Positions 1-64,000 of a stretch of 64,000 nucleotides of DNA are shown piece after piece (positions within the stretch are counted from its first letter, which is position 1; the number at the start of each line of letters is the position of its first letter). The stretch covers positions 2,856,484 through 2,920,483 of the forward strand of contig NZ_AP025523.1 of assembly GCF_027923555.1 (NCBI RefSeq), given 5' to 3'. The DNA is from Vulcanimicrobium alpinum. Its GTDB lineage: Bacteria; Vulcanimicrobiota; Vulcanimicrobiia; Vulcanimicrobiales; Vulcanimicrobiaceae. Position numbers and translations under genes: made by a program. The notes under the pieces are model-generated. The model saw only the letters and a list, made by a program, of their open reading frames with translations, was not told the DNA's origin and ran no database searches.

Positions 1-271
1 CAAAGATCACGTGGTCCGCGGTGGTCGTCACCGAGCCGCAGCGCGCCTCGAGCCGCGCGACCCCTTTGTTGTCGACGGCCGGACGATGGCGGTATGCCGT
101 CCCGCCCAGCACCTGCACGAACTCCGCGCCGTCCCAGATTTCGAGCCCGGGTTTGACGTCGAACCGCTGCACGTTGGGACCCTTTTCGCGCACGCGCAGG
201 ATCTCGCCGATGGGACGGACGTCGACGACGCAGTCTTCCCGGACGATGACCGGCGTATTCCCCGGCAGCGA
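1..271 (-). other. N-terminal part of a probable intein (Hint domain) inside Gmd
   Basis: The segment begins at Ser181, directly after the conserved NHE of Gmd, with [13 protein letters not shown], which resembles intein block A with a Ser nucleophile and the G-x-T-x-V pattern. About 80 residues later comes [12 protein letters not shown], with T264 and H267 forming the T-x-x-H of block B. The insertion falls inside the highly conserved Gmd motif NHESPRRGE, so the host Ser would serve as the +1 extein residue. This is a typical intein site in a conserved substrate-binding region. Blocks F and G and any homing endonuclease domain lie outside the window and cannot be checked. A non-splicing Hint fusion is the alternative. 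Confidence 0.75.
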
Positions 272-811
272 TTCGTGGTTGAAGAGAATTCCGCTGCAGG
301 CGAAGATGTCGTACGACTCGCGATAATTGACGGTGATCCAGTGGCCGTAGACCTTCGCGACGCCGTACGGCGAGCGCGGATAGAACGGCGTGTCCTCGTT
401 CTGCGGAACTTCCCGCACCTTGCCGAACATCTCGGAACTCGAGGCTTGGTAGAAACGGATGCCCTTGTCGACGGAGCGGATCGCTTCGAGCACGCGCGTG
501 ACGCCGAGCGCGGTGAACTCGCCGGTGAGGACGGGTTGATGCCACGACGTCGGCACGAACGACTGCGCGGCGAGGTTGTAGATCTCGTCGGGACGGATGT
601 CGGCGACGATCGAGGTGATCGAACTCTGATCGAGCAGGTCGCCCGAGACGATCTCGACGCGATCGCCGAGGTGTCCGATCCGTTCGTGCACGTCGGTCGA
701 CGTGCGGCGCGTCATCCCGACGACGCGATAGCCGTGCGCGAGCAGCAACTCGGCGAGATACGAACCGTCCTGTCCGGTGACGCCGGTGATCAGCGCAGTC
801 TTTTCGGCCAC
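1..811 (-). CDS. gmd: GDP-mannose 4,6-dehydratase, intein-interrupted, 3' end beyond the window
   Basis: Converts GDP-mannose to GDP-4-keto-6-deoxymannose, the precursor of rhamnose/fucose-type GDP-sugars, in the cytoplasm. Read on the minus strand from GTG 811, the first 180 residues are a normal Gmd: nucleotide-binding [14 protein letters not shown] (residues 8-21), SSSEMFG (124-130) and YGVAK (149-153, catalytic Tyr/Lys), then GILFNHE (174-180). Family members continue with SPRRGE; here the frame instead enters a Hint/intein-like sequence and stays open to base 2. The start lies five bases after the pilZ stop, so the two may be co-transcribed. The shine-dalgarno is weak, but the conserved N-terminus fixes this start. 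Identity is secure; everything after residue 180 depends on the intein reading. Confidence 0.9.
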
Positions 812-816
812 CCGGA

Positions 817-1488
817 TCAGTTCAAGATTTGAACGTTCCCACCATTCTCGTCGAACACGAAGCGCGACTCGTACAGCTCGTCACGTTCCATGCCGACCAC
901 TTTCGATTGAATCACCAGCCGGTGCACCAGGCGATCGTTGTGGCGCACGATCCCCGAGTAGAAATACTGCACCAGCGGCGTGACGCGCGCATCGAGCGGC
1001 GCAAGCCGCCGGCGTTCGACGAGCATCTGCAGCAGACGCGTCTGCAGTTCTTTCGGCAGCAGGCGCGCCGTGTCGTCGGGGGTCATCCGGACCGCGGTGA
1101 GCTCTTCCTGCGCTTTGTTCGTCTCCGCGACCGGCTTGTCGGTCGAATAGCGGACGATCGCGTCCCAATCGTCCGCCGGAATCCCGGTGAAGCGCATCCC
1201 GTAGCGCCACACCTTGCGGCCTTGATGCTGCACGTTGTCCTGCCAGACCGTCTTCACGCGCAGCCAAACGGGACGCTGATCGATCTCCGCGCGCACCTCG
1301 CACTCGTCGCGCGGTATCGGCTCCTGAGTGAGGATGCAGAGACCGCCGCCGCTGATGTCGAGGCCGATCGCAGGGCGCGCGGCATTATTGTCGTCGCTAT
1401 ACGTCGCGCGGTACGGTTTGCGCTTGCGGGGAAACTTGCGCCGGTTCTGCTCTTTGCCGCTGAACCACGCCAGGAGCTCCGGGAGCAT
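817..1488 (-). CDS. PilZ-domain protein (probable c-di-GMP effector)
   Basis: A 223-residue protein. The N-terminal half has the PilZ signature: an R-x3-R motif in RRKFPRKRK, followed by the D-x-S-x-x-G motif in LDISGGGL. PilZ domains bind cyclic di-GMP; the motif order is seen here, the ligand is family knowledge. The C-terminal half (about 120-223) contains a conserved-looking basic stretch but no domain I recognise. ATG 1488 is preceded by a GGGAAG-like ribosome site. An upstream extension of the frame is only an antisense reading of the neighbouring gene. It sits immediately upstream of gmd on the same strand, so it may link c-di-GMP to polysaccharide synthesis; that is inference. Confidence 0.8.
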
Positions 1489-1535
1489 GGACTTCCCGTA
1501 CGATAGCGAACCGGCGCGCGGAAGTCCCCGCTTGC

Positions 1536-3038
1536 TTACCAGGCCTCTCCTGCGACCGCGTCCCACTGCGCCGGCCACGTGCCGCCCCAATCGTAGAGCG
1601 TCACCCCGAGCGCACCCTGCGCGCGCGCCTCGGCGATCGCGGCCGCGAGTTCGGGGCCGGGCGGCGCACCCCGCTTCGACAGCGATGTCGTCTGCGCGCC
1701 GACGTTGATCGGCAGATCGCGGCCCGCGAGCCGCCGGACGGCGGCGATCGAGCCAGCGACGGCGGTGCGCGCCTTCTCGACCGAATCCCACGGGCCCAGC
1801 ATGCGCCAATACGTCATCGGCTGAAGGACATCGGCGTCGCGCGCGATCGCCGCGTACGGGAAGCGTCGCGCGTCGAGCCGTTCGAGAAACGGATCCTCGA
1901 CCGTAGCGACGAGCAGTACGCCGCGCCCGACGGCTCTCCGCAGTTCGTGCAGGTACGTCGAGAGCGCGGTGAAGCCCGGCGCTCCGTCGCCGAGAAACTC
2001 GTCGCCGCGTTCGACGTCGACGGCGAGGCCGGCGAGCGTGGTGCCGCGCGGCGTGCGGTACGCAGCGACAGCGCTGTTGCGCGCGAGGTCCTCGTAAGTG
2101 ACGGCGCGCGGCACTGTCCAGCCGAGCACGGCGATCCCGCTATCGGACAGTTTGTCGATGAGCGCGTCGACGGTCGCCTTTGCTTCGGGCGTGACTTCGT
2201 CGAAGGCGCCGTACGCGAGCCGCAGTTCGACGTAGCGCAGTCCGGCGCGCTTCGCGGTCTGCGCGATGAGGTCGGGATCGAGGTCTCGATAGGCGTCTGG
2301 ATCGAGCGGATCGCCGGAGAACGCGAGCCAGGCGCCCTTGCCGCGCACCGTCGTCGCGTCGCTGCGCGGAAGTTCCGGCGGCACGGTGACCGTCACGCGC
2401 GCGCGTCCGCGTCCGGGCCGCACGACGTCGTAGCGCACCGTCGTTCCCGGCACGACGCCGTCGTCGGTCCAGGTCGAGGCGGGCGCGGCGACGGTCGCGA
2501 GCCCGCGGCGCACGCCCGCTGCGTCGACCCGTTCGATCCGTACCGCACCGCGCGTGACGCGCGGAAACCAGCCGATCCGCACCAGATGCGGACCGACGGC
2601 GCCCGCCACGACGCGCGGCATCGTCCACGTCCGCGTGTCGAAGGCGATCGTCTGCGTTCCAAGGCCCGCCGGACGGTTCGCGCGCACGCGCACGGTCACC
2701 CGTCCCTCGTCGCGCACGGAGACGATCGTCCCCGGCCCGTCGAAGCGCAAGCGCGTCTGCCACTGATCGCTGCCGCGGCTGGGCGCGTAGTCGAAATCCG
2801 TGCCGTGACGCGGCTTCGCCGGCGCACCGCTCGCGTCGCGAAACGCGATCGCGACGAACGCGCGCGCGTCACCGTCGGGAGTCACGCCGAGCGGCCGCAC
2901 CGAGAGCGCATATGACCTGCCGGGATTCCCGTACCATTGCACGACCGGCGACGGCGCGGGCGCAGGCGTCGGCCACGGCGTGGGCCACGCCAACGCTGCG
3001 GCCAGCATGATGAAAAACACGACGACCGCCGTTCGCAC
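1536..3038 (-). CDS. Secreted protein with beta-sandwich N-terminus and barrel-like C-terminus
   Basis: Function not recognised. A hydrophobic N-terminus (MRTAVVVFFIMLAAALA) followed by a Pro/Trp-rich linker looks like a signal peptide. Residues about 60-240 read as fibronectin-like beta strands. Residues about 240-500 have alternating helix/strand with motifs such as GLRYVELRL, GIAVLGWTV, LAGLAVDVERGDE, DVLQPMTYWRM and GALGVTLYDWGGTW, suggestive of a TIM-barrel glycosidase-like fold; no catalytic residues can be assigned. GTG 3038 gives the signal peptide but lies inside a hairpin; ATG 3008 is the alternative start. It follows the TonB-dependent receptor on the same strand, which might fit a secreted hydrolase/uptake pair. 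Confidence 0.6.
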   Translation of the reverse strand: MRTAVVVFFIMLAAALAWPTPWPTPAPAPSPVVQWYGNPGRSYALSVRPLGVTPDGDARAFVAIAFRDASGAPAKPRHGTDFDYAPSRGSDQWQTRLRFDGPGTIVSVRDEGRVTVRVRANRPAGLGTQTIAFDTRTWTMPRVVAGAVGPHLVRIGWFPRVTRGAVRIERVDAAGVRRGLATVAAPASTWTDDGVVPGTTVRYDVVRPGRGRARVTVTVPPELPRSDATTVRGKGAWLAFSGDPLDPDAYRDLDPDLIAQTAKRAGLRYVELRLAYGAFDEVTPEAKATVDALIDKLSDSGIAVLGWTVPRAVTYEDLARNSAVAAYRTPRGTTLAGLAVDVERGDEFLGDGAPGFTALSTYLHELRRAVGRGVLLVATVEDPFLERLDARRFPYAAIARDADVLQPMTYWRMLGPWDSVEKARTAVAGSIAAVRRLAGRDLPINVGAQTTSLSKRGAPPGPELAAAIAEARAQGALGVTLYDWGGTWPAQWDAVAGEAW

Positions 3039-3049
3039 GGCGGTCGTCG
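3020..3049 (-). terminator. Perfect 13-bp GC-rich hairpin with T-run, overlapping the next start codon
   Basis: Bases 3020-3032 and 3037-3049 are perfect reverse complements with a 4-base loop. On the minus strand the stem is followed by TGTTTTTC, the layout of an intrinsic terminator for the receptor gene that ends at 3071. The GTG 3038 start of the downstream gene sits in this hairpin, so it could also hinder translation initiation there. Confidence 0.65.
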
Positions 3050-3070
3050 GTTCCTATGCAGGGACGGCGA

Positions 3071-5848
3071 TCAGAACTTCGTCGTGAGGTAGAAGATGAA
3101 CTCGCGACGCGCCTGATCGGGCGAGTAGTAGTACAGCGTGTTCGGCAAGTTGGCGTCGGGGCCGTACGCGACGAGGTCGCTCGAGCTCGGCCCTTTGGGA
3201 TAGCTCCCGTTCACGACCGGATACACGTCCGCGTACTGGTTCTGGAACAGGTTGCGGATGTTCAGCCCGATCGAAGTGACGCTGGTGCCGCGCTTGAGGA
3301 TGTCGAAGCGAGTATCCAACGACGCCCACGTGTTGGGGCGCGCGAAATGGACCTGCGTGTCGAGCATCCCGGCCGGGCACTTTGCCGCGGTTTTCGAGGG
3401 GTCCATGCATTGGTTGCCCAGCACGTTGTACGGCGCGCCGACTTGGTAGTTGAAGAACGGCGCGATGTGGAGGTGGCTGTAGTTGTAGTCGCCCGTCCAC
3501 GAGACCGAAACCGGCGGCTGCGAAGAGTTGCGCACGAGGGCGTTCTTCGCGTACGACGTGATGTCGATCGGTCGTCCGTACGGCGTACCGCCGGCGAGCG
3601 TCCCGGCGCTGATCGAGCCCCAGTAATTCACGAACGTCCCGGCGAGATACCACGAAAGCCCGTCACCGCGGACGACATGGTTCCAGCCGAATTCGGCGCC
3701 CGTCGCCTGATTCACGATTCCGGCTTTGAACAGCGTCGGGCCCTTCGCCGTGACGGAGCCGTCCGCGTTGACGACATACGTCCGCTCGAGCGCGAGCTTG
3801 TTGTTCGACTTGTGGTAGAACGGAGCGATGCGCCACGAGTCGACGCCGTTGGGAAGCGAGTGCGAGAGAGCCAAGTCCGCCGAGTGGTTGATCTGCGGCT
3901 TGGTTTCGGCGCCCGGATAGTAGACGGAGTTGATACGGCCGTCTTGCTCCGTAATGCCGTTGGGCGAATTGTTGAACACGTAGGCGGCAGGCACGAACGA
4001 GGTGGTGATGCCGTAGGAGCCGCGCAGCACCGTCGAGCTGTTGAATGCCCACGCAGCGCCGAACCGCGGGCTGAGCGAGGAGACCGTATATGGCCCCCGC
4101 GCGTACGCCGCGGGGTCGGCCTTGTTGGGGATATGGTAGGTCTCGCTGTCGTAACGGATGGACGGCTCGAGCGTTGCACGTCCGAAGGTCTGCTTCGTCC
4201 CGAGGTACGCCGACGGGAGCGTCAGCGGGTAATCGACGGCGAGGAAGAGGTTGGGCCAGCTCCCATCGACGTTGAACGCCGAGCCGGAGCCGGCGTCGTC
4301 GCAGCCGCAGAAATCGTAGTAGTGTTCGGCGCTGGTGTCACGCTCGTACGACGCGCCGCCGTACCACGTCGAATGCGCGTTGGGCGTGTACTGCAGATCG
4401 AGCGCGCCGATGTAGATGTGCGAGCGCCGGTCCGAGTACTCGTCCTGATTGCCGAGGCTCTTGGTGGAATCCCACGGCGTGCCCGGCTTGAGCGACCCGT
4501 CGAAGTTCGCGTTGTCGACGGGCTGGTAGAAAATGTACTGGTTGAAATTTTCGGCGATGCGGAACGTCGCGAAGAGCTTCTCGCTGAACACGTGATTCCA
4601 CTGAATCTTGCCGAGGTTCGAATAGTGGTACCAGACGTTCGCGTTTTGCAGGTTCTGCGCGGTATACTGCAGGCCGGTCGGACCGGTCGAGTCGACGCAG
4701 GGCTGCCCGGAAGCACTGACGCCGGGATTGATGATCTTGCGCGTCCCCGGCTGTACGACGACGCCGTTGCAGAGCGTCACGCCCACGGCCGTCGAGGGCA
4801 TCGCCTTGGACCACGGCAATTTTTCGTTGCCTGTCTGGGTGAGGAACTGGATGTCGTCACGCGCGTTGGGACGCCAATGCACGTTCACCACCGCGTCGTT
4901 GTTGGTGATGGTCGCGGGATCGCAGTCGGAGAGATTCGCTGCGCAGCGATTCGAGAAGCCGCTATAACCGTTCGCGAACTGGTTGTCCGTGGTGCCGCGA
5001 ATCCCCGCAATGTACCACGACCAGCGGCCGTCCTTGGTGGCGTTGCCGTATTCGAACTGCGCGATGTGGTCGACGGCCGGTTCGGTCGCAAAACCATAGG
5101 TAATCGCCCCGAACGACGGGGATGAACCACGCTTCACAACGGAATTGATGACGCCGACGCCGGCGTTGCCGTACTGCGCGTTGAAGCCGCCGGTGTAGAC
5201 CTCGAGATTGCCCGTGCCGACCGTCGAGAGGTTGGTGGTGAACAGCCCGGTGAGGCGGTCGTTGATCGGTATGCCGTCATACTCCCACGCGACGTCGCCC
5301 ACATCGGAGCCGCGGATGCGCGGGCGACCGGCGTAACCCGTCGAGGTCACGCCCGGCGACGTCTGAATGACGTCGTACAACGTACGGTAACCGCCCGCGC
5401 CCGAGACGGCGGCGAGCTGCTTTGAACTGACGTTGTAGACGTCGGCGGTCTGCGTCGGCTGCACGAGGTTCGACGCGCCGCGCGCAGACGTACGCCCGAT
5501 CTCCCTGAGCGACTTCACCAGCGCCTGATCGACCCGTACGTTCTGGTCCTGTACGACCGTAACGCCGGCGACCACGAACTGCTCGTAGCCGTTCAGGGCG
5601 ATCGAGATGGTGTACGTGTCGGGCGCAAGATTGTAGATGTTGAAGAATCCCGCTCCGTCGGTGGTCGATGTCGCCCGGCCGCTCGGAGCCGTCGCCGTGA
5701 CGGTCGCCCCGCTCAGGGGCTTTTTCGTCGCGGCGTCGACGATCGTGCCGGAGATCGAGCCCGTCGTGCCGCCGCGCGCGATGCCTCCGAGCATCGCGAC
5801 GAACAGCGCCAGCACCGAAAGCATTGGTAGCCATCGTCGTGAGATCAT
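3071..5848 (-). CDS. TonB-dependent receptor with carboxypeptidase-regulatory-like N-terminal domain
   Basis: A 925-residue outer-membrane active transporter. The N-terminus MISRRWLPMLSVLALFVAML is a signal peptide. Residues about 30-110 (GSISGTIVDAATKKPLSGAT, FFNIYNLAPDTYTISI) form a CarboxypepD_reg-like domain. The plug follows (about 120-240, with PRIRGSDVGDVAWEYDGIPI and TGGFNAQYGNAGVGVINSVVK), then a long beta-barrel ending in an aromatic residue (FYLTTKF). This is the Oar-like receptor class common in high-GC lineages; the substrate cannot be read from sequence. A terminator-like hairpin follows the stop. The upstream gap (5849-6006) has a TTGACG hexamer but no convincing -10. Confidence 0.92.
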   Translation of the reverse strand: MISRRWLPMLSVLALFVAMLGGIARGGTTGSISGTIVDAATKKPLSGATVTATAPSGRATSTTDGAGFFNIYNLAPDTYTISIALNGYEQFVVAGVTVVQDQNVRVDQALVKSLREIGRTSARGASNLVQPTQTADVYNVSSKQLAAVSGAGGYRTLYDVIQTSPGVTSTGYAGRPRIRGSDVGDVAWEYDGIPINDRLTGLFTTNLSTVGTGNLEVYTGGFNAQYGNAGVGVINSVVKRGSSPSFGAITYGFATEPAVDHIAQFEYGNATKDGRWSWYIAGIRGTTDNQFANGYSGFSNRCAANLSDCDPATITNNDAVVNVHWRPNARDDIQFLTQTGNEKLPWSKAMPSTAVGVTLCNGVVVQPGTRKIINPGVSASGQPCVDSTGPTGLQYTAQNLQNANVWYHYSNLGKIQWNHVFSEKLFATFRIAENFNQYIFYQPVDNANFDGSLKPGTPWDSTKSLGNQDEYSDRRSHIYIGALDLQYTPNAHSTWYGGASYERDTSAEHYYDFCGCDDAGSGSAFNVDGSWPNLFLAVDYPLTLPSAYLGTKQTFGRATLEPSIRYDSETYHIPNKADPAAYARGPYTVSSLSPRFGAAWAFNSSTVLRGSYGITTSFVPAAYVFNNSPNGITEQDGRINSVYYPGAETKPQINHSADLALSHSLPNGVDSWRIAPFYHKSNNKLALERTYVVNADGSVTAKGPTLFKAGIVNQATGAEFGWNHVVRGDGLSWYLAGTFVNYWGSISAGTLAGGTPYGRPIDITSYAKNALVRNSSQPPVSVSWTGDYNYSHLHIAPFFNYQVGAPYNVLGNQCMDPSKTAAKCPAGMLDTQVHFARPNTWASLDTRFDILKRGTSVTSIGLNIRNLFQNQYADVYPVVNGSYPKGPSSSDLVAYGPDANLPNTLYYYSPDQARREFIFYLTTKF

Positions 5849-6006
5849 GTCACCATCGTTTCAGCGGGACGGGCCGGCATCAACCGGCGCTCGTTAGCGA
5901 CCCGGCATCCGTCCGCAGCCCGTCAATAGAAAAGCGACCGACGCCGTCCGGCGCGTGCCGCTGGCGGTGTACTTAGTGACGGCGCGCACCGATCCTTCAC
6001 CGTGCG

Positions 6007-7002
6007 TTAATGCACCCACTTGGCGAGGCCGCGCGGCGAGTCGGATTCCACGTAGTTGGCCCGGCCCAGGCTCAGCGCGAGGAATTGGCCCGCCACCAGC
6101 CAGGCCAGCGAGTTGAACGCTTCGCCGGTCGCCGGGCCGAGGAGCGGAATCTCGCCGCTGCGCGCGCCGATCACGTAACGCGCCGCCTCGGCCTCGGCGG
6201 CCTCCGCGAGCGGGCGGTGGACGATGTCCCGCGACGCCTCGTCGACGATCCCGATGATCACGCCCGATGCGTCGAGCATCGCCGAGCTTCCGTGCCGGAA
6301 CTCGCCGGCGGCGAAGCCCTCGGCGTGCACGTAGCTTGCCTCTTTGATCTTCAGCGCGAGCTCGTACGCAACCGGAACGCCGTAGCCGGCCGCCACCACC
6401 GCGACGCTGCGCCGGCGTGCGATCCGCCGTGCGGCGTCGACGACGTCGTCGACGCCCGCGCCGTCGAGCCACGCGCGCACGTCCTCGGCGGTCTCCTGCA
6501 GCGTCTCGGCGGTCCGGTTGCGTTTGCCGCCGGTCAGCGCCGCCGCCCACAGCAGGATCGCGGCCATCGAGGTGACGCTCTTGCTGGCGGGGACGGCGAT
6601 CTCGGGCCCGGCGAGCGCGTCGATGACGATCTCGGCGCGCAGTGCCAGCGGCGACGACGCGTCGTTGGTAAGCGCGACCAGCCGCGAGGGCGCGAGAAGA
6701 TCGATCGCTTCGAGCAGATCCGCCGAACGGCCGCTCTGCGAGAGCGCGACGACGCAGGCGTCCTGGTACGCGTTGCGATCGAAGCGTGCTTCCGTCGCGG
6801 CGAGCGCGTACGCGCGCATCCCCCGACGCCGAAACGCGAGCGCGCCGAGCATCCCGACGAAGAGCGAACTCCCGCTGCCCAGGAACAGGACGTCGCGTCC
6901 GGCGACGGCGGCGGCGAAGCGCTGCGCCTGATCCGAGGCGGCGATGCGGCGCCACACGTCGGGCTGTTCGCGGATCTCCGCCTCGAAGTGGGCGCCGAGC
7001 AT
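6007..7002 (-). CDS. SIS-domain sugar-phosphate isomerase/deaminase-like protein (GlmS isomerase-like)
   Basis: A 331-residue protein with two SIS domains and no glutaminase domain. The first has FLGSGSSLFVG and ALSQSGRSADLLEAI (Ser-rich phosphosugar loops). The second has VVAAGYGVPVAYELALKIKEASY and AEGFAAGEFRHG, the usual GlmS/AgaS-like motif with a glutamate followed by HG. The family isomerises or deaminates amino-sugar phosphates; the exact substrate is not decidable. Its ATG overlaps the stop of the upstream carboxypeptidase gene (TGATG), so it is the last gene of a four-gene operon. The context of peptidoglycan turnover would fit an amino-sugar substrate, which is inference. Confidence 0.8.
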   Translation of the reverse strand: MLGAHFEAEIREQPDVWRRIAASDQAQRFAAAVAGRDVLFLGSGSSLFVGMLGALAFRRRGMRAYALAATEARFDRNAYQDACVVALSQSGRSADLLEAIDLLAPSRLVALTNDASSPLALRAEIVIDALAGPEIAVPASKSVTSMAAILLWAAALTGGKRNRTAETLQETAEDVRAWLDGAGVDDVVDAARRIARRRSVAVVAAGYGVPVAYELALKIKEASYVHAEGFAAGEFRHGSSAMLDASGVIIGIVDEASRDIVHRPLAEAAEAEAARYVIGARSGEIPLLGPATGEAFNSLAWLVAGQFLALSLGRANYVESDSPRGLAKWVH

Positions 7003-8552
7003 CAGAGCGCCGCGATCTCGGCCAGCACGCGCTCGCGCGCGCGCTGCAGTTCCGCGAACTCGCCGACCCAGTCATCGATCTGCAGCGCGAAGATCACCGT
7101 GCCGTGCGTGCGCGTGGCGATGTAGCCCGCCAAGCAGCGCACGTGCGAAACCGAGCCGCTCTTCGCAAAGACCCGGCCGACGATCGCGGGGTCGGTATAC
7201 TCGGACTTGAGCGTCCCGCGCGAGCCCGCGATCGGCAGATCGTCGAGCACCACGTCGCGCTGCGGCGAGTCCCACTCGTGCTTGAGGATCGTGACGAGGT
7301 CGCGCGGCGCGATGCGGTCGTAGGTCGAGAGACCGCTGCCGTCTTCGATCGTGATCGTCGCGAGGTTTGCGCCGAGACCGCGTAGCCATCCCTGTTCGGC
7401 GGCGATCCCCGCGGCGGTGCCGGGATACGGCTTGTCGGCGGTCGCCGCGACCGAACGCAGCAGCTCTTCGGCGAGGATGTTGTCGCTCGGCAGCCACAGG
7501 TCGAACAGCAGATCGGAGAGCGGTTCCGAGTCGTGCGACCACACGACGCGCTGCGGCGCAGCGATCGCGGCGATCGGTGCACTCGCCTGCACCGCGGCCG
7601 GAGCGACCGGCGCCGCGTTCACGGTAATCCCGCCGGCGCGCAGCGCGCGCGCCGCCGCCGCGGCTGCATACCGCTGCGGTTCGGGCGCGGCGAGCGAGAA
7701 GTTCTCGCTCGTGCTGCCGAGCGGGATCGCGCCGATGAGATGCACGTTGCCGAGCGGCTCACCGCGCCGGAGTTCGGCGTCGACGGTGCGTGCGCCGCCT
7801 GCGGCCGACGTAGTCGCATCGTTCCAGATCGTGAAACCCTGTTCGCTTGCGCACGGCCCGGGAGCGACGCACGCGCTTCCCCATGGCGTCACCGAGACGA
7901 CTGCGGGCGCGCCGACGGTCGCGCCGGGTGCGATCGTCACGCCGATCGCATTGTCGTTGAAGCCGAGCGCCGTGACCGGCGCAGCGTAGTACCACGGGAA
8001 GTCGTCCCACGACCAGCCCGGGAGATACGCGGGAAACGGTTCGGGGTCGGGGACGACGCCGCGCACGGACGCGATGCCGGCGGTGCGAAGAGCATCCGGC
8101 AGCGATGCGAGCACGCGATCGTCGAGCAGCACGTCGCCGTTGCCGCGCAAGTGCAGCGGGCCCTGCAGCGCACCGTCGACGACGGGATCGCTGACGTAGG
8201 CCTGCGTCGTGAAGTGAAACGCCGGCCCGAGCTTGTCGAGCGCCGCGTTGCCGACAACGAGCTTGAACGTCGACGCCGGCTGGAACGCCTCGTCCTGGTT
8301 GCGCTCATAAATCACGCGGCCGTCGTGCGCGTCGATCGCGTACATCCCGATGTGCGCGCGCTGCAGCGACGCCGCGCGCGCGAGCGCGAGATCGACGTTG
8401 GTATGCACAGCGCTGATCTGGCCGTCGCTCCACGGCGCGCCCGAAGATGAGGGCTTCGGGACGTTCGCGCCCGCGGACCGGTCAGCGGCAAGCGCGGGCG
8501 CGGCGCACGCGATGAGCGCGCCCGCGATGAAGAGGGCTCGCGCAGGCGTCAC
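7002..8552 (-). CDS. dacB: D-alanyl-D-alanine carboxypeptidase/endopeptidase, PBP4 (peptidase S13) family
   Basis: Periplasmic penicillin-binding protein that trims or cleaves peptidoglycan stem peptides. The 516-residue product has a signal peptide (ARALFIAGALIACAAPALA). All three active-site motifs are visible: S-x-x-K as STFK (residues 94-97), S-x-N as SDN in LWLPSDNILAEELL, and K-S-G in VFAKSGSVSH. Length fits the S13 family with its inserted domain between motifs 1 and 2. The start is GTG 8552, overlapping the kamE stop as GTGA; longer readings of the frame run antisense-like through kamE. It is translationally coupled to the aminomutase genes, an unusual neighbour for this enzyme. Confidence 0.9.
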   Translation of the reverse strand: MTPARALFIAGALIACAAPALAADRSAGANVPKPSSSGAPWSDGQISAVHTNVDLALARAASLQRAHIGMYAIDAHDGRVIYERNQDEAFQPASTFKLVVGNAALDKLGPAFHFTTQAYVSDPVVDGALQGPLHLRGNGDVLLDDRVLASLPDALRTAGIASVRGVVPDPEPFPAYLPGWSWDDFPWYYAAPVTALGFNDNAIGVTIAPGATVGAPAVVSVTPWGSACVAPGPCASEQGFTIWNDATTSAAGGARTVDAELRRGEPLGNVHLIGAIPLGSTSENFSLAAPEPQRYAAAAAARALRAGGITVNAAPVAPAAVQASAPIAAIAAPQRVVWSHDSEPLSDLLFDLWLPSDNILAEELLRSVAATADKPYPGTAAGIAAEQGWLRGLGANLATITIEDGSGLSTYDRIAPRDLVTILKHEWDSPQRDVVLDDLPIAGSRGTLKSEYTDPAIVGRVFAKSGSVSHVRCLAGYIATRTHGTVIFALQIDDWVGEFAELQRARERVLAEIAAL

Positions 8553-9283
8553 GCCGGGACGCGCTCCGCCATCCGGCGCGCGATGAACGTCGCCACCTCG
8601 CTGGGCAGCGTTCCGCGACCGAAGCCCGCGTCGTAGCCGAGCTCGGCGGCGAGCAAGTTCGTCACGCGCGGGCCGCCCGCGATCAGCAGGATGCGCTCGC
8701 GCAGGTTCTCCGCTTCGAGCAGCTCGGAGAGGGCGGTGAAGTTGGCGATGTCGCTCCCCTTTTGGGTGACGACCTGCGAGGCCAGGATCGCGTCGACTTC
8801 GCGTTCTTTGGCAAAGCGGACGAGATCCTCGACCGCGATCTGGCTCCCGAGGTTGTACACGTCGAAGCCGTGATACCGCTCGAGGCCGTAGTCGCCCTTG
8901 TAGCCCTTCATATTGAGGATGGCGTCGATCCCGACCGTATGCGCGTCGGTCCCGATGCAGGCGCCGGCGACCCTCACCTTGCGGCCGATCCGCGCGGCGA
9001 TCAGCGCGTCGACGGCCTCCATGTCGAGGGCGTCGCGCGACGCCGCCGGCGCCTGGATCGTCGAGACGTCGATCGCGACCGGCGTGCGCGCGTAGACGAC
9101 GAAGAACGAGAAGTTCGCCGCGACGGCGCGGCCTTCGACGACGGCGACGTCGGTGAACCCCATCTTCGCGACGAGCTGCCGGGCGGCTTCGTCGGCGGCT
9201 TCGCTCCATGCGACGGGCAGGGTGAACGAGAGCTGGACGGCGCCGTCGTCGAGCGTGTCGCCGTACGGCTTCACCACGCTCAC
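8549..9283 (-). CDS. kamE: Lysine 5,6-aminomutase beta subunit
   Basis: Cobalamin- and PLP-binding small subunit of the adenosylcobalamin-dependent enzyme that moves the terminal amino group of D-lysine or beta-lysine from C6 to C5. The 244-residue product has the base-off B12 motif D-x-H-x-x-G as DAHTVG with His115. Lys126 lies eleven residues later in NMKGYKGDYG, matching the spacing of the cobalt-ligating His and PLP-binding Lys in characterised KamE (known from the family). The Rossmann part continues to the C-terminus (ILLIAGGPRVTN). GTG 9283 overlaps the kamD stop as GTGA; a longer frame upstream is antisense to nothing real and is discarded. Confidence 0.93.
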   Translation of the reverse strand: MSVVKPYGDTLDDGAVQLSFTLPVAWSEAADEAARQLVAKMGFTDVAVVEGRAVAANFSFFVVYARTPVAIDVSTIQAPAASRDALDMEAVDALIAARIGRKVRVAGACIGTDAHTVGIDAILNMKGYKGDYGLERYHGFDVYNLGSQIAVEDLVRFAKEREVDAILASQVVTQKGSDIANFTALSELLEAENLRERILLIAGGPRVTNLLAAELGYDAGFGRGTLPSEVATFIARRMAERVPA

Positions 9284-10824
9284 GGTGCGACCGCCTCGCC
9301 GGCGAGCGCGTCGGCGAACGGGTTCCAGTACGCCGGATCCTTGGCGAAGACGCCGTCGTACCCGCGGCCGCCGTCGCGCGGCCGCTTCACGTCCGCAAAC
9401 GTGCCGTCTTCGATCGCGCGCATCAGCCCGCGCTCCGCGACGACGTCGAGCAGCCGCACCGCGCCGGCGAGGACGTCCTGCGCGCGGCGCTCGATGATCC
9501 CGTCCGGCTTCACCTCGATCTCGTCGCCGAAACTGCGCGCGGTGGTCATGATGTAGCGCGCGTTCTCGAGCGAGAGCGCGCGGTCTCCGAGGAACGGCGT
9601 GTGGATCGCTTCGGTGAGCATCCCGCACAGATGCACGGTCTGGTGCGTCATCACCGACGTCAGGTTGAACATCGCGTCGATCAGATGACCTTTGAAGATG
9701 TTCCCCGTCATGTGCTTTGTGGGCGGCATGTACTTGAGCGGCGCGTCCGGGAAGATCTGGCGCGCGAGCTGGGCCTGCGCGAGCTGGAACAGAAAACCAT
9801 CCTTGAGGTCGGGATCGATCTCGTAGGCGTCGCCGAGACCGATCTGACGGTCCGGGAGGCCGGCGCGATGCGCGAACGCTTCGTTCACGAACTGCGATGC
9901 GAGCACCGCGGGCGCTTGCTCGACGGCGTCGGCGGTGGTGAGGTAGTTGTCCTCGCCGGTGTTGATGATGATCCCGCTGCGCGCGTTGAGCTGGCGCGAG
10001 AAGTGCTGGTCGACGAAGGTACGCTGCATGTTGATGTCGCGGAACAGTATCCCGTACATCGAGTCGTTGAGCAGCATGTTGAGCCGCTCGAGCGCGGCGG
10101 TCGTCGCGATCTCCGGCATGCACAGACCGCTGGCGTAGTTGGTGAGCATCACGTAGCGGCCCAGGCGTTCCGACGTCTCGTCGAGCGCCGCGCGCATGAT
10201 GCGGAAGTTCTCCTGCGTCGCGTACGTACCGCCGAAGCCTTCGGTGGTCGCGCCGTAGGGAACGTAGTCGAGCAGCGACTGCGCGGTCGACCGGATCACC
10301 GCGACGATCTGCGCGCCGGCTTCGGCGGCGGCGACGGCGGCGGTGCGGTCTTCGTAGATGTTGCCGCTCGCGACGATCACGTAGAGCAGCGGCGGCTCCC
10401 CCTGCGGCAGCCGGGCGAGCATCGCGTCGCGCGCGGCGCGGTTGCCGTCGATCCGGGCGAGTCCGGCATCGACGTAGGGGCGCAGCGCGGCGCGCGCCGC
10501 GGACTCCGGCGTGCCGCGTGGATCGGGCAACGCTTCCCCGGCGACGACCGCGTCGGCGATCTGCCGCGGCGTGCGGCCGCTCTCAGCGACCGCGGCGCCG
10601 AGGGTACGCGCGGCTCCGAGCTCGCGCGCGGCGAGGGCGTCGACGAGCCGGTTGGGCAGCGGGATCCCGTCGCCGTCGACGCCGTCGACGCCGCACAGGC
10701 GCACGACGGCGCGCTCGACGCTGAGCGTCGAGTGACCGGCGATGAACTCCGCGATCGGGTCGACGATCGCGCCGGCAAGCCGCCGCGCGCGGGCGACGGC
10801 GTCCTGATCGATCCGCAGTCTCAT
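9280..10824 (-). CDS. kamD: Lysine 5,6-aminomutase alpha subunit
   Basis: Large catalytic TIM-barrel subunit partnering KamE. The 514 residues match the usual length of about 516. Recognisable family stretches include YVIVASGNIYEDRTAAVAAA, GATTEGFGGTYATQENF, NYASGLCMPEIA, GIIINTGEDNYLTTADAV, KYMPPTKHMTGNIF and DAMFNLTSVMTHQTVHLCGM. First gene of the kamD-kamE-dacB-SIS operon. No lysine 2,3-aminomutase or downstream lysine-fermentation genes are present in the window. The 217-base gap upstream (10825-11041) contains short GGTTCC/GGAACC inverted repeats near the start but no riboswitch or promoter I can recognise. Confidence 0.93.
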   Translation of the reverse strand: MRLRIDQDAVARARRLAGAIVDPIAEFIAGHSTLSVERAVVRLCGVDGVDGDGIPLPNRLVDALAARELGAARTLGAAVAESGRTPRQIADAVVAGEALPDPRGTPESAARAALRPYVDAGLARIDGNRAARDAMLARLPQGEPPLLYVIVASGNIYEDRTAAVAAAEAGAQIVAVIRSTAQSLLDYVPYGATTEGFGGTYATQENFRIMRAALDETSERLGRYVMLTNYASGLCMPEIATTAALERLNMLLNDSMYGILFRDINMQRTFVDQHFSRQLNARSGIIINTGEDNYLTTADAVEQAPAVLASQFVNEAFAHRAGLPDRQIGLGDAYEIDPDLKDGFLFQLAQAQLARQIFPDAPLKYMPPTKHMTGNIFKGHLIDAMFNLTSVMTHQTVHLCGMLTEAIHTPFLGDRALSLENARYIMTTARSFGDEIEVKPDGIIERRAQDVLAGAVRLLDVVAERGLMRAIEDGTFADVKRPRDGGRGYDGVFAKDPAYWNPFADALAGEAVAP

Positions 10825-11041
10825 GGGTCGATGCGAAAGGTTCCGGGCCGGGAACGGCGGTTCCGCCAGCGAAATGTTTGGGGAAGCGCAGTGCGGCGCG
10901 GAAATCCCCGAACAAGCCGCCCTCCGTCAGCATCGGCGGTGCAGGGTGTCGTTCCCCACAGAAGATGAGGACTCCGAGAGATTCGGCGCCGCGCGCACCG
11001 ATATGCAGGGAGTGGAGCACCGCGGACCAGCACTAGCGTTC

Positions 11042-12130
11042 ATGCGTGCGGGGTGCAGCATTTCAAGACCGAAACTGCCGACGTTGCCGTCGCGTCCGTG
11101 TTTCATCCACATCGGCACGCACAAGACCGGGACGACCGCTATCCAGGTGACGATGCGGACGCTGGCAGAGACGCTGCGCCGCGAAGGCGTGCTCTATCCG
11201 TCGGCCGCCGTCTATCACGCAGGCCATCACAACATCGTCTTCGAGATGCTGGGCGACGAGCGATTCGACCTCGCGCTCGGGACCCTCGACGATCTCTGCG
11301 AGGAGATCCGCAACGCAGCTGCTGAGCGCATCTGCCTGAGTTCCGAGGCCTTCGAATACCTGCACGCCAGCCCGCAGCATTTGGCGCACTTGCGCGACGC
11401 GATCCGCGCGCTCGGCTACACGCCCGTCGTTCTCCTCTACGTGCGGCCGCAGGCGGACTATGTCGAATCGCTGTTCGCCGAGATGACGAAGCACCGGCAT
11501 GCCGGCACGTTCAGCGCGTTCCTCGAGGGGATCACCGTCGCGGGCGCGTTCCGCGCGAACGTCTACGGATGCACGGAGACGTTCACGTTCACGTACGATC
11601 GGATCGCCTCCGACTTCGCCGCGACGTTCGGCGCCGAGAACGTCGCCGTGCGGCGCTACGATCGGCGGCGCGGGGCGGTGATCGAGGATTTCCTCGACCT
11701 CGTCGCGCCCGGCGCAGCGGCGCTCGCCGAGGCGGCGCAGCTGCGCGACGTCGCGCTCAACTCGCGTGACGACTTCGCATGCGTCGCGAAACGCATGATC
11801 GACAACGATCTCTCCCGTCACCCGGAGTACATCGAAGGGCCGACATCGACGCTGCCCTTCGACGAGCTCAGGGTGACGGGGTACACCTTCGCGCCGCTGA
11901 CGACCGCGGAGCGGCGCCGCCTGGAGCGGCGCTTCGCCGAATCCAACGCGGCTCTGGCCCGCACATGGGGCGTCGATCTGCGAACCGCGGCGTCCGGGTC
12001 GTCGCCGGCATCGACCGGCGCGCTGACCGCACAGCGACTCTTCCGCCGATTCGACGATTTGCTCCGCACGCCGCGCGGCACGGAACGCATCCCGCTGCGC
12101 GAGGGCGCGGGCGGGGATTCGACCGCTTAG
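11042..12130 (+). CDS. Sulfotransferase-family-like protein
   Basis: The N-terminus has CFIHIGTHKTGTTAIQ, the PAPS-binding P-loop-like motif of sulfotransferases, and VVLLYVRPQADYVESLF resembles the 3'-phosphate-binding R-x-x-x-D/S segment. Probably transfers sulfate to a carbohydrate; the acceptor is unknown. About 360 residues. Start is uncertain: ATG 11042 is chosen, ATG 11003 is in the same frame, and neither has a clear ribosome site. A palindromic repeat lies in frame near residues 258-280 (RHPEYIEGP...LPFDELRVTG), an insertion relative to what the fold needs. Converges with the epimerase gene, with stop codons overlapping at 12127-12130. Confidence 0.7.
   Translation: MRAGCSISRPKLPTLPSRPCFIHIGTHKTGTTAIQVTMRTLAETLRREGVLYPSAAVYHAGHHNIVFEMLGDERFDLALGTLDDLCEEIRNAAAERICLSSEAFEYLHASPQHLAHLRDAIRALGYTPVVLLYVRPQADYVESLFAEMTKHRHAGTFSAFLEGITVAGAFRANVYGCTETFTFTYDRIASDFAATFGAENVAVRRYDRRRGAVIEDFLDLVAPGAAALAEAAQLRDVALNSRDDFACVAKRMIDNDLSRHPEYIEGPTSTLPFDELRVTGYTFAPLTTAERRRLERRFAESNAALARTWGVDLRTAASGSSPASTGALTAQRLFRRFDDLLRTPRGTERIPLREGAGGDSTA
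11814..11880. repeat. REP-like palindromic repeat inserted in frame in the sulfotransferase gene
   Basis: Two 27-base arms (11814-11840 and 11854-11880) are reverse complements with four mismatches, around a 13-base loop. Each arm contains GTCACCC...TCGAAGGGC, the pattern of a dispersed palindrome common in many high-GC genomes, normally intergenic. Here it is translated in frame (RHPEYIEGP...LPFDELRVTG), and the other strand reads similarly. No second copy was noticed in the window. Confidence 0.8.
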
Positions 12131-13158
12131 TAGATCGACGCGAACGCGCGCTGGGACGCGTGCACCTCTTCGAGCACGCTCATCCAAGCGATATTGTACC
12201 AGCGCGGATTCGCCAGCCAGCCGACGTTGTCGAGCGGGAGCTTTCCGAGCATCACATCGATCGACTCGAGCACCGTCACTGCAGGCGTGAACCCCAGGCG
12301 CTGCGTCATCTTGAGGTTGGTCATACGATAGTCGCGGACGAGCTTCGGGAGCGGCGCTTCCTCGAGCGCCACGTGGCGGCCGTGCAGCGAGAGCGATCCC
12401 GCGACGAGCATCGCGAGCTGGCGCACCTGATAGTTCTCCTGCATCACGTTGAAGATCTCGCCGCCGACGACGTCGAGCGGTGCCGTGAGGCAGACGATGT
12501 GCGCGCGCGCGACGTCGCCGACGTCGACGAGCGGCCGCCACTGCCAGCCGCCGCCGTGCAGATAGAGTTTGCCGACGGTGGCCGCGTCTTTGAGGAACGT
12601 GTTGACGACGAGATCGAAGCGCATCCGAGGCGACCATCCGTACACGGTGCCCTGGCGCAGGATCGTCGGCGCGAAGCCGTCGCCGGCGAGCGCGAGCAGC
12701 GCGTCCTCACCGTACTTCTTCGAGATCGAGTACGCGCCGCGCGGCTGCACCGCCGTGCGTTCGTCGAACATCCCCGGCCCGATCCCATCGTAGAGCGACG
12801 CCGACGAACCGAACACGAGGCGCGCGATCCCGTGCCGTTTGCAGGCTTCGCCGAGGCGTTCCGTCGCGATCGCGTTCATCTGCCAGTTCGCGTCCGGGTT
12901 GTACTCGGCGGTGGGATCGTTCGAGAGCCCGGCGAGGTGCGAGACACCCTCGATCCCCTCGAACCACGCGTCGTCGATCGCGCGCACGTCGCCCAGGATC
13001 GCCTCGAGCCGGCCGCCCGAGCGTTCGGCGAGTTCGAGCAGCGGCGCGTCGCCGAAGAAGAACCGGTCGACGACGCGGACGCGATCGCCGCGTTCGATCA
13101 ACTGACGGCAGAGCTCCAGGCCGATGTAGCCGCCGCCGCCGGTGACGAGAACGTGCAT
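12127..13158 (-). CDS. NAD-dependent nucleotide-sugar epimerase/dehydratase (extended SDR)
   Basis: A 343-residue extended short-chain dehydrogenase. The NAD-binding motif is VTGGGGYIGLELCRQL at the N-terminus, FGSSASLYDG carries the catalytic Ser, and YSISKKYGE gives the Y-x-x-x-K pair. RQGTVYGWSPRMRFDLVVN lines the sugar-nucleotide pocket. The specific reaction cannot be assigned. Last gene of the rmlB-rmlA-rmlD operon, five bases after rmlD, so it may make a dTDP-sugar variant or act where RmlC would normally be; no RmlC homologue is in the window. Confidence 0.85.
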   Translation of the reverse strand: MHVLVTGGGGYIGLELCRQLIERGDRVRVVDRFFFGDAPLLELAERSGGRLEAILGDVRAIDDAWFEGIEGVSHLAGLSNDPTAEYNPDANWQMNAIATERLGEACKRHGIARLVFGSSASLYDGIGPGMFDERTAVQPRGAYSISKKYGEDALLALAGDGFAPTILRQGTVYGWSPRMRFDLVVNTFLKDAATVGKLYLHGGGWQWRPLVDVGDVARAHIVCLTAPLDVVGGEIFNVMQENYQVRQLAMLVAGSLSLHGRHVALEEAPLPKLVRDYRMTNLKMTQRLGFTPAVTVLESIDVMLGKLPLDNVGWLANPRWYNIAWMSVLEEVHASQRAFASIY

Positions 13159-13163
13159 CGGGA

Positions 13164-14051
13164 CTAGGCCCGGACGTTCGATCGTGCGCGCCGGCCGGCG
13201 ACGAAATCGCCCAGCGCCTCACGCCAATGCCGAACGGCGGGAATTCCCGCGGGAGCAAACGTCGTGTTCGCGAGGACGGAGTACATCGGCCGGCGCGTCG
13301 GGTTGCCCATCGCCGCGTAGGTCGTCGGCTCCAGCGGCGCGTCGGCGAGCCCGGCGAGCGCGAAGGCGGCCTGGACGAACTCGAACCAACTGCAGTGCCC
13401 GGCGTTTGTGAGGTGGTGCGTGCCGAACGCCTGCGCGTCGAGCAGGTTGCGGATCGCGACGGCGATGTCGGGCGCGTACGACGGCGAGAACACCATGTCG
13501 GCGACCATCCGCGTCGGCTCACCGCGCTCGGCCTGCCGCACGACCTTTTCGATCAGCGTGTAGCCTTTGTTCGACGTCCCCGCGGTGCCGAAGACACCGC
13601 TCGTCCGCAGGATGTAATGGCGCGGTCCGTGCCGTCGCACCAGCTGTTCGCCGGCAAGCTTCGATGCGCCGTACGCGGTCAGCGGATTGGGTGCATCGTC
13701 CTCGCGGTACGCGCGGCCGGCGTTGCCGTCGAAGACGTAATCGGTGCTGACGGTCGCAAACGCGACGCCCCGCTGCGCGCACGCGGCGGCGGCAGCATCG
13801 ACGGCGATCGCGTTGATCGCGAACGCCTTCGCCGTTTCACCGCGTTCGATCGCGTCGACGCTGTGAAACGCCGAGCAGTTCACCAGCGCGTCGGGTCGCA
13901 CGTCGTCGAGAAACGCCGCGAGCGCGTCCGCATCCTCGAACGGAAGCTCGGCATGCGACGGGGCGACGACGTCACGATCGGCGAGCGCCGCGCACAGCGC
14001 CGATCCGAGCTGTCCGCTCGCGCCGACGACCGCGATCCGGCGTGCGATCAC
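13164..14051 (-). CDS. rmlD: dTDP-4-dehydrorhamnose reductase
   Basis: Last step of dTDP-L-rhamnose synthesis: NADPH reduction of dTDP-4-keto-L-rhamnose. About 295 residues with GASGQLGSAL (cofactor loop), VNCSAFHSVDAIE (family form N-x-x-A-Y-T-x-V-D, here SAFHSVD), FATVSTDYVFDG and YGASKLAGE (Tyr/Lys pair). The H in place of Y-T in the AFHSVD segment is a small deviation. GTG 14051 overlaps the rmlA stop (GTGA). Longer readings of this frame extend upstream as antisense noise. Confidence 0.9.
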   Translation of the reverse strand: MIARRIAVVGASGQLGSALCAALADRDVVAPSHAELPFEDADALAAFLDDVRPDALVNCSAFHSVDAIERGETAKAFAINAIAVDAAAAACAQRGVAFATVSTDYVFDGNAGRAYREDDAPNPLTAYGASKLAGEQLVRRHGPRHYILRTSGVFGTAGTSNKGYTLIEKVVRQAERGEPTRMVADMVFSPSYAPDIAVAIRNLLDAQAFGTHHLTNAGHCSWFEFVQAAFALAGLADAPLEPTTYAAMGNPTRRPMYSVLANTTFAPAGIPAVRHWREALGDFVAGRRARSNVRA

Positions 14052-14785
14052 GCAGGGGCCAGCTTCTTCATCCGCTCTTCGGCCACCAGACACGTCGCGC
14101 GGTAGAGCGACTCGAACTGGCCCGCATCGGTCCACCAGCCCGAGAGTTCGTCGTAATAGCAGTCGCCGGCCGCGATGTAGGCGTTGTTGACGTCGGTGAT
14201 CTCGAGTTCGCCGCGCTTGGACGGCTTGAGATCCCGCGCGTAGTCGAACACTCGGCCGTCGTACATGTAGATCCCGGTCACTGCATGACGGCTCTTGGGA
14301 TGCGCGGGCTTCTCCTCGATCCCCACGATCCGGTCGCCGTCGAACTTCGCCACGCCGAACCGTTCCGGATCGTCGACTTCCTTCAGCAGCAGACGGCACC
14401 CCGACGGCTGCTCGATGAAGCGCTGCACGTGCGGCGTGATGTCGTCTTGGATGATGTTGTCGCCGAGAACCACGACGACGCGGTCGCCCGCGGCGAAGTG
14501 CTCGCACAGCTTGAGCGCATCGGCGATCCCGCCTTCGCCTTCCTGGTACGTGTACGCGATGTGCGGCAGCCCGAAGTCGCGGCCGTTGCCGAGCAGACGC
14601 AGAAAGTCGCCGGCGTTGTTGCCGCCGGTCACGATCATGATCTCGTCGATCCCCGCCCGGCACAGCGTTTCGAGCGGATAGTAGATCATCGGCTTGTCGT
14701 AGATCGGAAGCAGATGCTTGTTGGTGACTTTCGTCAGCGGCCGCAATCGCGATCCGAGCCCGCCGGCGAGAATGATCCCTTTCAC
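14048..14785 (-). CDS. rmlA: Glucose-1-phosphate thymidylyltransferase
   Basis: Makes dTDP-glucose from dTTP and glucose-1-phosphate. The 245-residue protein carries LAGGLGSRLRPLT (nucleotide-binding loop, residues 6-18), K23-HLLPIYDKPMIYYPLE, VVVVLGDNII and GIEEKPAHPKS. It is the short form of the family (about 245 rather than 290 residues). GTG 14785 has a good AGGAG five bases upstream. It follows rmlB after nine bases. Confidence 0.93.
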   Translation of the reverse strand: MKGIILAGGLGSRLRPLTKVTNKHLLPIYDKPMIYYPLETLCRAGIDEIMIVTGGNNAGDFLRLLGNGRDFGLPHIAYTYQEGEGGIADALKLCEHFAAGDRVVVVLGDNIIQDDITPHVQRFIEQPSGCRLLLKEVDDPERFGVAKFDGDRIVGIEEKPAHPKSRHAVTGIYMYDGRVFDYARDLKPSKRGELEITDVNNAYIAAGDCYYDELSGWWTDAGQFESLYRATCLVAEERMKKLAPA

Positions 14786-14793
14786 GAGGACTC

Positions 14794-15804
14794 CTAACGG
14801 TGTGCGTACTGGCGCTGATAGTAGGAACGGAAGTCACCGGACTTGATCGGCCGCCACCACGCCTCGCGCGAGCGATACCACGCCGCCGTCTCCGCGAGAC
14901 CGGTTTCGAACGGAACGGCCGGCGTCCATCCGAGCGCGCGCGCCTTCGACGCGTCGAGCGCGTAACGGCGGTCGTGTCCCTCGCGGTCGGCGACGTGGCG
15001 AACGCTCGTCTCGTACGAGCGGCCGGTGAGCTCGAGCAGCCGGCGCGTGATCTCGAGGTTGGTGCGGCTGTTGCCGCCGCCGAGGTTGTAGACTTCGCCC
15101 GGGACGCCGTGTTCGAGGACGTGCGCGATGCCGCGGGCATGATCGTCGACGTGGAGCCAGTCGCGCACTTGCAGGCCGTCACCGTACACGGGCACCTGCT
15201 CGCCGTCGATCAGATTGGTGACGAACAGCGGGATCAGTTTCTCCGGGTATTGGTAGGGGCCGTAGGTGTTGGACCCGCGCGTGATCAGGACCGGCGTGCC
15301 GTAGGTGGTGTGGTACGCGAGCACCTGGAGGTCGCCGCCGGCCTTCGAGGCCGCGTACGGGCTGCGCGGCCGGATCGGATCCCGCTCGCGCGAGGCGCCT
15401 TCCGCGACGTGGCCGTAGACCTCGTCCGTCGAGACCTGGAGAAACCGGGGAATCCCGCGCCGGCGGACCGCCTCGAGCAGGACGTGCGTCCCCATCACGT
15501 CGGTGCGGATGAAGGCTTCGGGATCGAGGATCGACCGGTCGACGTGCGTCTCGGCCGCGAAGTTGACGATCGCGTCCACCCCGTCGCCGATCGCTTCCTC
15601 GACCGCCGCCGCGTCGGCGATGTCGCCGCGGACGAACCGGTAACGGGGGTCGCCCGCGACCTCTTCGACGTTGGCCGGATTCCCGGCGTAGGTCATCGCG
15701 TCGAGGACGGTGACGGCGATTGCGGGGCGTTCGCGCAGGACGTTGCGGACGAACGCCGAGCCGATGAAGCCCAGCCCACCCGTGACGAGCCAGCGGTGTG
15801 TCAT
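14794..15804 (-). CDS. rmlB: dTDP-glucose 4,6-dehydratase
   Basis: Converts dTDP-glucose to dTDP-4-keto-6-deoxyglucose. 336 residues: VTGGLGFIGSAFVRNV (NAD loop), FAAETHVDRSI (family hallmark), VSTDEVYG (catalytic Thr-Asp-Glu), YAASKAGGD (Tyr/Lys) and GSNTYGPYQYPEKLIP. ATG 15804 fits the family N-terminus MTHRWLVTGG. First gene of the rml operon; an 88-base divergent gap separates it from the ECF sigma gene. Confidence 0.95.
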   Translation of the reverse strand: MTHRWLVTGGLGFIGSAFVRNVLRERPAIAVTVLDAMTYAGNPANVEEVAGDPRYRFVRGDIADAAAVEEAIGDGVDAIVNFAAETHVDRSILDPEAFIRTDVMGTHVLLEAVRRRGIPRFLQVSTDEVYGHVAEGASRERDPIRPRSPYAASKAGGDLQVLAYHTTYGTPVLITRGSNTYGPYQYPEKLIPLFVTNLIDGEQVPVYGDGLQVRDWLHVDDHARGIAHVLEHGVPGEVYNLGGGNSRTNLEITRRLLELTGRSYETSVRHVADREGHDRRYALDASKARALGWTPAVPFETGLAETAAWYRSREAWWRPIKSGDFRSYYQRQYAHR

Positions 15805-15851
15805 CTCGGTCGGCCGTGTTCCACCGGCCCGAAACACTCTCCCGCGACGGC

Positions 15852-15880
15852 GGAAACTTTCGGGGCGCGGTGCGGTACGT
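15852..15880 (+). promoter_or_regulatory. Possible ECF-type promoter for the sigma operon
   Basis: GGAAAC at 15852-15857, sixteen bases, then GGTACGT, resembling an ECF -35/-10 arrangement and consistent with autoregulation. A GTAC...GTAC inverted repeat follows. Transcription from here would start very close to ATG 15893. Tentative, from pattern only. Confidence 0.3.
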
Positions 15881-15892
15881 AGCAGTACGCAC

Positions 15893-16552
15893 ATGGCCAT
15901 GCAGCAGATGGTCCCCGAGCTCCACGACGAACGCCTGGTCCAAGCCATCCTGGACGGCGATCGCGAGGCCTTCGCTATGCTGGTCGAGCGGTACAAGCGC
16001 TCGATCGCATCGTTCATCGGCGCCTCGATCCGGCAGCCGTCGGACGTCGCCGACCTCACGCAGGAGACGTTCCTGCGCGCCTACGCGCACCTCGGCACGT
16101 TCAACCCCGATCTGGGCCGCTTCTCCACCTGGCTCTATCATATCGCGCGCAACGTCGTGCGCACGTTCCTCGGCCGCTCGCTGCGCCGTCCCGCGCTCGC
16201 CGAGCTCGGCGAAGAGCAGACCCTCGAGAACAGCCTGCCCGACGCGTCGAGTGACGCCGACCCGGCCGGCGGCGTGCTGCGCGCCGAGGCCGAAGCTGAA
16301 GTGCGCGCCGCGCTCGCGGAGCTCCCGGAACGGACGCGCACGGTGCTCTCGCTGCGCTTCTACGACAACATGGACTATCAGACGATCGCGACCACGATGG
16401 GGCTCTCGCTCGGCAACGTGAAGACGCTCATCCATCGCGGCAAGCTGGCGCTGGCGCACAAGATGCGCGAGCGAGAAGCGGCGGCCCAGGGAAACTGCGC
16501 GACCCGGACGTTCCGGGTGAAGGAGGGGTTCGGTGAGCTGCAGCTCGTCTGA
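15893..16552 (+). CDS. ECF (sigma-70 family, RpoE-like) sigma factor
   Basis: Directs RNA polymerase to a stress or envelope regulon. Sigma region 2 is clear (ADLTQETFLRAYAHLGTF, then GRFSTWLYHIARNVVRTF) and region 4 is clear (LPERTRTVLSLRFYDNMDYQ, GLSLGNVKTLIHRGK helix-turn-helix). About 219 residues. ATG 15893 is chosen; ATG 15899 is an alternative, and neither has a good ribosome site. The C-terminus overlaps the start of the anti-sigma gene by 20 bases, the usual sigma/anti-sigma coupling. Confidence 0.9.
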   Translation: MAMQQMVPELHDERLVQAILDGDREAFAMLVERYKRSIASFIGASIRQPSDVADLTQETFLRAYAHLGTFNPDLGRFSTWLYHIARNVVRTFLGRSLRRPALAELGEEQTLENSLPDASSDADPAGGVLRAEAEAEVRAALAELPERTRTVLSLRFYDNMDYQTIATTMGLSLGNVKTLIHRGKLALAHKMREREAAAQGNCATRTFRVKEGFGELQLV

Positions 16553-17072
16553 AGCCCTGTTCGAGGGCTACCTCGACAACACGCTCGTCCCCGCCCAGCG
16601 CGCGCGGCTGATCGCGCACCTGAACGCGTGCGGCCGCTGCAAAGGCGTGCTCGAAGAACTGCGCGCGGTCGATGCGCTGCTGTCGTCGCCGCGCGCAATC
16701 GAGCTGCCGGCGAACTTCACGTTCGCGGTGATGGCCGACGTGCGGAGCGCGTCGCGTCCGCAGGTCTCGGCGGCTCCGGTCTTCGCCTATCTCATGTCGT
16801 ATCTCATCGCGGCGTGGCTGCTGATCGGCGCGGCGTTTCTGCTCGCGGCCGACGCGGTGCGCGCGTTCGGGGATGCGGCGTTCGGACTCTCCGCGCAGGT
16901 TCTGCGCACGCTCGGCGCGGTCGGGCATGCCGGCCTGCACATCGCGGACGACGTCGGTGCGTTGGGCGCGCTGCTCGGCACGGCCGTCGTCGTCGATCTC
17001 GCGATCGCGTTCGCACTGGTCGTCGGCTTCACCGTCGTGCGGCCGCGTCTGGTCGAGCGGATCCGTTCGTGA
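16533..17072 (+). CDS. Zinc-finger (ZAS) anti-sigma factor, membrane anchored
   Basis: Binds and inhibits the adjacent sigma factor at the inner membrane. The N-terminal cytoplasmic domain has the ZAS motif H-x3-C-x2-C as HLNACGRC. A hydrophobic segment (FAYLMSYLIAAWLLIGAAFLL) and a second one near the C-terminus (AVVVDLAIAFALVVGFTVV) predict two membrane passes. GTG 16533 start inside the sigma gene; 179 residues. Confidence 0.85.
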   Translation: MSCSSSEALFEGYLDNTLVPAQRARLIAHLNACGRCKGVLEELRAVDALLSSPRAIELPANFTFAVMADVRSASRPQVSAAPVFAYLMSYLIAAWLLIGAAFLLAADAVRAFGDAAFGLSAQVLRTLGAVGHAGLHIADDVGALGALLGTAVVVDLAIAFALVVGFTVVRPRLVERIRS

Positions 17073-17911
17073 TCCGTCTTCGCCTCGTCGCGCTCTTCGC
17101 GTTCTTCTTCGCCCTCGCAGGCGCGTTCGGCGCGACGCCGGCGGACGCGCGCGGCCACGACGGCGACGTCACGCGGCTGTTTACCGATTACACGGTCGAA
17201 CAGGGCGAGACCGTCGACGGCAACCTCAACGTCGTCTTCGGCGACGCGACCGTCTACGGCCGCGTCCGCGGCGACTGCGTCGCGCTGTTCGGCAGCTGCA
17301 CGCTCGCCGAGGGCGGCGAGGTCGACGGTCACAACTACAGCGTGACCAACGACGTCGTGCGCGCATTCGTCCCGGCCGGGATCTCGGTGATCGCGGAACA
17401 AGATCGCCGGCTCGTTGGGAATCTCGCCTCGAGCGCGGTCGTCGTTCTCGTCTTCCTGCTTTTCCCGCTGCGGATGCGCGTCGCGCTCGCCCGCGTCGAA
17501 CGCCATCCCGCGCTCGCCGCGCTCGCCGGAGCGGTCGCCGCGGTGCTGATCCTGCCGGTGACGATTCTGCTGGCCATCAGCATCATCGGGATCCCGCTGA
17601 TCGTGCTCGAGGTCGCCGCGATCTTCGCCGGGCTGTGGATCGGGCAGGGGGCAATCGCGCTGGTCGTGGGGCGCCGGCTGGCGGAGCTGGTGATGCCGAC
17701 CACGACGCCCTCGCCGCTGGTCGCGCTGATCCTGGGCCTGGTGGTGGTTTCCGCGGCCGAGATCGTGCCGATCGTCGGCTGGGTGGTCACCGCGCTGGTG
17801 TGGCTGGTGGGGTTGGGGGCGGCGATCCTTACCTTCGTCCGCTCGACCGAGCTCGACGGCGCGGTCCGCCGGGCGCCGATCGGCGGCCCGCCGATGCAGG
17901 GGTGGCGCTGA
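17069..17911 (+). CDS. Membrane protein with extracytoplasmic beta-repeat domain, sigma-operon associated
   Basis: Not assigned to a named family. GTG 17069 overlaps the anti-sigma stop (GTGA). A signal-like segment (LVALFAFFFALAGAFG) is followed by residues about 40-95 of hexapeptide-like Gly turns (VDGNLNVVFGDATVYGRV, ALFGSCTLAEGGEVDG), reminiscent of bactofilin-type beta-helix repeats. Then four or five hydrophobic segments follow (SAVVVLVFLLFPL, LAALAGAVAAVLILPVTILL, GIPLIVLEVAAIFAGLWIG, LVALILGLVVVSAAEIVPIV). Such proteins often accompany ECF sigma/anti-sigma pairs and could sense envelope state; that is inference. Confidence 0.65.
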   Translation: MIRLRLVALFAFFFALAGAFGATPADARGHDGDVTRLFTDYTVEQGETVDGNLNVVFGDATVYGRVRGDCVALFGSCTLAEGGEVDGHNYSVTNDVVRAFVPAGISVIAEQDRRLVGNLASSAVVVLVFLLFPLRMRVALARVERHPALAALAGAVAAVLILPVTILLAISIIGIPLIVLEVAAIFAGLWIGQGAIALVVGRRLAELVMPTTTPSPLVALILGLVVVSAAEIVPIVGWVVTALVWLVGLGAAILTFVRSTELDGAVRRAPIGGPPMQGWR

Positions 17912-17933
17912 TCCCGGGAACAGGAACGTCCTG

Positions 17934-19145
17934 ATGGACATCCTGGTGAAGCCCCAGCGTCTCGCGCGGCGGTGCGAGCGGCTCAAGCCCTCGACGATTC
18001 GCGAGATGCTCAAGGTCACACAGAATCCGGACGTCATCTCGTTCGGCGGCGGCCTGCCCGCCGCCGAACTGTTTCCGGTCGCGGAGATCTCTGCTGCGCA
18101 GGACCGGGTGATGCGGACCCGCGGCGCGAGCGCGCTGCAGTACTCGGTGACCGACGGCGTCACCGAACTGCGGGAGTGGGTGGCGGCGCGGATGAGGGCC
18201 CAGCACGGGGTCGCGGTCGACGCCGACGACGTCGTGATCACCGGCGGCTCGCAGCAAGGGCTCGATCTCTACGGCCGCGTCTTCCTCGACGCCGGCGACA
18301 TCGTCGCGCTGGAGAACCCCTCGTACCTCGGCGCGATTCAGGCGTTCGACGCGTTCGAGCCGGCGTATCTTCCGGCGGAGTCCGACGAGAACGGGATCGT
18401 CCCGGCGGCGCTCGAGCGCGCGTTCGCGAACGCCGACCCGCTGCCGAAGTTCCTGTATCTGGTCGCGAACTATGAGAACCCCACAGGGCGAACGCTGGCA
18501 GCGGAGCGCCGTCCCGAGATCGTCGCGATTTGCGCGCGTTACGGCGTGCCGATCCTCGAGGACGATCCCTACGGCGAGATCGCCTTCGAACAGCACGCGC
18601 CGCCGGCCCTGCTCTCGCACGCCGCGAACGGCGCCGTGACGTACTTGGGCACCGGATCGAAGATGGTCGCGCCCGGACTGCGCGTCGCGTGGATGGTGAT
18701 TCCGGATCGCACGCTGCGCGAGAAGATCGTCACCGCGAAGCAAGGCGCCGACCTGCACTCGAGCACCTACGCGCAGTACGTATTCCACGCGTACGTCGAA
18801 GACGAGGCCCGACTGCGCGGTCATCTCAACACCGTGCGTGCGACGTATCGTGCGCGGCGCGATGCGATGGTCGCCGCGCTCGCGGCGCAGATGCCGGCGC
18901 ACGTCCGCTGGAACGTGCCGGGCGGCGGGATGTTCTTGTGGGTGACGGTCGGCGCCGGGATCGATACCGAAGAACTGTTCGAGCATGCGGTGCGCGACGG
19001 GGTCGTGTTCGTCCCGGGCCGGCCGTTCTATCCGCACCGCGATCGCGGCGACGGGATGCGGCTCAACTTCTCCGCGATGCCGGAGCCGCGGATCGACGAA
19101 GGGATCGCGCGATTGGCGACCGCGATCCGCCACCTGGGCGGTTAG
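17934..19145 (+). CDS. PLP-dependent aminotransferase, class I/II (2-aminoadipate transaminase-like)
   Basis: 403 residues, fold type I. Motifs: ISFGGGLPAAELFP, LQYSVTDGVTELREWV, ITGGSQQGLDL, ENPSYLGAIQAF, NYENPTGRT (Asn contacting PLP), ILEDDPYGEI, and the PLP-lysine loop GTGSKMVAPGLRVAW. The YENPTGRT and SK..APGLR form is that of LysN/MocR-type aminotransferases that act on aromatic, branched or 2-aminoadipate substrates; substrate not decidable. It lies 22 bases after the membrane protein gene, possibly the same transcript. Confidence 0.85.
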   Translation: MDILVKPQRLARRCERLKPSTIREMLKVTQNPDVISFGGGLPAAELFPVAEISAAQDRVMRTRGASALQYSVTDGVTELREWVAARMRAQHGVAVDADDVVITGGSQQGLDLYGRVFLDAGDIVALENPSYLGAIQAFDAFEPAYLPAESDENGIVPAALERAFANADPLPKFLYLVANYENPTGRTLAAERRPEIVAICARYGVPILEDDPYGEIAFEQHAPPALLSHAANGAVTYLGTGSKMVAPGLRVAWMVIPDRTLREKIVTAKQGADLHSSTYAQYVFHAYVEDEARLRGHLNTVRATYRARRDAMVAALAAQMPAHVRWNVPGGGMFLWVTVGAGIDTEELFEHAVRDGVVFVPGRPFYPHRDRGDGMRLNFSAMPEPRIDEGIARLATAIRHLGG

Positions 19146-19229
19146 CGCAGCCGCAAAAAGGCGCGTACGCGAACGCCGCGAACATCGCGCCTTCGTTCAA
19201 CTCATCCGCACCGATTCGAGAGGTACTCC

Positions 19230-19658
19230 GTGGGTCTGGTCGTGACCGGCATCTCCCAAAACGGCGACATCAGCGCCGTCGAAGCGGCACTGAAAGCGGC
19301 CGGGCTTACGCTCGATCCGATTCAGCTGATCGGTCCCGATGATTCGACGCAGGGCTCCGCGTCCCGCAGCGGTTTGATGAACCCCGGACTGATGACGGGC
19401 GGCGGGCAGGGCACCGGCGTCCCCGGGGTGACCAGCGGTGTGCCGACGGCCGGCGGGTACGGCACGCACTACTTCCGCAACGAGAAGCTCGGCGACCGGC
19501 TCGGCGACTTGGAGATTCCGGACGACCAGGTCGACAACTACATCGACGCGCTGCAAGCGGGCCGCAGCGTCGTTGCGTATTTCGCGAAGCCGGATACCAT
19601 CGACAAAGTGACGGAGATCTTCCGCGGCAGCGGACTGGCGAGAGTGAAGACGTTCTAA
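19230..19658 (+). CDS. Small Gly-rich protein, general-stress-like
   Basis: 142 residues from GTG 19230, preceded by GAGAGGT as ribosome site. An N-terminal alpha/beta stretch (GLVVTGISQNGDISAVEAAL) is followed by a Gly/Thr-rich linker (about 60-80). The C-terminal part (LGDRLGDLEIPDDQVDNYID, then AGRSVVAYFAKPDTIDKVTEI) resembles small DUF1269/YflT-type stress proteins. Function unknown. The opposite strand of this gene is also open and is read as the tail of the convergent membrane protein. Confidence 0.6.
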   Translation: MGLVVTGISQNGDISAVEAALKAAGLTLDPIQLIGPDDSTQGSASRSGLMNPGLMTGGGQGTGVPGVTSGVPTAGGYGTHYFRNEKLGDRLGDLEIPDDQVDNYIDALQAGRSVVAYFAKPDTIDKVTEIFRGSGLARVKTF

Positions 19659-21120
19659 CCACGCGGGGCACTGCGCGACGGGCAGACGCCCGCACGTTGG
19701 TGCGCTGGTCCATCGCGAGCGCGCTGCGGTGTCGACCATCCCCCTGTAGGCGTGCTCGGTTGGCCGGAAGATCGAGAAACCACGGGCCGCCCGGATTGAC
19801 CGGAACGCTGAGGGCGCGAGCATCACCTCTTGTATACGCAGCGCGCCAAGCGTCGATCGCGGGCGCGTACGCCTGCCAGTGCAAATCCGCGAGCGGCGGG
19901 ACGCGGTAGTTGAGGAACAATCCGGCGGCGAACACGAGAATCGGCAACGCCGATGCGACCGGCTTCAATCGCTTTCGCCCGGAACCGACCCGTTCCGAAA
20001 ACATTACGCAGAGCACGATTGTGATGCATTCAGCAGCGAAAAAGTATCGCTCACCGCCCCATCCAGGAATGCGTGTAAGACGTTCGTAGTCGCCGGAGAG
20101 GTTTCTGGCGGCAAGCGCCACCGCGATAGACGAGACGATTAAGTACGCTCCGACGATGAGAACTCTGCGCTGCATCCTGGTCCCGTTTGCGAAAAGTGCC
20201 GCTCCGACGGAGAGCGCCGACGCGACGGCAACGAGCGGCGGCGTGACGAGGCCCAGTGCGGAGATCGACTTTACTGTTTCTCCGCCGAGGGTGAGTGTAA
20301 GGACGGAGCGATACGCATAGGCGATCAAGGTGGCGGGAACGATCCCGAACGACGCTGCAACGGTACCCGTGTTGCTGGAAGGCGACGCTCCCAGTGCCTC
20401 CGCGCCGAACATCCGCGAGCCCACGAAGAGCACAATCGTCTCGACGAGCAGTGCGCCAAGCATGGTAATTGCGATCGACGCTCGCCCCCTCCGCTTGACG
20501 AGCTGCCAGAGAAGAATCGGGGCGGCGACCAGCATTTCCGGGGAACTCCAGCAGAGCACGGCACCGAGCACGCAGAGGCTCAGGCGTCGCGCCGCGTTCA
20601 TCCGTGCGACGTTTCGGGCGGGGAGCGCGATCAGTAGAATACCGCCTATTGCTAGATACCACTGCACGTTCGTGACGTTGCCGAGTAGTTCGTATGCGGA
20701 GGTCGCGCTCGCAACGAGAACGACTGCTGTCACGCGTGCTGCGTCGGATCGAATAATATAACGGAACGGCCTCAAGGCAAATGGCGCAAGCGATCCCGCG
20801 GCGAGCGCAAACGCAACGACGCTGTAGATCGTCGGCTGCAGAGCCGTAGGGAAAGCGGCCGCGATATCAGCGATGCAGCGCTGCAGCAGGACGAGGTATC
20901 CCAAGTGGGGCAAAGCCAAGGTCGCGAAGGACCCGATCAGCAGACGATCGTGGAAGTAGACCAGCGCGTCTTCCGCCCAGAACTGTGCGTGTAAGACCGT
21001 ACTTGGGCACCGGCATATCAACACGACCGCCGTGAGAGCCCAGATTACAACGACTCGACCTTGTTCGGTTTCGAAACGGCGCAGAAACCGACGGATGAGA
21101 GCACCACGCGCTCCGCGCAT
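19306..21120 (-). CDS. Polytopic membrane protein (glycosyltransferase/polymerase-like), C-terminal end doubtful
   Basis: About ten hydrophobic segments from residue 25 onward (VVVIWALTAVVLICRC, TVVLVASATSAYELLG, YLAIGGILLIALPA and others). The N-terminal TVLHAQFWAEDALVYFHD places an acidic pair in the first loop, as in GT-C-like or DUF-type polysaccharide membrane proteins. The recognisable protein ends near base 19740 (PGGPWFLDLPANRA). The remaining 145 residues are an Arg/Ser-rich antisense reading of the convergent gene at 19230-19658, so the natural stop has probably been lost or shifted; a different frame would stop near 19658. ATG 21120 has AGGG upstream; TTG 21171 is an alternative. 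Confidence 0.6.
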   Translation of the reverse strand: MRGARGALIRRFLRRFETEQGRVVVIWALTAVVLICRCPSTVLHAQFWAEDALVYFHDRLLIGSFATLALPHLGYLVLLQRCIADIAAAFPTALQPTIYSVVAFALAAGSLAPFALRPFRYIIRSDAARVTAVVLVASATSAYELLGNVTNVQWYLAIGGILLIALPARNVARMNAARRLSLCVLGAVLCWSSPEMLVAAPILLWQLVKRRGRASIAITMLGALLVETIVLFVGSRMFGAEALGASPSSNTGTVAASFGIVPATLIAYAYRSVLTLTLGGETVKSISALGLVTPPLVAVASALSVGAALFANGTRMQRRVLIVGAYLIVSSIAVALAARNLSGDYERLTRIPGWGGERYFFAAECITIVLCVMFSERVGSGRKRLKPVASALPILVFAAGLFLNYRVPPLADLHWQAYAPAIDAWRAAYTRGDARALSVPVNPGGPWFLDLPANRARLQGDGRHRSALAMDQRTNVRASARRAVPRVVRTSSLSPVRCRGRSPSLCRWYPASRNTQRRCGPLAARRCSCRPGRPESPSRRAGRRASRCGSSACRTRRPSAHRWSPRGRRCPARRPSSVRGSSNRCGTRSPASNHRDRSAESDRA

Positions 21121-21300
21121 GGAGCCCTGGACGGCGCTATCCCATTCGGGCACCCGCCTGGGATGCGGCAATACAGGCCTTTTCCCTCCCCACGATGCCG
21201 CAGCGGCTAGGAGATGATTTGCGCGCGGCGTACAAGCGTTGCGCCGCCGGCGCTTTCTTACGCGCGACCCATCAGCTCAACTGCGAAGGGATGCAACACG

Positions 21301-21951
21301 ATGACCCTCAAACTTTGGCTTCAGATCGCCGCCGGATCTGCTGCGCTTGCATTCCTCTGCGTCATCGAGGCGATCGGTTCGCTCCAAGTGCAGAATACGA
21401 CGGCAACGCTGCTCGTACCGAAATCATATCCGGCTGTTGCGGGCAGCGGCTTTCAGCCGGGTGCCGTCTTTCCGGCTACCGATCAAAGTATGACGCCTCA
21501 GAATGTTCGACTCTACGGATCGTTTATCAACGGAGACAGGAACACGGGAGACGCTTCGACCGCATGGTACGATGCCGTGCCGGATATCGCGTTGATGGTT
21601 TCCGGATATCCTGCGCGACCGGGACTTTCGCTGTCGGTCGATGTCGATGCCGGAGACCGCATCGTGCCGTTGCAAGTGACGGCATCGAATCCAGGTGAAC
21701 GGTGGGTTCAATTTCACGTTCCGATTCGTGAGGTTGCCGGAGCGAAGCGCTTTCGGATCCACGCTGTCGATCGTGCAACGACGTTTGAAGGATGGGTCGG
21801 ATTCTCCGAGCCCTTCGTCGTAGACACTTCGCAGCAATCACGAACCTTCGGTGCCGTCGGCAAAGTCGCCATCTTTATGGCTGCGTTCTTTTCCCTCGTA
21901 AGCGCTGCAATTTCGGTGTTCCTGTCGATACGAAGCGCTACGCTTCGTTGA
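21301..21951 (+). CDS. Membrane-anchored periplasmic protein with a beta-sandwich-like module
   Basis: 216 residues, function unknown. An N-terminal membrane segment (AGSAALAFLCVIEAIGSL), then about 130 residues of beta-rich sequence (VRLYGSFINGDRNTG, SGYPARPGLSLSV, GERWVQFHVPIREVAG, RFRIHAVDRATTFEGWVGF), then a second hydrophobic segment (GKVAIFMAAFFSLVSAAISV). The beta module closely resembles residues about 55-160 of the membrane protein at 38274-40433. ATG 21301 with GAAGGGATG upstream. Coupled to the following gene by a TTGA overlap. Confidence 0.6.
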   Translation: MTLKLWLQIAAGSAALAFLCVIEAIGSLQVQNTTATLLVPKSYPAVAGSGFQPGAVFPATDQSMTPQNVRLYGSFINGDRNTGDASTAWYDAVPDIALMVSGYPARPGLSLSVDVDAGDRIVPLQVTASNPGERWVQFHVPIREVAGAKRFRIHAVDRATTFEGWVGFSEPFVVDTSQQSRTFGAVGKVAIFMAAFFSLVSAAISVFLSIRSATLR

Positions 21952-22541
21952 CGCCCTCGCTCGTGATCGCGAAGTTCCTGCCGCTCGTCTTGGTCGTCAT
22001 CGCGGGAGGAATCACCATAGAAGCCTTTTCACTCGACGTCCACGCGGGCACGCCGCAAGGCTTGCCGCGCGCCCCGGCGGTTCGACCCATGCCGTCCAAG
22101 CTTAAGGACGACTGGGCTCAAACGCTACCGATGAAATCCGGGGAAACGCAAGCCACCATTGAAGCCGTATCGGTCGGTCGCGGAGCGGAACGAACCGTGC
22201 TCGGCGCCGACCGGACGGTTCTCCTTTCAGCCGGAGACCCGTCGCCCCTGAGCGTGAAAGGCTGGGCGATCGACGCCCCCGCAAATGCTCCCGCAGGCGG
22301 CGTCCTCGTACGCGTCGACGATGGTCGCCCGATCGTCGCGCGCTATGGCCTTTCTCGCCCGGACGTCGCCGCAGCGCTAGGAAACCCGGCACTGGAAGCA
22401 ACGGGATACAAGGCGCTGCTTGAGACGGCGCATCTTGCAAAAGGTGCTCATCGACTTCGCTTCTACGTGCTGGATGCGCACCGGACCGGCGTGTATCTGA
22501 TCCCGGACCATCCGACGCGAGTGCGGCTCGTGCGTCAGTGA
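21948..22541 (+). CDS. Membrane-anchored protein with one GW/RPDV module
   Basis: About 197 residues. An N-terminal hydrophobic anchor (LVIAKFLPLVLVVIAGGI) exposes the rest outside the cytoplasm. Residues about 85-195 carry the GW module seen in four proteins of this region: LSVKGWAIDAP, VLVRVDDGRPIVARYGLSRPDVA, GAHRLRFYVLDAHR. Function unknown; a carbohydrate-binding role is inference from its kinship with the Wzt C-terminal domain. Start TTG 21948 overlaps the upstream stop; GTG 21963 is the alternative. Confidence 0.6.
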   Translation: MTPSLVIAKFLPLVLVVIAGGITIEAFSLDVHAGTPQGLPRAPAVRPMPSKLKDDWAQTLPMKSGETQATIEAVSVGRGAERTVLGADRTVLLSAGDPSPLSVKGWAIDAPANAPAGGVLVRVDDGRPIVARYGLSRPDVAAALGNPALEATGYKALLETAHLAKGAHRLRFYVLDAHRTGVYLIPDHPTRVRLVRQ

Positions 22542-22556
22542 TACGATTCGGGTCGA

Positions 22557-23918
22557 TCAGGGGCGGAACGGACCGTCATGGACGAGCACAAGTTGCGCCG
22601 CATAGCCTCGTACCGTCACGGGGTTTGGATACAGCATGCGCAGATCGGCGTCGCTCGCGGTCCAAAAGTGCCTTAGCGTGACAAGAGACCGGATATCGTG
22701 CGCCTGGATACGGCGCATCTCCGCAACACCATTCACATCGGATCGTAAAGAGAGCACCGCGGACGCCGCTGCGCTGACAAGCACGGCAGACCGCAACTTG
22801 ATCGAGAGCGGCGCCCTGCGCAGAGCGCACACCGTCAATCCGACCAGCGCGATCCACAGCAGCCCGGAATACGTCGTATAGCGGCTCGCCAGCGCCTGAT
22901 CTATCCCGAACGCCGCCCGTCCGATGTCGGTCATCGTCCCGGCCAGCAGAGCGAAAATCCCGAGTGCGAGCCACGGCGCTTCGAGGTCCCCGCGACCGTG
23001 CTGTTTGCGGCGTGCGTATGATATTGCATAGGCACCGAATGCAGCGACCCCTACGGCCCCGATACACATCGGCAGTGCGATCTCTGGTGCGCTCGACCAG
23101 GCTAACGGCGCACCGAAGTACGCAAAGAGGTACCCAAGGACCTCAAAGGGATGGGTCAACACGTACGTGGGATCCGATTGCAGGCCGCCCCGCGACCAGC
23201 CATGCAGATACAGCACGGTCGCGACGCCGGCAGCGGCGATCCAAGCGATCGTCTGTTTGGGGCCGTCAACACGGCGGTCCAGGAGAATCAAGCACAGCCC
23301 AGCGGGCCAAAGCAGGAGCCCCGATGACATCGTGTAGCTCGCGAGAAACCCGACGCCGATGGCGAGGCGGAAAGCAAGCGGTGCCTCCCGTCCAACGATC
23401 AGCAGCCACACCATCGCGAACACGAAAAAAACGATCATGAACCACGCGAGCTGGAAGCCCCACATCCAATTGCCCGCCTGCGAGGCGCTGTAAAGGATGG
23501 CGCTTCCGAAGAGGAAGGATATTCCCAGCGCAACGCGAGACGCAGAACGACGCAGCAGATCGAAGAATAATGCCTGTGCGCACACGACGAACGCGATGCC
23601 GATCAATTCTTCGCGGACGACGTTCCAGCCGCGCCACTGTGCGAGCAACAGCATTAAAGAGTACGGGACGAACATCCGATGCTCGTTGTGCTGCGCCCAT
23701 AAATCCGCGAAACTCAGGGTGTGCTGATGCATTCTGATAACGAGGCTGGCGACTTCCCATTCATCCCATTGCGGAGCATTGACAGCCCAACGCACCAGCA
23801 TCGCCGCGATGGTGATTGGGAATAGGCACGCGACGAGAAGGCATGCGGCGGTCGCCGCTCCCGACAATCCGGGCTGCTCGGCGGTCGCGCGTTCGTCGAG
23901 CTGAACGTCAGCGGTCAT
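22557..23918 (-). CDS. Polytopic membrane protein, probable GT-C-like glycosyltransferase or polymerase
   Basis: About 453 residues with ten or more hydrophobic segments. The first periplasmic loop contains PQWDEWEVASLV, an acidic cluster placed as in GT-C fold enzymes that use polyprenyl-phosphate sugars. HNEHRMFVPYSLMLLL and NWMWGFQLAWFMIVFF follow. No family can be named. ATG 23918 is preferred; TTG and GTG codons lie just upstream. The start overlaps the end of the methyltransferase gene by about eleven bases, so the two are coupled. Confidence 0.6.
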   Translation of the reverse strand: MTADVQLDERATAEQPGLSGAATAACLLVACLFPITIAAMLVRWAVNAPQWDEWEVASLVIRMHQHTLSFADLWAQHNEHRMFVPYSLMLLLAQWRGWNVVREELIGIAFVVCAQALFFDLLRRSASRVALGISFLFGSAILYSASQAGNWMWGFQLAWFMIVFFVFAMVWLLIVGREAPLAFRLAIGVGFLASYTMSSGLLLWPAGLCLILLDRRVDGPKQTIAWIAAAGVATVLYLHGWSRGGLQSDPTYVLTHPFEVLGYLFAYFGAPLAWSSAPEIALPMCIGAVGVAAFGAYAISYARRKQHGRGDLEAPWLALGIFALLAGTMTDIGRAAFGIDQALASRYTTYSGLLWIALVGLTVCALRRAPLSIKLRSAVLVSAAASAVLSLRSDVNGVAEMRRIQAHDIRSLVTLRHFWTASDADLRMLYPNPVTVRGYAAQLVLVHDGPFRP

Positions 23919-25584
23919 CCGCACCAAATCGACGGGCGAGGAGCCTGAGAGGCCGGGTCAGTCGCCACGATTTCGAGTCGACCACGCTTTGCAGGGCCTC
24001 GTGCGCTGCGTCTGCAAGCGAACGCAACTCTCGTTCCATCTGAGCCCATCGTTCGCGCTCCGATTCAAGCGCAGCCCGAGCTTGGTCCGCGTCGTCCTGA
24101 AGAACCGCTGCACGGTTCTGCAGAGCATCGCGCTCGGCACGAGCGCGCCCGAGCTGTTCGCTTCCGCGCAGGATCTGCTCGCTCAAGGCCTGCGTGTAGC
24201 CTGCTTCCCTGACCGATACCTCGCGTGCGTGTTGTTCGATGGTTTGGGCAAGTTCGCGTTCCACGATTCGCGCGCGATCTGCCCAGCCCAGCATCTCCCG
24301 CTGGATCTCCCCTCTTTCGACCTCGAGCGCAGCACGGGAATGCTCCGCCTCGCTGAGCGAAGCTTCGAGCTCAAGAACCCGGGCCTGCAGCGACGTCACC
24401 TGCTGCAGCTTTTCCGATCCGTCGGATTTATAAAGCGCTTCCAACTCTTCATAACGGCTCTCTTGGTATATCCGCAGCGCATCGGCTTTCTCAAAAGCTG
24501 CGTGTGCGTCGCGCGCATCCTCTTCCAATGATCGAATCTTCCTGTCAGACTCGTCAAGCCGCTCGCGCAGGTTATATGCATCACGCTCTCGCTCGGCGCG
24601 TTCCCTATTATAAAGTTCCGCTAATTCGTCGTAGCGATTTGCATTGTGCAAACGCTCCGCGTCCGCTACGCGAAACGCTTCGTGCACCGCATCCAGTTCG
24701 GCCCGCAGATCATTTCGGCTTGTATTTGTAGACGTGAGTGCCGCCCGGCCGGCGCTCAATTCGCCCGGCAACGTTCCATCGAGTCGCTCCACCATATTGC
24801 GCAAAGCCTGCATTTCCCGAGCGGTAGCGCCGAAGACGTCATCCGACGGGTCCAGAAATGCAGACTCGACCAGGTCTTCGATCGGTTCGTCACTGGCGAC
24901 CGCAAGGAAATACGTTGGATCGATGAGTGCCGGCAGGGCGTCGAGCACGTCATCACCCCGGCCGGCGAACCATATCGGACGTTCGACGACGGCGTTTGCA
25001 AGGGGGTGCACTACCGACGCTGCCGCGATGCGCTGTCCATAAATTCTGACGTGACGAAAGCGAGCGGAGAGCAATTCCCGAAACTCTGAAAAGTACAGTT
25101 CGCGGACGTGGAACGGATTGGAATACTGCGGAATATCCGAATACACACGCTTGTTCGGAGTCGAGATGACGAGCGTACCGCCGGGCGCTAGCACGCGTTT
25201 GATTTCATCGACCATGCGTTCGTGCTCGGCGATGTGTTCAAGCGTTTCAAACGACGATACGAAGTCAAAGCCTGCGTCGGCAAGAGGCAGTGCACTCGCC
25301 GATCCGACGACAAACCGCAGGTTGGAAGCATAGTACACACTTCTGGCGCGCTCGACGGAGCTTTCGTCGATGTCGACGCCGACGGCCTGGGCTGCCGTAG
25401 TAGCAAGCAGCGCGGTACCGTATCCTTCGCCCGAAGCGACGTCCAGAACGCGTCGTCCGGCGGCGAGACGTCTCGCAATAGCATAGCGGTGCACATGCTC
25501 GTAGCGAATCTGTCCCATTAGACCCGGGACATAGCGTTCGCCGGTGAACGTCAGTTCGCGCAGTGTCGACATGGTCCGCAACAT
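23908..25584 (-). CDS. SAM methyltransferase with long C-terminal coiled coil (WbdD-like layout)
   Basis: 558 residues. N-terminal class I methyltransferase (residues about 10-230): FTGERYVPG, VLDVASGEGYGTALLA (SAM loop), VGVDIDESSVERAR, FETLEHIAEHERMVDEI, LAPGGTLVISTPN. From about 265 to 530 is a nearly continuous heptad-rich coiled coil, ending in the basic SKSWRLTRPLRLLARRFG. E. coli WbdD pairs a methyltransferase/kinase with a coiled-coil ruler that sets O-antigen length; here no kinase is seen. A chain-terminating methyltransferase with built-in ruler is inference from layout and the neighbouring Wzm/Wzt. ATG 25584 has AAGGG seven bases upstream. Confidence 0.8.
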   Translation of the reverse strand: MLRTMSTLRELTFTGERYVPGLMGQIRYEHVHRYAIARRLAAGRRVLDVASGEGYGTALLATTAAQAVGVDIDESSVERARSVYYASNLRFVVGSASALPLADAGFDFVSSFETLEHIAEHERMVDEIKRVLAPGGTLVISTPNKRVYSDIPQYSNPFHVRELYFSEFRELLSARFRHVRIYGQRIAAASVVHPLANAVVERPIWFAGRGDDVLDALPALIDPTYFLAVASDEPIEDLVESAFLDPSDDVFGATAREMQALRNMVERLDGTLPGELSAGRAALTSTNTSRNDLRAELDAVHEAFRVADAERLHNANRYDELAELYNRERAERERDAYNLRERLDESDRKIRSLEEDARDAHAAFEKADALRIYQESRYEELEALYKSDGSEKLQQVTSLQARVLELEASLSEAEHSRAALEVERGEIQREMLGWADRARIVERELAQTIEQHAREVSVREAGYTQALSEQILRGSEQLGRARAERDALQNRAAVLQDDADQARAALESERERWAQMERELRSLADAAHEALQSVVDSKSWRLTRPLRLLARRFGADDR

Positions 25585-25644
25585 ATTTGGACCCTTGTCG
25601 CGATCCCCTGGTCAACGAGGATTTTGACCGGCAGGAGACAGATA

Positions 25645-25677
25645 ATGCCGTCGTGTCGACCTTGGCGTCTCACATGA
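25645..25677 (+). CDS. Possible 10-codon leader peptide ahead of the double-GW-module gene
   Basis: ATG 25645 has the best ribosome site of the area (AGGAG at 25633-25637, spacing seven) and reads ten sense codons (MPSCRPWRLT). Its TGA then overlaps the ATG of the next gene as ATGA (25674-25677). This could be a translational-coupling leader, or the SD may simply serve a downstream start. Confidence 0.35.
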   Translation: MPSCRPWRLT

Positions 25678-26417
25678 AGGTGCGCGGATACGTAGACGAG
25701 ATTTATGCTGTTCCGCAACCGGCGGGCGGGAGGATTCCACTGGGGAGTTCGGTCGTGATCACGGGATGGGCTGCCCGCGACGATCAGGCGCAAGCGGTAA
25801 TGGCCGTCAACATCGACGGTCGATGCTTCCCCGTCACGGTCGGGCTGGACCGGCCGGATGTCCGAGTTCTACTCGGTGAGCATTACGGAGCTACCGGCTT
25901 TCAAGCGGTGATCTCTAGCGCCGTCATCGGAGCCGGCAGAAAGTACGTTGAGGTGACGGCTGATGGTTGGCGCCTCGCAGAACCTCACGTCCTTTTCCTC
26001 GCTGAAGCCGGCAGTCTCTACGGATTACGGCAACTTCCCATCTTGCCGAACGGACGCATCGACACCGCTTTTATTGCAGGAGCGGACAACCCGGAAGCGG
26101 CGCAGCCCTCACGTGCGAGAGAAACCGACACACTGGTCATCCGGGGTTGGGGGTTCGATCGCGATCGCATGCGCAAGTACACTGCGGGCTTCGCGTTTAT
26201 CGACGAAACCGTAGTTCATGTTGCCGGCGCGACCGGATTCAGGCCCGACGTTGCGGAGGTCTACGCAACCCCGGAGATGGGCGGCTGCGGCTTTCGGCTG
26301 CACGTGCCGCTTCGAGGAATCGGGGCGGGACATCATACCGTGCAGGTAGCGCTGGGCGATTCGGCAACGTCGCCGCTCGTCCGCGTACCGCAAACGATTA
26401 CCCTCAACGTCGCCTAG
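25674..26417 (+). CDS. Protein made of two tandem GW/RPDV modules
   Basis: 247 residues, no signal peptide or membrane segment. Copy 1 (about 4-115): GYVDEI, VVITGWAARDD, VNIDGRCFPVTVGLDRPDVR, GATGFQAVI, GAGRKYVEV. Copy 2 (about 130-245): GRIDTAF, LVIRGWGFDRD, ATGFRPDVAEVY, GCGFRLHVPL, GAGHHTVQV. The same module ends Wzt and starts the methyltransferase at 29407. Function unknown; cytoplasmic carbohydrate recognition is inference. ATG 25674 is chosen because the module begins right there; the frame is open back to GTG 25563. Confidence 0.65.
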   Translation: MKVRGYVDEIYAVPQPAGGRIPLGSSVVITGWAARDDQAQAVMAVNIDGRCFPVTVGLDRPDVRVLLGEHYGATGFQAVISSAVIGAGRKYVEVTADGWRLAEPHVLFLAEAGSLYGLRQLPILPNGRIDTAFIAGADNPEAAQPSRARETDTLVIRGWGFDRDRMRKYTAGFAFIDETVVHVAGATGFRPDVAEVYATPEMGGCGFRLHVPLRGIGAGHHTVQVALGDSATSPLVRVPQTITLNVA

Positions 26418-26425
26418 GAGCCAAG

Positions 26426-29410
26426 TTGACCCTTTCACTTCCTGCGCGGCGCGCATTCCGCGACCCGGATTACCGGGCGTGGTACATGCACAATTGTCCC
26501 GACGAGACCGAACTCGCATCGCAAAGAACGCAGAGTCTTATCGGCGATTATCCTCTCGTATCGATTGCCGTTCCAATCTGGCGGCCGCATTCGTACATGC
26601 TTCGGGAAATGCTCGAGTCTCTTGCCGATCAGAGTTATCCCTATTGGGAGGCCTGTCTGGTCGTCACGGCAGATGAAGATGATGAAAACATCAAACTCTT
26701 ACGGCAGTTCGCTGACGCTGACGAGCGATTCATCATCAACGAATTGCCCCGCAACAAGGGCATCGGTGGTAATACGAACGCTGCAATCGCCGCATGTCGC
26801 GGCGATTGGATCGCGTTCGTCGACCATGACGACGCGTTGACTCCCGACGCGCTCTTTCACGTCGTAAAGGCCTTCGGCGCAGCGGACGTCGTCTACTCCG
26901 ACTTCGATTACATTGACGACCGGGATGGCTCGCTCGGCGATCCGCTTTTTAAACCTGAATGGTCCCCGGAACTCCTCTATGCTGCCAACTACCTTACTCA
27001 TCTCACGGTCGTACGGGCAGGCCTCTTGCGCGACATCGGAGGAATGGCGGAGGATCTCGACGGGGCCCAAGATTGGGACTTGCATCTGCGCCTTGCCGAG
27101 CGGACGCAGCGCATCATTCACGTGCCCCGCGTGCTTTACCATTGGCGCCGGCATGACGGATCGACCGCGCTTTCCCACCGAGCGAAGGAGGGAGTGGGCC
27201 GTAGCCAGTCCAGGTCACTGAACCGTCATTTCAGCCGCAAAGGCTTGCCCGCGCATGCCCACGTTAATGATGAGGGGCACGTTCGGATCGGCTGGCGATG
27301 GCCTCGGAAACCGCTCGCGTCCATCATCATCCCGACGAAGGACAAGGTTGACCTTCTTCGTGCTGCGATCTCGTCGATCATCGAACGCACTCGGTATGAA
27401 GCCATCGAGATCGTGGTGGTCGATACCGGCAGCTGCAACCAGACAACCTTCGCCTACTACGAGGAACTGCGTCGCGATCCGCGCATACGCATACTCGACT
27501 ACGCGTTGCCGTTCAACTGGAGCGCCGTCAATAATTTTGCCGTACGACATAGTGCTGGCGAGTTGCTGATATTCCTCAACAACGATGTCGAGGTCATCGA
27601 CGGCGATTGGGTTGACGAACTGGCCGGCTGGGCGCTGCATCCCGAGATCGGAGCGGTCGGCGCGTTGCTGTTGCGTGCAAACGGTGACGTGCAGCACGCC
27701 GGGATCGTCGTCGGCCTCGAGGGCTTCGCGAACCATCCGTTCGCGGACACGGCTGTATCGGTCGGGAATGCGCACGGCAGTCCGCTGTGGTATCGCAACT
27801 ATCTGGCAGTGACCGGTGCGTGTTTGGCGGTTCGACGCGACGTGTTCGATACCGTCGGAGGTTTCGACGAGGCCTTCATTCTTTGCGGCAGCGACGTTGC
27901 GTTTGGGATCGAAGCATACAGGCGCGGTTTTCGCAATGTGTACACGCCGTACGCTCGGCTTTATCACCTCGAGTCGGCAACGCGCGGACACGAGATACCG
28001 GACGGTGATTTCGCCGTCTCGGCGGTCTATTATCGGCCGTATCTCGAGGCCGGCGACCCGTACTTCTCCCCGAACTTGAGCCATTGGCGGAAACCGCTCG
28101 CTCCACGGCATCCCGATGAGCAGACGCCGTACGATTACGTCACTCAGTTCCTGCGTCGCCGATCGATGACGCCGCCGCGAAGCCGCACGGAGGCAGAGCA
28201 CGTCGTTGAGTGGTTCGACTTGGATGAAAGTGAGATCGCTGCCTACCGTTCGCAACCGACGACCGGCTTGCGTCCGACCACCTCGATTGCATGGTTTTTA
28301 CCGACGTTTACCGTCGCTGCGTTCGGTGGAATCGCGACGATCCTCCGTTTTGCCGCGCACTTCGCTAACACGTATCACGTAAACAATCACTTCGTTCTGT
28401 GCGGCAGCGGAGACCGGGCAACGTATGTCGACCTCATGCGTCGTTGGTTGCCGGAACTGAGGGTTGACGACGTCACCATCGGCGACTCGACGGCGGCGCT
28501 CCAAGATGTGCCGCCGTGCGATGCGGCGATATGCAGCTTGTGGACGACGGCGTATGCCCTCGCACGATTTCAACGGACGCCGAGAAAGTTCTATTTCATT
28601 CAGGATTGGGAACCCGGGTTTTACGCAGCGGGCACGACCAGCGCGATGGTGGAGAACACCTATCGCCTCGGATTTTACGGGATCGCCAACACGATCTCAC
28701 TCGCGCGTTCGTATGCCGAGGAATTCGGCGGCTCTGCAACCTGGTTTACACCCGCGGTGGACCACACGGTTTTTCGTCCGAAAGCACGGGAACCGCGCCA
28801 ACTGGATCCGCTGCGTACGAGGCGTGTCTTCGTCTATGCGCGTCCAGGCACGCCGCGGAACGCTTTTGAACTAATCTGCGCAGCGGTACGGCGTCTGCGT
28901 ATGCGACACGGTCCGGGCATCGAACTGATCGCAGCGGGGGGCGATTTCTCTGCGGCCGAGTACCAGGTCGCCGGTGCGATTACGTCACTCGGCCTGTTGC
29001 CCTTCGAAGAAACTCCTGCCCTTTATCGTTCTTGCGATGTCGGTGTTGCGTTGATGATGACGCGCCACCCCTCATACATTCCGTTGGAACTGATGGCTTC
29101 AGGATGCCCGGTAGTAGCAAACGTGAACCGATGGAATAGCTGGTTCTACCGCGACGGCGAGAACGCGCACCTGGCGTTGCCGTCGCCAAGCGGATTGGCT
29201 GACGCCGTCGAGCGCGTCGCGTTCGACGATCTGTACGCGGAAAAACTGCGCTTCGGCGGATTCGAGACAATTGCACGATTCCATGCCGATTGGAACCCTG
29301 AGATGGACCACGTCTATGCTTTTCTGTGCGATCCCGAAACGCAGGCTCGCTCGCTCGATTCGGCCCGCTTTCGCCCATCGACGCCGCGCTTTGCGGCCGG
29401 CAGAGCATGA
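26426..29410 (+). CDS. Three-domain glycosyltransferase: tandem GT2 plus WsaF-like rhamnosyltransferase
   Basis: 994 residues. GT2 domain 1 (about 45-260): VSIAVPIWRP, FVDHDDALTPDALF, PEWSPELLYAANYLTHL. GT2 domain 2 (about 290-560): ASIIIPTKDKVDLLRAAI, FLNNDVEVIDGDWVDEL, ITGAC-type VTGACLAVRRDVFDTVGGF. C-terminal domain (about 625-975): SIAWFLPTFTVAAFGGIATI, FYFIQDWEPGFYAAG, and SYIPLELMASGCPVV, the pattern of WsaF-type beta-rhamnosyltransferases (GT-B fold). Probably builds a multi-sugar repeat from nucleotide sugars such as dTDP-rhamnose. Start TTG 26426 is supported by AGGAG five bases upstream. Overlaps the next gene as ATGA. Confidence 0.88.
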   Translation: MTLSLPARRAFRDPDYRAWYMHNCPDETELASQRTQSLIGDYPLVSIAVPIWRPHSYMLREMLESLADQSYPYWEACLVVTADEDDENIKLLRQFADADERFIINELPRNKGIGGNTNAAIAACRGDWIAFVDHDDALTPDALFHVVKAFGAADVVYSDFDYIDDRDGSLGDPLFKPEWSPELLYAANYLTHLTVVRAGLLRDIGGMAEDLDGAQDWDLHLRLAERTQRIIHVPRVLYHWRRHDGSTALSHRAKEGVGRSQSRSLNRHFSRKGLPAHAHVNDEGHVRIGWRWPRKPLASIIIPTKDKVDLLRAAISSIIERTRYEAIEIVVVDTGSCNQTTFAYYEELRRDPRIRILDYALPFNWSAVNNFAVRHSAGELLIFLNNDVEVIDGDWVDELAGWALHPEIGAVGALLLRANGDVQHAGIVVGLEGFANHPFADTAVSVGNAHGSPLWYRNYLAVTGACLAVRRDVFDTVGGFDEAFILCGSDVAFGIEAYRRGFRNVYTPYARLYHLESATRGHEIPDGDFAVSAVYYRPYLEAGDPYFSPNLSHWRKPLAPRHPDEQTPYDYVTQFLRRRSMTPPRSRTEAEHVVEWFDLDESEIAAYRSQPTTGLRPTTSIAWFLPTFTVAAFGGIATILRFAAHFANTYHVNNHFVLCGSGDRATYVDLMRRWLPELRVDDVTIGDSTAALQDVPPCDAAICSLWTTAYALARFQRTPRKFYFIQDWEPGFYAAGTTSAMVENTYRLGFYGIANTISLARSYAEEFGGSATWFTPAVDHTVFRPKAREPRQLDPLRTRRVFVYARPGTPRNAFELICAAVRRLRMRHGPGIELIAAGGDFSAAEYQVAGAITSLGLLPFEETPALYRSCDVGVALMMTRHPSYIPLELMASGCPVVANVNRWNSWFYRDGENAHLALPSPSGLADAVERVAFDDLYAEKLRFGGFETIARFHADWNPEMDHVYAFLCDPETQARSLDSARFRPSTPRFAAGRA

Positions 29411-30348
29411 CCGACGCGGGGATCGCGACCTTTTCGCATATTGATCGCTTCAGTATCTTTAATCGAACGCTCGGCATCGAAGGCTGGCTCTTTTCCCCCA
29501 CCCGCAATCTGGTGCGACTCGAGTTGCGCTTCGCACGAGGCGCGTCGGTAAGCGTCCTTTGCGGCTTGCCGAGCCAGGATGTCGAAGCGGCCTACGGAGC
29601 GGAGGCCGCAGATTGCCGTTTTGCACTCTATACGTCCGTCGAACAGCCTGATGATATCGTGATCAACGCGACGTTGTTTGCCTGGTTTTCCGACGGCACA
29701 ACGGCCACACTTGACGACTTAGGGACGCGTGATAAAGGCTCCGAGCCGGCTCACCGGCTAACCGGCAAGTTCATCGCCATCACCACGGCCCTGCCGCCGG
29801 GAAACTTCTTGGAGATCGGCGCCCGCGCTCGATCCGGAAACACCTACCGTCAGTTCGTTCCTGCGGGTTGGAACTATGTCGGCTTTGACATGCGGCCGGG
29901 TGACAATGTCGACGTCGTAGGCGATGCGCACGCGCTCGCATCGTACTTTTCCCCGGAATCTTTTCAAGCCGCGATGGCGATCTCAGTATTCGAACATTTG
30001 CTCATGCCGTGGAAATTTGTCCTAGAACTCAATCGCGTTCTCAGCATCGGCGGCGTCGGCTATTTCATGACGCACCAAACGTACGCCGTGCACGACGCAC
30101 CCTGGGACTTCTGGCGCTTCTCGAACGACGCTTGGCCGGCACTCTTCAATCGAGCGACGGGATTCGAGGTGCTCGAAGCACACGTCGGAGAGCCCGCCTT
30201 TATTGTCCCTGTTCGCTGCAGCCCGGGGCATGCGGCCGACGCGCCCGGCTATCTCTCCTCGTCCGTCCTGGTTCGAAAGATCGGGCACACGACTCTGCGA
30301 TGGGATGTTGATCTCTCGGAGGTGATCGAAAGCCCGTATCCTGCGTGA
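29407..30348 (+). CDS. SAM-dependent methyltransferase with N-terminal GW module
   Basis: 313 residues. The first 110 are a divergent GW module (SHIDRFSIFN, LGIEGWLFSP, CGLPSQDVEAAYG). Residues about 125-300 are a class I methyltransferase-like domain: GNFLEIGARARSG (SAM loop), YVGFDMRPGDNVDVVGDAH, AMAISVFEHLLMPWKFVLEL, GGVGYFMTHQTYAVHDAPWD. Probably methylates a sugar of the surface glycan; the substrate is unknown. ATG 29407 overlaps the preceding stop. Confidence 0.75.
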   Translation: MTDAGIATFSHIDRFSIFNRTLGIEGWLFSPTRNLVRLELRFARGASVSVLCGLPSQDVEAAYGAEAADCRFALYTSVEQPDDIVINATLFAWFSDGTTATLDDLGTRDKGSEPAHRLTGKFIAITTALPPGNFLEIGARARSGNTYRQFVPAGWNYVGFDMRPGDNVDVVGDAHALASYFSPESFQAAMAISVFEHLLMPWKFVLELNRVLSIGGVGYFMTHQTYAVHDAPWDFWRFSNDAWPALFNRATGFEVLEAHVGEPAFIVPVRCSPGHAADAPGYLSSSVLVRKIGHTTLRWDVDLSEVIESPYPA

Positions 30349-30361
30349 TCGTCGTGGGAGA

Positions 30362-32344
30362 CTACGTCCGGATCAAAAGCTCGTCACGAAAGACTTCGCG
30401 TTCGTCCGGGACGATCGCCAACTTGAAGTATGGGGCGGTAAGCGCGAGATTCACGTTGTAATACGGATCGGGCCGCTCACGAATAGACCAGCGCTTGATC
30501 AGCATTTCTTGTTCGATGAGATTTCGCTCGGCACGGCTTCGATCAAGATCGGATCCACGCGATAGGGATTCGTGGTGATACAATTCGACGTGAGGGAGAT
30601 AGACGTTTCGCAGGCCGCGAGCGCCTAGGCGAAGACAGAAGTCCACGTCGTTGTACGCGATGGAAAAATCTTCGTCGAATCCATGTACTGCTTCGAACGC
30701 CTCGCGGCGGACCATCATGCATGCAGCGGTGACGGCGCTATAATTGTTGACGGTAACCACGGCACCGAAGTGGTTCAGCTCGTACCGCTGCATGCGATAA
30801 TTTACATGACCGGCCGCGCCGCCAAGACCCAGCACGATTCCGGCGTGCTGGAGGGTGTTATCCGGGAAAAGGAGCTTGACGCCGACGGCGCCGATCGACT
30901 TGCGCTGCACCTGTTCGAGCATCATCTCGATCCATTCTTGGGTGATCACCTCGGTATCGTTGTTGAGAAAGAGCAGATACGGCGAATCGCTCGCAGCGGC
31001 ACCAGCATTGATGAGCCGCGAGAAGTTGAACGGCTCATCGCGTTCGATTACGCGGAACCGCTGCTCGTCCCACTTTCGCCAGCGGCGTAAGACGACGTCG
31101 GTCTCCTTTTTCTTCGAGCCATTGTCGACGATCAGCACTTCGAAATCGTGATAGGTCGATTTGAGGAAAATGGACTTTAGACAATGATCGAGGATATCGG
31201 CTTTGTCCCGCGATGGGATGACGATCGAGACCTTGCCGGGCTTGCGGAGTTCGTATCGCGGAATATATAAGCCATGGCAGTTCGGAACGGGATCCACCCG
31301 TCCCGGCTCGCCGCGCCGCTCCATCGCCTCTGCGATAGCCTTCCGAGCCGCAATGTACGCGTACGGCTTCGCGTCCGTGCTCCCCGCCGCCGACTCGGCG
31401 TGCTTACGCCAGCTATACAGCACCCGTGGGATATGGTGAATGCGCTGGCTGCTTTCGGTAAAGCGCAGAACGAGATCGTAGTCCTGACTGCCGTTAAGTT
31501 CAGGGCGGAACCCGCCGATCTTTTCGACGATGCTGCGCCGGTAAATGCCAAAGTGCGACGTGTACATCTTCGAGAGAAATGAGTCCGGGGACCAATCGGG
31601 CTTAAAGAACGGCTCCTGCCGCTTGCCGTTCTCGTCCAACTTGTCTTCGTCGGTATAAATCATGTCGATTTCTGGATCGACATTCACTGCGTGCGCGACT
31701 TCGAAAAGCGCATCAGGTGCGATGAGATCGTCGTGATCCAGCAGACCGATATACTCGCCCGTCGCCATCGCAATCGCGGAATTGGACGCCTCGGAGATGT
31801 GCCCGTTTTGCAGACGAAACGCGACGCGAATGCGTTCGTCGCCGGCGGCATATCGCTCCAATATCTCACGAATGTGGGGCGACGGCGAATTATCATCCGC
31901 GATGCACAGGGTCCAGTACGGGTAGGATTGAGCAAGGACAGATTCGATCGCTTCGATCAAGTAGCGCCGTGGAGTTTCGTACACGGGCATGACGACACTG
32001 ATGACGGGGCGCAGGGGAAGCAGGCGCGAGAGCGACCGCTGCAATTCGAGTTCGTGAGGTTGCGCCGCGTGCGTCAAAAGCCACTGTTCGTATTCGGAGC
32101 GTGCGAATGGCCCGGCATCACGGCCCGCTGCGCTGGGCAGTTCTCCCCGCTCATCGCTATATGCAGCAAGACGCCCGGTGCGGGTACCGGCAAGGCGGCC
32201 GGCGAGCGCCAGCATCGAACGAAGACGAGCGAATTTGCTGCGGTCCATCGCAGCATAGGCGCGTTGCAGTTCACGTAGCCGCGCACGGCTGGCGGCAAAC
32301 TCGACGGCAAGCGCATGGGTTCGCCCGATTTCCGAACTGCTCAT
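30362..32344 (-). CDS. Tandem GT2 glycosyltransferase (rhamnosyltransferase-like)
   Basis: 660 residues. After about 110 residues of helix, GT2 domain 1 has ISVVMPVYETPRRYLIEAIE, CIADDNSPSPHI, GLLDHDDLIAPDALFEVA and FFKPDWSPDSFLS. Domain 2 has VSIVIPSRDKADILDHCL, LIVDNGSKKKETD, LLFLNNDTEVITQEWIEMML, ACMMVRREAFEAVHGFDE and YNDVDFCLRLG. This is the double-GT2 type common in O-antigen clusters, with DxD-like NND and DHDD metal sites. Two domains may add alternating sugars. ATG 32344; divergent from the 32415 gene. Confidence 0.88.
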   Translation of the reverse strand: MSSSEIGRTHALAVEFAASRARLRELQRAYAAMDRSKFARLRSMLALAGRLAGTRTGRLAAYSDERGELPSAAGRDAGPFARSEYEQWLLTHAAQPHELELQRSLSRLLPLRPVISVVMPVYETPRRYLIEAIESVLAQSYPYWTLCIADDNSPSPHIREILERYAAGDERIRVAFRLQNGHISEASNSAIAMATGEYIGLLDHDDLIAPDALFEVAHAVNVDPEIDMIYTDEDKLDENGKRQEPFFKPDWSPDSFLSKMYTSHFGIYRRSIVEKIGGFRPELNGSQDYDLVLRFTESSQRIHHIPRVLYSWRKHAESAAGSTDAKPYAYIAARKAIAEAMERRGEPGRVDPVPNCHGLYIPRYELRKPGKVSIVIPSRDKADILDHCLKSIFLKSTYHDFEVLIVDNGSKKKETDVVLRRWRKWDEQRFRVIERDEPFNFSRLINAGAAASDSPYLLFLNNDTEVITQEWIEMMLEQVQRKSIGAVGVKLLFPDNTLQHAGIVLGLGGAAGHVNYRMQRYELNHFGAVVTVNNYSAVTAACMMVRREAFEAVHGFDEDFSIAYNDVDFCLRLGARGLRNVYLPHVELYHHESLSRGSDLDRSRAERNLIEQEMLIKRWSIRERPDPYYNVNLALTAPYFKLAIVPDEREVFRDELLIRT

Positions 32345-32414
32345 CGGTGCACCCTCTTCCCGACCCTCTCAGGCCGATCATGCACAGGCACGCACCGCGG
32401 AAACGCGAATCCGA

Positions 32415-33236
32415 ATGTCGCTGATGACTGCGATTTCAACGGCGGCGGGCACTACGAACCACGGGGCGGCGCTTCTTCCCGCCGAAAGCGACGCGCGTGC
32501 GGCGACGGACTTCTGCCGGGCGCTGGCCGCGGATTCGGTCTATGATGCCTCCAACGACGGAGGGGTGCTGGCATCGGCGCTTGAGGATCAAGCGATCGAC
32601 GTGACGCGCTATCCGTCTCCCCGACCAGGCCGATTCGGTCTCGCCACGGCGCTCGGCCTGCCCGCTGGGTCAGCCTCCGCACGGGATACCCTGATCCGCG
32701 AATTGAGCGACCGGTCAGATACTGTGCTTCTCTCGTGGGACTGGAGTGAGGTCGGACGCCCGACGGCGGGCGTCGCGTATTCTTGGCTCATTGCCCTTGC
32801 CCAAGCGGGCCTGCACGTGGATTTCATTGCCTCGGGCGATGGGACCCTGCGGAATTTATTGCTGTTTCGTCGCTCCGCGGAGCCTCTGACATCGCGCCTG
32901 CTTCAAACGATGGCGCACGTCATCGTCAATACACATCGAGCGCGTGCAGCGCAAGAGGAGCTCTCCAGCCTTCGTTCCACCCGAGCGACCGATTTAACGC
33001 AAATCGAAAGGCTCGACACGGAGAATCGCCTGCTGCGCCAACGCATCGACGCCCATAGCCGCGAGATCGCAGCGCTTCGCGGCGCCTTGGCGGATGTAAA
33101 CGACCTACTTAGCCACGAACTCGAGGCGGTACACAGCGCCGAAGCGGTTGTCGCTGAGGACATCGACGCACTTACTGCTAGCCCGCTATGGCGCCTCAAG
33201 CTCAGATTAGCCGGCGTCAAGCGAGGCCGCGAATGA
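32415..33236 (+). CDS. Unknown protein with C-terminal coiled coil, upstream of wzm
   Basis: 273 residues, not recognised. Residues about 20-170 are alpha/beta without a clear motif (SDTVLLSWDWSEVG, LHVDFIASGDGTLRNLL). Residues about 180-245 form a coiled coil (QIERLDTENRLLRQRIDAHS). The C-terminus SPLWRLKLRLAGVKRGRE is a basic amphipathic tail like that of the coiled-coil methyltransferase. Its TGA overlaps the wzm ATG, which suggests a role with the exporter. ATG 32415 or 32424. Confidence 0.55.
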   Translation: MSLMTAISTAAGTTNHGAALLPAESDARAATDFCRALAADSVYDASNDGGVLASALEDQAIDVTRYPSPRPGRFGLATALGLPAGSASARDTLIRELSDRSDTVLLSWDWSEVGRPTAGVAYSWLIALAQAGLHVDFIASGDGTLRNLLLFRRSAEPLTSRLLQTMAHVIVNTHRARAAQEELSSLRSTRATDLTQIERLDTENRLLRQRIDAHSREIAALRGALADVNDLLSHELEAVHSAEAVVAEDIDALTASPLWRLKLRLAGVKRGRE

Positions 33237-34051
33237 CGGTGTTGACAACCGCATCGCAGCAGAAAACCTCCTTCAGCGGCCGTTTCGCTACGTATGCCGC
33301 CCTTGTTTCCACGCTCGCGGCGCGCAATCTCAAAATCCGCTACCGCGGTTCCTCGCTCGGCGTTTTTTGGTCGCTTTCGAATCCGCTGCTCATGACGGGC
33401 GTCTATACGGCAATTTTCGGCACGGCGTTTGCAAAGTATTACGGCGGTTCGATTTTCGATTACGTTCTCGCCGTCTTCGTTGCTCTGTCTGTCCTCGCGT
33501 TTTTTTCCTCGGCAACCTCGCAGGCACTGAGCTCTATCGTCGCGGGAGGGCCGCTCCTGAATAAGATTGCTCTTCCCTGCAGCGCCTTTCCCGTGAGCAC
33601 CGTGACCGCGAACACGTTCCAATTGGTCATCGGTACGGTTCCGCTCCTGATGATCGTTGCGCTTTTGCGGACGCATTCCATCATCAATGTGGCAGCGATC
33701 GCAGGCCCTCTCGCGGGCCTTATCCTTACGTCGATGGGGGTCGCTCTGGCCCTCGCCGCGCTCTACGTCTATTTTCGAGACCTGGCGTACCTCTATGAAG
33801 TCGTGACGTTCATCATCTACATGACTACACCCGTCTTCTACCCGGCGAGCTTCGTGCCGCCGAGCGTTCGCACGTACCTGGAACTCAATCCCGTCGCGGT
33901 GATCGTCAGTTCTCTGCGCGATATCGTGCTGAATCCGCAGATGCCTCATCTCCGTGCAATCGCGCTTCCGGTCGTTACCGGCTTTGCGGTCTTCGCACTC
34001 GGAATCGCCATCTTCGCGCCTCTGCGCCGAGACTTTCTCGACCTGCTGTGA
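33233..34051 (+). CDS. wzm: Polysaccharide ABC transporter permease
   Basis: Inner-membrane half of an ABC exporter that carries undecaprenyl-linked glycan out of the cytoplasm. 272 residues, ABC-2 type: a cytoplasmic N-terminus with LAARNLKIRYRGSSLGVFWSLSNPLL (family hallmark), then six hydrophobic segments (FDYVLAVFVALSVLAFF, VTFIIYMTTPVFYPASF, LPVVTGFAVFALGIAIF). GAGG lies seven bases before ATG 33233. Overlaps wzt as GTGA. Confidence 0.92.
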   Translation: MTVLTTASQQKTSFSGRFATYAALVSTLAARNLKIRYRGSSLGVFWSLSNPLLMTGVYTAIFGTAFAKYYGGSIFDYVLAVFVALSVLAFFSSATSQALSSIVAGGPLLNKIALPCSAFPVSTVTANTFQLVIGTVPLLMIVALLRTHSIINVAAIAGPLAGLILTSMGVALALAALYVYFRDLAYLYEVVTFIIYMTTPVFYPASFVPPSVRTYLELNPVAVIVSSLRDIVLNPQMPHLRAIALPVVTGFAVFALGIAIFAPLRRDFLDLL

Positions 34052-35187
34052 GACCCGCAATCCACTTCTCCAACGTTACGCTTTGGCGTCGAACTCAGGA
34101 AGAGTACGCTTACGATCTCAAAGGCACCGTCTTTCGACTGCTGCGCCGCCAGCACGCGCGGACTACACGAAGGCGTACGATACACGCCGTCGACGTGACC
34201 ATCAATCGCGGAGAGAAGGTCGCACTAATCGGGCGCAACGGCAGCGGCAAATCCACGCTTCTGAAGCTGGCCGCGGGCATAATCGCGCCGACGCAAGGCA
34301 CCGTTACGGTGGAGGGGAGCCTGGCGGCCCTCATCGAGTTAGGAGCGGGCTTCGATCCCGACCTTACCGTGATCGAGAACATCGTGTTCTACGGCGTGCT
34401 GCTTGGGTTCTCACGGTCTCACATGAAGCAGCGTATTCCCGAAATTCTCCAATTTGCGGAACTTGAAAATTACGGCAACGCTCCCCTCAAGACGCTTTCG
34501 TCAGGAATGTCCGCGCGTCTCAGCTTTGCGATTGCCACCGACGTGCGGCCGGAAGTTCTCTTGATCGACGAAGTTCTCTCCGTCGGCGACGAGGCGTTTC
34601 GAAACAAATCCACGGCGCGAATCCAGCGCTTTTGGGACGAGCACTCGACAATCGTGCTCGTATCGCACGACCTGAGCTTCATTGCAAATCATTGCGAGCG
34701 CGCAATCCTCATCGATTCGGGAGAGATTGTTGCGGACGGTCGCGCCTCCGATGTTGTGGCTCGGTACATTGCGGACGTCGCCGCGACATCCGAGGAACGA
34801 TTCGGAAGCCAAGCGGAGTCAGTGTCGAACAAACCGGCATTCGGCCATCTCGACGATGTGTCTCTTGAAGCCGGGACGCTCATCGTGCGCGGCTGGGGCT
34901 ACATCGACGCATCGCGCCGGGGAGACGCCATAGGCGTATTCATCGATGGCGAACTGGTCCTCAACGCGCCCTATGGATCGTTACGGCCGGACGTTGCCGC
35001 GATCTTCGAAGTGTATCATCAAGACGTCGGCTTCGACATTCACATTCCGCTCCGTGCGACCTCGAGCGAACATCGCGTTGAATGCGCAGTGTTCGATGAA
35101 GTTGCCGGCATGTACCGGCCGATCGACCACGTTCGATTCGTGCGGTGCACGATGCCGGATCCGGCTATGACGAACGCAGGTCGATAA
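34048..35187 (+). CDS. wzt: Polysaccharide ABC transporter ATPase with GW-module C-terminal domain
   Basis: 379 residues. Nucleotide-binding domain (about 1-235): Walker A GRNGSGKST (62-70), signature LSSGMSARL (150-158), Walker B LLIDEVLSVGDEA (171-183), switch VSHD (205-208). Residues about 265-375 are an extra domain with FGHLDDVSL, LIVRGWGYID, VFIDGELVLNAPYG, LRPDVAAIF and EHRVECAVFD, the GW module of this region. In E. coli O9a-type systems the Wzt C-terminal domain binds the capped end of the glycan; here the module presumably does so (inference). GTG 34048. Confidence 0.93.
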   Translation: MRPAIHFSNVTLWRRTQEEYAYDLKGTVFRLLRRQHARTTRRRTIHAVDVTINRGEKVALIGRNGSGKSTLLKLAAGIIAPTQGTVTVEGSLAALIELGAGFDPDLTVIENIVFYGVLLGFSRSHMKQRIPEILQFAELENYGNAPLKTLSSGMSARLSFAIATDVRPEVLLIDEVLSVGDEAFRNKSTARIQRFWDEHSTIVLVSHDLSFIANHCERAILIDSGEIVADGRASDVVARYIADVAATSEERFGSQAESVSNKPAFGHLDDVSLEAGTLIVRGWGYIDASRRGDAIGVFIDGELVLNAPYGSLRPDVAAIFEVYHQDVGFDIHIPLRATSSEHRVECAVFDEVAGMYRPIDHVRFVRCTMPDPAMTNAGR

Positions 35188-35214
35188 CAGCGCGTCTTGC
35201 CGTCGGCCCCATCA

Positions 35215-36003
35215 CTACACGTGTACGCTGCGCGTCGGCGCGCCGGACGCCGGCTCCTCGACGTCGGCTCGCCGGCGATAGTCGCCGCGCGAAAACCACT
35301 TCTCGATCAGCGCGTACAACACGATGAAGAGGTAGCGGCTGCCCATCTCTTTGATCTTGAACTTGGAGACGCCGCCTTTGCGGTTGTACCAATTCGTCGG
35401 GATCACATTCCAGCTGTAGCCGCGCACGATCGCTTTGAGCGGGATCTCTACCGTGATGTTGAAATGCGGCGAGAGGATCGGACGGACGCCGTCGATCACC
35501 TCGCGCCGGTAGGCTTTGAACGCGTTGGTGACATCGTTGTAGCGGATCCCCATCACGGCCGCGATGAAGGCGTTTGCGCCGCGGTTGAGCGCGCGCTTCA
35601 GCCACGGATAATCGACCACGCGTGCACCGCGCATGAAGCGCGAACCGAAGGCGCAATCGTACCCATGCTGCAGCAGCCGCCAGTATCCGACGACGTCCCG
35701 CGCGTCGTCTGACGCATCGGCCATCACGATGCAGACGGCGTCGCCGGAGAAATTGTCGAGCCCGGTATGAATCGCGTTGCCGAAGCCGCCCGGGCGAAGA
35801 TTGCGCACGCACCGCACCTGCGGCCATCGCGCGCTGACCAAGGCGATCACCTCGGAGGTGCGATCGGTCGAGTGATCGTCGACCACGACGATCTCGAACG
35901 GAATCTGCTCCGCCGCTAGCGTCTCGGCGAGATCGAGCAGGGTCGCCTCGACCGTTGCTTCCTCGTTGTGCGCGGGGATGACGATCGAGTACAGCTCAGA
36001 CAC
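35215..36003 (-). CDS. GT2 glycosyltransferase, dolichyl-phosphate-mannose-synthase-like
   Basis: 262 residues, single GT2 domain: [68 protein letters not shown] (D-x-S-D metal site) and [10 protein letters not shown]-terminal hydrophobic stretch ([14 protein letters not shown]) suggests membrane association. Likely transfers a sugar to a polyprenyl phosphate or lipid-linked glycan. GTG 36003 overlaps the upstream epimerase stop by eight bases. Confidence 0.85.
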
Positions 36004-37090
36004 CGGCTCGCTCGCGCTCGCTCTCGGCGAGCCAGCGATCGACGTTCTTGTCGAACATCTCCTGCGTGAGGGACCGGAGGTCGTACTGCTGCGTCCAGCC
36101 GGGATAATGTGCGCGGAACTTCGCCATGTCGCTGATGTACCAGATGTGATCCCCGATGCGATTCGTCTCCGTGTAGGTCCAGACGAGTTTCCGCCCGGAG
36201 ATCTCTTCGCACAGCGCGATCGCCTCGATCATCGAGCAGTTCGAGAAGCGCGTTCCGCCGGCGTTGTACACCTCACCGCAGCGCGGGCTCTGGAAGACGT
36301 GATCGAAGGCCGACACGAGGTCGTGGGAGTGAATGTTGTCGCGGACCTGTTTTCCCTTGTAGCCGAACACCTGATACGGCGTCGCGGTCACGGTGCACTT
36401 GAGGAGATAGGCCAGGAACCCGTGCAGTTTCGTGCCCGAATGATTCGGCCCGGTGAGGCACCCGCCGCGAAAGACCGCCGTCGGCATCGAAAAATAGCGG
36501 CCGTACTCCTGAACCAGCACGTCCGCCGCGACCTTCGATGCGCCGAAGAGCGAGTGCTTCGACTGATCGATCCGCAGCCGCTCGTCGATGCCTTCCCAGT
36601 AGGGATGGGCGCGGTCGATCTCCCAGCGCGTCTCGAGCTCCACCAGCGGCAATTCGTTGGGTGCGTCGCCGTAGACTTTGTTGGTCGAGGTGAAGATGAA
36701 CACCGCCTCGGGCGCGTGCCGGCGCGTCGCCTCGAGGATCGACAGCGTGCCGTTGGCGTTTACCGTGAAATCCATCTGCGGGTCGCTCGCGGCCCAATCG
36801 TGCGAGGGCTGCGCGGCGGCATGGATCACCAGCGCGATCTTCTTCCCGTATTTTGCGAAGAGTTCCGACATCGCATCGGCATCACGGATATCCGCCGCGA
36901 CGTGCGTGTAGTTGCGCGGAAAGCGGGATGCCAGCGACAGCCGGTTCCACTCGGTCGACGCGTCAGCGCCGAAAAACTGCTGACGGAAGTTGTTGTCGAT
37001 CCCCACGATCTCGTGACCGCGCTCGGCGAAATACGCGACGGCTTCGGAGCCGATCAGCCCAGCGGAACCGGTGACGACGACGACGGACAT
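35996..37090 (-). CDS. NAD-dependent sugar epimerase, CDP-paratose 2-epimerase-like
   Basis: 364 residues, extended [58 protein letters not shown], and [14 protein letters not shown] in place of the usual Y-x-x-x-K, giving F-G-A-S-K with Ser/Phe where Tyr is expected. The [20 protein letters not shown] and [11 protein letters not shown] stretches match the CDP-paratose/tyvelose epimerase group. Product sugar unknown. Part of the 38194-35215 minus-strand operon. Confidence 0.82.
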
Positions 37091-37117
37091 CGGACAGTAT
37101 GTGCTCCTGCAGAAAGG

Positions 37118-38194
37118 TTACGACCAAAGCGGCGCGACGAGCCGTTCGTTCTCCCGGATCCAGGAGTAGAGCTGCTCCATCGTCTGTTTCGGCGTTTGGC
37201 ACGGAAACCAGTTCAGATCACCGGTCACCCGCGCGTTGTCCGTAATGTACAGCCGGACATCGGATGGGCGGTTCTCCGCAACGCGCGTCATCTCCACCCG
37301 GTTGCCGGTCACCTCCTCGCACAGTTGCGTCAACTCGAGCAGGGAGAGGCTCGACGCCGTCCCCCCGCCGACGTTGTAAACCCGCCGGGGAAGGGCGTCG
37401 ATCCGGCCGATCTGATCGAGTACGAGGTCGGCCAGCTCGTCGACGGCGACGAAATCGCGAACCTGCTTGCCCGTTCCGCCGTAGCCGATGAAACTGAGCG
37501 GGCGCTTGAAATAGTGACGCCCCATCCACAGCGCGAAAACGCCCTGGTCAACCTTGCCCATCTGCCACGGACCGGTGATCACCCCGCATCGGTCGATGAC
37601 GTAGCGCAGACCGTACATCTGCGCGTACTCCTCGAGGATCATCTCGCAGGCGAGCTTCGTCGTCCCGTACAGCGAGCGTGCCCCCTCCAGCGGAAAGTCC
37701 TCACCGATGCCCGCCGAAGTCACGCCCCGGATCGCCTGCTCCGGTGCGATGACGAACCGCGTCGGTGCTTCTTCGTACGCGATCGCCTCGATCGCCGCCA
37801 CGGGGTACACGCGGCTGGTGGAGATGAACACGACGTCGGCGCCGTCACGGCGGGCAAGGTCGAACAGGTTGACCGATCCGACCAGATTCGTATCGACGAC
37901 GTACGAGGGCCCGCTCTCGTACGCCGCGAGAACGGACGGTTCGGCGGAGCAGTCGACGATCAGATCGAAACGTGTCTTCGGGATGACCAAGTCGTCGGGG
38001 CGACGGATGTCGGCGTGAACGAATTCCACCCGGGCCGCGGCAAGTCGCGGAAGATTCCATTCCGATCCCCGCCGCTTCAAATTGTCGGCAACGACGATTC
38101 GTGCTTCGGGATTCGCAGCGCGGAGGCGCAGCGCCAGGCTGGACCCTACGAATCCTGCGCCGCCGGCGACGAGTATGCACGCGTGTGGAATCAT
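37118..38194 (-). CDS. NAD-dependent nucleotide-sugar epimerase/dehydratase
   Basis: 358 residues: ILVAGGAGFVGSSLALRL (NAD loop), VVADNLKRRGSEWNLPRL, DCSAEPSVLAAYES, VFISTSRVYPVAAI and SLYGTTKLACEMI (Tyr/Lys). GPWQMGKVDQGVFALWMGRH and RDFVAVDELADLVL resemble paratose synthase/NAD epimerases that act on 6-deoxyhexoses. First gene of the operon with the 35996 epimerase and the GT2; together they probably make and transfer an unusual deoxysugar. ATG 38194; longer frames upstream are antisense to the membrane gene at 38274. Confidence 0.82.
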   Translation of the reverse strand: MIPHACILVAGGAGFVGSSLALRLRAANPEARIVVADNLKRRGSEWNLPRLAAARVEFVHADIRRPDDLVIPKTRFDLIVDCSAEPSVLAAYESGPSYVVDTNLVGSVNLFDLARRDGADVVFISTSRVYPVAAIEAIAYEEAPTRFVIAPEQAIRGVTSAGIGEDFPLEGARSLYGTTKLACEMILEEYAQMYGLRYVIDRCGVITGPWQMGKVDQGVFALWMGRHYFKRPLSFIGYGGTGKQVRDFVAVDELADLVLDQIGRIDALPRRVYNVGGGTASSLSLLELTQLCEEVTGNRVEMTRVAENRPSDVRLYITDNARVTGDLNWFPCQTPKQTMEQLYSWIRENERLVAPLWS

Positions 38195-38273
38195 TGCGTT
38201 GCGTTGGCTACGGCGTCGTCGCCACGGAGCCTTCAACAAGGAACGCTTCGCGAACTGCGGAGAACGGCGGCGG

Positions 38274-40433
38274 GTGCCGGTACGGAACGCGATACAGTGG
38301 TGGCTGCTCGCCGTCGTCTCCGTCGCCGTAATCGGGTTCGCATGGCAATCCTCGCGAGCGCCCGCCGTGCTCCACCCATCCGGCGGTTTCGCCCAAAACG
38401 GGGAATACGCGTCGCTGAACGTTGAGGCCGTGCACGATCGACGCTTCGGGTCGTGGAACGGATCCGACCGCAACGTCGGCCAGCTCGTCTCCGAACCATT
38501 CGTTGTGCTGACGGCGGTCTCGTTCTTCGTCGACGGCTATCCCACCCGAGCCGGTGAGGCCGTTTACCTCGAGCGCGCCGATAACGGCGCCCGCTACCCG
38601 CTTGTGCCCTCACGAGATCCGGGTGAAGCGTGGACCCGTGTCCGGTTCTTCGTTCCACCCGGATGGTTCGGACGCACGGTGCGACTGCACGGCGTCGATG
38701 CATCGCGCGACTTTCGCGGCTGGATCGGCATCGCTGAAGTCCGGACGGAACTCATCCCAATCGCACCCGTCGATCCTTGGTTCGCCGTCGCCTGGACCCT
38801 TCTCGTGTTGACAGCCGTGTCTGCCGGAATCCCACTGCGCTACCGCCGAAACGGGTCACGCGGCGTCGTGCAGTCGCCGTTGACCTTTTGCGGAATGCTC
38901 GCTGCCGCGCTGCTGTGGATACGCTTGCCCAGCATGACATCCGGCGCAGTGTTGAACGCCGACGAAGCGCCGATGACCGCGCAGGCCATTACGTTCTTGC
39001 GGCACCCCGTGCCCTGGGTCGATTTCGACGGGACGACCAGCGGACCGCTGAACTCGATCGTCGTGAGCGCGCCGGCGCTTTTGGGGCTAGCGCCGACGCT
39101 TCCCGGCAGCAGGCTCATCGGAACGCTGCTGCTGGTCGTGCTGCTCGTGGGTCTGTACGCAGCCGGTCGACGGCTGTGGGGAGAGATTCCGGCACGCATC
39201 GCCGTACTGCTGCCGTTCGCGCTGCTGTGCGCTGGACTCGACGGCGCCTATGTCTCCTATGTCAGCGAACTGCTGCCGCTCGCGATGGCGGCGATCGCCT
39301 GTGCGTGTCTCGCGGAACTTGCCGGCGGTACGAGCCGAAATCCGCTGTGCGCCGGGCTGATCGGCATCGCCGGCGGTGCGATGCCGTTTGCGAAGTTGCA
39401 GGCCGCGCCGATCGCCGCACTGCTCGTCGTCACCTGTGCCTTCGCTGTATGCGTCGGAACGCCACGCAACATTCGCGCGGCGACGTTCGTCGCGCTGCTC
39501 GGCGGACTTCTCTCCGTGCCCACGATCGTTCTCTCAGCGGTCGCGGTCCACGGCGGAATCCGGGACTTTTGGATTTCGTACATCGTATTCCCGCGCGTCT
39601 ACGTCGCCGGAAACTGCTGCACCATCGCCGGCATCCCGTTCTTCTTTCAAGACGGGCCGTTCGCGGCGTTCTTTTCGGCGGCGATTCTCACAATCGCCGC
39701 CTTTGCGATCGGGTCAATCGTCCTCGCGAGGCGCTTCCCACAGCGCGGATTCTCGAGGAAGGTCGCGGGTTCGCTTGCCGTCTCGATGCTGATGGTGATC
39801 GCAGCAATCGTTTCGATCGAAACGCCGTACACGCCGTTTCTTCCCTATCTTTTGTGGCTGATTCCGGGCGTGACCGGGGTAATCGCCACGACGATCGGCT
39901 CGTTCCAGTCGACACTTCGTAGCGGATCCGCACCGCGCTGGGTCTTTCCGGTATCGGTAATGGGCGGAGCTCTTGTTGCTCTCGCACCGGTAACGCAAGG
40001 CGCGCTTCGAACGAACCCGTACTTGAACCACGATCCGCTCACGGTGCAGGCGCCCATCGACCGCCGGGCTCCGAGCATTCAGGGGATCGTCGGAAGAGGT
40101 CAGCGCGTCGTGATGTGGGGATGGATGCCGCAGTATCTCGTGTATGCGGACGCGGTCATGGGAACGCGCGATTCGATCTCGCAATTCCAAATCGAACCGC
40201 GTCCGTTCCGGGAGCATTATCGCGACCGCTATCTGCGCGACTTCGTCAAGAACCGCCCCGACTTCGTGCTCGAAGCCGTCGGCCCCGAAGCCTTCGCCTA
40301 TCATGACCGGCGCACGCAAGGCATTGAAAGCTTTCCGCAGCTCCAGCGCATCGTCATGGCATCCTATGCGATCGCCGTCGACGCTGAGAGCGTTCGGTTG
40401 TGGAAGCGCAGGCCGGACGCTCCGGTCCGCTGA
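38274..40433 (+). CDS. Polytopic membrane protein with periplasmic beta module (probable GT-C glycosyltransferase)
   Basis: About 719 residues. After an N-terminal anchor (WWLLAVVSVAVIGFAW) comes a beta module (about 55-160; FGSWNGSDRNVG, DGYPTRAGEAVYL, RFFVPPGWFG, RLHGVDASRDFRGWIGI) shared with the protein at 21301. Then about ten membrane segments follow, with NADEAPMTAQAITFL in a loop and TSGPLNSIVV, typical of GT39/GT-C-like enzymes with an acidic loop motif. The C-terminal 120 residues are soluble (QRVVMWGWMPQYLVYADAVM). Probably transfers a sugar from a polyprenyl carrier outside the inner membrane; inferred from topology. GTG 38274. Confidence 0.65.
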   Translation: MPVRNAIQWWLLAVVSVAVIGFAWQSSRAPAVLHPSGGFAQNGEYASLNVEAVHDRRFGSWNGSDRNVGQLVSEPFVVLTAVSFFVDGYPTRAGEAVYLERADNGARYPLVPSRDPGEAWTRVRFFVPPGWFGRTVRLHGVDASRDFRGWIGIAEVRTELIPIAPVDPWFAVAWTLLVLTAVSAGIPLRYRRNGSRGVVQSPLTFCGMLAAALLWIRLPSMTSGAVLNADEAPMTAQAITFLRHPVPWVDFDGTTSGPLNSIVVSAPALLGLAPTLPGSRLIGTLLLVVLLVGLYAAGRRLWGEIPARIAVLLPFALLCAGLDGAYVSYVSELLPLAMAAIACACLAELAGGTSRNPLCAGLIGIAGGAMPFAKLQAAPIAALLVVTCAFAVCVGTPRNIRAATFVALLGGLLSVPTIVLSAVAVHGGIRDFWISYIVFPRVYVAGNCCTIAGIPFFFQDGPFAAFFSAAILTIAAFAIGSIVLARRFPQRGFSRKVAGSLAVSMLMVIAAIVSIETPYTPFLPYLLWLIPGVTGVIATTIGSFQSTLRSGSAPRWVFPVSVMGGALVALAPVTQGALRTNPYLNHDPLTVQAPIDRRAPSIQGIVGRGQRVVMWGWMPQYLVYADAVMGTRDSISQFQIEPRPFREHYRDRYLRDFVKNRPDFVLEAVGPEAFAYHDRRTQGIESFPQLQRIVMASYAIAVDAESVRLWKRRPDAPVR

Positions 40434-40443
40434 ACCCGCGATC

Positions 40444-41454
40444 GTGCTCGCGTACATTACCGGTGCGGCCGGATTTCTCGGGTCCCACCTCGTCGATCAA
40501 TTGATGCGGGACGACTGGAACGTCGTCGGAATCGACAACCTGGCGACCGGGGACGGCCGCAATCTTGACGACGCTCGTGCAACGGCGCGCTTTACGTTTG
40601 TGCACGCCGACGTCTCGCAGCCGTGGCGCGAGTGGACGTCATCCCTAGCGACGCCGCTACAGCGTCCTGACGTCGTCTTTCACCTCGCTTCACCGGCCAG
40701 CCCCGTCCACTACGAGCGACTCGCGCTCGAGACGATGGCCGTAAACGCCGTCGGCACGATGCACGCCGTCGGCTTTTCTCAAGCCGCCGGATCGACGCTC
40801 CTGTACGCATCGACGAGCGAAAGCTACGGTGACCCGCTCGAGCATCCGCAGAGGGAGTCGTACTGGGGCAACGTCAACCCGGTCGGTGTCCGTTCGTGTT
40901 ACGACGAATCGAAGCGTTACGGCGAGGCGTACGTGACGACCGCCGTCCGCAAGCTGGGAATCGACGCGCGCATCGTCCGCATTTTCAACACCTACGGCCC
41001 GCGGATGCAGGCCGGCGACGGGCGGGTCATCCCGAATTTCTGCGTCTCGGCGCTGCGCGGTGAGCCGCTCACCGTCTACGGCGACGGAAGCCAAACCCGC
41101 AGCTTTTGTTACGTCGATGACTTGCTCGACGGGATCGTGCGTCTTGCCACCCGACCGGGGCTCAGCGGAAACGTCGTCAACATCGGAAACCCTGGTGAGT
41201 TCACGATTCGCGAGTTGGCGGCGATCGTCGCCGAACTCGCCGAGGTCGAACTACGAACAATCGATGTTGCGCTGCCTCCCGACGACCCCGCCCGCCGTCG
41301 GCCGGACATCACGAAAGCGCGCACGCTGCTCGAATGGGAGCCGAAAGTCGCCTTACGTGACGGGCTTCAAAAAACGCTCGACTTTTTTCGAGCGAGGGCG
41401 GACGAGCCGACCGGCTACGATTGCGTCGCCGAGTACGACACCGGCGTCTCGTAG
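40444..41454 (+). CDS. UDP-glucuronate decarboxylase-like epimerase (UDP-xylose synthase type)
   Basis: 336 residues. Hallmarks of the UXS group: ITGAAGFLGSHLVDQLM, DNLATGDGRNL, FHLASPASPVHYERLALETM, STSESYGDPLEHPQ, ESYWGNVNPVGVRSCYDESK and FNTYGPRMQAGDGRVIPNF. Converts UDP-glucuronate to UDP-xylose. It faces UDP-glucose dehydrogenase, which makes its substrate; the two genes converge and overlap by 40 bases. GTG 40444, ten bases after the membrane protein stop. Confidence 0.87.
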   Translation: MLAYITGAAGFLGSHLVDQLMRDDWNVVGIDNLATGDGRNLDDARATARFTFVHADVSQPWREWTSSLATPLQRPDVVFHLASPASPVHYERLALETMAVNAVGTMHAVGFSQAAGSTLLYASTSESYGDPLEHPQRESYWGNVNPVGVRSCYDESKRYGEAYVTTAVRKLGIDARIVRIFNTYGPRMQAGDGRVIPNFCVSALRGEPLTVYGDGSQTRSFCYVDDLLDGIVRLATRPGLSGNVVNIGNPGEFTIRELAAIVAELAEVELRTIDVALPPDDPARRRPDITKARTLLEWEPKVALRDGLQKTLDFFRARADEPTGYDCVAEYDTGVS

Positions 41455-42776
41455 ACGACCGACCCTTTCCCGCGCAGCTTGACGCGGCCGACGCCGAGAT
41501 AGCGCAGTCCCGCGGCGCGGACCTTTTCCGGCTCGAAGATGTTCCGCCCGTCGAGGATCAGGTCGCCGCGCATGGCTTTCGCACAACGCGTGAAATCCAG
41601 CGACCGGAACTCGTTCCACTCGGTCGCGAGCAGCAGTGCGTCGGCGCCTTCGACGGCGTCGTACATCGTATCGTGAAGCGCGACGTTCGGGCCGAGAACC
41701 TGCGCTGCGGCCGCGTTCGCGATCGGATCGTGCGCTCGCACTTTTGCGCCGCGGTCGAGCAGCCGCTGGATGATCGCGATCGCCGGGGCGTCGCGCACGT
41801 CGTCGGTGTTCGGCTTGAACGCGAGCCCCAGCACCGCGATCGTCTTCCCATTCAATCCGCCCAATTCGCGTTCGAACTTCATCACGGTCCTCTCGACCTG
41901 ACGGCGGTTGACGAGCTCGACCGAATGCAGCAGCGGCGCGGGGTAGTCCCGCTCGACGGCAAGCTGCTCGAGGGCGCGCACGTCCTTGGGGAAGCACGAA
42001 CCGCCGTAGCCGATCCCCGGGTTGAGGAACTTCGTCCCGATGCGCTGGTCGTATCCGATTCCGGCGCACACCGCGCGCACGTCGACGTCCAGCAGTTCGC
42101 AGATGTTCGCGATCTCGTTGATGAACGAGATCTTCGTCGCAAGGAACGCGTTCGCGGCGTACTTGATCATCTCGGACGTGCGCACGTCGGTGACGACGAG
42201 GGGCGCGTCGAGCGGCGCGTAGAGATCGCGCATCGCTGCCTCGGCGGTCGCGTCGCTGCAGCCGACGACGACGCGGTCGGGCTTCAAGAAGTCGGAAACC
42301 GCCGAGCCCTCACGCAGGAACTCCGGATTGCTGACGACGCTGACCGCGTAATCTCCGGGCGCGTGCTCGCGGATGATCGACGAGATCATCTCGCCGGTCT
42401 CCACCGGCACGGTCGACTTCGAGACGACGATCTTCGGGCCGTCGAGCGCAAGGCCGATTTCGCGCGCGACGGCGCGCACCGCGCTCAGGTCGGCATGACC
42501 ATCGGAGCGCATCGGCGTCCCGACCGCGATGAAGATGACTTCCGCGCGGCGGACAGCGGCGGAAATATCCGTGGTGAAGCCGAGGCGCTTGGCTTGCGTG
42601 TTCCGCGTCACCATCTCCGCAAGCGAGGGCTCGTAAAATGGAATCTCGCCCGCTTCGAGTCCTGCGACCTTCGCGGCGTTGTTGTCGACGCAGACGACGT
42701 CGTTTCCGAGTTCGGCGAAGCACGTCGCGGTCACCAAACCCACATAACCCGCGCCGATAATCGCTATCGATTTCAT
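41415..42776 (-). CDS. ugd: UDP-glucose 6-dehydrogenase
   Basis: Oxidises UDP-glucose to UDP-glucuronate. 453 residues: IIGAGYVGLVTATCFAELG (NAD loop, 6-24), VGTPMRSDGHADLSAV, SKSTVPVETG, NPEFLREGSAV, KYAANAFLATKISFINE, catalytic Cys261 in GYGGSCFPKD, and VLGLAFKPNTDDVRDAP. AAGGA lies seven bases before ATG 42776. Follows the flippase gene after 21 bases on the same strand. Confidence 0.95.
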   Translation of the reverse strand: MKSIAIIGAGYVGLVTATCFAELGNDVVCVDNNAAKVAGLEAGEIPFYEPSLAEMVTRNTQAKRLGFTTDISAAVRRAEVIFIAVGTPMRSDGHADLSAVRAVAREIGLALDGPKIVVSKSTVPVETGEMISSIIREHAPGDYAVSVVSNPEFLREGSAVSDFLKPDRVVVGCSDATAEAAMRDLYAPLDAPLVVTDVRTSEMIKYAANAFLATKISFINEIANICELLDVDVRAVCAGIGYDQRIGTKFLNPGIGYGGSCFPKDVRALEQLAVERDYPAPLLHSVELVNRRQVERTVMKFERELGGLNGKTIAVLGLAFKPNTDDVRDAPAIAIIQRLLDRGAKVRAHDPIANAAAAQVLGPNVALHDTMYDAVEGADALLLATEWNEFRSLDFTRCAKAMRGDLILDGRNIFEPEKVRAAGLRYLGVGRVKLRGKGSVVYETPVSYSATQS

Positions 42777-42797
42777 CCTGTTGTCCTTCGCGGTGCG

Positions 42798-44108
42798 TCA
42801 CCCGCCGCTCCTCGCCGCACACGCCCGCCGGTTCGAACGTTCGCTCTCCGTCGATTGCGTCGATCCGCCCAGCGCGGTCGCCGCGGCAAGGAACGCCAGC
42901 GTGTGACCGACGTCGATCGTCTGCAGAAACTCGACGCGCGAGCCGTGGCGAACGACGATCGCGACGATCTCGCCGACGACCACGACCAAAAGCGGCACGA
43001 CGAACCTCATCCGGCCGCGCGCGATATTGTACATCGCCGTCACGTTGGCGAGCGAGAGCATCGCGATCGCGTAGACGTAAGGAACGAGCAGACCGGCGCC
43101 GGGAGCAAACGATTTCCCGGCGATCGTCGTGATCACGAGCCGCGGAAACAGCGCGAATAGCACGATCGCCCCGGCACACAGCAGCGCCGCGAGTCCGAGG
43201 GCCTGTCCGAACAAGCCGCGCGTTCGCTCGCGATTCGCAACGCGTTGTGCCGCTTGCGGAAGCAGCACGGTGGGAACGAACGCAACGATTGCGTATAGGG
43301 CGCGGCTAGCGAGCGCGGCCGCACCGTACAAGCCTGCCGCGTACGCATCGAGATACCGCTTCGCGAGCACGACGTCGAAGAGCAGCAGCACGGTGATGCC
43401 GACGACGGCAAGCGCGACCGGCGCCGACGAGCGCGCAACCGCGCGCAGCGACAGATGAACCGGCGTTCCGCGGCGATGGGGGAGCGCGGCGACGAACGTG
43501 TACGACGCGGCGACGGCCAGTCCGATGGCGAGACCGCCCATCGCGCCGCGGATCCCGCCCGCCAAGCCGAGAACCGGCGCGAAGACCGCTTTCGCCAAGC
43601 CTTCGACGACGTTCGACAGCGAGAAGGCCGAAAAGGCGGACGTACCCTGCAGGAAGCCGCGCAGAAACGGTAGCGCTAGCGCGCCGCAGACGCACGCGCC
43701 CGCCAGCGTCACGAGCAGCGGATCGTCGACGTGCAGAAAGTGCGCGAGCGGAATCGAGAGCGCGTCAAGCCCGGCGCCCGCCGCGAGCGCAACGATGAGC
43801 GTAACGCGTTCGACGCCGCGCACCAACCCGGCGAGCCGGTTCGGATCGCCCGCCATGTCGGTGGCGAGTTTCGCCACGACGGTTTGGGCCATCAGCGCCG
43901 GCGCCTGCAGGATCAGCACGACCGCGACCAGGGACGAAAACGCCCCGTACGCCTCGACACCCAGCGATCGGCTCACCAGCGTGTAGAACACGTAGTTGAG
44001 CACGTTTGCCGCCATCAAGCCGGCGAACGTGATCCCCGCGTGCGCCGCGACCCGCGACGCGCCGCCGGTCGCGGAAGCGATCGCAACTTCTTCCGCCGTC
44101 TCCGTCAC
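42798..44108 (-). CDS. wzx: Wzx-like polysaccharide flippase (MOP superfamily)
   Basis: 436 residues with about twelve hydrophobic segments, from AGITFAGLMAANVLNYVFYTLVS through VVPLLVVVVGEIVAIVV. The N-terminal SRSLGVEAYGAFSSLVAVV is the typical Wzx/RfbX motif. Moves undecaprenyl-linked repeat units across the inner membrane. GTG 44108 overlaps the preceding glycosyltransferase stop. Its C-terminus ends in a basic tail. Confidence 0.82.
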   Translation of the reverse strand: MTETAEEVAIASATGGASRVAAHAGITFAGLMAANVLNYVFYTLVSRSLGVEAYGAFSSLVAVVLILQAPALMAQTVVAKLATDMAGDPNRLAGLVRGVERVTLIVALAAGAGLDALSIPLAHFLHVDDPLLVTLAGACVCGALALPFLRGFLQGTSAFSAFSLSNVVEGLAKAVFAPVLGLAGGIRGAMGGLAIGLAVAASYTFVAALPHRRGTPVHLSLRAVARSSAPVALAVVGITVLLLFDVVLAKRYLDAYAAGLYGAAALASRALYAIVAFVPTVLLPQAAQRVANRERTRGLFGQALGLAALLCAGAIVLFALFPRLVITTIAGKSFAPGAGLLVPYVYAIAMLSLANVTAMYNIARGRMRFVVPLLVVVVGEIVAIVVRHGSRVEFLQTIDVGHTLAFLAAATALGGSTQSTESERSNRRACAARSGG

Positions 44109-47041
44109 AGCCGCAGCCCGAAATCTTCCGCGTCGGCGGTCAAGTTGGGATTGTAGTACGGATCACGCCGCGCGAACTCAGGCCACCGCGTGCGAATCGC
44201 TTCCACTTCTTCCATCGCGCGCGCCACTTTCGTCGGCGTGTCGTCGCCGCCGCGGCTCTTCGACTCGTAATGGTACAGCCGCGCGCGCGGCACGAAGACG
44301 TTCCGGTAGCCCACGCGATGCAATTTCAAGCAGAAGTCGACGTCGTTGTACGACACCGCCAACGTTTCGTCGAGCCCCCCGACTTCCCAGTACTTGCGCC
44401 GCTCCACCATCAGACACGCACCCGTCACCGCGAGATAGTTGGTATCGAACTGCAGCGCGCCGTGATATCCCGCGCTCGTCGCCGGCAGAAACCGGTGCGC
44501 GTGCCCGGCGAGCCCGAGAATCCCCAACACCACGCCGCCGTGCTGCACCGTCCCGTCGTCGTACATCAGCAGGGCACCGACGGCGCCGATCGCACTGCGC
44601 CGCGCCTGCCCGAGCATCGCCTCGAGCCATTCCGACGATGCAACCTCGGTGTCGTTGTTCAGCAGCACGACGAACTCGGCATCGGTCGCACCGACCGCCT
44701 CGTTGTTGAGCCGCGAGTAGTTGAACGGCGACGCATCGCGCAGCACGCGGAAGCGCTCCGGTTCGCGGACCTTCCACGCGCCGAAAAGCGCGTGCGTCGC
44801 CTCCTCGTGGCTTCCGTTGTCGACGACGACGACCTCGAACTCTCGGTACGCGGTCCGCTCGAACACCGACGCCAGACACGGCTCCAGCAGATCGGCGCGG
44901 TCGCGGGTCGGGATGACGATGCAGACGCGCTCGCCGCCCGGCACCGCGAACCGCACCTCGACGCCGCCGCTGACGGCATCGAGCGCGGCGTCCTCGCCGC
45001 GGCGCCGCAGCGCGACCTCGACCGCGAGCGCCTGATCGGCCGGCTCGCAGCGATTGCGTTCGTTCCGGTGGCAGAGCACCTGCGGGACGTGCACGATTCG
45101 ATCCGTCTGCTCGCTCACGCGCAGCAACGCCTCGTACCAGCGCGCGCTCTCGAACACGTCGCGCACGCCGCCGGCGCGGTCGAGCAGATCGCGGCGCATC
45201 ATCGCGAGGGCGCCGACGTAATCGCGCGTCAACAGCGTCTCCGGCGACCAGTCGGGTTTCATCCACGGATCCGACGGAACGCCGCGCTCGTCGAGCGTAT
45301 CCTCGTCGCAGTAGACGACGTCGGCGCCGTCCTGCAGCGCGAGCGCGAACTCGAAGAGCGCGTGCGGCTCGAGCCGGTCGTGCGGGCCGAGGGCACCGAC
45401 GACGACGGCGTCGCCGAACCGGTCGCCGCCCGGCGGGACCAGCACGATCCGCGCATCGGTCTGCGCCAGCGCGCGGAGTTCCTCCGCGCTCTCGGCTTCC
45501 GCGCCGTCGTCGACGAGCACGCGCGCCGACCACCGCTCGTACACCTGATCGGACAGCGATCGCAGCGTCGCGCGCACGCCGTCGGTCGCGCCGCCGCGCG
45601 CGTCGATCGTCAGCCCGAACGCGACCGGCTGCGGAAAGAAACGCGCCGTGGCGCGCATTCGCTCGACGTCCTCGTCGCGCAGTCGGTGATGCTCGCGAAA
45701 GAGCTGATAGGGATCGCCGAGCGCCGCCATCTCCACCGCCCGATCTTCGATCGACGGCGGCGGTATCGGATCGGCGAGCGGTCCGATCCCAAAACGCCTC
45801 CGCGCCGCGAACCACGTGTCGCGCAGGCGCCAGAACCGGCTGACGCGCATCGCCTGGATCGTGCGCCGCTGACGCTGCACCAACGGATACAAATACGCGA
45901 CCTGCGCAAGCAGCGCGTCGCGCGAGCGCCCGTCCTCGAGCGCCGCGAGCGCGTCCATCGCTTCCGCGGTGCGCGCCGCGACGCGGCGCCAGCCGCCGCT
46001 CGCCTCGACGTACGCGACGCCGCCGCGCGCCAGCGCCGCGAGCGCGTCATCGCTGCCGAGTTCGTCGATCGCCGCCGCCCACGTCCCCAGCGCGACGACG
46101 AGACCGCCGCCGGTCTCGCGCACGAGGCCCGCAGCCCCTGGCGCGTTTTCCGCCGCCAGCACCGGCTTGCCGTAGCTCCACGCCTCGGCCGTCTCGGGCG
46201 CGAAGCCGATCCCCGCTCCGACGACGGCGACCGCCCGCGCAAACGCAAAAAACGCCGCGCGGTCGCGCTCCTCGACGTCGCCGAGCTCCACGATCGCGCC
46301 CGGCGCGGCGTGCATCTCCGCCAGCGCCACGGGATCTTCGCCGGCGACGAGGACGTACGGCCGTCCGCGCGTCGCGCGGCGCACGCGCGCGTCATGCAGT
46401 TCGCCGCGCGGCACCGTGTCGGCCGCGAGGCCGACGACCCGTGTGCGCGCGCGCGGACCCGCCCCGAACAGTTCCGCCAGCAGCGTCGCTTCGGCGTTCG
46501 TCCCGCACAGGATCATCCGCGTCCGCGCGACGGCCTCGGCGACCTGCGGCAGGCGCAGCGCCGGCTCGTCGTCGAGCAGCGGGACGAGCAGCGCGTGCTC
46601 GGCGACTTCGACGAGCGCGCTCACCGTCGTCGGCACCGTCAGATCGAAGAACAGGAACGTGTCGTAGCGGTCGGCGGCCGCGCGTACGTGGGCGAGCAGA
46701 TCGGTACTGCGCAGGCGCTCGTCGAGCAGCGCGCTGGCGCTCGTGCGCTCCTCGACCGCGTGTCCCGCGCGCACCGCGAGGAGCGCGTCCTCGTATGCCA
46801 CGCGATCGGGTGCCGTCACGCGAAAACGGTGCACGGGGAACGATTCGCTGTAATCCGTGCCGGCGTTGTAGAAGTTCGCGTCCGGGGCGTCGTCGGTCGC
46901 CGTCGTCGTGATGACGTCGAGGTCAAGGCCTTCGAGCGCTAGATGCGTCGCATACGCGAAGGTGAAACGCTCCTTGCGCCCGCGCAGATCGCGGCCGAAG
47001 AACGGTGCAACCAGCGCGACGCGCTGACGCGAACGCGTCAT
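44105..47041 (-). CDS. Large glycosyltransferase: GT-B-like N-terminus fused to tandem GT2
   Basis: 978 residues. The N-terminal third (VALVAPFFGRDLRGRKERF, TRMILCGTNAEATLLAELF, GIGFAPETAEAWSYGKPVLA) resembles a GT4-type GT-B enzyme. A middle GT2 (about 480-680) is degenerate at its start (VAFGLTIDARGGATDG) but keeps VVYCDEDTLDERG and MKPDWSPETLL. The last GT2 (about 710-960) is canonical: VCIVIPTRDRADLLEPCL, VVVDNGSHEEATHALF, VVLLNNDTEVASSEWLEAML, TGACLMVERRKYWEVGG. The SRFWRLRDTWFAARRRFG linker recalls tails of two other proteins here. ATG 47041 overlaps the ligase stop. Confidence 0.85.
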   Translation of the reverse strand: MTRSRQRVALVAPFFGRDLRGRKERFTFAYATHLALEGLDLDVITTTATDDAPDANFYNAGTDYSESFPVHRFRVTAPDRVAYEDALLAVRAGHAVEERTSASALLDERLRSTDLLAHVRAAADRYDTFLFFDLTVPTTVSALVEVAEHALLVPLLDDEPALRLPQVAEAVARTRMILCGTNAEATLLAELFGAGPRARTRVVGLAADTVPRGELHDARVRRATRGRPYVLVAGEDPVALAEMHAAPGAIVELGDVEERDRAAFFAFARAVAVVGAGIGFAPETAEAWSYGKPVLAAENAPGAAGLVRETGGGLVVALGTWAAAIDELGSDDALAALARGGVAYVEASGGWRRVAARTAEAMDALAALEDGRSRDALLAQVAYLYPLVQRQRRTIQAMRVSRFWRLRDTWFAARRRFGIGPLADPIPPPSIEDRAVEMAALGDPYQLFREHHRLRDEDVERMRATARFFPQPVAFGLTIDARGGATDGVRATLRSLSDQVYERWSARVLVDDGAEAESAEELRALAQTDARIVLVPPGGDRFGDAVVVGALGPHDRLEPHALFEFALALQDGADVVYCDEDTLDERGVPSDPWMKPDWSPETLLTRDYVGALAMMRRDLLDRAGGVRDVFESARWYEALLRVSEQTDRIVHVPQVLCHRNERNRCEPADQALAVEVALRRRGEDAALDAVSGGVEVRFAVPGGERVCIVIPTRDRADLLEPCLASVFERTAYREFEVVVVDNGSHEEATHALFGAWKVREPERFRVLRDASPFNYSRLNNEAVGATDAEFVVLLNNDTEVASSEWLEAMLGQARRSAIGAVGALLMYDDGTVQHGGVVLGILGLAGHAHRFLPATSAGYHGALQFDTNYLAVTGACLMVERRKYWEVGGLDETLAVSYNDVDFCLKLHRVGYRNVFVPRARLYHYESKSRGGDDTPTKVARAMEEVEAIRTRWPEFARRDPYYNPNLTADAEDFGLRL

Positions 47042-48396
47042 TTCGCGCTCGTCGCGGCCGGCATCGCGCCGACGTACGCCGACGCGCGCCGGCGTTCGAA
47101 GATCCGCCGCGCCGCGATCTCGGCGACCGCGACGCCGCAGACCAGCCAAAACGCCGTTGCGACCTTCGGAAAGAAAAACAGATCGTCGAGCGTCTGGTGC
47201 GCGGCGAGCGCGACCGTCGCGCCGAGCGCGCCGACGACGAGCGGCCGCCGCACGCCGCTGCGCCACAGCACGCCGATCGTCGCCGCGAACATCCCGATCG
47301 TCGCGATCAGGCCGATGATCCCGCCTTCGGCCAGACTCTGCAGGTACAGGTTGTTCGCGTGCGTGCGCACGCCCGGCAGTCCCGCCTGCGGAAGATCGAG
47401 CTCGTAATTGCCCGCGCCGACGCCGGTGATCGGCGATGTCCGCCACAGCACGATCGCGGCGTGGGCGAGCTGCGAACGATTGCCCAGGTGATCCGCCGCC
47501 TGCGTCTGCTGATCGAGGCTGAAATAGCCAGCCGGGACGCCGGCACGCAGCGCCGCCGCGATCCCGATCGCCGCGACCACCGCGACGGCCGCGAGGTAGC
47601 GCCACGCGACCCTCTGCGGCGGCCGCAGCACGACGATCACCGCGCCGACACCCAGCAGCATCCCCACGATCCCAGCGCGCGAGATCGTCAGCACGTCGGT
47701 GATCGCCGCCAGCGCGATCACCGCGACGAGCAACCGGTCGCGGTGCACGAGCGCGCGCGCGACGACCACCGGGATCATCACGTCGAAGTAGCCCGCGAGC
47801 TGGTTGGGGCCTTCGAGCGCCCCCGCGATCCGCGGCCACACGATCTCCTGGTGCCGCAGAAAGATCCCGCTATGCGCGCCGATCGCGTACTCGCCGAGCG
47901 CCGACGCGCAGACCAGCACCACCACCGCTTCGAGCGTGCGCCAGAACGGACGATCGTCGGGATCGGTCGCGAACGCCGCGACCGCGGCGGCGAAGAGCAC
48001 GAAGTACTCGCCGTCCTTGAAGCCTTCGCGCACCACCGCGCCGAGGTTCTGCGCGTGGACCGCGCTGATCGCGATTGCGGCGAACGTCGCCGCGAACGCG
48101 CCGAGCATCACGCGCACCGGGAACGTCCGGAACGCCGCGACGTCGACCCGCGACGACGCCAAACCGACCAGCAGACCGAGGACGCCGGCTTTGAGGGTTG
48201 TGATCGTCGTGGGCCCGACGTAGCGCGCCAGATCGAACGGTGCGAGGAGGAGCAGCGCCGCGACGCCGAACGCCGCGCGGCGCCGGGTGAGCAGCGCAAC
48301 CCCCAGCGCGCACGCGACGTAGACGAGCGCGCTGAGCAGATCGATGGGCACGTGCGTTTCGTGACGCAGCGTGACCGTCATCGGATGGAGGATCAC
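47038..48396 (-). CDS. O-antigen ligase/polymerase family membrane protein
   Basis: About 452 residues, ten or more hydrophobic segments. The large periplasmic loop has NRSQLAHAAIVLWRTSPITGVGAGNYEL and GVRTHANNLYLQSLAEGGIIGL, the conserved Wzy_C/WaaL signature with its catalytic His. Joins or polymerises lipid-linked glycan outside the inner membrane. GTG 48396 overlaps the murJ stop (GTGA); ATG 48381 is the alternative start. Confidence 0.87.
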   Translation of the reverse strand: MILHPMTVTLRHETHVPIDLLSALVYVACALGVALLTRRRAAFGVAALLLLAPFDLARYVGPTTITTLKAGVLGLLVGLASSRVDVAAFRTFPVRVMLGAFAATFAAIAISAVHAQNLGAVVREGFKDGEYFVLFAAAVAAFATDPDDRPFWRTLEAVVVLVCASALGEYAIGAHSGIFLRHQEIVWPRIAGALEGPNQLAGYFDVMIPVVVARALVHRDRLLVAVIALAAITDVLTISRAGIVGMLLGVGAVIVVLRPPQRVAWRYLAAVAVVAAIGIAAALRAGVPAGYFSLDQQTQAADHLGNRSQLAHAAIVLWRTSPITGVGAGNYELDLPQAGLPGVRTHANNLYLQSLAEGGIIGLIATIGMFAATIGVLWRSGVRRPLVVGALGATVALAAHQTLDDLFFFPKVATAFWLVCGVAVAEIAARRIFERRRASAYVGAMPAATSAK

Positions 48397-50027
48397 GGCA
48401 GCGGGACGAGGTCGCGCTGGCGGCGGCGCAGCAGCAGATCGGTCGCGAGCTGCAGTTCCTCGGAATCGACGAGCCGTGCCAGCGCGAGAAAGACGAAGCC
48501 GCCGAAGAGCAGATGCTCGCCGAGGTTCGCGATGCGCGCGAGCGTCGCCGGACCCGGCGGCGTGCGCGTCACCTGCACCGCGGCGAGCCCGAACGCCATC
48601 ACCGCCGCGCAGGCGCTGACCTTCAGCAGCGAGATCAGCAGCGGCCGTGCGGCGAAGCCGCCCAGCATCCGCGCCGCGACCGCCAGGAACGCGAACGTCT
48701 GCAGCGTCTGCGAGACCGCGTTCGCGAGCAGCAGGCCGCGCGCGCCGAGCGATGGGAGCCATCCCACAGAGAGCGCGACGTTGAGCGCCACCGAGATCAC
48801 CGAGATGCCGATCGCGACCTTCACCGCGCCGCCGGCGTAGAGACAGCGCGTGAGCACGACGTTGGCGGAGAGCGCGACCAGGCCCACCGCCGCATACGGC
48901 AGCAGCTGCGCGCACAGCACCGTCGCTTCCGGCGTGAACGCGCCGCGCTCGAAGAGCGTCTGCACGATCGGTCCGGCGAGCATGCACAGGCCCCACGCCG
49001 AAGGGACGGTCAGAAAGAGCACCATTTGCAGTCCGGTCGTCAGACTGCGCCGCATCGCAGGCTTGTTCTTGTGCGCGAACTGCCCGGCGAAAAGCGGAAA
49101 GATCACCGTCGCGATCGCCGTGACGAAGATCTGCTGGGGAAAGCCGACGATCTTCACCGCGAAGTTCATCCCCGCGATCGTCCCTTCGGTCAGCCCCGAC
49201 GCGAAGAAGCGGTCGAAGAACAGCGCGAGCTGGCCCGCCGCCGAACCGATCGCGATCGGACCGAGCACCTGCATCAGCCGCACCATCCCCGGATGCTGCA
49301 GATCGAGGACCGGCCGGAACCGCTGCAGCAGCAAGAACCGCGGCAGCAGCGCGACCAATTGCGCGATCGCGCCGGCGAGCGCGCCGATGACGAGCGCATA
49401 CGCACCGTAGTGCGGCTGGGCGAACCACACTGCGACGATGATGCACAGGTTCGCGAGCAGTCCCTGCAGCGCCGCGGCGCCGAAGCGATGGTAGGCGTTG
49501 AGCAGCGCGCCGATGACGCCGGAGAGGCTGGTGAAGACGATCGTCGGCATCAGCCAGCGCGTCATCACCACCGCCGTCTCGACGTGGCCGTGCGGGAACC
49601 GCGCGATCATCGGGACGTACGCCGGCGCCAGCCAGGCGCCGAGCGCCGCGCACACGCCGAGCACCACCGCGATCGCGATCAGGACCGACGACGCGAGGTT
49701 CCACGCCTCGTCTTCGCGATCGGTGTTGAGATAATCGCTGAACAGCGGGACCAGCGCCGTGACGAGCGCGCCGTTGAACACGCCGAAGAGGATCACCGGC
49801 ACGACCGACGCGGCGAGGAACGCATCGAGCTCCCACGACGTGCCGTAATACTTCGCGTAGACCACCTCGCGCACGAAGCCGAGGATCGTCGACGCCAGCG
49901 TGGCTGCCGCGACCAGAACCGTCGATCGTGCGAGTCGCCGCGGGGTTCGGCCTTCCGCGACGACGGTCAGCCGTGGCGGGTTAATGCGCCCCGACCCCTC
50001 GTAGGACGGCGGGGATCGTCTTCGCAA
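48393..50027 (-). CDS. murJ: MurJ/MviN-family lipid II flippase
   Basis: 544 residues with about fourteen hydrophobic segments. Family motifs: STILGFVREVVYAKYYGTSWELDAFLAAS, GALVTALVPLFSDYLN, GQLALFFDRFFASGL, and FPLFAGQFAHKNKPAMRR. Flips peptidoglycan or related lipid-linked precursors; in a polysaccharide operon a paralogous role is possible. The start is uncertain: TTG 50027 lies 47 bases inside the upstream gene and no ATG/GTG is available closer to the first membrane segment. Confidence 0.9.
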   Translation of the reverse strand: MRRRSPPSYEGSGRINPPRLTVVAEGRTPRRLARSTVLVAAATLASTILGFVREVVYAKYYGTSWELDAFLAASVVPVILFGVFNGALVTALVPLFSDYLNTDREDEAWNLASSVLIAIAVVLGVCAALGAWLAPAYVPMIARFPHGHVETAVVMTRWLMPTIVFTSLSGVIGALLNAYHRFGAAALQGLLANLCIIVAVWFAQPHYGAYALVIGALAGAIAQLVALLPRFLLLQRFRPVLDLQHPGMVRLMQVLGPIAIGSAAGQLALFFDRFFASGLTEGTIAGMNFAVKIVGFPQQIFVTAIATVIFPLFAGQFAHKNKPAMRRSLTTGLQMVLFLTVPSAWGLCMLAGPIVQTLFERGAFTPEATVLCAQLLPYAAVGLVALSANVVLTRCLYAGGAVKVAIGISVISVALNVALSVGWLPSLGARGLLLANAVSQTLQTFAFLAVAARMLGGFAARPLLISLLKVSACAAVMAFGLAAVQVTRTPPGPATLARIANLGEHLLFGGFVFLALARLVDSEELQLATDLLLRRRQRDLVPLP

Positions 50028-50667
50028 CGATCGTGAGATCGACCCACGGCGACCACGCGTCGATGTAGGCGTTGTCGAGCGCCATCCACTCTTCGAACGA
50101 GAGGTGCGAGCGGCCGGAGATCTGCCACAGACACGTCACGCCCGGCTTCACCACCAGCCGCCGCAGCGCGTAGGCGTCGTAGTGCGCCACCTCTTCGGGG
50201 AGCGGCGGGCGCGGGCCGACCAGCGCCATCTCGCCGGCGAGGACGTTGACGAAGTTCGGCAACTCGTCGATCGACGTGCGGCGCAGCAGCGCGCCGAGCC
50301 GATGGAGCCGCGGGTCGTCCCGCATTTTGAATACCGGACCGTCGGCTTCGTTGAACTTGCGCAGCTCCGGCAACATCGCGTGCGCGTCGCGCACCATCGT
50401 GCGCAGCTTCCACATCCGGAACGTGCGGCCGCCGACTCCGACGCGGTCCTGACGGTACACCGGGCTGCCGCCGCTCACCAGCACGATTCCCAGCATCGCG
50501 AGCAGCACGACCGGCGCGGTGAACGTCAGCAGCGCCGTCGCCAGCACGATGTCGATCGCGCGCTTCGCGACGTGCATCCAGCGCGGCCGCGGCGGCGCGG
50601 CGGGGAACGGGACGCCGACCGGCAGGTCGGCGAAGTCGGGGCGCGCCCGCAGCGCCGTCGCTTGCAT
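49981..50667 (-). CDS. Initiating phosphoglycosyltransferase (WbaP/WcaJ C-terminal-domain type)
   Basis: Transfers a sugar-1-phosphate to undecaprenyl phosphate, the first step of repeat-unit synthesis. 228 residues, the short monotopic form: KRAIDIVLATALLTFTAPVV (re-entrant membrane helix), VYRQDRVGVGGRTFRMWKLRTM, the catalytic Asp-Glu in TSIDELPNFVNVLAGEMALVGPRP, and KPGVTCLWQISGRS. ATG 50667 overlaps the deoB stop as TGATG. Confidence 0.92.
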   Translation of the reverse strand: MQATALRARPDFADLPVGVPFPAAPPRPRWMHVAKRAIDIVLATALLTFTAPVVLLAMLGIVLVSGGSPVYRQDRVGVGGRTFRMWKLRTMVRDAHAMLPELRKFNEADGPVFKMRDDPRLHRLGALLRRTSIDELPNFVNVLAGEMALVGPRPPLPEEVAHYDAYALRRLVVKPGVTCLWQISGRSHLSFEEWMALDNAYIDAWSPWVDLTIVAKTIPAVLRGVGAH

Positions 50668-51815
50668 CACCGTCGTCCCGCGGCCGTCGCCATGCTCAAG
50701 CCTTGGAAGCACGATTCGATCCGCTCGCCGACGTACCCGAGCCCGTCGATCACGCCGAGGTCGGCGCCGTCCGCCAGCCCGCACTCGAGATAGGGGACGT
50801 ACTCGCGGGTGTGATCGGTCCCCGGCTGGGTGGGGTCGCAGCCGTGATCGGCGGTGAAGATCAGCCCGTCGCCGGGGCGGATGCGGGCCAGGATCTCCGG
50901 CAGGCGCGCGTCAAGACGGGCCAGCGCGTCGCCGTAGCCGCGCACGTCGCGGCGGTGGCCGAACTTAGTATCGAAGTCGTTGAGGTTGACGAACACGAGA
51001 CCGTGATCCGTGGCGTCGGCCAGTTCGAGCGCGCGATCCACCGCCTCACCGTTATCGGCGACGCGGACGGACGACGCGATCCCATGACCGCTGTAGATGT
51101 CACAGATCTTCCCGACCGCGTGGACGGGCACACCCCGAGCTTCCAAGCGGTCGAGCACCGTCGGCGGCGGCGGGATCGCGTAGTCGCGCCGGTTCGGCGT
51201 GCGCACGTACGCGCCCGGAACGCCGACGAACGGCCGCGCGATCACCCGGTTGACTTCGTGGGGCGAGACGAGCATTGCGCGCGCGCGCTCGCACCAGTCG
51301 TAGAGCGTCGCGAGCGGGACGGTCTCTTCGTGCGCCGCGACCTGAAAGACCGAGTCGGCGGAGGTGTAGAGGATCGGCCGCCCGGTGCGCTGATGCTCCT
51401 CGCCGAGTTCCGCGATGATCTCCGTCCCCGACGCCGCGATGTTGCCCAGCGGCGGTGCGCCGGTAATCGCGGTGAAGCGCTCGATCACCTCGGGCGGAAA
51501 GCCGTCGGGATAGGTGGGAAACGGCACCTCCGTGATCACGCCCGCCATCTCCCAATGGCCGGTGATCGTATCCTTGCCCTTTGAGCGTTCTCTAAGCCGC
51601 GCAACGACTGCCGCAGGCCGCTCGCTTGCAGCGACGCCGCGCACGCTGGTGATGCAGCCCAGCCCGAGGCGCTCGAAGTTGGGCAAGCGGAGACCACCCA
51701 ACTGCTGCGCGACGTTTCCGATCGTGTTCGCGTTCGAACCGTCGTGGTACGCAGATGCATCAGGAAGGGCACCGACGCCGGCGGAGTCCATGACAAAGGC
51801 GAGAATGCGCGGCAT
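50667..51815 (-). CDS. deoB: Phosphopentomutase
   Basis: Interconverts (deoxy)ribose 1- and 5-phosphates. 382 residues of the alkaline-phosphatase superfamily: FVMDSAGVGALPDA (metal Asp), KGKDTITGHWEMAG (phospho-Thr region), GKICDIYSG, VNLNDFDTKFGHRRD and DHGCDPTQPGTDHTREYVP (metal site). First gene of the second polysaccharide operon; pairs functionally with the nucleoside phosphorylase at 61456. Confidence 0.94.
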   Translation of the reverse strand: MPRILAFVMDSAGVGALPDASAYHDGSNANTIGNVAQQLGGLRLPNFERLGLGCITSVRGVAASERPAAVVARLRERSKGKDTITGHWEMAGVITEVPFPTYPDGFPPEVIERFTAITGAPPLGNIAASGTEIIAELGEEHQRTGRPILYTSADSVFQVAAHEETVPLATLYDWCERARAMLVSPHEVNRVIARPFVGVPGAYVRTPNRRDYAIPPPPTVLDRLEARGVPVHAVGKICDIYSGHGIASSVRVADNGEAVDRALELADATDHGLVFVNLNDFDTKFGHRRDVRGYGDALARLDARLPEILARIRPGDGLIFTADHGCDPTQPGTDHTREYVPYLECGLADGADLGVIDGLGYVGERIESCFQGLSMATAAGRR

Positions 51816-51823
51816 GCCGTGGA

Positions 51824-51840
51824 GCGCGGTTCCACCGCGC
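51824..51840. other. Short perfect hairpin between deoB and the barrel gene
   Basis: GCGCGGT and ACCGCGC around TCC, in the 68-base divergent gap. No flanking T-run; could be an operator or chance. Confidence 0.25.
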
Positions 51841-51883
51841 GCAGGACCGTGCCTCCCGTGGACGGGAACGCGTAAGCCCGTAG

Positions 51884-53653
51884 ATGCGTTTTTCCGTTCT
51901 CGTCGCGCTCGCGTGCATGTGGTTTGCGGCGCTCGGTGTGACCGCCGCCGCTTCTCCCCCGACCAGTCTCGACGTCAGCGCGAAGAACGTCGACTTTTAC
52001 TACAACCGCTTCATCGTGACCGCCGACGGCAGCGTCCGGGTGCGCCTCTCCGACGGCACCACCGTCAGCGGCGAGACGTTCACGATGGACCTGAAGCTCA
52101 ACCGGTATCTCGTCGCGGGCGACGTGCACGTCGACGGGCCGACGATCCATCAGAGCGGCGCTGCGTTCGCGGGCTATCCCGATCTCGACCGCTCGTTCTT
52201 CCTGCCCGCGGGCGAGACGCCGGAACGGTACACGTACTACGGGCTCGACTGGACGAACCCGCATCCCGGACACGAACATCCGGGTGACGCATTCTATTTC
52301 CCCGATCTGAGCGGCGAGCGCGCGTACATCAAGGCGGCCGGCGCGCGGATCGTCCCGCGCACCAACGTCCTCTTCGATCAGGCGCGCGTCTACACGGCGG
52401 GGATCTACGCGTACTCGCCGCGCTACGTCGTCACGTTCTCCGCGAACCCGCACTTCTTCGAGAACGCGTTCGCGGGCGCGCGCGCCGACGTCGCGGTGCC
52501 GTTCAATGGCTCGGCGCACAGCCTCACCGCGCTGCACGCACGCAACGACGCGGTGAACGGGACGTATCTGGCGATCGATCAGCACTTCGTGTGGGATCAC
52601 GACTACATCGTCGCGGCGATCGATCCGCTCACGCAGGAACAGCGGCAGTACAACCTGATCGGCTACAAGCGCTTCTCGTCGAAACTCGAGAGCCGGCTCT
52701 TCCTGCAAGAGTCGGCGGCGCAAGCCGGGATCGTCAACCGGCCCGAGAACGCGGCCGCATTCGGCGAGATCCAGCTCAACGGCGCGCTGCGGCATTCGGG
52801 CCTCAGCTACACGCAGGACAACTACTACCAGTACATCCTCGGCTATCCGCGTCAGGCCAACGATGCGGTCGCCGCGATCAATTACGATCCACGCTGGCGC
52901 GAACATCCGACGCAGACGGCGCTGGTCTGGACCGGTTACGAGGATCGGCTCTTCCACGGGCTTCCGGTGACGTTCCGGCTGCGCAGCGGCGTCGGGACGG
53001 CGCACGACATCTACGGCTACGGCGGCTATCCGAATCTCAACCCGCCGGGGCCCGATCTCTTCTATCACACCTACGGCGGCACGCTCTCGCTCCCGGCATT
53101 GAAGTTTGCGAACGGGCTCTCGCTCACGGCGGTCTACGATCGTCAGCAGACGTGGTTCAGCCAGCCGCATCACACCGACATCAGCGACGCGCGCGTCTCG
53201 CTCTCCAAACAGTACGGCCTGCAGCACGTCAACGCGTTCCTGCTCTACGACGTGAAGAACACCGGCGACTATTGGGGCGCGCAGCAGCTCGCGGCGTTCC
53301 CGGCGGGGGTCGCGGCGCAGACCGGCTGCGCCGGCGGCGGCGACGTGTGCGTAACGCCGTTCGGCACCTACCGCGGTCTCGACGCGTTTCGCGGCTTCGC
53401 GACCTCGCGTGGCCTCAGCGGTTCGCTCGTCTTCACGCCCTCGCCGCTGTTCACGATGAGCCTGCTGCTCTCGCACTACAGCGACTTCCCCAAGCCCGTC
53501 CCCGGCGTGTTCGGCCAGCCGCCGTGGCAGTTCACGGGTGGTCTGCGCGTGCGGCTGTCGAAGCAGGTCTTGCTCGACGTCGCGCGTTCCAACTACTTCA
53601 ACTTCGCGAACGAACGGTGGACGCCGCAGTTCCAGATTCAATTCTCGCCATGA
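51884..53653 (+). CDS. LptD-like outer-membrane beta-barrel protein (copy A)
   Basis: 589 residues. Signal peptide (FSVLVALACMWFAALGVTAAA), then an OstA/LptA-like segment (KNVDFYYNRFIVTADGSVRV, KLNRYLVAGDVHVDG), then about 430 residues of amphipathic strands rich in aromatic girdle residues, ending QFQIQFSP. RAYIKAAGARIVPRTNVLF and SLTALHARND recur in copy A-prime at 54519. Looks like an LptD-type translocon or relative acting on lipopolysaccharide or another envelope glycolipid; too short and divergent to call LptD itself. Overlaps the next gene as ATGA. Confidence 0.7.
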   Translation: MRFSVLVALACMWFAALGVTAAASPPTSLDVSAKNVDFYYNRFIVTADGSVRVRLSDGTTVSGETFTMDLKLNRYLVAGDVHVDGPTIHQSGAAFAGYPDLDRSFFLPAGETPERYTYYGLDWTNPHPGHEHPGDAFYFPDLSGERAYIKAAGARIVPRTNVLFDQARVYTAGIYAYSPRYVVTFSANPHFFENAFAGARADVAVPFNGSAHSLTALHARNDAVNGTYLAIDQHFVWDHDYIVAAIDPLTQEQRQYNLIGYKRFSSKLESRLFLQESAAQAGIVNRPENAAAFGEIQLNGALRHSGLSYTQDNYYQYILGYPRQANDAVAAINYDPRWREHPTQTALVWTGYEDRLFHGLPVTFRLRSGVGTAHDIYGYGGYPNLNPPGPDLFYHTYGGTLSLPALKFANGLSLTAVYDRQQTWFSQPHHTDISDARVSLSKQYGLQHVNAFLLYDVKNTGDYWGAQQLAAFPAGVAAQTGCAGGGDVCVTPFGTYRGLDAFRGFATSRGLSGSLVFTPSPLFTMSLLLSHYSDFPKPVPGVFGQPPWQFTGGLRVRLSKQVLLDVARSNYFNFANERWTPQFQIQFSP

Positions 53654-54519
53654 TCCGACGCATCGCCGCGTTCGCGGCCCTCACCGTCCTCGCCGGCATG
53701 CTCGTCCCCGCCGGGGCGCAGCAGGGCAGCGTCGTGCGCTTCACCGGACAATTACTCGACGTGCGCAACGGTTTCGTCTACTTCACCACGGGCGCCGCGT
53801 TCAAGCTCGCGCCGAACGTCGCGTACGACGACTACGACACCGGCCAACCGACGTCGCTCGCGCCGCAGCCGAAGCTGTTCGCGCGCGCGATCGTCGATCC
53901 GGCGACGAAGCAGGTCGTCGAACTCGATCTCACCCGCAAGCGGCTCGCGACCGACGCCGCGTACGCGCCCGACGTGCAGGCCGCCGTCGCGACGAAGCCC
54001 ACCACCGAACCCGCGCCGGAGATCGTCGGCGTGCGCGTCACCGGAAAGGAAGTGCCGGTCGAGTTCGTCGTCACCGTCCCGGCGTCGACGCGCGTGACCG
54101 ACAACGTCTACCTCTCGACCGACGCGAGCGGGTGGAATCCGCAGGCGATCAAACTCGACCGCATCGACGGTCAGCGCTATCGCATCGTGCGCCGCCTGCC
54201 GTCCGGCACGAAGTTCGTCTTCCGCGTCACGCGCGGCACGTGGAACTCGGTCGAGGTCGGGCAGGACGGACTCGAACCGGCGAATCCGCACGTCTTCTTC
54301 ATCAAGGAAGCGGATTCGCTTTCGCAGCCCGTCACCGTCTACGGCTGGTCCGACAACCGCGCCGGCGTGCCGCAGGCCGCCGCGCCGGGCGCCGTCCCGA
54401 CCCCGTTCAATCCCAACCCGTTCCCCAACGGGGGGATCGCGCCGCCGTCGCGCGCCACGCCGCCCGGCGGTTTCCCGACGCAGCGGCCGAACCCGTTCCC
54501 CAACCGCCCGCCGGGGTGA
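53650..54519 (+). CDS. Secreted protein with CBM20/AMPK-like domain and Pro-rich tail (copy B)
   Basis: 289 residues. Signal peptide (IAAFAALTVLAGMLVPAGA). An N-terminal beta segment (GQLLDVRNGFVYFTTGAAF). Residues about 135-205 resemble a starch/glycogen-binding type beta-sandwich: VPVEFVVTVPAST, NVYLSTDASGWNPQAIKL, FVFRVTRGTWNSVEV. Tail from about 235 of PFNPNPFPNGG-type repeats. Ligand unknown. A shorter paralogue follows at 56132. Stop overlaps the next ATG (TGATG). Confidence 0.65.
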   Translation: MIRRIAAFAALTVLAGMLVPAGAQQGSVVRFTGQLLDVRNGFVYFTTGAAFKLAPNVAYDDYDTGQPTSLAPQPKLFARAIVDPATKQVVELDLTRKRLATDAAYAPDVQAAVATKPTTEPAPEIVGVRVTGKEVPVEFVVTVPASTRVTDNVYLSTDASGWNPQAIKLDRIDGQRYRIVRRLPSGTKFVFRVTRGTWNSVEVGQDGLEPANPHVFFIKEADSLSQPVTVYGWSDNRAGVPQAAAPGAVPTPFNPNPFPNGGIAPPSRATPPGGFPTQRPNPFPNRPPG

Positions 54520-56132
54520 TGCGCCGCGCCGCCGCGCTCGCGCTGTTCGCCTGCGCGCTCGCGCCGGCAGCGGCGACGGCGCGCGCGGCGGCGATGCTCG
54601 ACGGCGGCACCGTGGTCTTTTTCAGCGATACGCTCGCGCTCGTCGCGCGCGACGGCGCGACGCTGCGGCTCGCCGACGGGACGCGCTGCAGCGCCGACGC
54701 CGCGTACGTCGATCTTAAGCGGAATCGGGCGGTGTGCGCCGGAAACGCGCGCGTCGTGCACGGCGCGGCGAGCGTGCGCGCCGACGCCGTCGCGCTCGAA
54801 CTCGACGGCCCGCGCGTCGATCTGCTCGACGCGACCGACGGCGTGACGCGCACGACGCGCGATCTCAGAGCGCCGGCGCCCGCCGAGATCGACGGCGAGC
54901 GCTTCGCGTTCCCCGACGTCGACGATCGCACCGCGTACATCCGCTCGCGGCGCGCGACGATCGTCCCGCGCGCGAACGTGCGCTTCACGCCCGCCGCGTT
55001 TCCGACGTCGGTCGGCGCGGTTCCGGTGCCGTCGTATCTCTACACGTTCGCAACGTCGGCCGGCTTCAGCGCGTCGACGCTCGCCGGCGCGACGTTCGAT
55101 CAGCCCTACGGGCTGTTCGGGACGCCGACCGCGCTGACGTCGCTGCACGCGCGCTGGCTGCAGGGTCCAGGCGGAACGCTCGCGCTGCAGCAGCAGATCG
55201 CCGCCGGCGATGCGGCCTACGTCACCGGCGCGATCGACGCACCGCTGCGCGGGAACGCGACGACCGGGATCAGCGCCTACCGGCGCATGGGATCGCGGTA
55301 TACCGCGTCGTTCGGCGCGTCGTCGCAGTTCGGCATCCGACAAGCGAACGCGGCCTTCGGCGCGGCGTTCGGCGGCGCCGGCGGACGGCTCGCGTACGCG
55401 CTGCAGACCGGCGGCTTCTCGACGTTCGATGCGAGCCTGCGCAGTCCGGACCTCGCGCTGCCGCGCGGTGCGACTGTGCGCGTCACCGCCGATCTCGGCT
55501 TCGACGGACAGCGCGGCGGCGCGCTGAGCCCGTACGCGATCCTTCCCGACGGGCGCCGCTACGGCACCGTGTGGCGTCACGGCGTCGACGTCTTCGTCGC
55601 TTCGCCGACGCTGCGGGGACCGCTGGGGACCTCGCTGAGCGCGACGCTCGACGGCGCACGGACCTGGTTCGCGTTCCCGCGCCGCGCCGATACCGTCACG
55701 GCGAGCGCGAGCGCGTCGAAACGCGTGAGCGCCGGCGTCACGCTCTTCGCAGGTTACGTGAACGGCTGGACCTCGCAGGTCTATCCGGGCCTGCAGACGA
55801 CGTTCTATCCCGTGCCCAACCCGCTGCCGCTCGCGCCCGACGGGACGCCGTATCTCGGCTACGGCGCGTTTCGCGGTGCCGCCGTCGCGCGCTACGCGAA
55901 CCTCGACCTGCAGATCGCGCCGCCGCGCTCGAGCACCAGCGTGCGCCTCTCCCTGCGGCACGCCGACGACTTCGTGCAGTTCGACGGCATCGGCCGCCCG
56001 CGCTGGGAGTTCCGCGGCGACACGACGTTCCGTCCGTTCCCCAACGTCGGCCTGAGCTTCGGACGTTCGTACGATTTCGACTGGGGCGGACGGCGCTGGA
56101 TCCCCGGCTGGAGCTTCGCGATCCAGCCGTGA
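54519..56132 (+). CDS. LptD-like outer-membrane beta-barrel protein (copy A-prime)
   Basis: 537 residues. Signal peptide (ALALFACALAPAAATARA), OstA-like strands (TLRLADGTRCSADAAYVDLK, VVHGAASVRADAVALELDG), then barrel strands to the terminal GWSFAIQP. TAYIRSRRATIVPRANVRF and ALTSLHARWL align with copy A, showing duplication and strong divergence. Role presumably parallel to copy A. Start codon overlaps the previous stop. Confidence 0.7.
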   Translation: MRRAAALALFACALAPAAATARAAAMLDGGTVVFFSDTLALVARDGATLRLADGTRCSADAAYVDLKRNRAVCAGNARVVHGAASVRADAVALELDGPRVDLLDATDGVTRTTRDLRAPAPAEIDGERFAFPDVDDRTAYIRSRRATIVPRANVRFTPAAFPTSVGAVPVPSYLYTFATSAGFSASTLAGATFDQPYGLFGTPTALTSLHARWLQGPGGTLALQQQIAAGDAAYVTGAIDAPLRGNATTGISAYRRMGSRYTASFGASSQFGIRQANAAFGAAFGGAGGRLAYALQTGGFSTFDASLRSPDLALPRGATVRVTADLGFDGQRGGALSPYAILPDGRRYGTVWRHGVDVFVASPTLRGPLGTSLSATLDGARTWFAFPRRADTVTASASASKRVSAGVTLFAGYVNGWTSQVYPGLQTTFYPVPNPLPLAPDGTPYLGYGAFRGAAVARYANLDLQIAPPRSSTSVRLSLRHADDFVQFDGIGRPRWEFRGDTTFRPFPNVGLSFGRSYDFDWGGRRWIPGWSFAIQP

Positions 56133-56719
56133 TGCACGCACTCGTCGCCGCCGCCGTGTCGGCGATCTTCCGCGTCGTCCCGCTCGCATGCAGCGGCGAG
56201 CGGCTCGTCGTCGCGGGCGGCGGCGTCCTGCGGATCGCGGACGGCGCGACGTGTTCGCGGTTCGCGCCGGGCCGCGCCGCCGCGATCGCGCTCGATGCCG
56301 ACGGGCGCGTCGCGCCGGTGCCGGATGCGTCTGATGCGCGTCCCGCCGCCGATCTGCCGCGCAGCGCGTACCTGCTCGCGCCGGCGCACGCCGCCGACGC
56401 CGATCAGACCGAGATCGTCAACGTGCGCATCGACGTCGCGGTCCCGCCGCGCACGCCGCCCGGCGACGACGTTTACCTCAGCACGGAACGCAGCAACTGG
56501 TCGCCGAGCGAGGTGCGGATGAACCGCGTCGACGCGCGGCATTTCCGGCTCGACCTGCAGGTGCATCGCGGCGCGCGCGTCGCCTTTCGCGTGACGCGCG
56601 GCTCGTACGCGACGCTCGAGCGCGACGCGAGCCGTGCGCTGCCGCCCGCGCACGTCGCCGGCGGCGAACCCGGCGCGCAGGTGACGGTGACCGTCGCCGC
56701 GTGGGCCGATATCGATTAG
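56132..56719 (+). CDS. Secreted CBM20/AMPK-like domain protein (copy B-prime)
   Basis: 195 residues. Hydrophobic N-terminus (ALVAAAVSAIFRVVPLAC), a Cys-containing beta segment, then residues about 95-165 with VDVAVPPRT-like strands, DDVYLSTERSNWSPSEVRM and VAFRVTRGSYATLERD, clearly related to copy B. Lacks the Pro-rich tail. ATG 56132 overlaps the preceding stop. Confidence 0.6.
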   Translation: MHALVAAAVSAIFRVVPLACSGERLVVAGGGVLRIADGATCSRFAPGRAAAIALDADGRVAPVPDASDARPAADLPRSAYLLAPAHAADADQTEIVNVRIDVAVPPRTPPGDDVYLSTERSNWSPSEVRMNRVDARHFRLDLQVHRGARVAFRVTRGSYATLERDASRALPPAHVAGGEPGAQVTVTVAAWADID

Positions 56720-59067
56720 TGGCCGTCCGCCGCACCCTCAACGCGGGCGATCACGCCGCACTCAACGCACTGTGGCTGGGGATCCAATTCCAGGACGCCT
56801 CGATCCTCGCGATCGTCATCCCGGCGATCCTCCTGAAACTCGCACCCGCCGATCATACCCCCGTGCTGGCGGCGATCGCGACGGTGGTGGCCGCCGTCTG
56901 GGTCTTCGTCCCGGCGGTCGCGGGCGCGCTCTCCGACTACGCGCGCCGCCATGGCGGCGACCGGCGGCGCGAGACGGCGATCGCCTTGGCCGTCGACATC
57001 GCGGCGCTGCTCGCGATGGCGTACACACACGCCGTCGGTGCGCTCGGGCTCGAAGTCGCGTGCGCGGCCGTCGCGATCGCGAGCGCATCGTCGATTTATC
57101 AGGCGATGCTCCCCGAGGCGGTGCCGCGCTCCGCGTGGGGCGTCTCGGCAGGCGTGCGCGGCGCGATGACCCTGCTTGGCACCGTCGGCGGTCTCGCCGC
57201 GGCGGCGCTGCTTCCTCCGCAACAGGCGCTCTTCGCGATGGCGGCCGCGATCGCGCTCGTCGCGCCGTCGCTGCTTGCGATCCCGCGCGAGACGTCGGGG
57301 GCGGAACGCAAGGAACGCGCCGTGATCCGCGATCCGCACGATCTCAACGTCACGCTCGTCGCGCGCGGATGGATCGTGCTCGGGATGACGCTGCTCAACA
57401 CGTACGTGCTCTACTTCTTCCACGACATACTCGGCGTGCGCAACGCGTCGCTGGGGACCGGGATGGTCGCGGGCGCGGCGCTGGTCGGCGCGATCGTCTC
57501 GAGCGTCGCGGCGGGGATCCTCTCGGACCGGCTCGATCGCCGGCTCGTCGTGGCGCTCTCCGGCGTGCCGATGGTTTGCGCTGCGCTCGGATTCGCGATC
57601 GCACCCGAGCAGCGGCTGATCTTTCTCTACGCGGCGCTGTTCGGACTCGGCTACGGCGGCGTGTTCTCGGCCGGCTGGGCGCTCGCGCTCGACGCGATCC
57701 CGGCGCTGGGCGACGTCGCGCGCGATCTGGGGATCTGGGGGACGCTCTCGAACTTGCCCGGCGTCCTCGCGCCCGCGATCGGCGCACTCGTCATCAGGCA
57801 AGGCGCGACGCCGCGCGACGGCTACCGCCTGCTGTTCGCGCTCGCCGCCGCGAGCTTCGCGATCGGGTCGCTCGTCGTGCTGCGCGTCGGACGGCGTCCC
57901 GTCTCATCGGCGTGGTCGGTGGCGCTGCTCCTCCTCGTCACCCTGGTCCGCCAGCCGTTTCTCGCGACGCGCATCCGCGTGCGACAGTGGGGGCGCCTCC
58001 CGTTCCGGCGCGGTCCGACCGTGCTGGTCGCGAACCACCAGCACGAAGACGAGTCGGAGATCGTCGTCGAGCGCGCGTTCGCGCAGGGCGATTGGCGCTC
58101 GACGCTCATCACCGCGTCGTCACGCCGGATGTACGAACCCGGATTCTTCGCCGGACGTCTCCGCGTCTTCGCGCGAATCATGCGGCGCGTCAACGCGGGG
58201 CCGTTCTTTTACGCGCTGGGGATGTACCCGCTCGAGAACGAGCTCTCGACGCGGCCTTTGCGCAGCATCCTCAACGCGCTCTATGACGAGCACGCCGAAG
58301 CGTCGCTGTACGCCGTCTTCCGCGACGACGTCGCGGACACGTTTCCGGAGCGCGTTTCCTACGTCGACGAACTGCTCGACAGCCGCCACTTCGCCGCGAC
58401 CGCCGTGCGCGTGAAGCTCGCGCATCTGCGCGATCCGTTCCGCAAGGAATTGCTGGCGCGGACGCGCGCGGAGATCGACGAAGACGTCGCACGCATCGTC
58501 GACGTCGTGCAGCGCGGCGCGACGTTCTTCGTGACGCCCGAAGGCTACTACAGCGTCGACGGGCGGATGCGGCCGTTCAAGGGGATCCTGGAGCGGCTGA
58601 CGCCGATCGCCGACGTGCGCCTCGCCGCGATCGCGTTCGATCCGTTCCGCGGACGCCGTCTCTCGATGCTCTACCGCGTCGTCGCGCCGGCCGACCCGCG
58701 CGATCTCCCGACGTCGGTTGCGGCGGCGCGGCCGATCACGACCAGCGCGCTGCTCGCGGCGTGGATCGTGGGGATCGGGCTTCCGTTCACCGCCGGCGAG
58801 GCGCGCGACGCGGTGCTGAGGATGGCCGACGCGGCGGGACCGGCCGCCTTCGTCGATCCCGAACTGCGCCGTGACCACGCGCGGTGCGTCGACGAGGCGC
58901 TGGCCTACCTCGAGCGGCACGGCGCGGTGCGCGGCGACGGCGGCCGTTACGAACGCGGCGCGCCGCTGCGCGATCCGCGCTTCCCGATCGTCGAGGACAT
59001 GCTCGCCTATCAGGCGGCGTTTCACGCCGAGACGAGCGCGGCGCTGCGCGCGCTTAGCGAACGGTGA
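56719..59067 (+). CDS. MFS transporter fused to a glycerophospholipid acyltransferase-like domain
   Basis: 782 residues. Residues about 1-405 are a major-facilitator protein with eleven or twelve segments (GILSDRLDRRLVVALSGV is the A-like motif). From about 425: VLVANHQHEDESEIV (acyltransferase block I), FFVTPEGYYSVDGRMRPFKG (block III, P-E-G). Resembles LplT-Aas-type fusions that move and reacylate lysophospholipids, but block I reads NH-QHED-E, so the usual H-x4-D has Glu where Asp is expected. Fits an envelope lipid role beside the barrels. GTG 56719 overlaps the prior stop. Confidence 0.8.
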   Translation: MAVRRTLNAGDHAALNALWLGIQFQDASILAIVIPAILLKLAPADHTPVLAAIATVVAAVWVFVPAVAGALSDYARRHGGDRRRETAIALAVDIAALLAMAYTHAVGALGLEVACAAVAIASASSIYQAMLPEAVPRSAWGVSAGVRGAMTLLGTVGGLAAAALLPPQQALFAMAAAIALVAPSLLAIPRETSGAERKERAVIRDPHDLNVTLVARGWIVLGMTLLNTYVLYFFHDILGVRNASLGTGMVAGAALVGAIVSSVAAGILSDRLDRRLVVALSGVPMVCAALGFAIAPEQRLIFLYAALFGLGYGGVFSAGWALALDAIPALGDVARDLGIWGTLSNLPGVLAPAIGALVIRQGATPRDGYRLLFALAAASFAIGSLVVLRVGRRPVSSAWSVALLLLVTLVRQPFLATRIRVRQWGRLPFRRGPTVLVANHQHEDESEIVVERAFAQGDWRSTLITASSRRMYEPGFFAGRLRVFARIMRRVNAGPFFYALGMYPLENELSTRPLRSILNALYDEHAEASLYAVFRDDVADTFPERVSYVDELLDSRHFAATAVRVKLAHLRDPFRKELLARTRAEIDEDVARIVDVVQRGATFFVTPEGYYSVDGRMRPFKGILERLTPIADVRLAAIAFDPFRGRRLSMLYRVVAPADPRDLPTSVAAARPITTSALLAAWIVGIGLPFTAGEARDAVLRMADAAGPAAFVDPELRRDHARCVDEALAYLERHGAVRGDGGRYERGAPLRDPRFPIVEDMLAYQAAFHAETSAALRALSER

Positions 59068-59488
59068 CGGGGATCCCGCGCCACGCCTCGACACCGTCGA
59101 CGGTGCGCGCGACGATCTCGAGCGTGTACGCGTGGCGCAGCCACGGCGGCAGGTACCACGGCAAGGTGTACGAGAGCGAGAAGCGGCCCGGCCCCTCCTT
59201 GTGCAGGGCGACGCTGCGGTACTCGATGCGCGCCTCGACGTAGTACACGTTCTCCGACGTCGTGACGTTGCCGGTCACCGGGCGGCCCGGGTGGATCACG
59301 GAACTCGAAATGTTCGTCGCGTGGATGACCGGATATCCGTGCGGCGGCGGCGTCGGCCCGACGTGGTAGGTCTGCGAGTTCGGATCGGGCTGCGCCTGGG
59401 CGACCAGCGAGAGCGCCGCAAGCAGCGGCACGAGCAGGGCAAACACGGACGGGAAACGGGGACGCGGGGCAAAACGTCGTCGCACCAT
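59054..59488 (-). CDS. Small secreted protein of unknown function
   Basis: 144 residues. Signal peptide (PSVFALLVPLLAALSLVAQAQ), then beta-rich sequence (GYPVIHATNISSSVIHPGRP, NVYYVEARIEYRSVALHK, TVDGVEAWRGIPVTVR), consistent with a single Ig-like sandwich. GAAGAG precedes ATG 59488. Its start codon overlaps, on the opposite strand, that of the GT2 gene, and its end overlaps the acyltransferase stop by 14 bases. Confidence 0.6.
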   Translation of the reverse strand: MVRRRFAPRPRFPSVFALLVPLLAALSLVAQAQPDPNSQTYHVGPTPPPHGYPVIHATNISSSVIHPGRPVTGNVTTSENVYYVEARIEYRSVALHKEGPGRFSLSYTLPWYLPPWLRHAYTLEIVARTVDGVEAWRGIPVTVR

Positions 59489-60509
59489 GATCTCTTCCCC
59501 GTCCAGCGTCGCAGTCCACCGCGGCGCCGACGCGACGCTCAGCATCGTCGTCCCGCTCTACAACGAAGCGGAGAACGTCGGCGAGCTGCTGCGGCGCCTG
59601 CGCGAGGTGGTCACCGGGCTGAGCGTGCCGCCGGCCGGATGGGAACTGATCTGCGTCGACGACGGAAGCCGTGACGGCACGCTCGCCATCCTGCTCGCGG
59701 CGGCGGCGCTCGATCCGCACCTGCGGGTCATCTCGCTCTCGCGCAACTTCGGCCACCAGATCGCCGCGACCGCGGGGCTCGACGCGGCGCACGGCGACGC
59801 GGTCGTGCTGATGGACGGCGATCTCCAGGATCCGCCCGAACTCATCGACGCGTTTCTCGCGAAGTTTCGCGAAGGCTACGACGTCGTCTACGCGACACGG
59901 CGGCGCCGCGCCGGCGAGAGCCGCTTCAAACTGCTCACCGCGGCGCTGTTCTACCGCACGATCCGCCGGCTGACCAACGTCTCGATCCCCGTCGACACCG
60001 GGGACTTCCGGCTGATGAGCAAGCGCGTCGTCAGCGCGCTGCGCAACTCGCGCGAACGCCACCGCTTCATCCGCGGGCTCGTCTCGTGGGTCGGCTACAA
60101 GCAGACCGGGATCGAATACGATCGCGCCGAGCGCCACTCCGGCCGCTCGAAGTATCCGCTCTCGAAGATGCTGCGCTTCGCGATCGACGGGATCACCGCG
60201 TTCAGCGAGATCCCGCTGCGCATCGCGACCTGGTTCGGCTTCCTGGTCAGCGCGGTCGCGTTCGTCGTCGCGGTCGTCGAGATCGGCATCCGCATCTTCA
60301 CCGGCTACAACTTGCCCGGCTACACGTCGACGATCTTCGCGATCCTGTTCCTGGGCGGCGTGCAGCTGATCACGATCGGGATTCTCGGCGAGTACGTCGG
60401 CCGCGTCTACGACGAGATCAAAGGCCGCCCGCTCTACCTCGTCGCCGAGAGCGTCGGGAGCGGGCTCGACGCGGACTCGTCGCCGAGCGCCGCGCCGCTG
60501 GTCAGGTAG
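59487..60509 (+). CDS. GT2 polyprenyl-phosphate glycosyltransferase with two membrane segments (GtrB/ArnC-like)
   Basis: 340 residues. GT2 domain: LSIVVPLYNEAENVGELL, ICVDDGSRDGT, LSRNFGHQIAATAGLDAA, VLMDGDLQDPPELI, DTGDFRLMSKRVV and RHSGRSKYPLSKMLRFAIDG. Two C-terminal membrane helices (TWFGFLVSAVAFVVAVVEIG, TIFAILFLGGVQLITIGILG). Makes polyprenyl-phosphate sugar for GT-C enzymes. ATG 59487 lacks a ribosome site, but no later start precedes the domain. The end overlaps hldD by 76 bases. Confidence 0.9.
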   Translation: MISSPSSVAVHRGADATLSIVVPLYNEAENVGELLRRLREVVTGLSVPPAGWELICVDDGSRDGTLAILLAAAALDPHLRVISLSRNFGHQIAATAGLDAAHGDAVVLMDGDLQDPPELIDAFLAKFREGYDVVYATRRRRAGESRFKLLTAALFYRTIRRLTNVSIPVDTGDFRLMSKRVVSALRNSRERHRFIRGLVSWVGYKQTGIEYDRAERHSGRSKYPLSKMLRFAIDGITAFSEIPLRIATWFGFLVSAVAFVVAVVEIGIRIFTGYNLPGYTSTIFAILFLGGVQLITIGILGEYVGRVYDEIKGRPLYLVAESVGSGLDADSSPSAAPLVR

Positions 60510-61456
60510 CGGCGCACGTAGTCGTCGATCGCAGCTTCGAGCGTCGTGAACGGACGCGTCCAGCCCGCGTCGCGCAGCCGGTCGATCGTCGCGACGGTGC
60601 GGTACTGGTACTTCCCGCGCAGCGCGTCCGGCATCTCCACGTAGATGATGCGCGGCGGCAGATCGAGCGCGGCGAAGACCGCGCGCGCGAGATCGTTCCA
60701 GGTCCGCGCGATCCCCGAGCCGACGTTGTACAGCCCGCCGGCGGCCGGTGACGCGGCGAGAAACGCGGTGATCGCGGCGGCGTCCTTCACGTAGAGAAAA
60801 TCGCGGCTCTGTTCGCCGTCGGCGATCCCTTCGCGATAGCTCTTGAACAGTTCGATCGTGCCGGTCGCGCGGATCTGCTCGTAGGCTTTGGCGACGACGC
60901 TGCGCATCTCGCCCTTGTGGTCTTCGTTGGGACCGTAGACGTTGAAGTACTTGAGGCCGACGGCGCGTTCGAGCAGACCTTCGCGCCGCATCCACCGGTC
61001 GAAGAGGTGCTTTGAGTAGCCGTACATGTTGAGCGGGCGCAGCGCGTGCGGATCGAGATCCTCGCGCATCTCGCACTCGCGCGCGCCGTAGGTCGCTGCC
61101 GACGATGCATACGTGAAGCGCGCCCCCAGCGAGAACGACCAGCGCGCGATCTCCTGCGAGCGCCGCACGTTGTTCTGCACCAGATACGACGCGTCGCGCT
61201 CGGTCGTCGACGAGCACGCGCCGAGATGGAACACTGCGGCGACGCGGCCGAACGCGTACGGATCGGCGGCGATCCGCGCGTAGAACTCGCCGGCGTCGAG
61301 GTAGTCGGCGAAGCGCAGCGGGACGAGATGACGCCACTTCTCGCTCGTGCCGAGGCGATCGACGACGACGATGTCCTCGATTCCGTCGAGATTGAGGTGC
61401 CGCACGAGCGCGGAACCGATCAGCCCGGCTCCACCCGTGACGACGACGCGATCCAT
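60434..61456 (-). CDS. hldD: ADP-L-glycero-D-manno-heptose 6-epimerase
   Basis: Last step of ADP-L-glycero-D-manno-heptose synthesis for LPS core. 340 residues: VVVTGGAGLIGSALVRHLN, HLGACSSTTERDASYLVQNN, YASSAATYG, MYGYSKHLFDRW (Tyr/Lys), LKYFNVYGPNEDHKGEMRSV and DFLYVKDAAAI are hallmarks. The last 20 residues (about 320-340) exceed the family and overlap the convergent GT2 gene. ATG 61456 overlaps the preceding stop (TAATG). Confidence 0.9.
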   Translation of the reverse strand: MDRVVVTGGAGLIGSALVRHLNLDGIEDIVVVDRLGTSEKWRHLVPLRFADYLDAGEFYARIAADPYAFGRVAAVFHLGACSSTTERDASYLVQNNVRRSQEIARWSFSLGARFTYASSAATYGARECEMREDLDPHALRPLNMYGYSKHLFDRWMRREGLLERAVGLKYFNVYGPNEDHKGEMRSVVAKAYEQIRATGTIELFKSYREGIADGEQSRDFLYVKDAAAITAFLAASPAAGGLYNVGSGIARTWNDLARAVFAALDLPPRIIYVEMPDALRGKYQYRTVATIDRLRDAGWTRPFTTLEAAIDDYVRRYLTSGAALGDESASSPLPTLSATR

Positions 61457-62760
61457 TAGCTGCGCGCTTTCGACGGCTCGGAGGCCGCCGCATCCCGCAC
61501 GATCGCGTCGACCAGCGGACGCGGCGGCGGTGCGGTCGCGCCGATGGTGAACGCCTGTGCGACGGCGGCGGGCTCCACCGACGTCCCGGCGCATTCGGCC
61601 AGGACGTCCCCGGCGCGCACCGGCGTCCCGGTCCGGGCGACGATCCGGATCCCGGAGAACGGCCCGTCGGCGACGGTCAGCTCGCGCGCGAGCTCGCCGA
61701 TCGCGATCGCGTCGATCGCGGTGACCACGCCGTCGCACGGGGCGAGCGCGCTCGAGCGCGCAGGATGCGCCGCGATCCGCTCGACCGCGTCGCGCGTCCC
61801 GCCCTGCGCCTCGATCATCTGCACGAAGCGCGCGTAGGCGGCGCCCGACTCCAGCGCGTCGAGCGCCGCCGGAACGACGCGTTCGCCCGGGACGCCGGCG
61901 ACGCGGAGCATTTCGTGGACCACGGCGAAGATCGCCTCGGCGAGCCGCGGATCGCGATCGTCGCCGCGCAGAAAGTCGCGCGCCTCCACCGCTTCGATCC
62001 CGCTGCCGACCGCGGCGCCGAGCGGTTCGTCCATGTCGCTCACCAGCGCGCTCGCGCGGCGCCCGAAGCGCTCCGCGAGCTGCACCAGCATCCGCGCGAG
62101 TCCGACGGCCTCGGCGGCCGTGCGCATGAACGCGCCGCGTCCCGCCTTCACGTCGAAGACGATTGCGCCGGCACCGCCGGCGATCTTCTTCGAGACGATC
62201 GAGGCGGCGATGAGACCCGGCGACGGGACGGTGCCGGTGCGGTCGCGCAGCGCGTAGAGCTTGCGGTCGGCCGGGACGAGCCGGTCCGACTGCGCGGCGA
62301 TCGCGCAGCCGATCGTCTCGACCTGCGCGACGAACGCCTCAGGGGAGAGATCGGTGCGCACGCCCGGGATCGCCTCGAGCTTATCGAGCGTCCCGCCGGT
62401 GTGGCCGAGGGCGCGGCCCGAGAGCTTGGCGACCGGGACGCCGCAGGCGGCGACGAGCGGGACCGCGACGAGCGAGACGGTATCGCCGACGCCCCCGGAG
62501 GAATGCTTGTCGACGACGATTCCGGCGGCATGCGGATACGCGAGCACGTCGCCGGAGCGTACCATCGCGCCGGTCAGGGCCGCGACCTCCGCGTCGCCCA
62601 TCCCGCGGATCGCGCAAGCCATCGCGAGCGCCGCAATCGGGGCGTCGTCGATCGTGCCTGCGACGTAGCCCTCGACGATCCGCCTCCAGGTCGCGTCGTC
62701 GAGGATCTCACCGTCGCGCTTCGCGGCGAGCGCACGCCGCAGCCACCCCTCGCAGTTCAC
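61456..62760 (-). CDS. deoA: Pyrimidine-nucleoside (thymidine) phosphorylase
   Basis: Phosphorolysis of pyrimidine nucleosides to base and (deoxy)ribose-1-phosphate. 434 residues: VDKHSSGGVGDTVSLVAVPL (phosphate/ribose site), GRALGHTGGTLDKLEAIPG, YALRDRTGTVPSPGLIAASI, SKKIAGGAGAIVFDVKAGRGAF. DeoA versus Pdp specificity not decided. GTG 62760 is the best fit to the N-terminus; longer frames upstream are antisense to the right-edge gene. Confidence 0.92.
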   Translation of the reverse strand: MNCEGWLRRALAAKRDGEILDDATWRRIVEGYVAGTIDDAPIAALAMACAIRGMGDAEVAALTGAMVRSGDVLAYPHAAGIVVDKHSSGGVGDTVSLVAVPLVAACGVPVAKLSGRALGHTGGTLDKLEAIPGVRTDLSPEAFVAQVETIGCAIAAQSDRLVPADRKLYALRDRTGTVPSPGLIAASIVSKKIAGGAGAIVFDVKAGRGAFMRTAAEAVGLARMLVQLAERFGRRASALVSDMDEPLGAAVGSGIEAVEARDFLRGDDRDPRLAEAIFAVVHEMLRVAGVPGERVVPAALDALESGAAYARFVQMIEAQGGTRDAVERIAAHPARSSALAPCDGVVTAIDAIAIGELARELTVADGPFSGIRIVARTGTPVRAGDVLAECAGTSVEPAAVAQAFTIGATAPPPRPLVDAIVRDAAASEPSKARS

Positions 62761-62774
62761 GAGCGATCGGATTC

Positions 62775-64000
62775 GTGCGGCGCCGCCGCGAAGCCCCCGG
62801 CGTGCGCATCCGCCTTGCCGTCGCGGTGCCGGTGCTGATCGTCGCGCTCGCGCTTCCGCCGCTCTCCGCCGACGTCTGGGCGTACGCGGCCTACGGGGCC
62901 CTCCTCGGCCGCGGCGTCGATCCGTGGGCGCACGCGTTCGGCCCGGCGGCGATCGCCGGCTTCCGCGATCCGGTCCTCGACGCCGCCCTGGGCGCATGGA
63001 ACGGCTCGCTGCCGCGCGACGTGTACGGCCCGCTCTTCACGCTTCCGGCGGCGGCGTTGGTCGCCACGCTGCGTCCCTGGGGGCCTGCGGCAGTAGTGCT
63101 CGCGTTTCGGATCGTCGCCGCGGCGGGGCTGATCGGGTGCATCGCGCTTGCGGCGCCGCGGCGTCCGGCGCTCTCGGCCGCGCTCTCCCTGCACCCGGTC
63201 GTGCTCTGGAGCGCGGCCGAGGGTCACAACGACCCGTTCTGGCTCGCACTGGTCCTCGCCGCGGACTGCGCGCGAACCCGACGCGGCGCGCTCGCCGCGC
63301 TGATCGCCGGGACCGCGGTGAAGGCCGTCGCGGCGATCCCGCTGGTTCTGCGCATCGCACGAGACCGCGATCGACGCGCAACGTGGACGGCGCTCGCCCT
63401 GGCGGCAGTCGCCTACGCACCGCTGGGCTGGTCGGTGATCGCCCACGGGCTCGACCGAAGCATCGGGGCGCCGCGCCTCTCGCTGGTACACGGCCCGGCG
63501 CTCGCCGCGTGGTCGGGGTCGCCGATCCCGTTCATCACGGCGGCCGCGATGGCCGCGTTGGGCGGCGTCGGGGTCGTCCGGGCCTGGCGGAGCGGCGACC
63601 GGCTCGCCGGACTCGCGCTGGCAGGCTGGATCGCGCTCCCCAGCCCCGAACCCTGGTATGCGATCTGGCTGCTTCCCGTCGTCACGGCGGTCCGCCGGTC
63701 GCCCGCCGCGCTCGGGCTCGCCGTCGCGACGGTGACCGGTCTCGCAGGGTACGCTCAGGACGCCGTTGTCGGAACCGCGCTACGGGACCCGACGTTCCTC
63801 GGAGGAACGATGCTCGCGCACTACGCCCTGCCGCTGCTCCTGGCGGCGATCAGCCCCGCTCCCTCGCCTCAGCCGCTCCCGGCGCAGCCAGCGCCGCCCA
63901 CGCCGCCGCCGCTCGCGAGTCCGGCTCCGCAGCCGCTCCCCGTCGCGACGACGACGCCGACCCCGGCGCCCGCCGCATCGCTCTCGCCCGCGCCGTCCGC
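62775..64000 (+). CDS. Polyprenol-phosphate-mannose-dependent glycosyltransferase-like membrane protein, 3' partial
   Basis: Open frame running off the right edge (about 408 residues visible). The N-terminus VRIRLAVAVPVLIVALALPP is followed by SADVWAYAAYGALLGRGVDPW (GT-C acidic loop, as in GT87 mannosyltransferases) and HPVVLWSAAEGHNDPFWLALVL. Several further hydrophobic segments follow. The last 70 visible residues are Pro/Ala/Thr-rich (SPAPSPQPLPAQPAPPTPPP). GTG 62775 gives a basic N-terminus, GTG 62802 is an alternative. Pairs functionally with polyprenyl-phosphate sugar synthases such as the one at 59487. Confidence 0.75.
   Translation, partial: MRRRREAPGVRIRLAVAVPVLIVALALPPLSADVWAYAAYGALLGRGVDPWAHAFGPAAIAGFRDPVLDAALGAWNGSLPRDVYGPLFTLPAAALVATLRPWGPAAVVLAFRIVAAAGLIGCIALAAPRRPALSAALSLHPVVLWSAAEGHNDPFWLALVLAADCARTRRGALAALIAGTAVKAVAAIPLVLRIARDRDRRATWTALALAAVAYAPLGWSVIAHGLDRSIGAPRLSLVHGPALAAWSGSPIPFITAAAMAALGGVGVVRAWRSGDRLAGLALAGWIALPSPEPWYAIWLLPVVTAVRRSPAALGLAVATVTGLAGYAQDAVVGTALRDPTFLGGTMLAHYALPLLLAAISPAPSPQPLPAQPAPPTPPPLASPAPQPLPVATTTPTPAPAASLSPAPS

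Follow-up and report, generated by a model that had tools for sequence, protein, structure and literature searches.

The ligand of the canonical carbohydrate-binding domain of Wzt is a methylated sugar. Capped chains cannot be exported without this domain, which also works in trans; it is a jelly roll and dimerises by swapping strands at its C-terminus (PMC9445017). Some Klebsiella Wzt proteins are without this domain, and for the K. pneumoniae O7 terminator ORF6, which joins a methyltransferase to a kinase, an Ig-like CBM has been predicted (PMC11231755). The C-terminal domain of EfAmi1, an amidase of an E. faecium prophage, is absent from the crystal, and carbohydrate binding has only been proposed for it (PMC10167349).

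Vulcanimicrobium alpinus WC8-2 is a Gram-negative bacterium in which lipopolysaccharide is present and whose genome comprises 3.50 Mbp with 68.4% GC (PMC9758169). The host genome analysed here is a single contig of 3,508,363 bases, and its close relatives carry the label Candidatus Eremiobacterota. In the window, i.e., the whole 64,000-nucleotide stretch of DNA that was analysed (66.5% GC), a Wzm/Wzt exporter (33188-35187) is encoded together with Pfam-matched methyltransferases (29407-30348 and 23908-25584) that are candidate chain modifiers, and five copies of one module, termed A, B1, B2, C and D, are spread over four neighbouring proteins. The protein carrying C resembles the K. pneumoniae O7 terminator ORF6 in combining a methyltransferase with an Ig-like domain in a Wzm/Wzt locus, but its module is N-terminal and the window methyltransferases have no matched kinase domain; no WbdD-like kinase family was found among the Pfam matches of the proteins scanned, which covered part of the locus, including these methyltransferases. 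The principal features are as follows, with bit scores from the window-free profile described below.

21214..21951, + strand: anchored protein upstream of A, overlapping the start of the A protein by 4 bases
22152..22535, + strand: module A, extracytoplasmic part of the membrane-anchored protein 21948-22541; 92.0 bits
22557..23927, - strand: multi-pass membrane protein, resembling GT-C by inspection only; putative partner of module A
25677..26006, + strand: module B1, in the soluble two-module protein 25674-26417; 42.3 bits
26049..26414, + strand: module B2, in the same two-module protein; 58.6 bits; Z 17.4 to D
29422..29724, + strand: module C, N-terminal to the methyltransferase 29407-30348; 22.4 bits; AF2 model
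33188..34051, + strand: Wzm-type ABC permease; Pfam ABC2_membrane E=6e-11; NCBIfam Wzm/RfbD E=8e-12, below cut-off
34048..34788, + strand: Wzt-type nucleotide-binding domain; ABC_tran E=2.7e-22
34834..35145, + strand: module D, C-terminal tail of Wzt; 45.6 bits; AF2 model; not PF14524
35215..36003, - strand: GT2, polyprenyl-phosphate sugar synthase-like by inspection; Pfam Glycos_transf_2

Module copies in the locus

A detection profile trained on relatives only, with zero window sequences, returned five matches in the window, all of which were the claimed copies. The first-pass annotation had described, from the letters and translations, a module with the order GW, an IDG strand, RPDV, GF or GY and GxH at these positions in four proteins; the positions, the translations and the motif order were all recovered, and the profile search places the copies in one homologous module across the four proteins. 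Its description of C as divergent is also borne out, since the RP of RPDV is missing from C, which reads PSQDV instead. Against the same profile, C gave E = 3e-5, and the best of 2000 shuffled decoys reached 10.6 bits. Smith-Waterman Z-scores (1000 shuffles) were highest for B2-D (17.4), A-D (9.5), A-B1 (8.3) and A-B2 (6.6), lower for B1-B2 (4.2), B1-D (3.8), C-D (3.7) and C-A (3.3), and about 1 for C-B1 and C-B2; A, B1, B2 and D are thus clearly connected, and C weakly.

Hydropathy identifies a transmembrane segment N-terminal to the module in A and none in B, C and D, so that, as far as sequence tells, the modules lie on both membrane faces, as had been proposed. The TTG start of the A protein overlaps the preceding stop (TTG/TGA), and beyond module C the protein 29407-30348 matches Pfam Methyltransf_11. 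A four-copy profile detected no significant further copy elsewhere in the genome (best other E = 0.4), and in scans of the window proteins and the phylum copies the module was unnamed in both Pfam and NCBIfam.

Predicted fold and relation to Big_7

The AF2 model of D (mean pLDDT 82, pTM 0.72) is an Ig/FnIII-like sandwich that includes a short "RPDV" helix; it is composed of strands 22-31, 34-42, 51-56 and 59-64, a helix at 71-77, and strands 85-91, 97-107 and 112-124. The model of C (pLDDT 78.6, pTM 0.71) has the strand order of D about 13 residues earlier, with a poorly modelled last strand and low confidence past residue 104. The structure prediction suggested as a check by the first-pass annotation yields the same predicted order for both copies (E-E-E-E, helix, E-E-E); both models were built on alignments of module rows only, which makes them less than fully independent as evidence. 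Among the best structural matches of D are the FnIII-like domains of chitinase A, PelI, Ihog and CbhA (Z 8.1-8.6), and those of C are other sandwiches (best Z 9.0), where a Z near 8 may reflect merely a common arrangement. The FnIII-like N-terminal domain of chitinase A is like D in fold (84 residues superposed at rmsd 2.2, Z 8.4), but the sequence relation is undetectable and the Z-score lies within the range of common folds. By Foldseek alone, D had no match below E=0.006, and Wzt domains were absent among the matches listed, an absence that does not count against a structural relation to them.

Comparison with members of Big_7 (PF17957) by hhalign gave 73% with a 53-row alignment of the module and 92% with a 38-row alignment, against control maxima of 1.9% (column-shuffled) and 1.3% (reversed), and some Acidobacteria copies (L126, L123) score above the Big_7 cut-off over the same stretch of residues. 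In the Pfam scan of the window proteins, no copy reached the Big_7 gathering cut-off (24.1 bits), and the 53 phylum copies included one match (E=0.13). The module and Big_7 share the strand order and a "VDG ... l..G.H.l" core; unlike Big_7, the module has the GW motif and, between "VDG" and "GF", a GxxRPDV-helix insert of about 20 residues. Profile comparison and predicted models together show the module as an Ig/FnIII-like beta-sandwich related to Big_7 and set apart by this insert. Its most conserved residues (GW, R-DV, GF and GxH) are structural as easily as ligand-binding, and the W in strand B corresponds to the core Trp of FnIII folds.

The exporter and the tail of Wzt

The GTG start of wzt overlaps the wzm stop, and the best PDB match of Wzt is A. 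aeolicus Wzt, covering query residues 45-249 only. Module D, C-terminal to the nucleotide-binding domain and beside Wzm, occupies the position of the known Wzt domain PF14524 of E. coli O9a and A. aeolicus. Both follow the nucleotide-binding domain and both are beta-sandwiches, but there is no sequence-profile relation between them, and the known domain is a strand-swapped jelly roll; D was modelled as a monomer. The first-pass annotation had linked the module to the glycan-binding tail of O9a-type Wzt, but membership in PF14524 is rejected: in hhalign the module reached 3.2-8.7% against Wzt_C members, where two halves of Wzt_C found one another at 97.5%, and a profile search found zero PF14524 matches in this genome (a control of 14 genomes had matches in two).

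Wzt-like matches occurred in 48 genomes of the phylum. Among the matches listed, with up to 29 candidates scored per genome, Wzt carries the module only here and in one distant family, in which the gene L030:778-2820 (G134; the same gene as L191:7892-9934) encodes a Wzt nucleotide-binding domain, a GW/RPDV module and a sulfotransferase, in this order; at this number of candidates, divergent fusions may have escaped the search. No module was found on other Wzt proteins of the phylum, whose matches were confined to the nucleotide-binding domain. Wzt proteins of several relatives of the same genus or family bear a different tail of about 85 residues with "LYLVRDGxRH"-like motifs (L037:14538-15548, L034:11475-12497, L046:2050-3366, L048:13060-14088 and L042:4432-5451), and a scan of the L037 protein gave no Pfam match in this tail. 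Acidobacterial Wzt matches that reach query residues 274-303 proved on inspection to have other tails.

In the tree, the nearest neighbour of D is B2, with support of 86/88, which is below the usual threshold, in an alignment of about 100 columns that leaves many forks open. This placement, together with the module-less Wzt of the relatives, makes it probable that the tail arose by copying inside the locus, and a copy of B2 is its likely, though not certain, source. Wzt has been fused to the module twice independently, which suggests that O-antigen exporters can exchange their substrate-reading tail for one of unrelated origin; the fusions also offer a direct way to test if quality control in export requires a particular fold or just a tethered glycan binder.

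Distribution and proposed role of the module

The module is present in 32 of 149 genomes of the phylum and in 30 of 149 genomes of the Acidobacteria group. In the phylum, copy numbers reach nine per genome, and the copies usually share a contig and a region. It was also found in Acetobacteraceae, Cellulomonas, Acidobacteria, Thermomicrobiales, Modestobacter, Binatia and Leptolyngbya, and spans at least five phyla, attached to GT2, WbsX, DUF2142-type membrane enzymes, sulfotransferase, methyltransferase, PhyH, sulfatase and amidase domains; a homologue of the 35215-36003 GT2 in genome G125 is fused to a transmembrane segment and a module (L046:7857-9470). The query of the wider search was the consensus of the 53-row alignment, a back-translated scan of which yielded no conserved stretch. 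The same consensus gave no match in viral contigs, plasmids and phages, so that no phage link was found at this sensitivity. Residues 204-296 of the PDB 8c4d sequence, i.e., the C-terminal domain of EfAmi1, align with the module profile, including the RPDV region (E=2.8e-4), which makes this domain the only experimentally handled relative of the module. Some secreted proteins of Actinobacteria (L057, L060), part of them Amidase_2 proteins, have four to five modules in tandem.

Co-occurrence with Wzm, which the first-pass annotation had proposed as a check, was found: Wzm is present in 24 of the 32 module genomes and in 30 of the 117 others (Fisher p=5e-7, kinship ignored), and in all 13 genomes with several copies. 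In the gene maps of relatives, the neighbours of wzm/wzt include a gene for a tandem-GT2 protein and at least one for a soluble tandem-module protein; four relatives also encode a module-methyltransferase close by. The earlier interpretation stands in so far as the four proteins share a homologous module that, judged by sequence, is placed on both membrane faces. The module is not peculiar to Wzm/Wzt systems and occurs widely on many kinds of protein.

Most likely, the module binds glycan and is a mobile accessory of proteins that handle glycans, the company it keeps making glycan recognition a reasonable inference. Its users in the cytoplasm would be the two-module protein B, the methyltransferase C and Wzt with its tail D; on the outside, its user would be the anchored protein A, encoded beside the multi-pass membrane protein. 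On Wzt, D probably stands in for the unrelated PF14524 and keeps the end of a completed or methylated chain at the transporter. Where the Wzt of a relative is module-less, the neighbouring tandem-module proteins may supply this function in trans. Such trans-acting proteins, if real, could account for exporters without the canonical domain. The whole account, in which a Big_7-related, mobile, glycan-binding accessory serves as a Wzt stand-in with a tail copied from B2, is considered fairly probable. It describes a widespread bacterial domain that has no Pfam model of its own and is carried by many envelope-glycan enzymes.

Somewhat unlikely, by comparison, is an Ig-like contact or spacer role, in which the copies would tie polymerase, methyltransferase, exporter and membrane partner into a complex without touching glycan. 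Ig/FnIII folds are frequently spacers or protein contacts, and such a role would suit the fold, the several copies in a single locus and the tandem-module proteins that have no enzyme domain. It would also suit the conserved pairing of the anchored module with one membrane-protein family: 8 of the 16 phylum matches to 22557-23927, a protein that itself gave no Pfam match, adjoin or are fused to a module, and in the cyanobacterium Leptolyngbya (L113) homologue and module form one protein (E=1.4e-30). However, the module also occurs alone on enzymes and on secreted amidases across many phyla, with no common protein partner, and what its carriers have in common is glycan chemistry.

That a single exchangeable module reads one and the same polysaccharide end on the marking enzyme (C), the reading exporter (D), a soluble escort (B) and the extracytoplasmic partner (A), as a shared "address tag reader" in place of the canonical Wzt domain, with the escort taking over in trans where Wzt has no module, is regarded as doubtful. 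A handover, in which the modules bind the same glycan in turn, B or C giving the chain to Wzt and A receiving it outside, is improbable. The modules do lie on both membrane faces of one locus, and D and B2, as nearest tree neighbours, could share a ligand; yet A falls outside the B and D groups in the tree, and the Wzt of most relatives is without a module. In the same tree, B1 groups with the first module of the relatives' three-module proteins (support 98/82).

Least credible is a chance match of C, as a short N-terminal extension of the methyltransferase, since its low pairwise scores to B1 and B2, its missing RP and the low model confidence past residue 104 are outweighed by a score of 22.4 bits with an independent profile, about twice the decoy maximum, by the strand order shared with D, by clear modules N-terminal to methyltransferases beside wzm/wzt in other relatives, and by its grouping with methyltransferase modules in the tree (92/54).

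Elsewhere in the locus, the product of 26147-29410 is a large glycosyltransferase that contains two GT2 units and, at its C-terminus, a GT domain of WsaF-like type. The membrane proteins 21214-21951 and 38082-40433, which had zero Pfam matches above the cut-off, share a second, different extracytoplasmic domain (phmmer E=1.5e-10).
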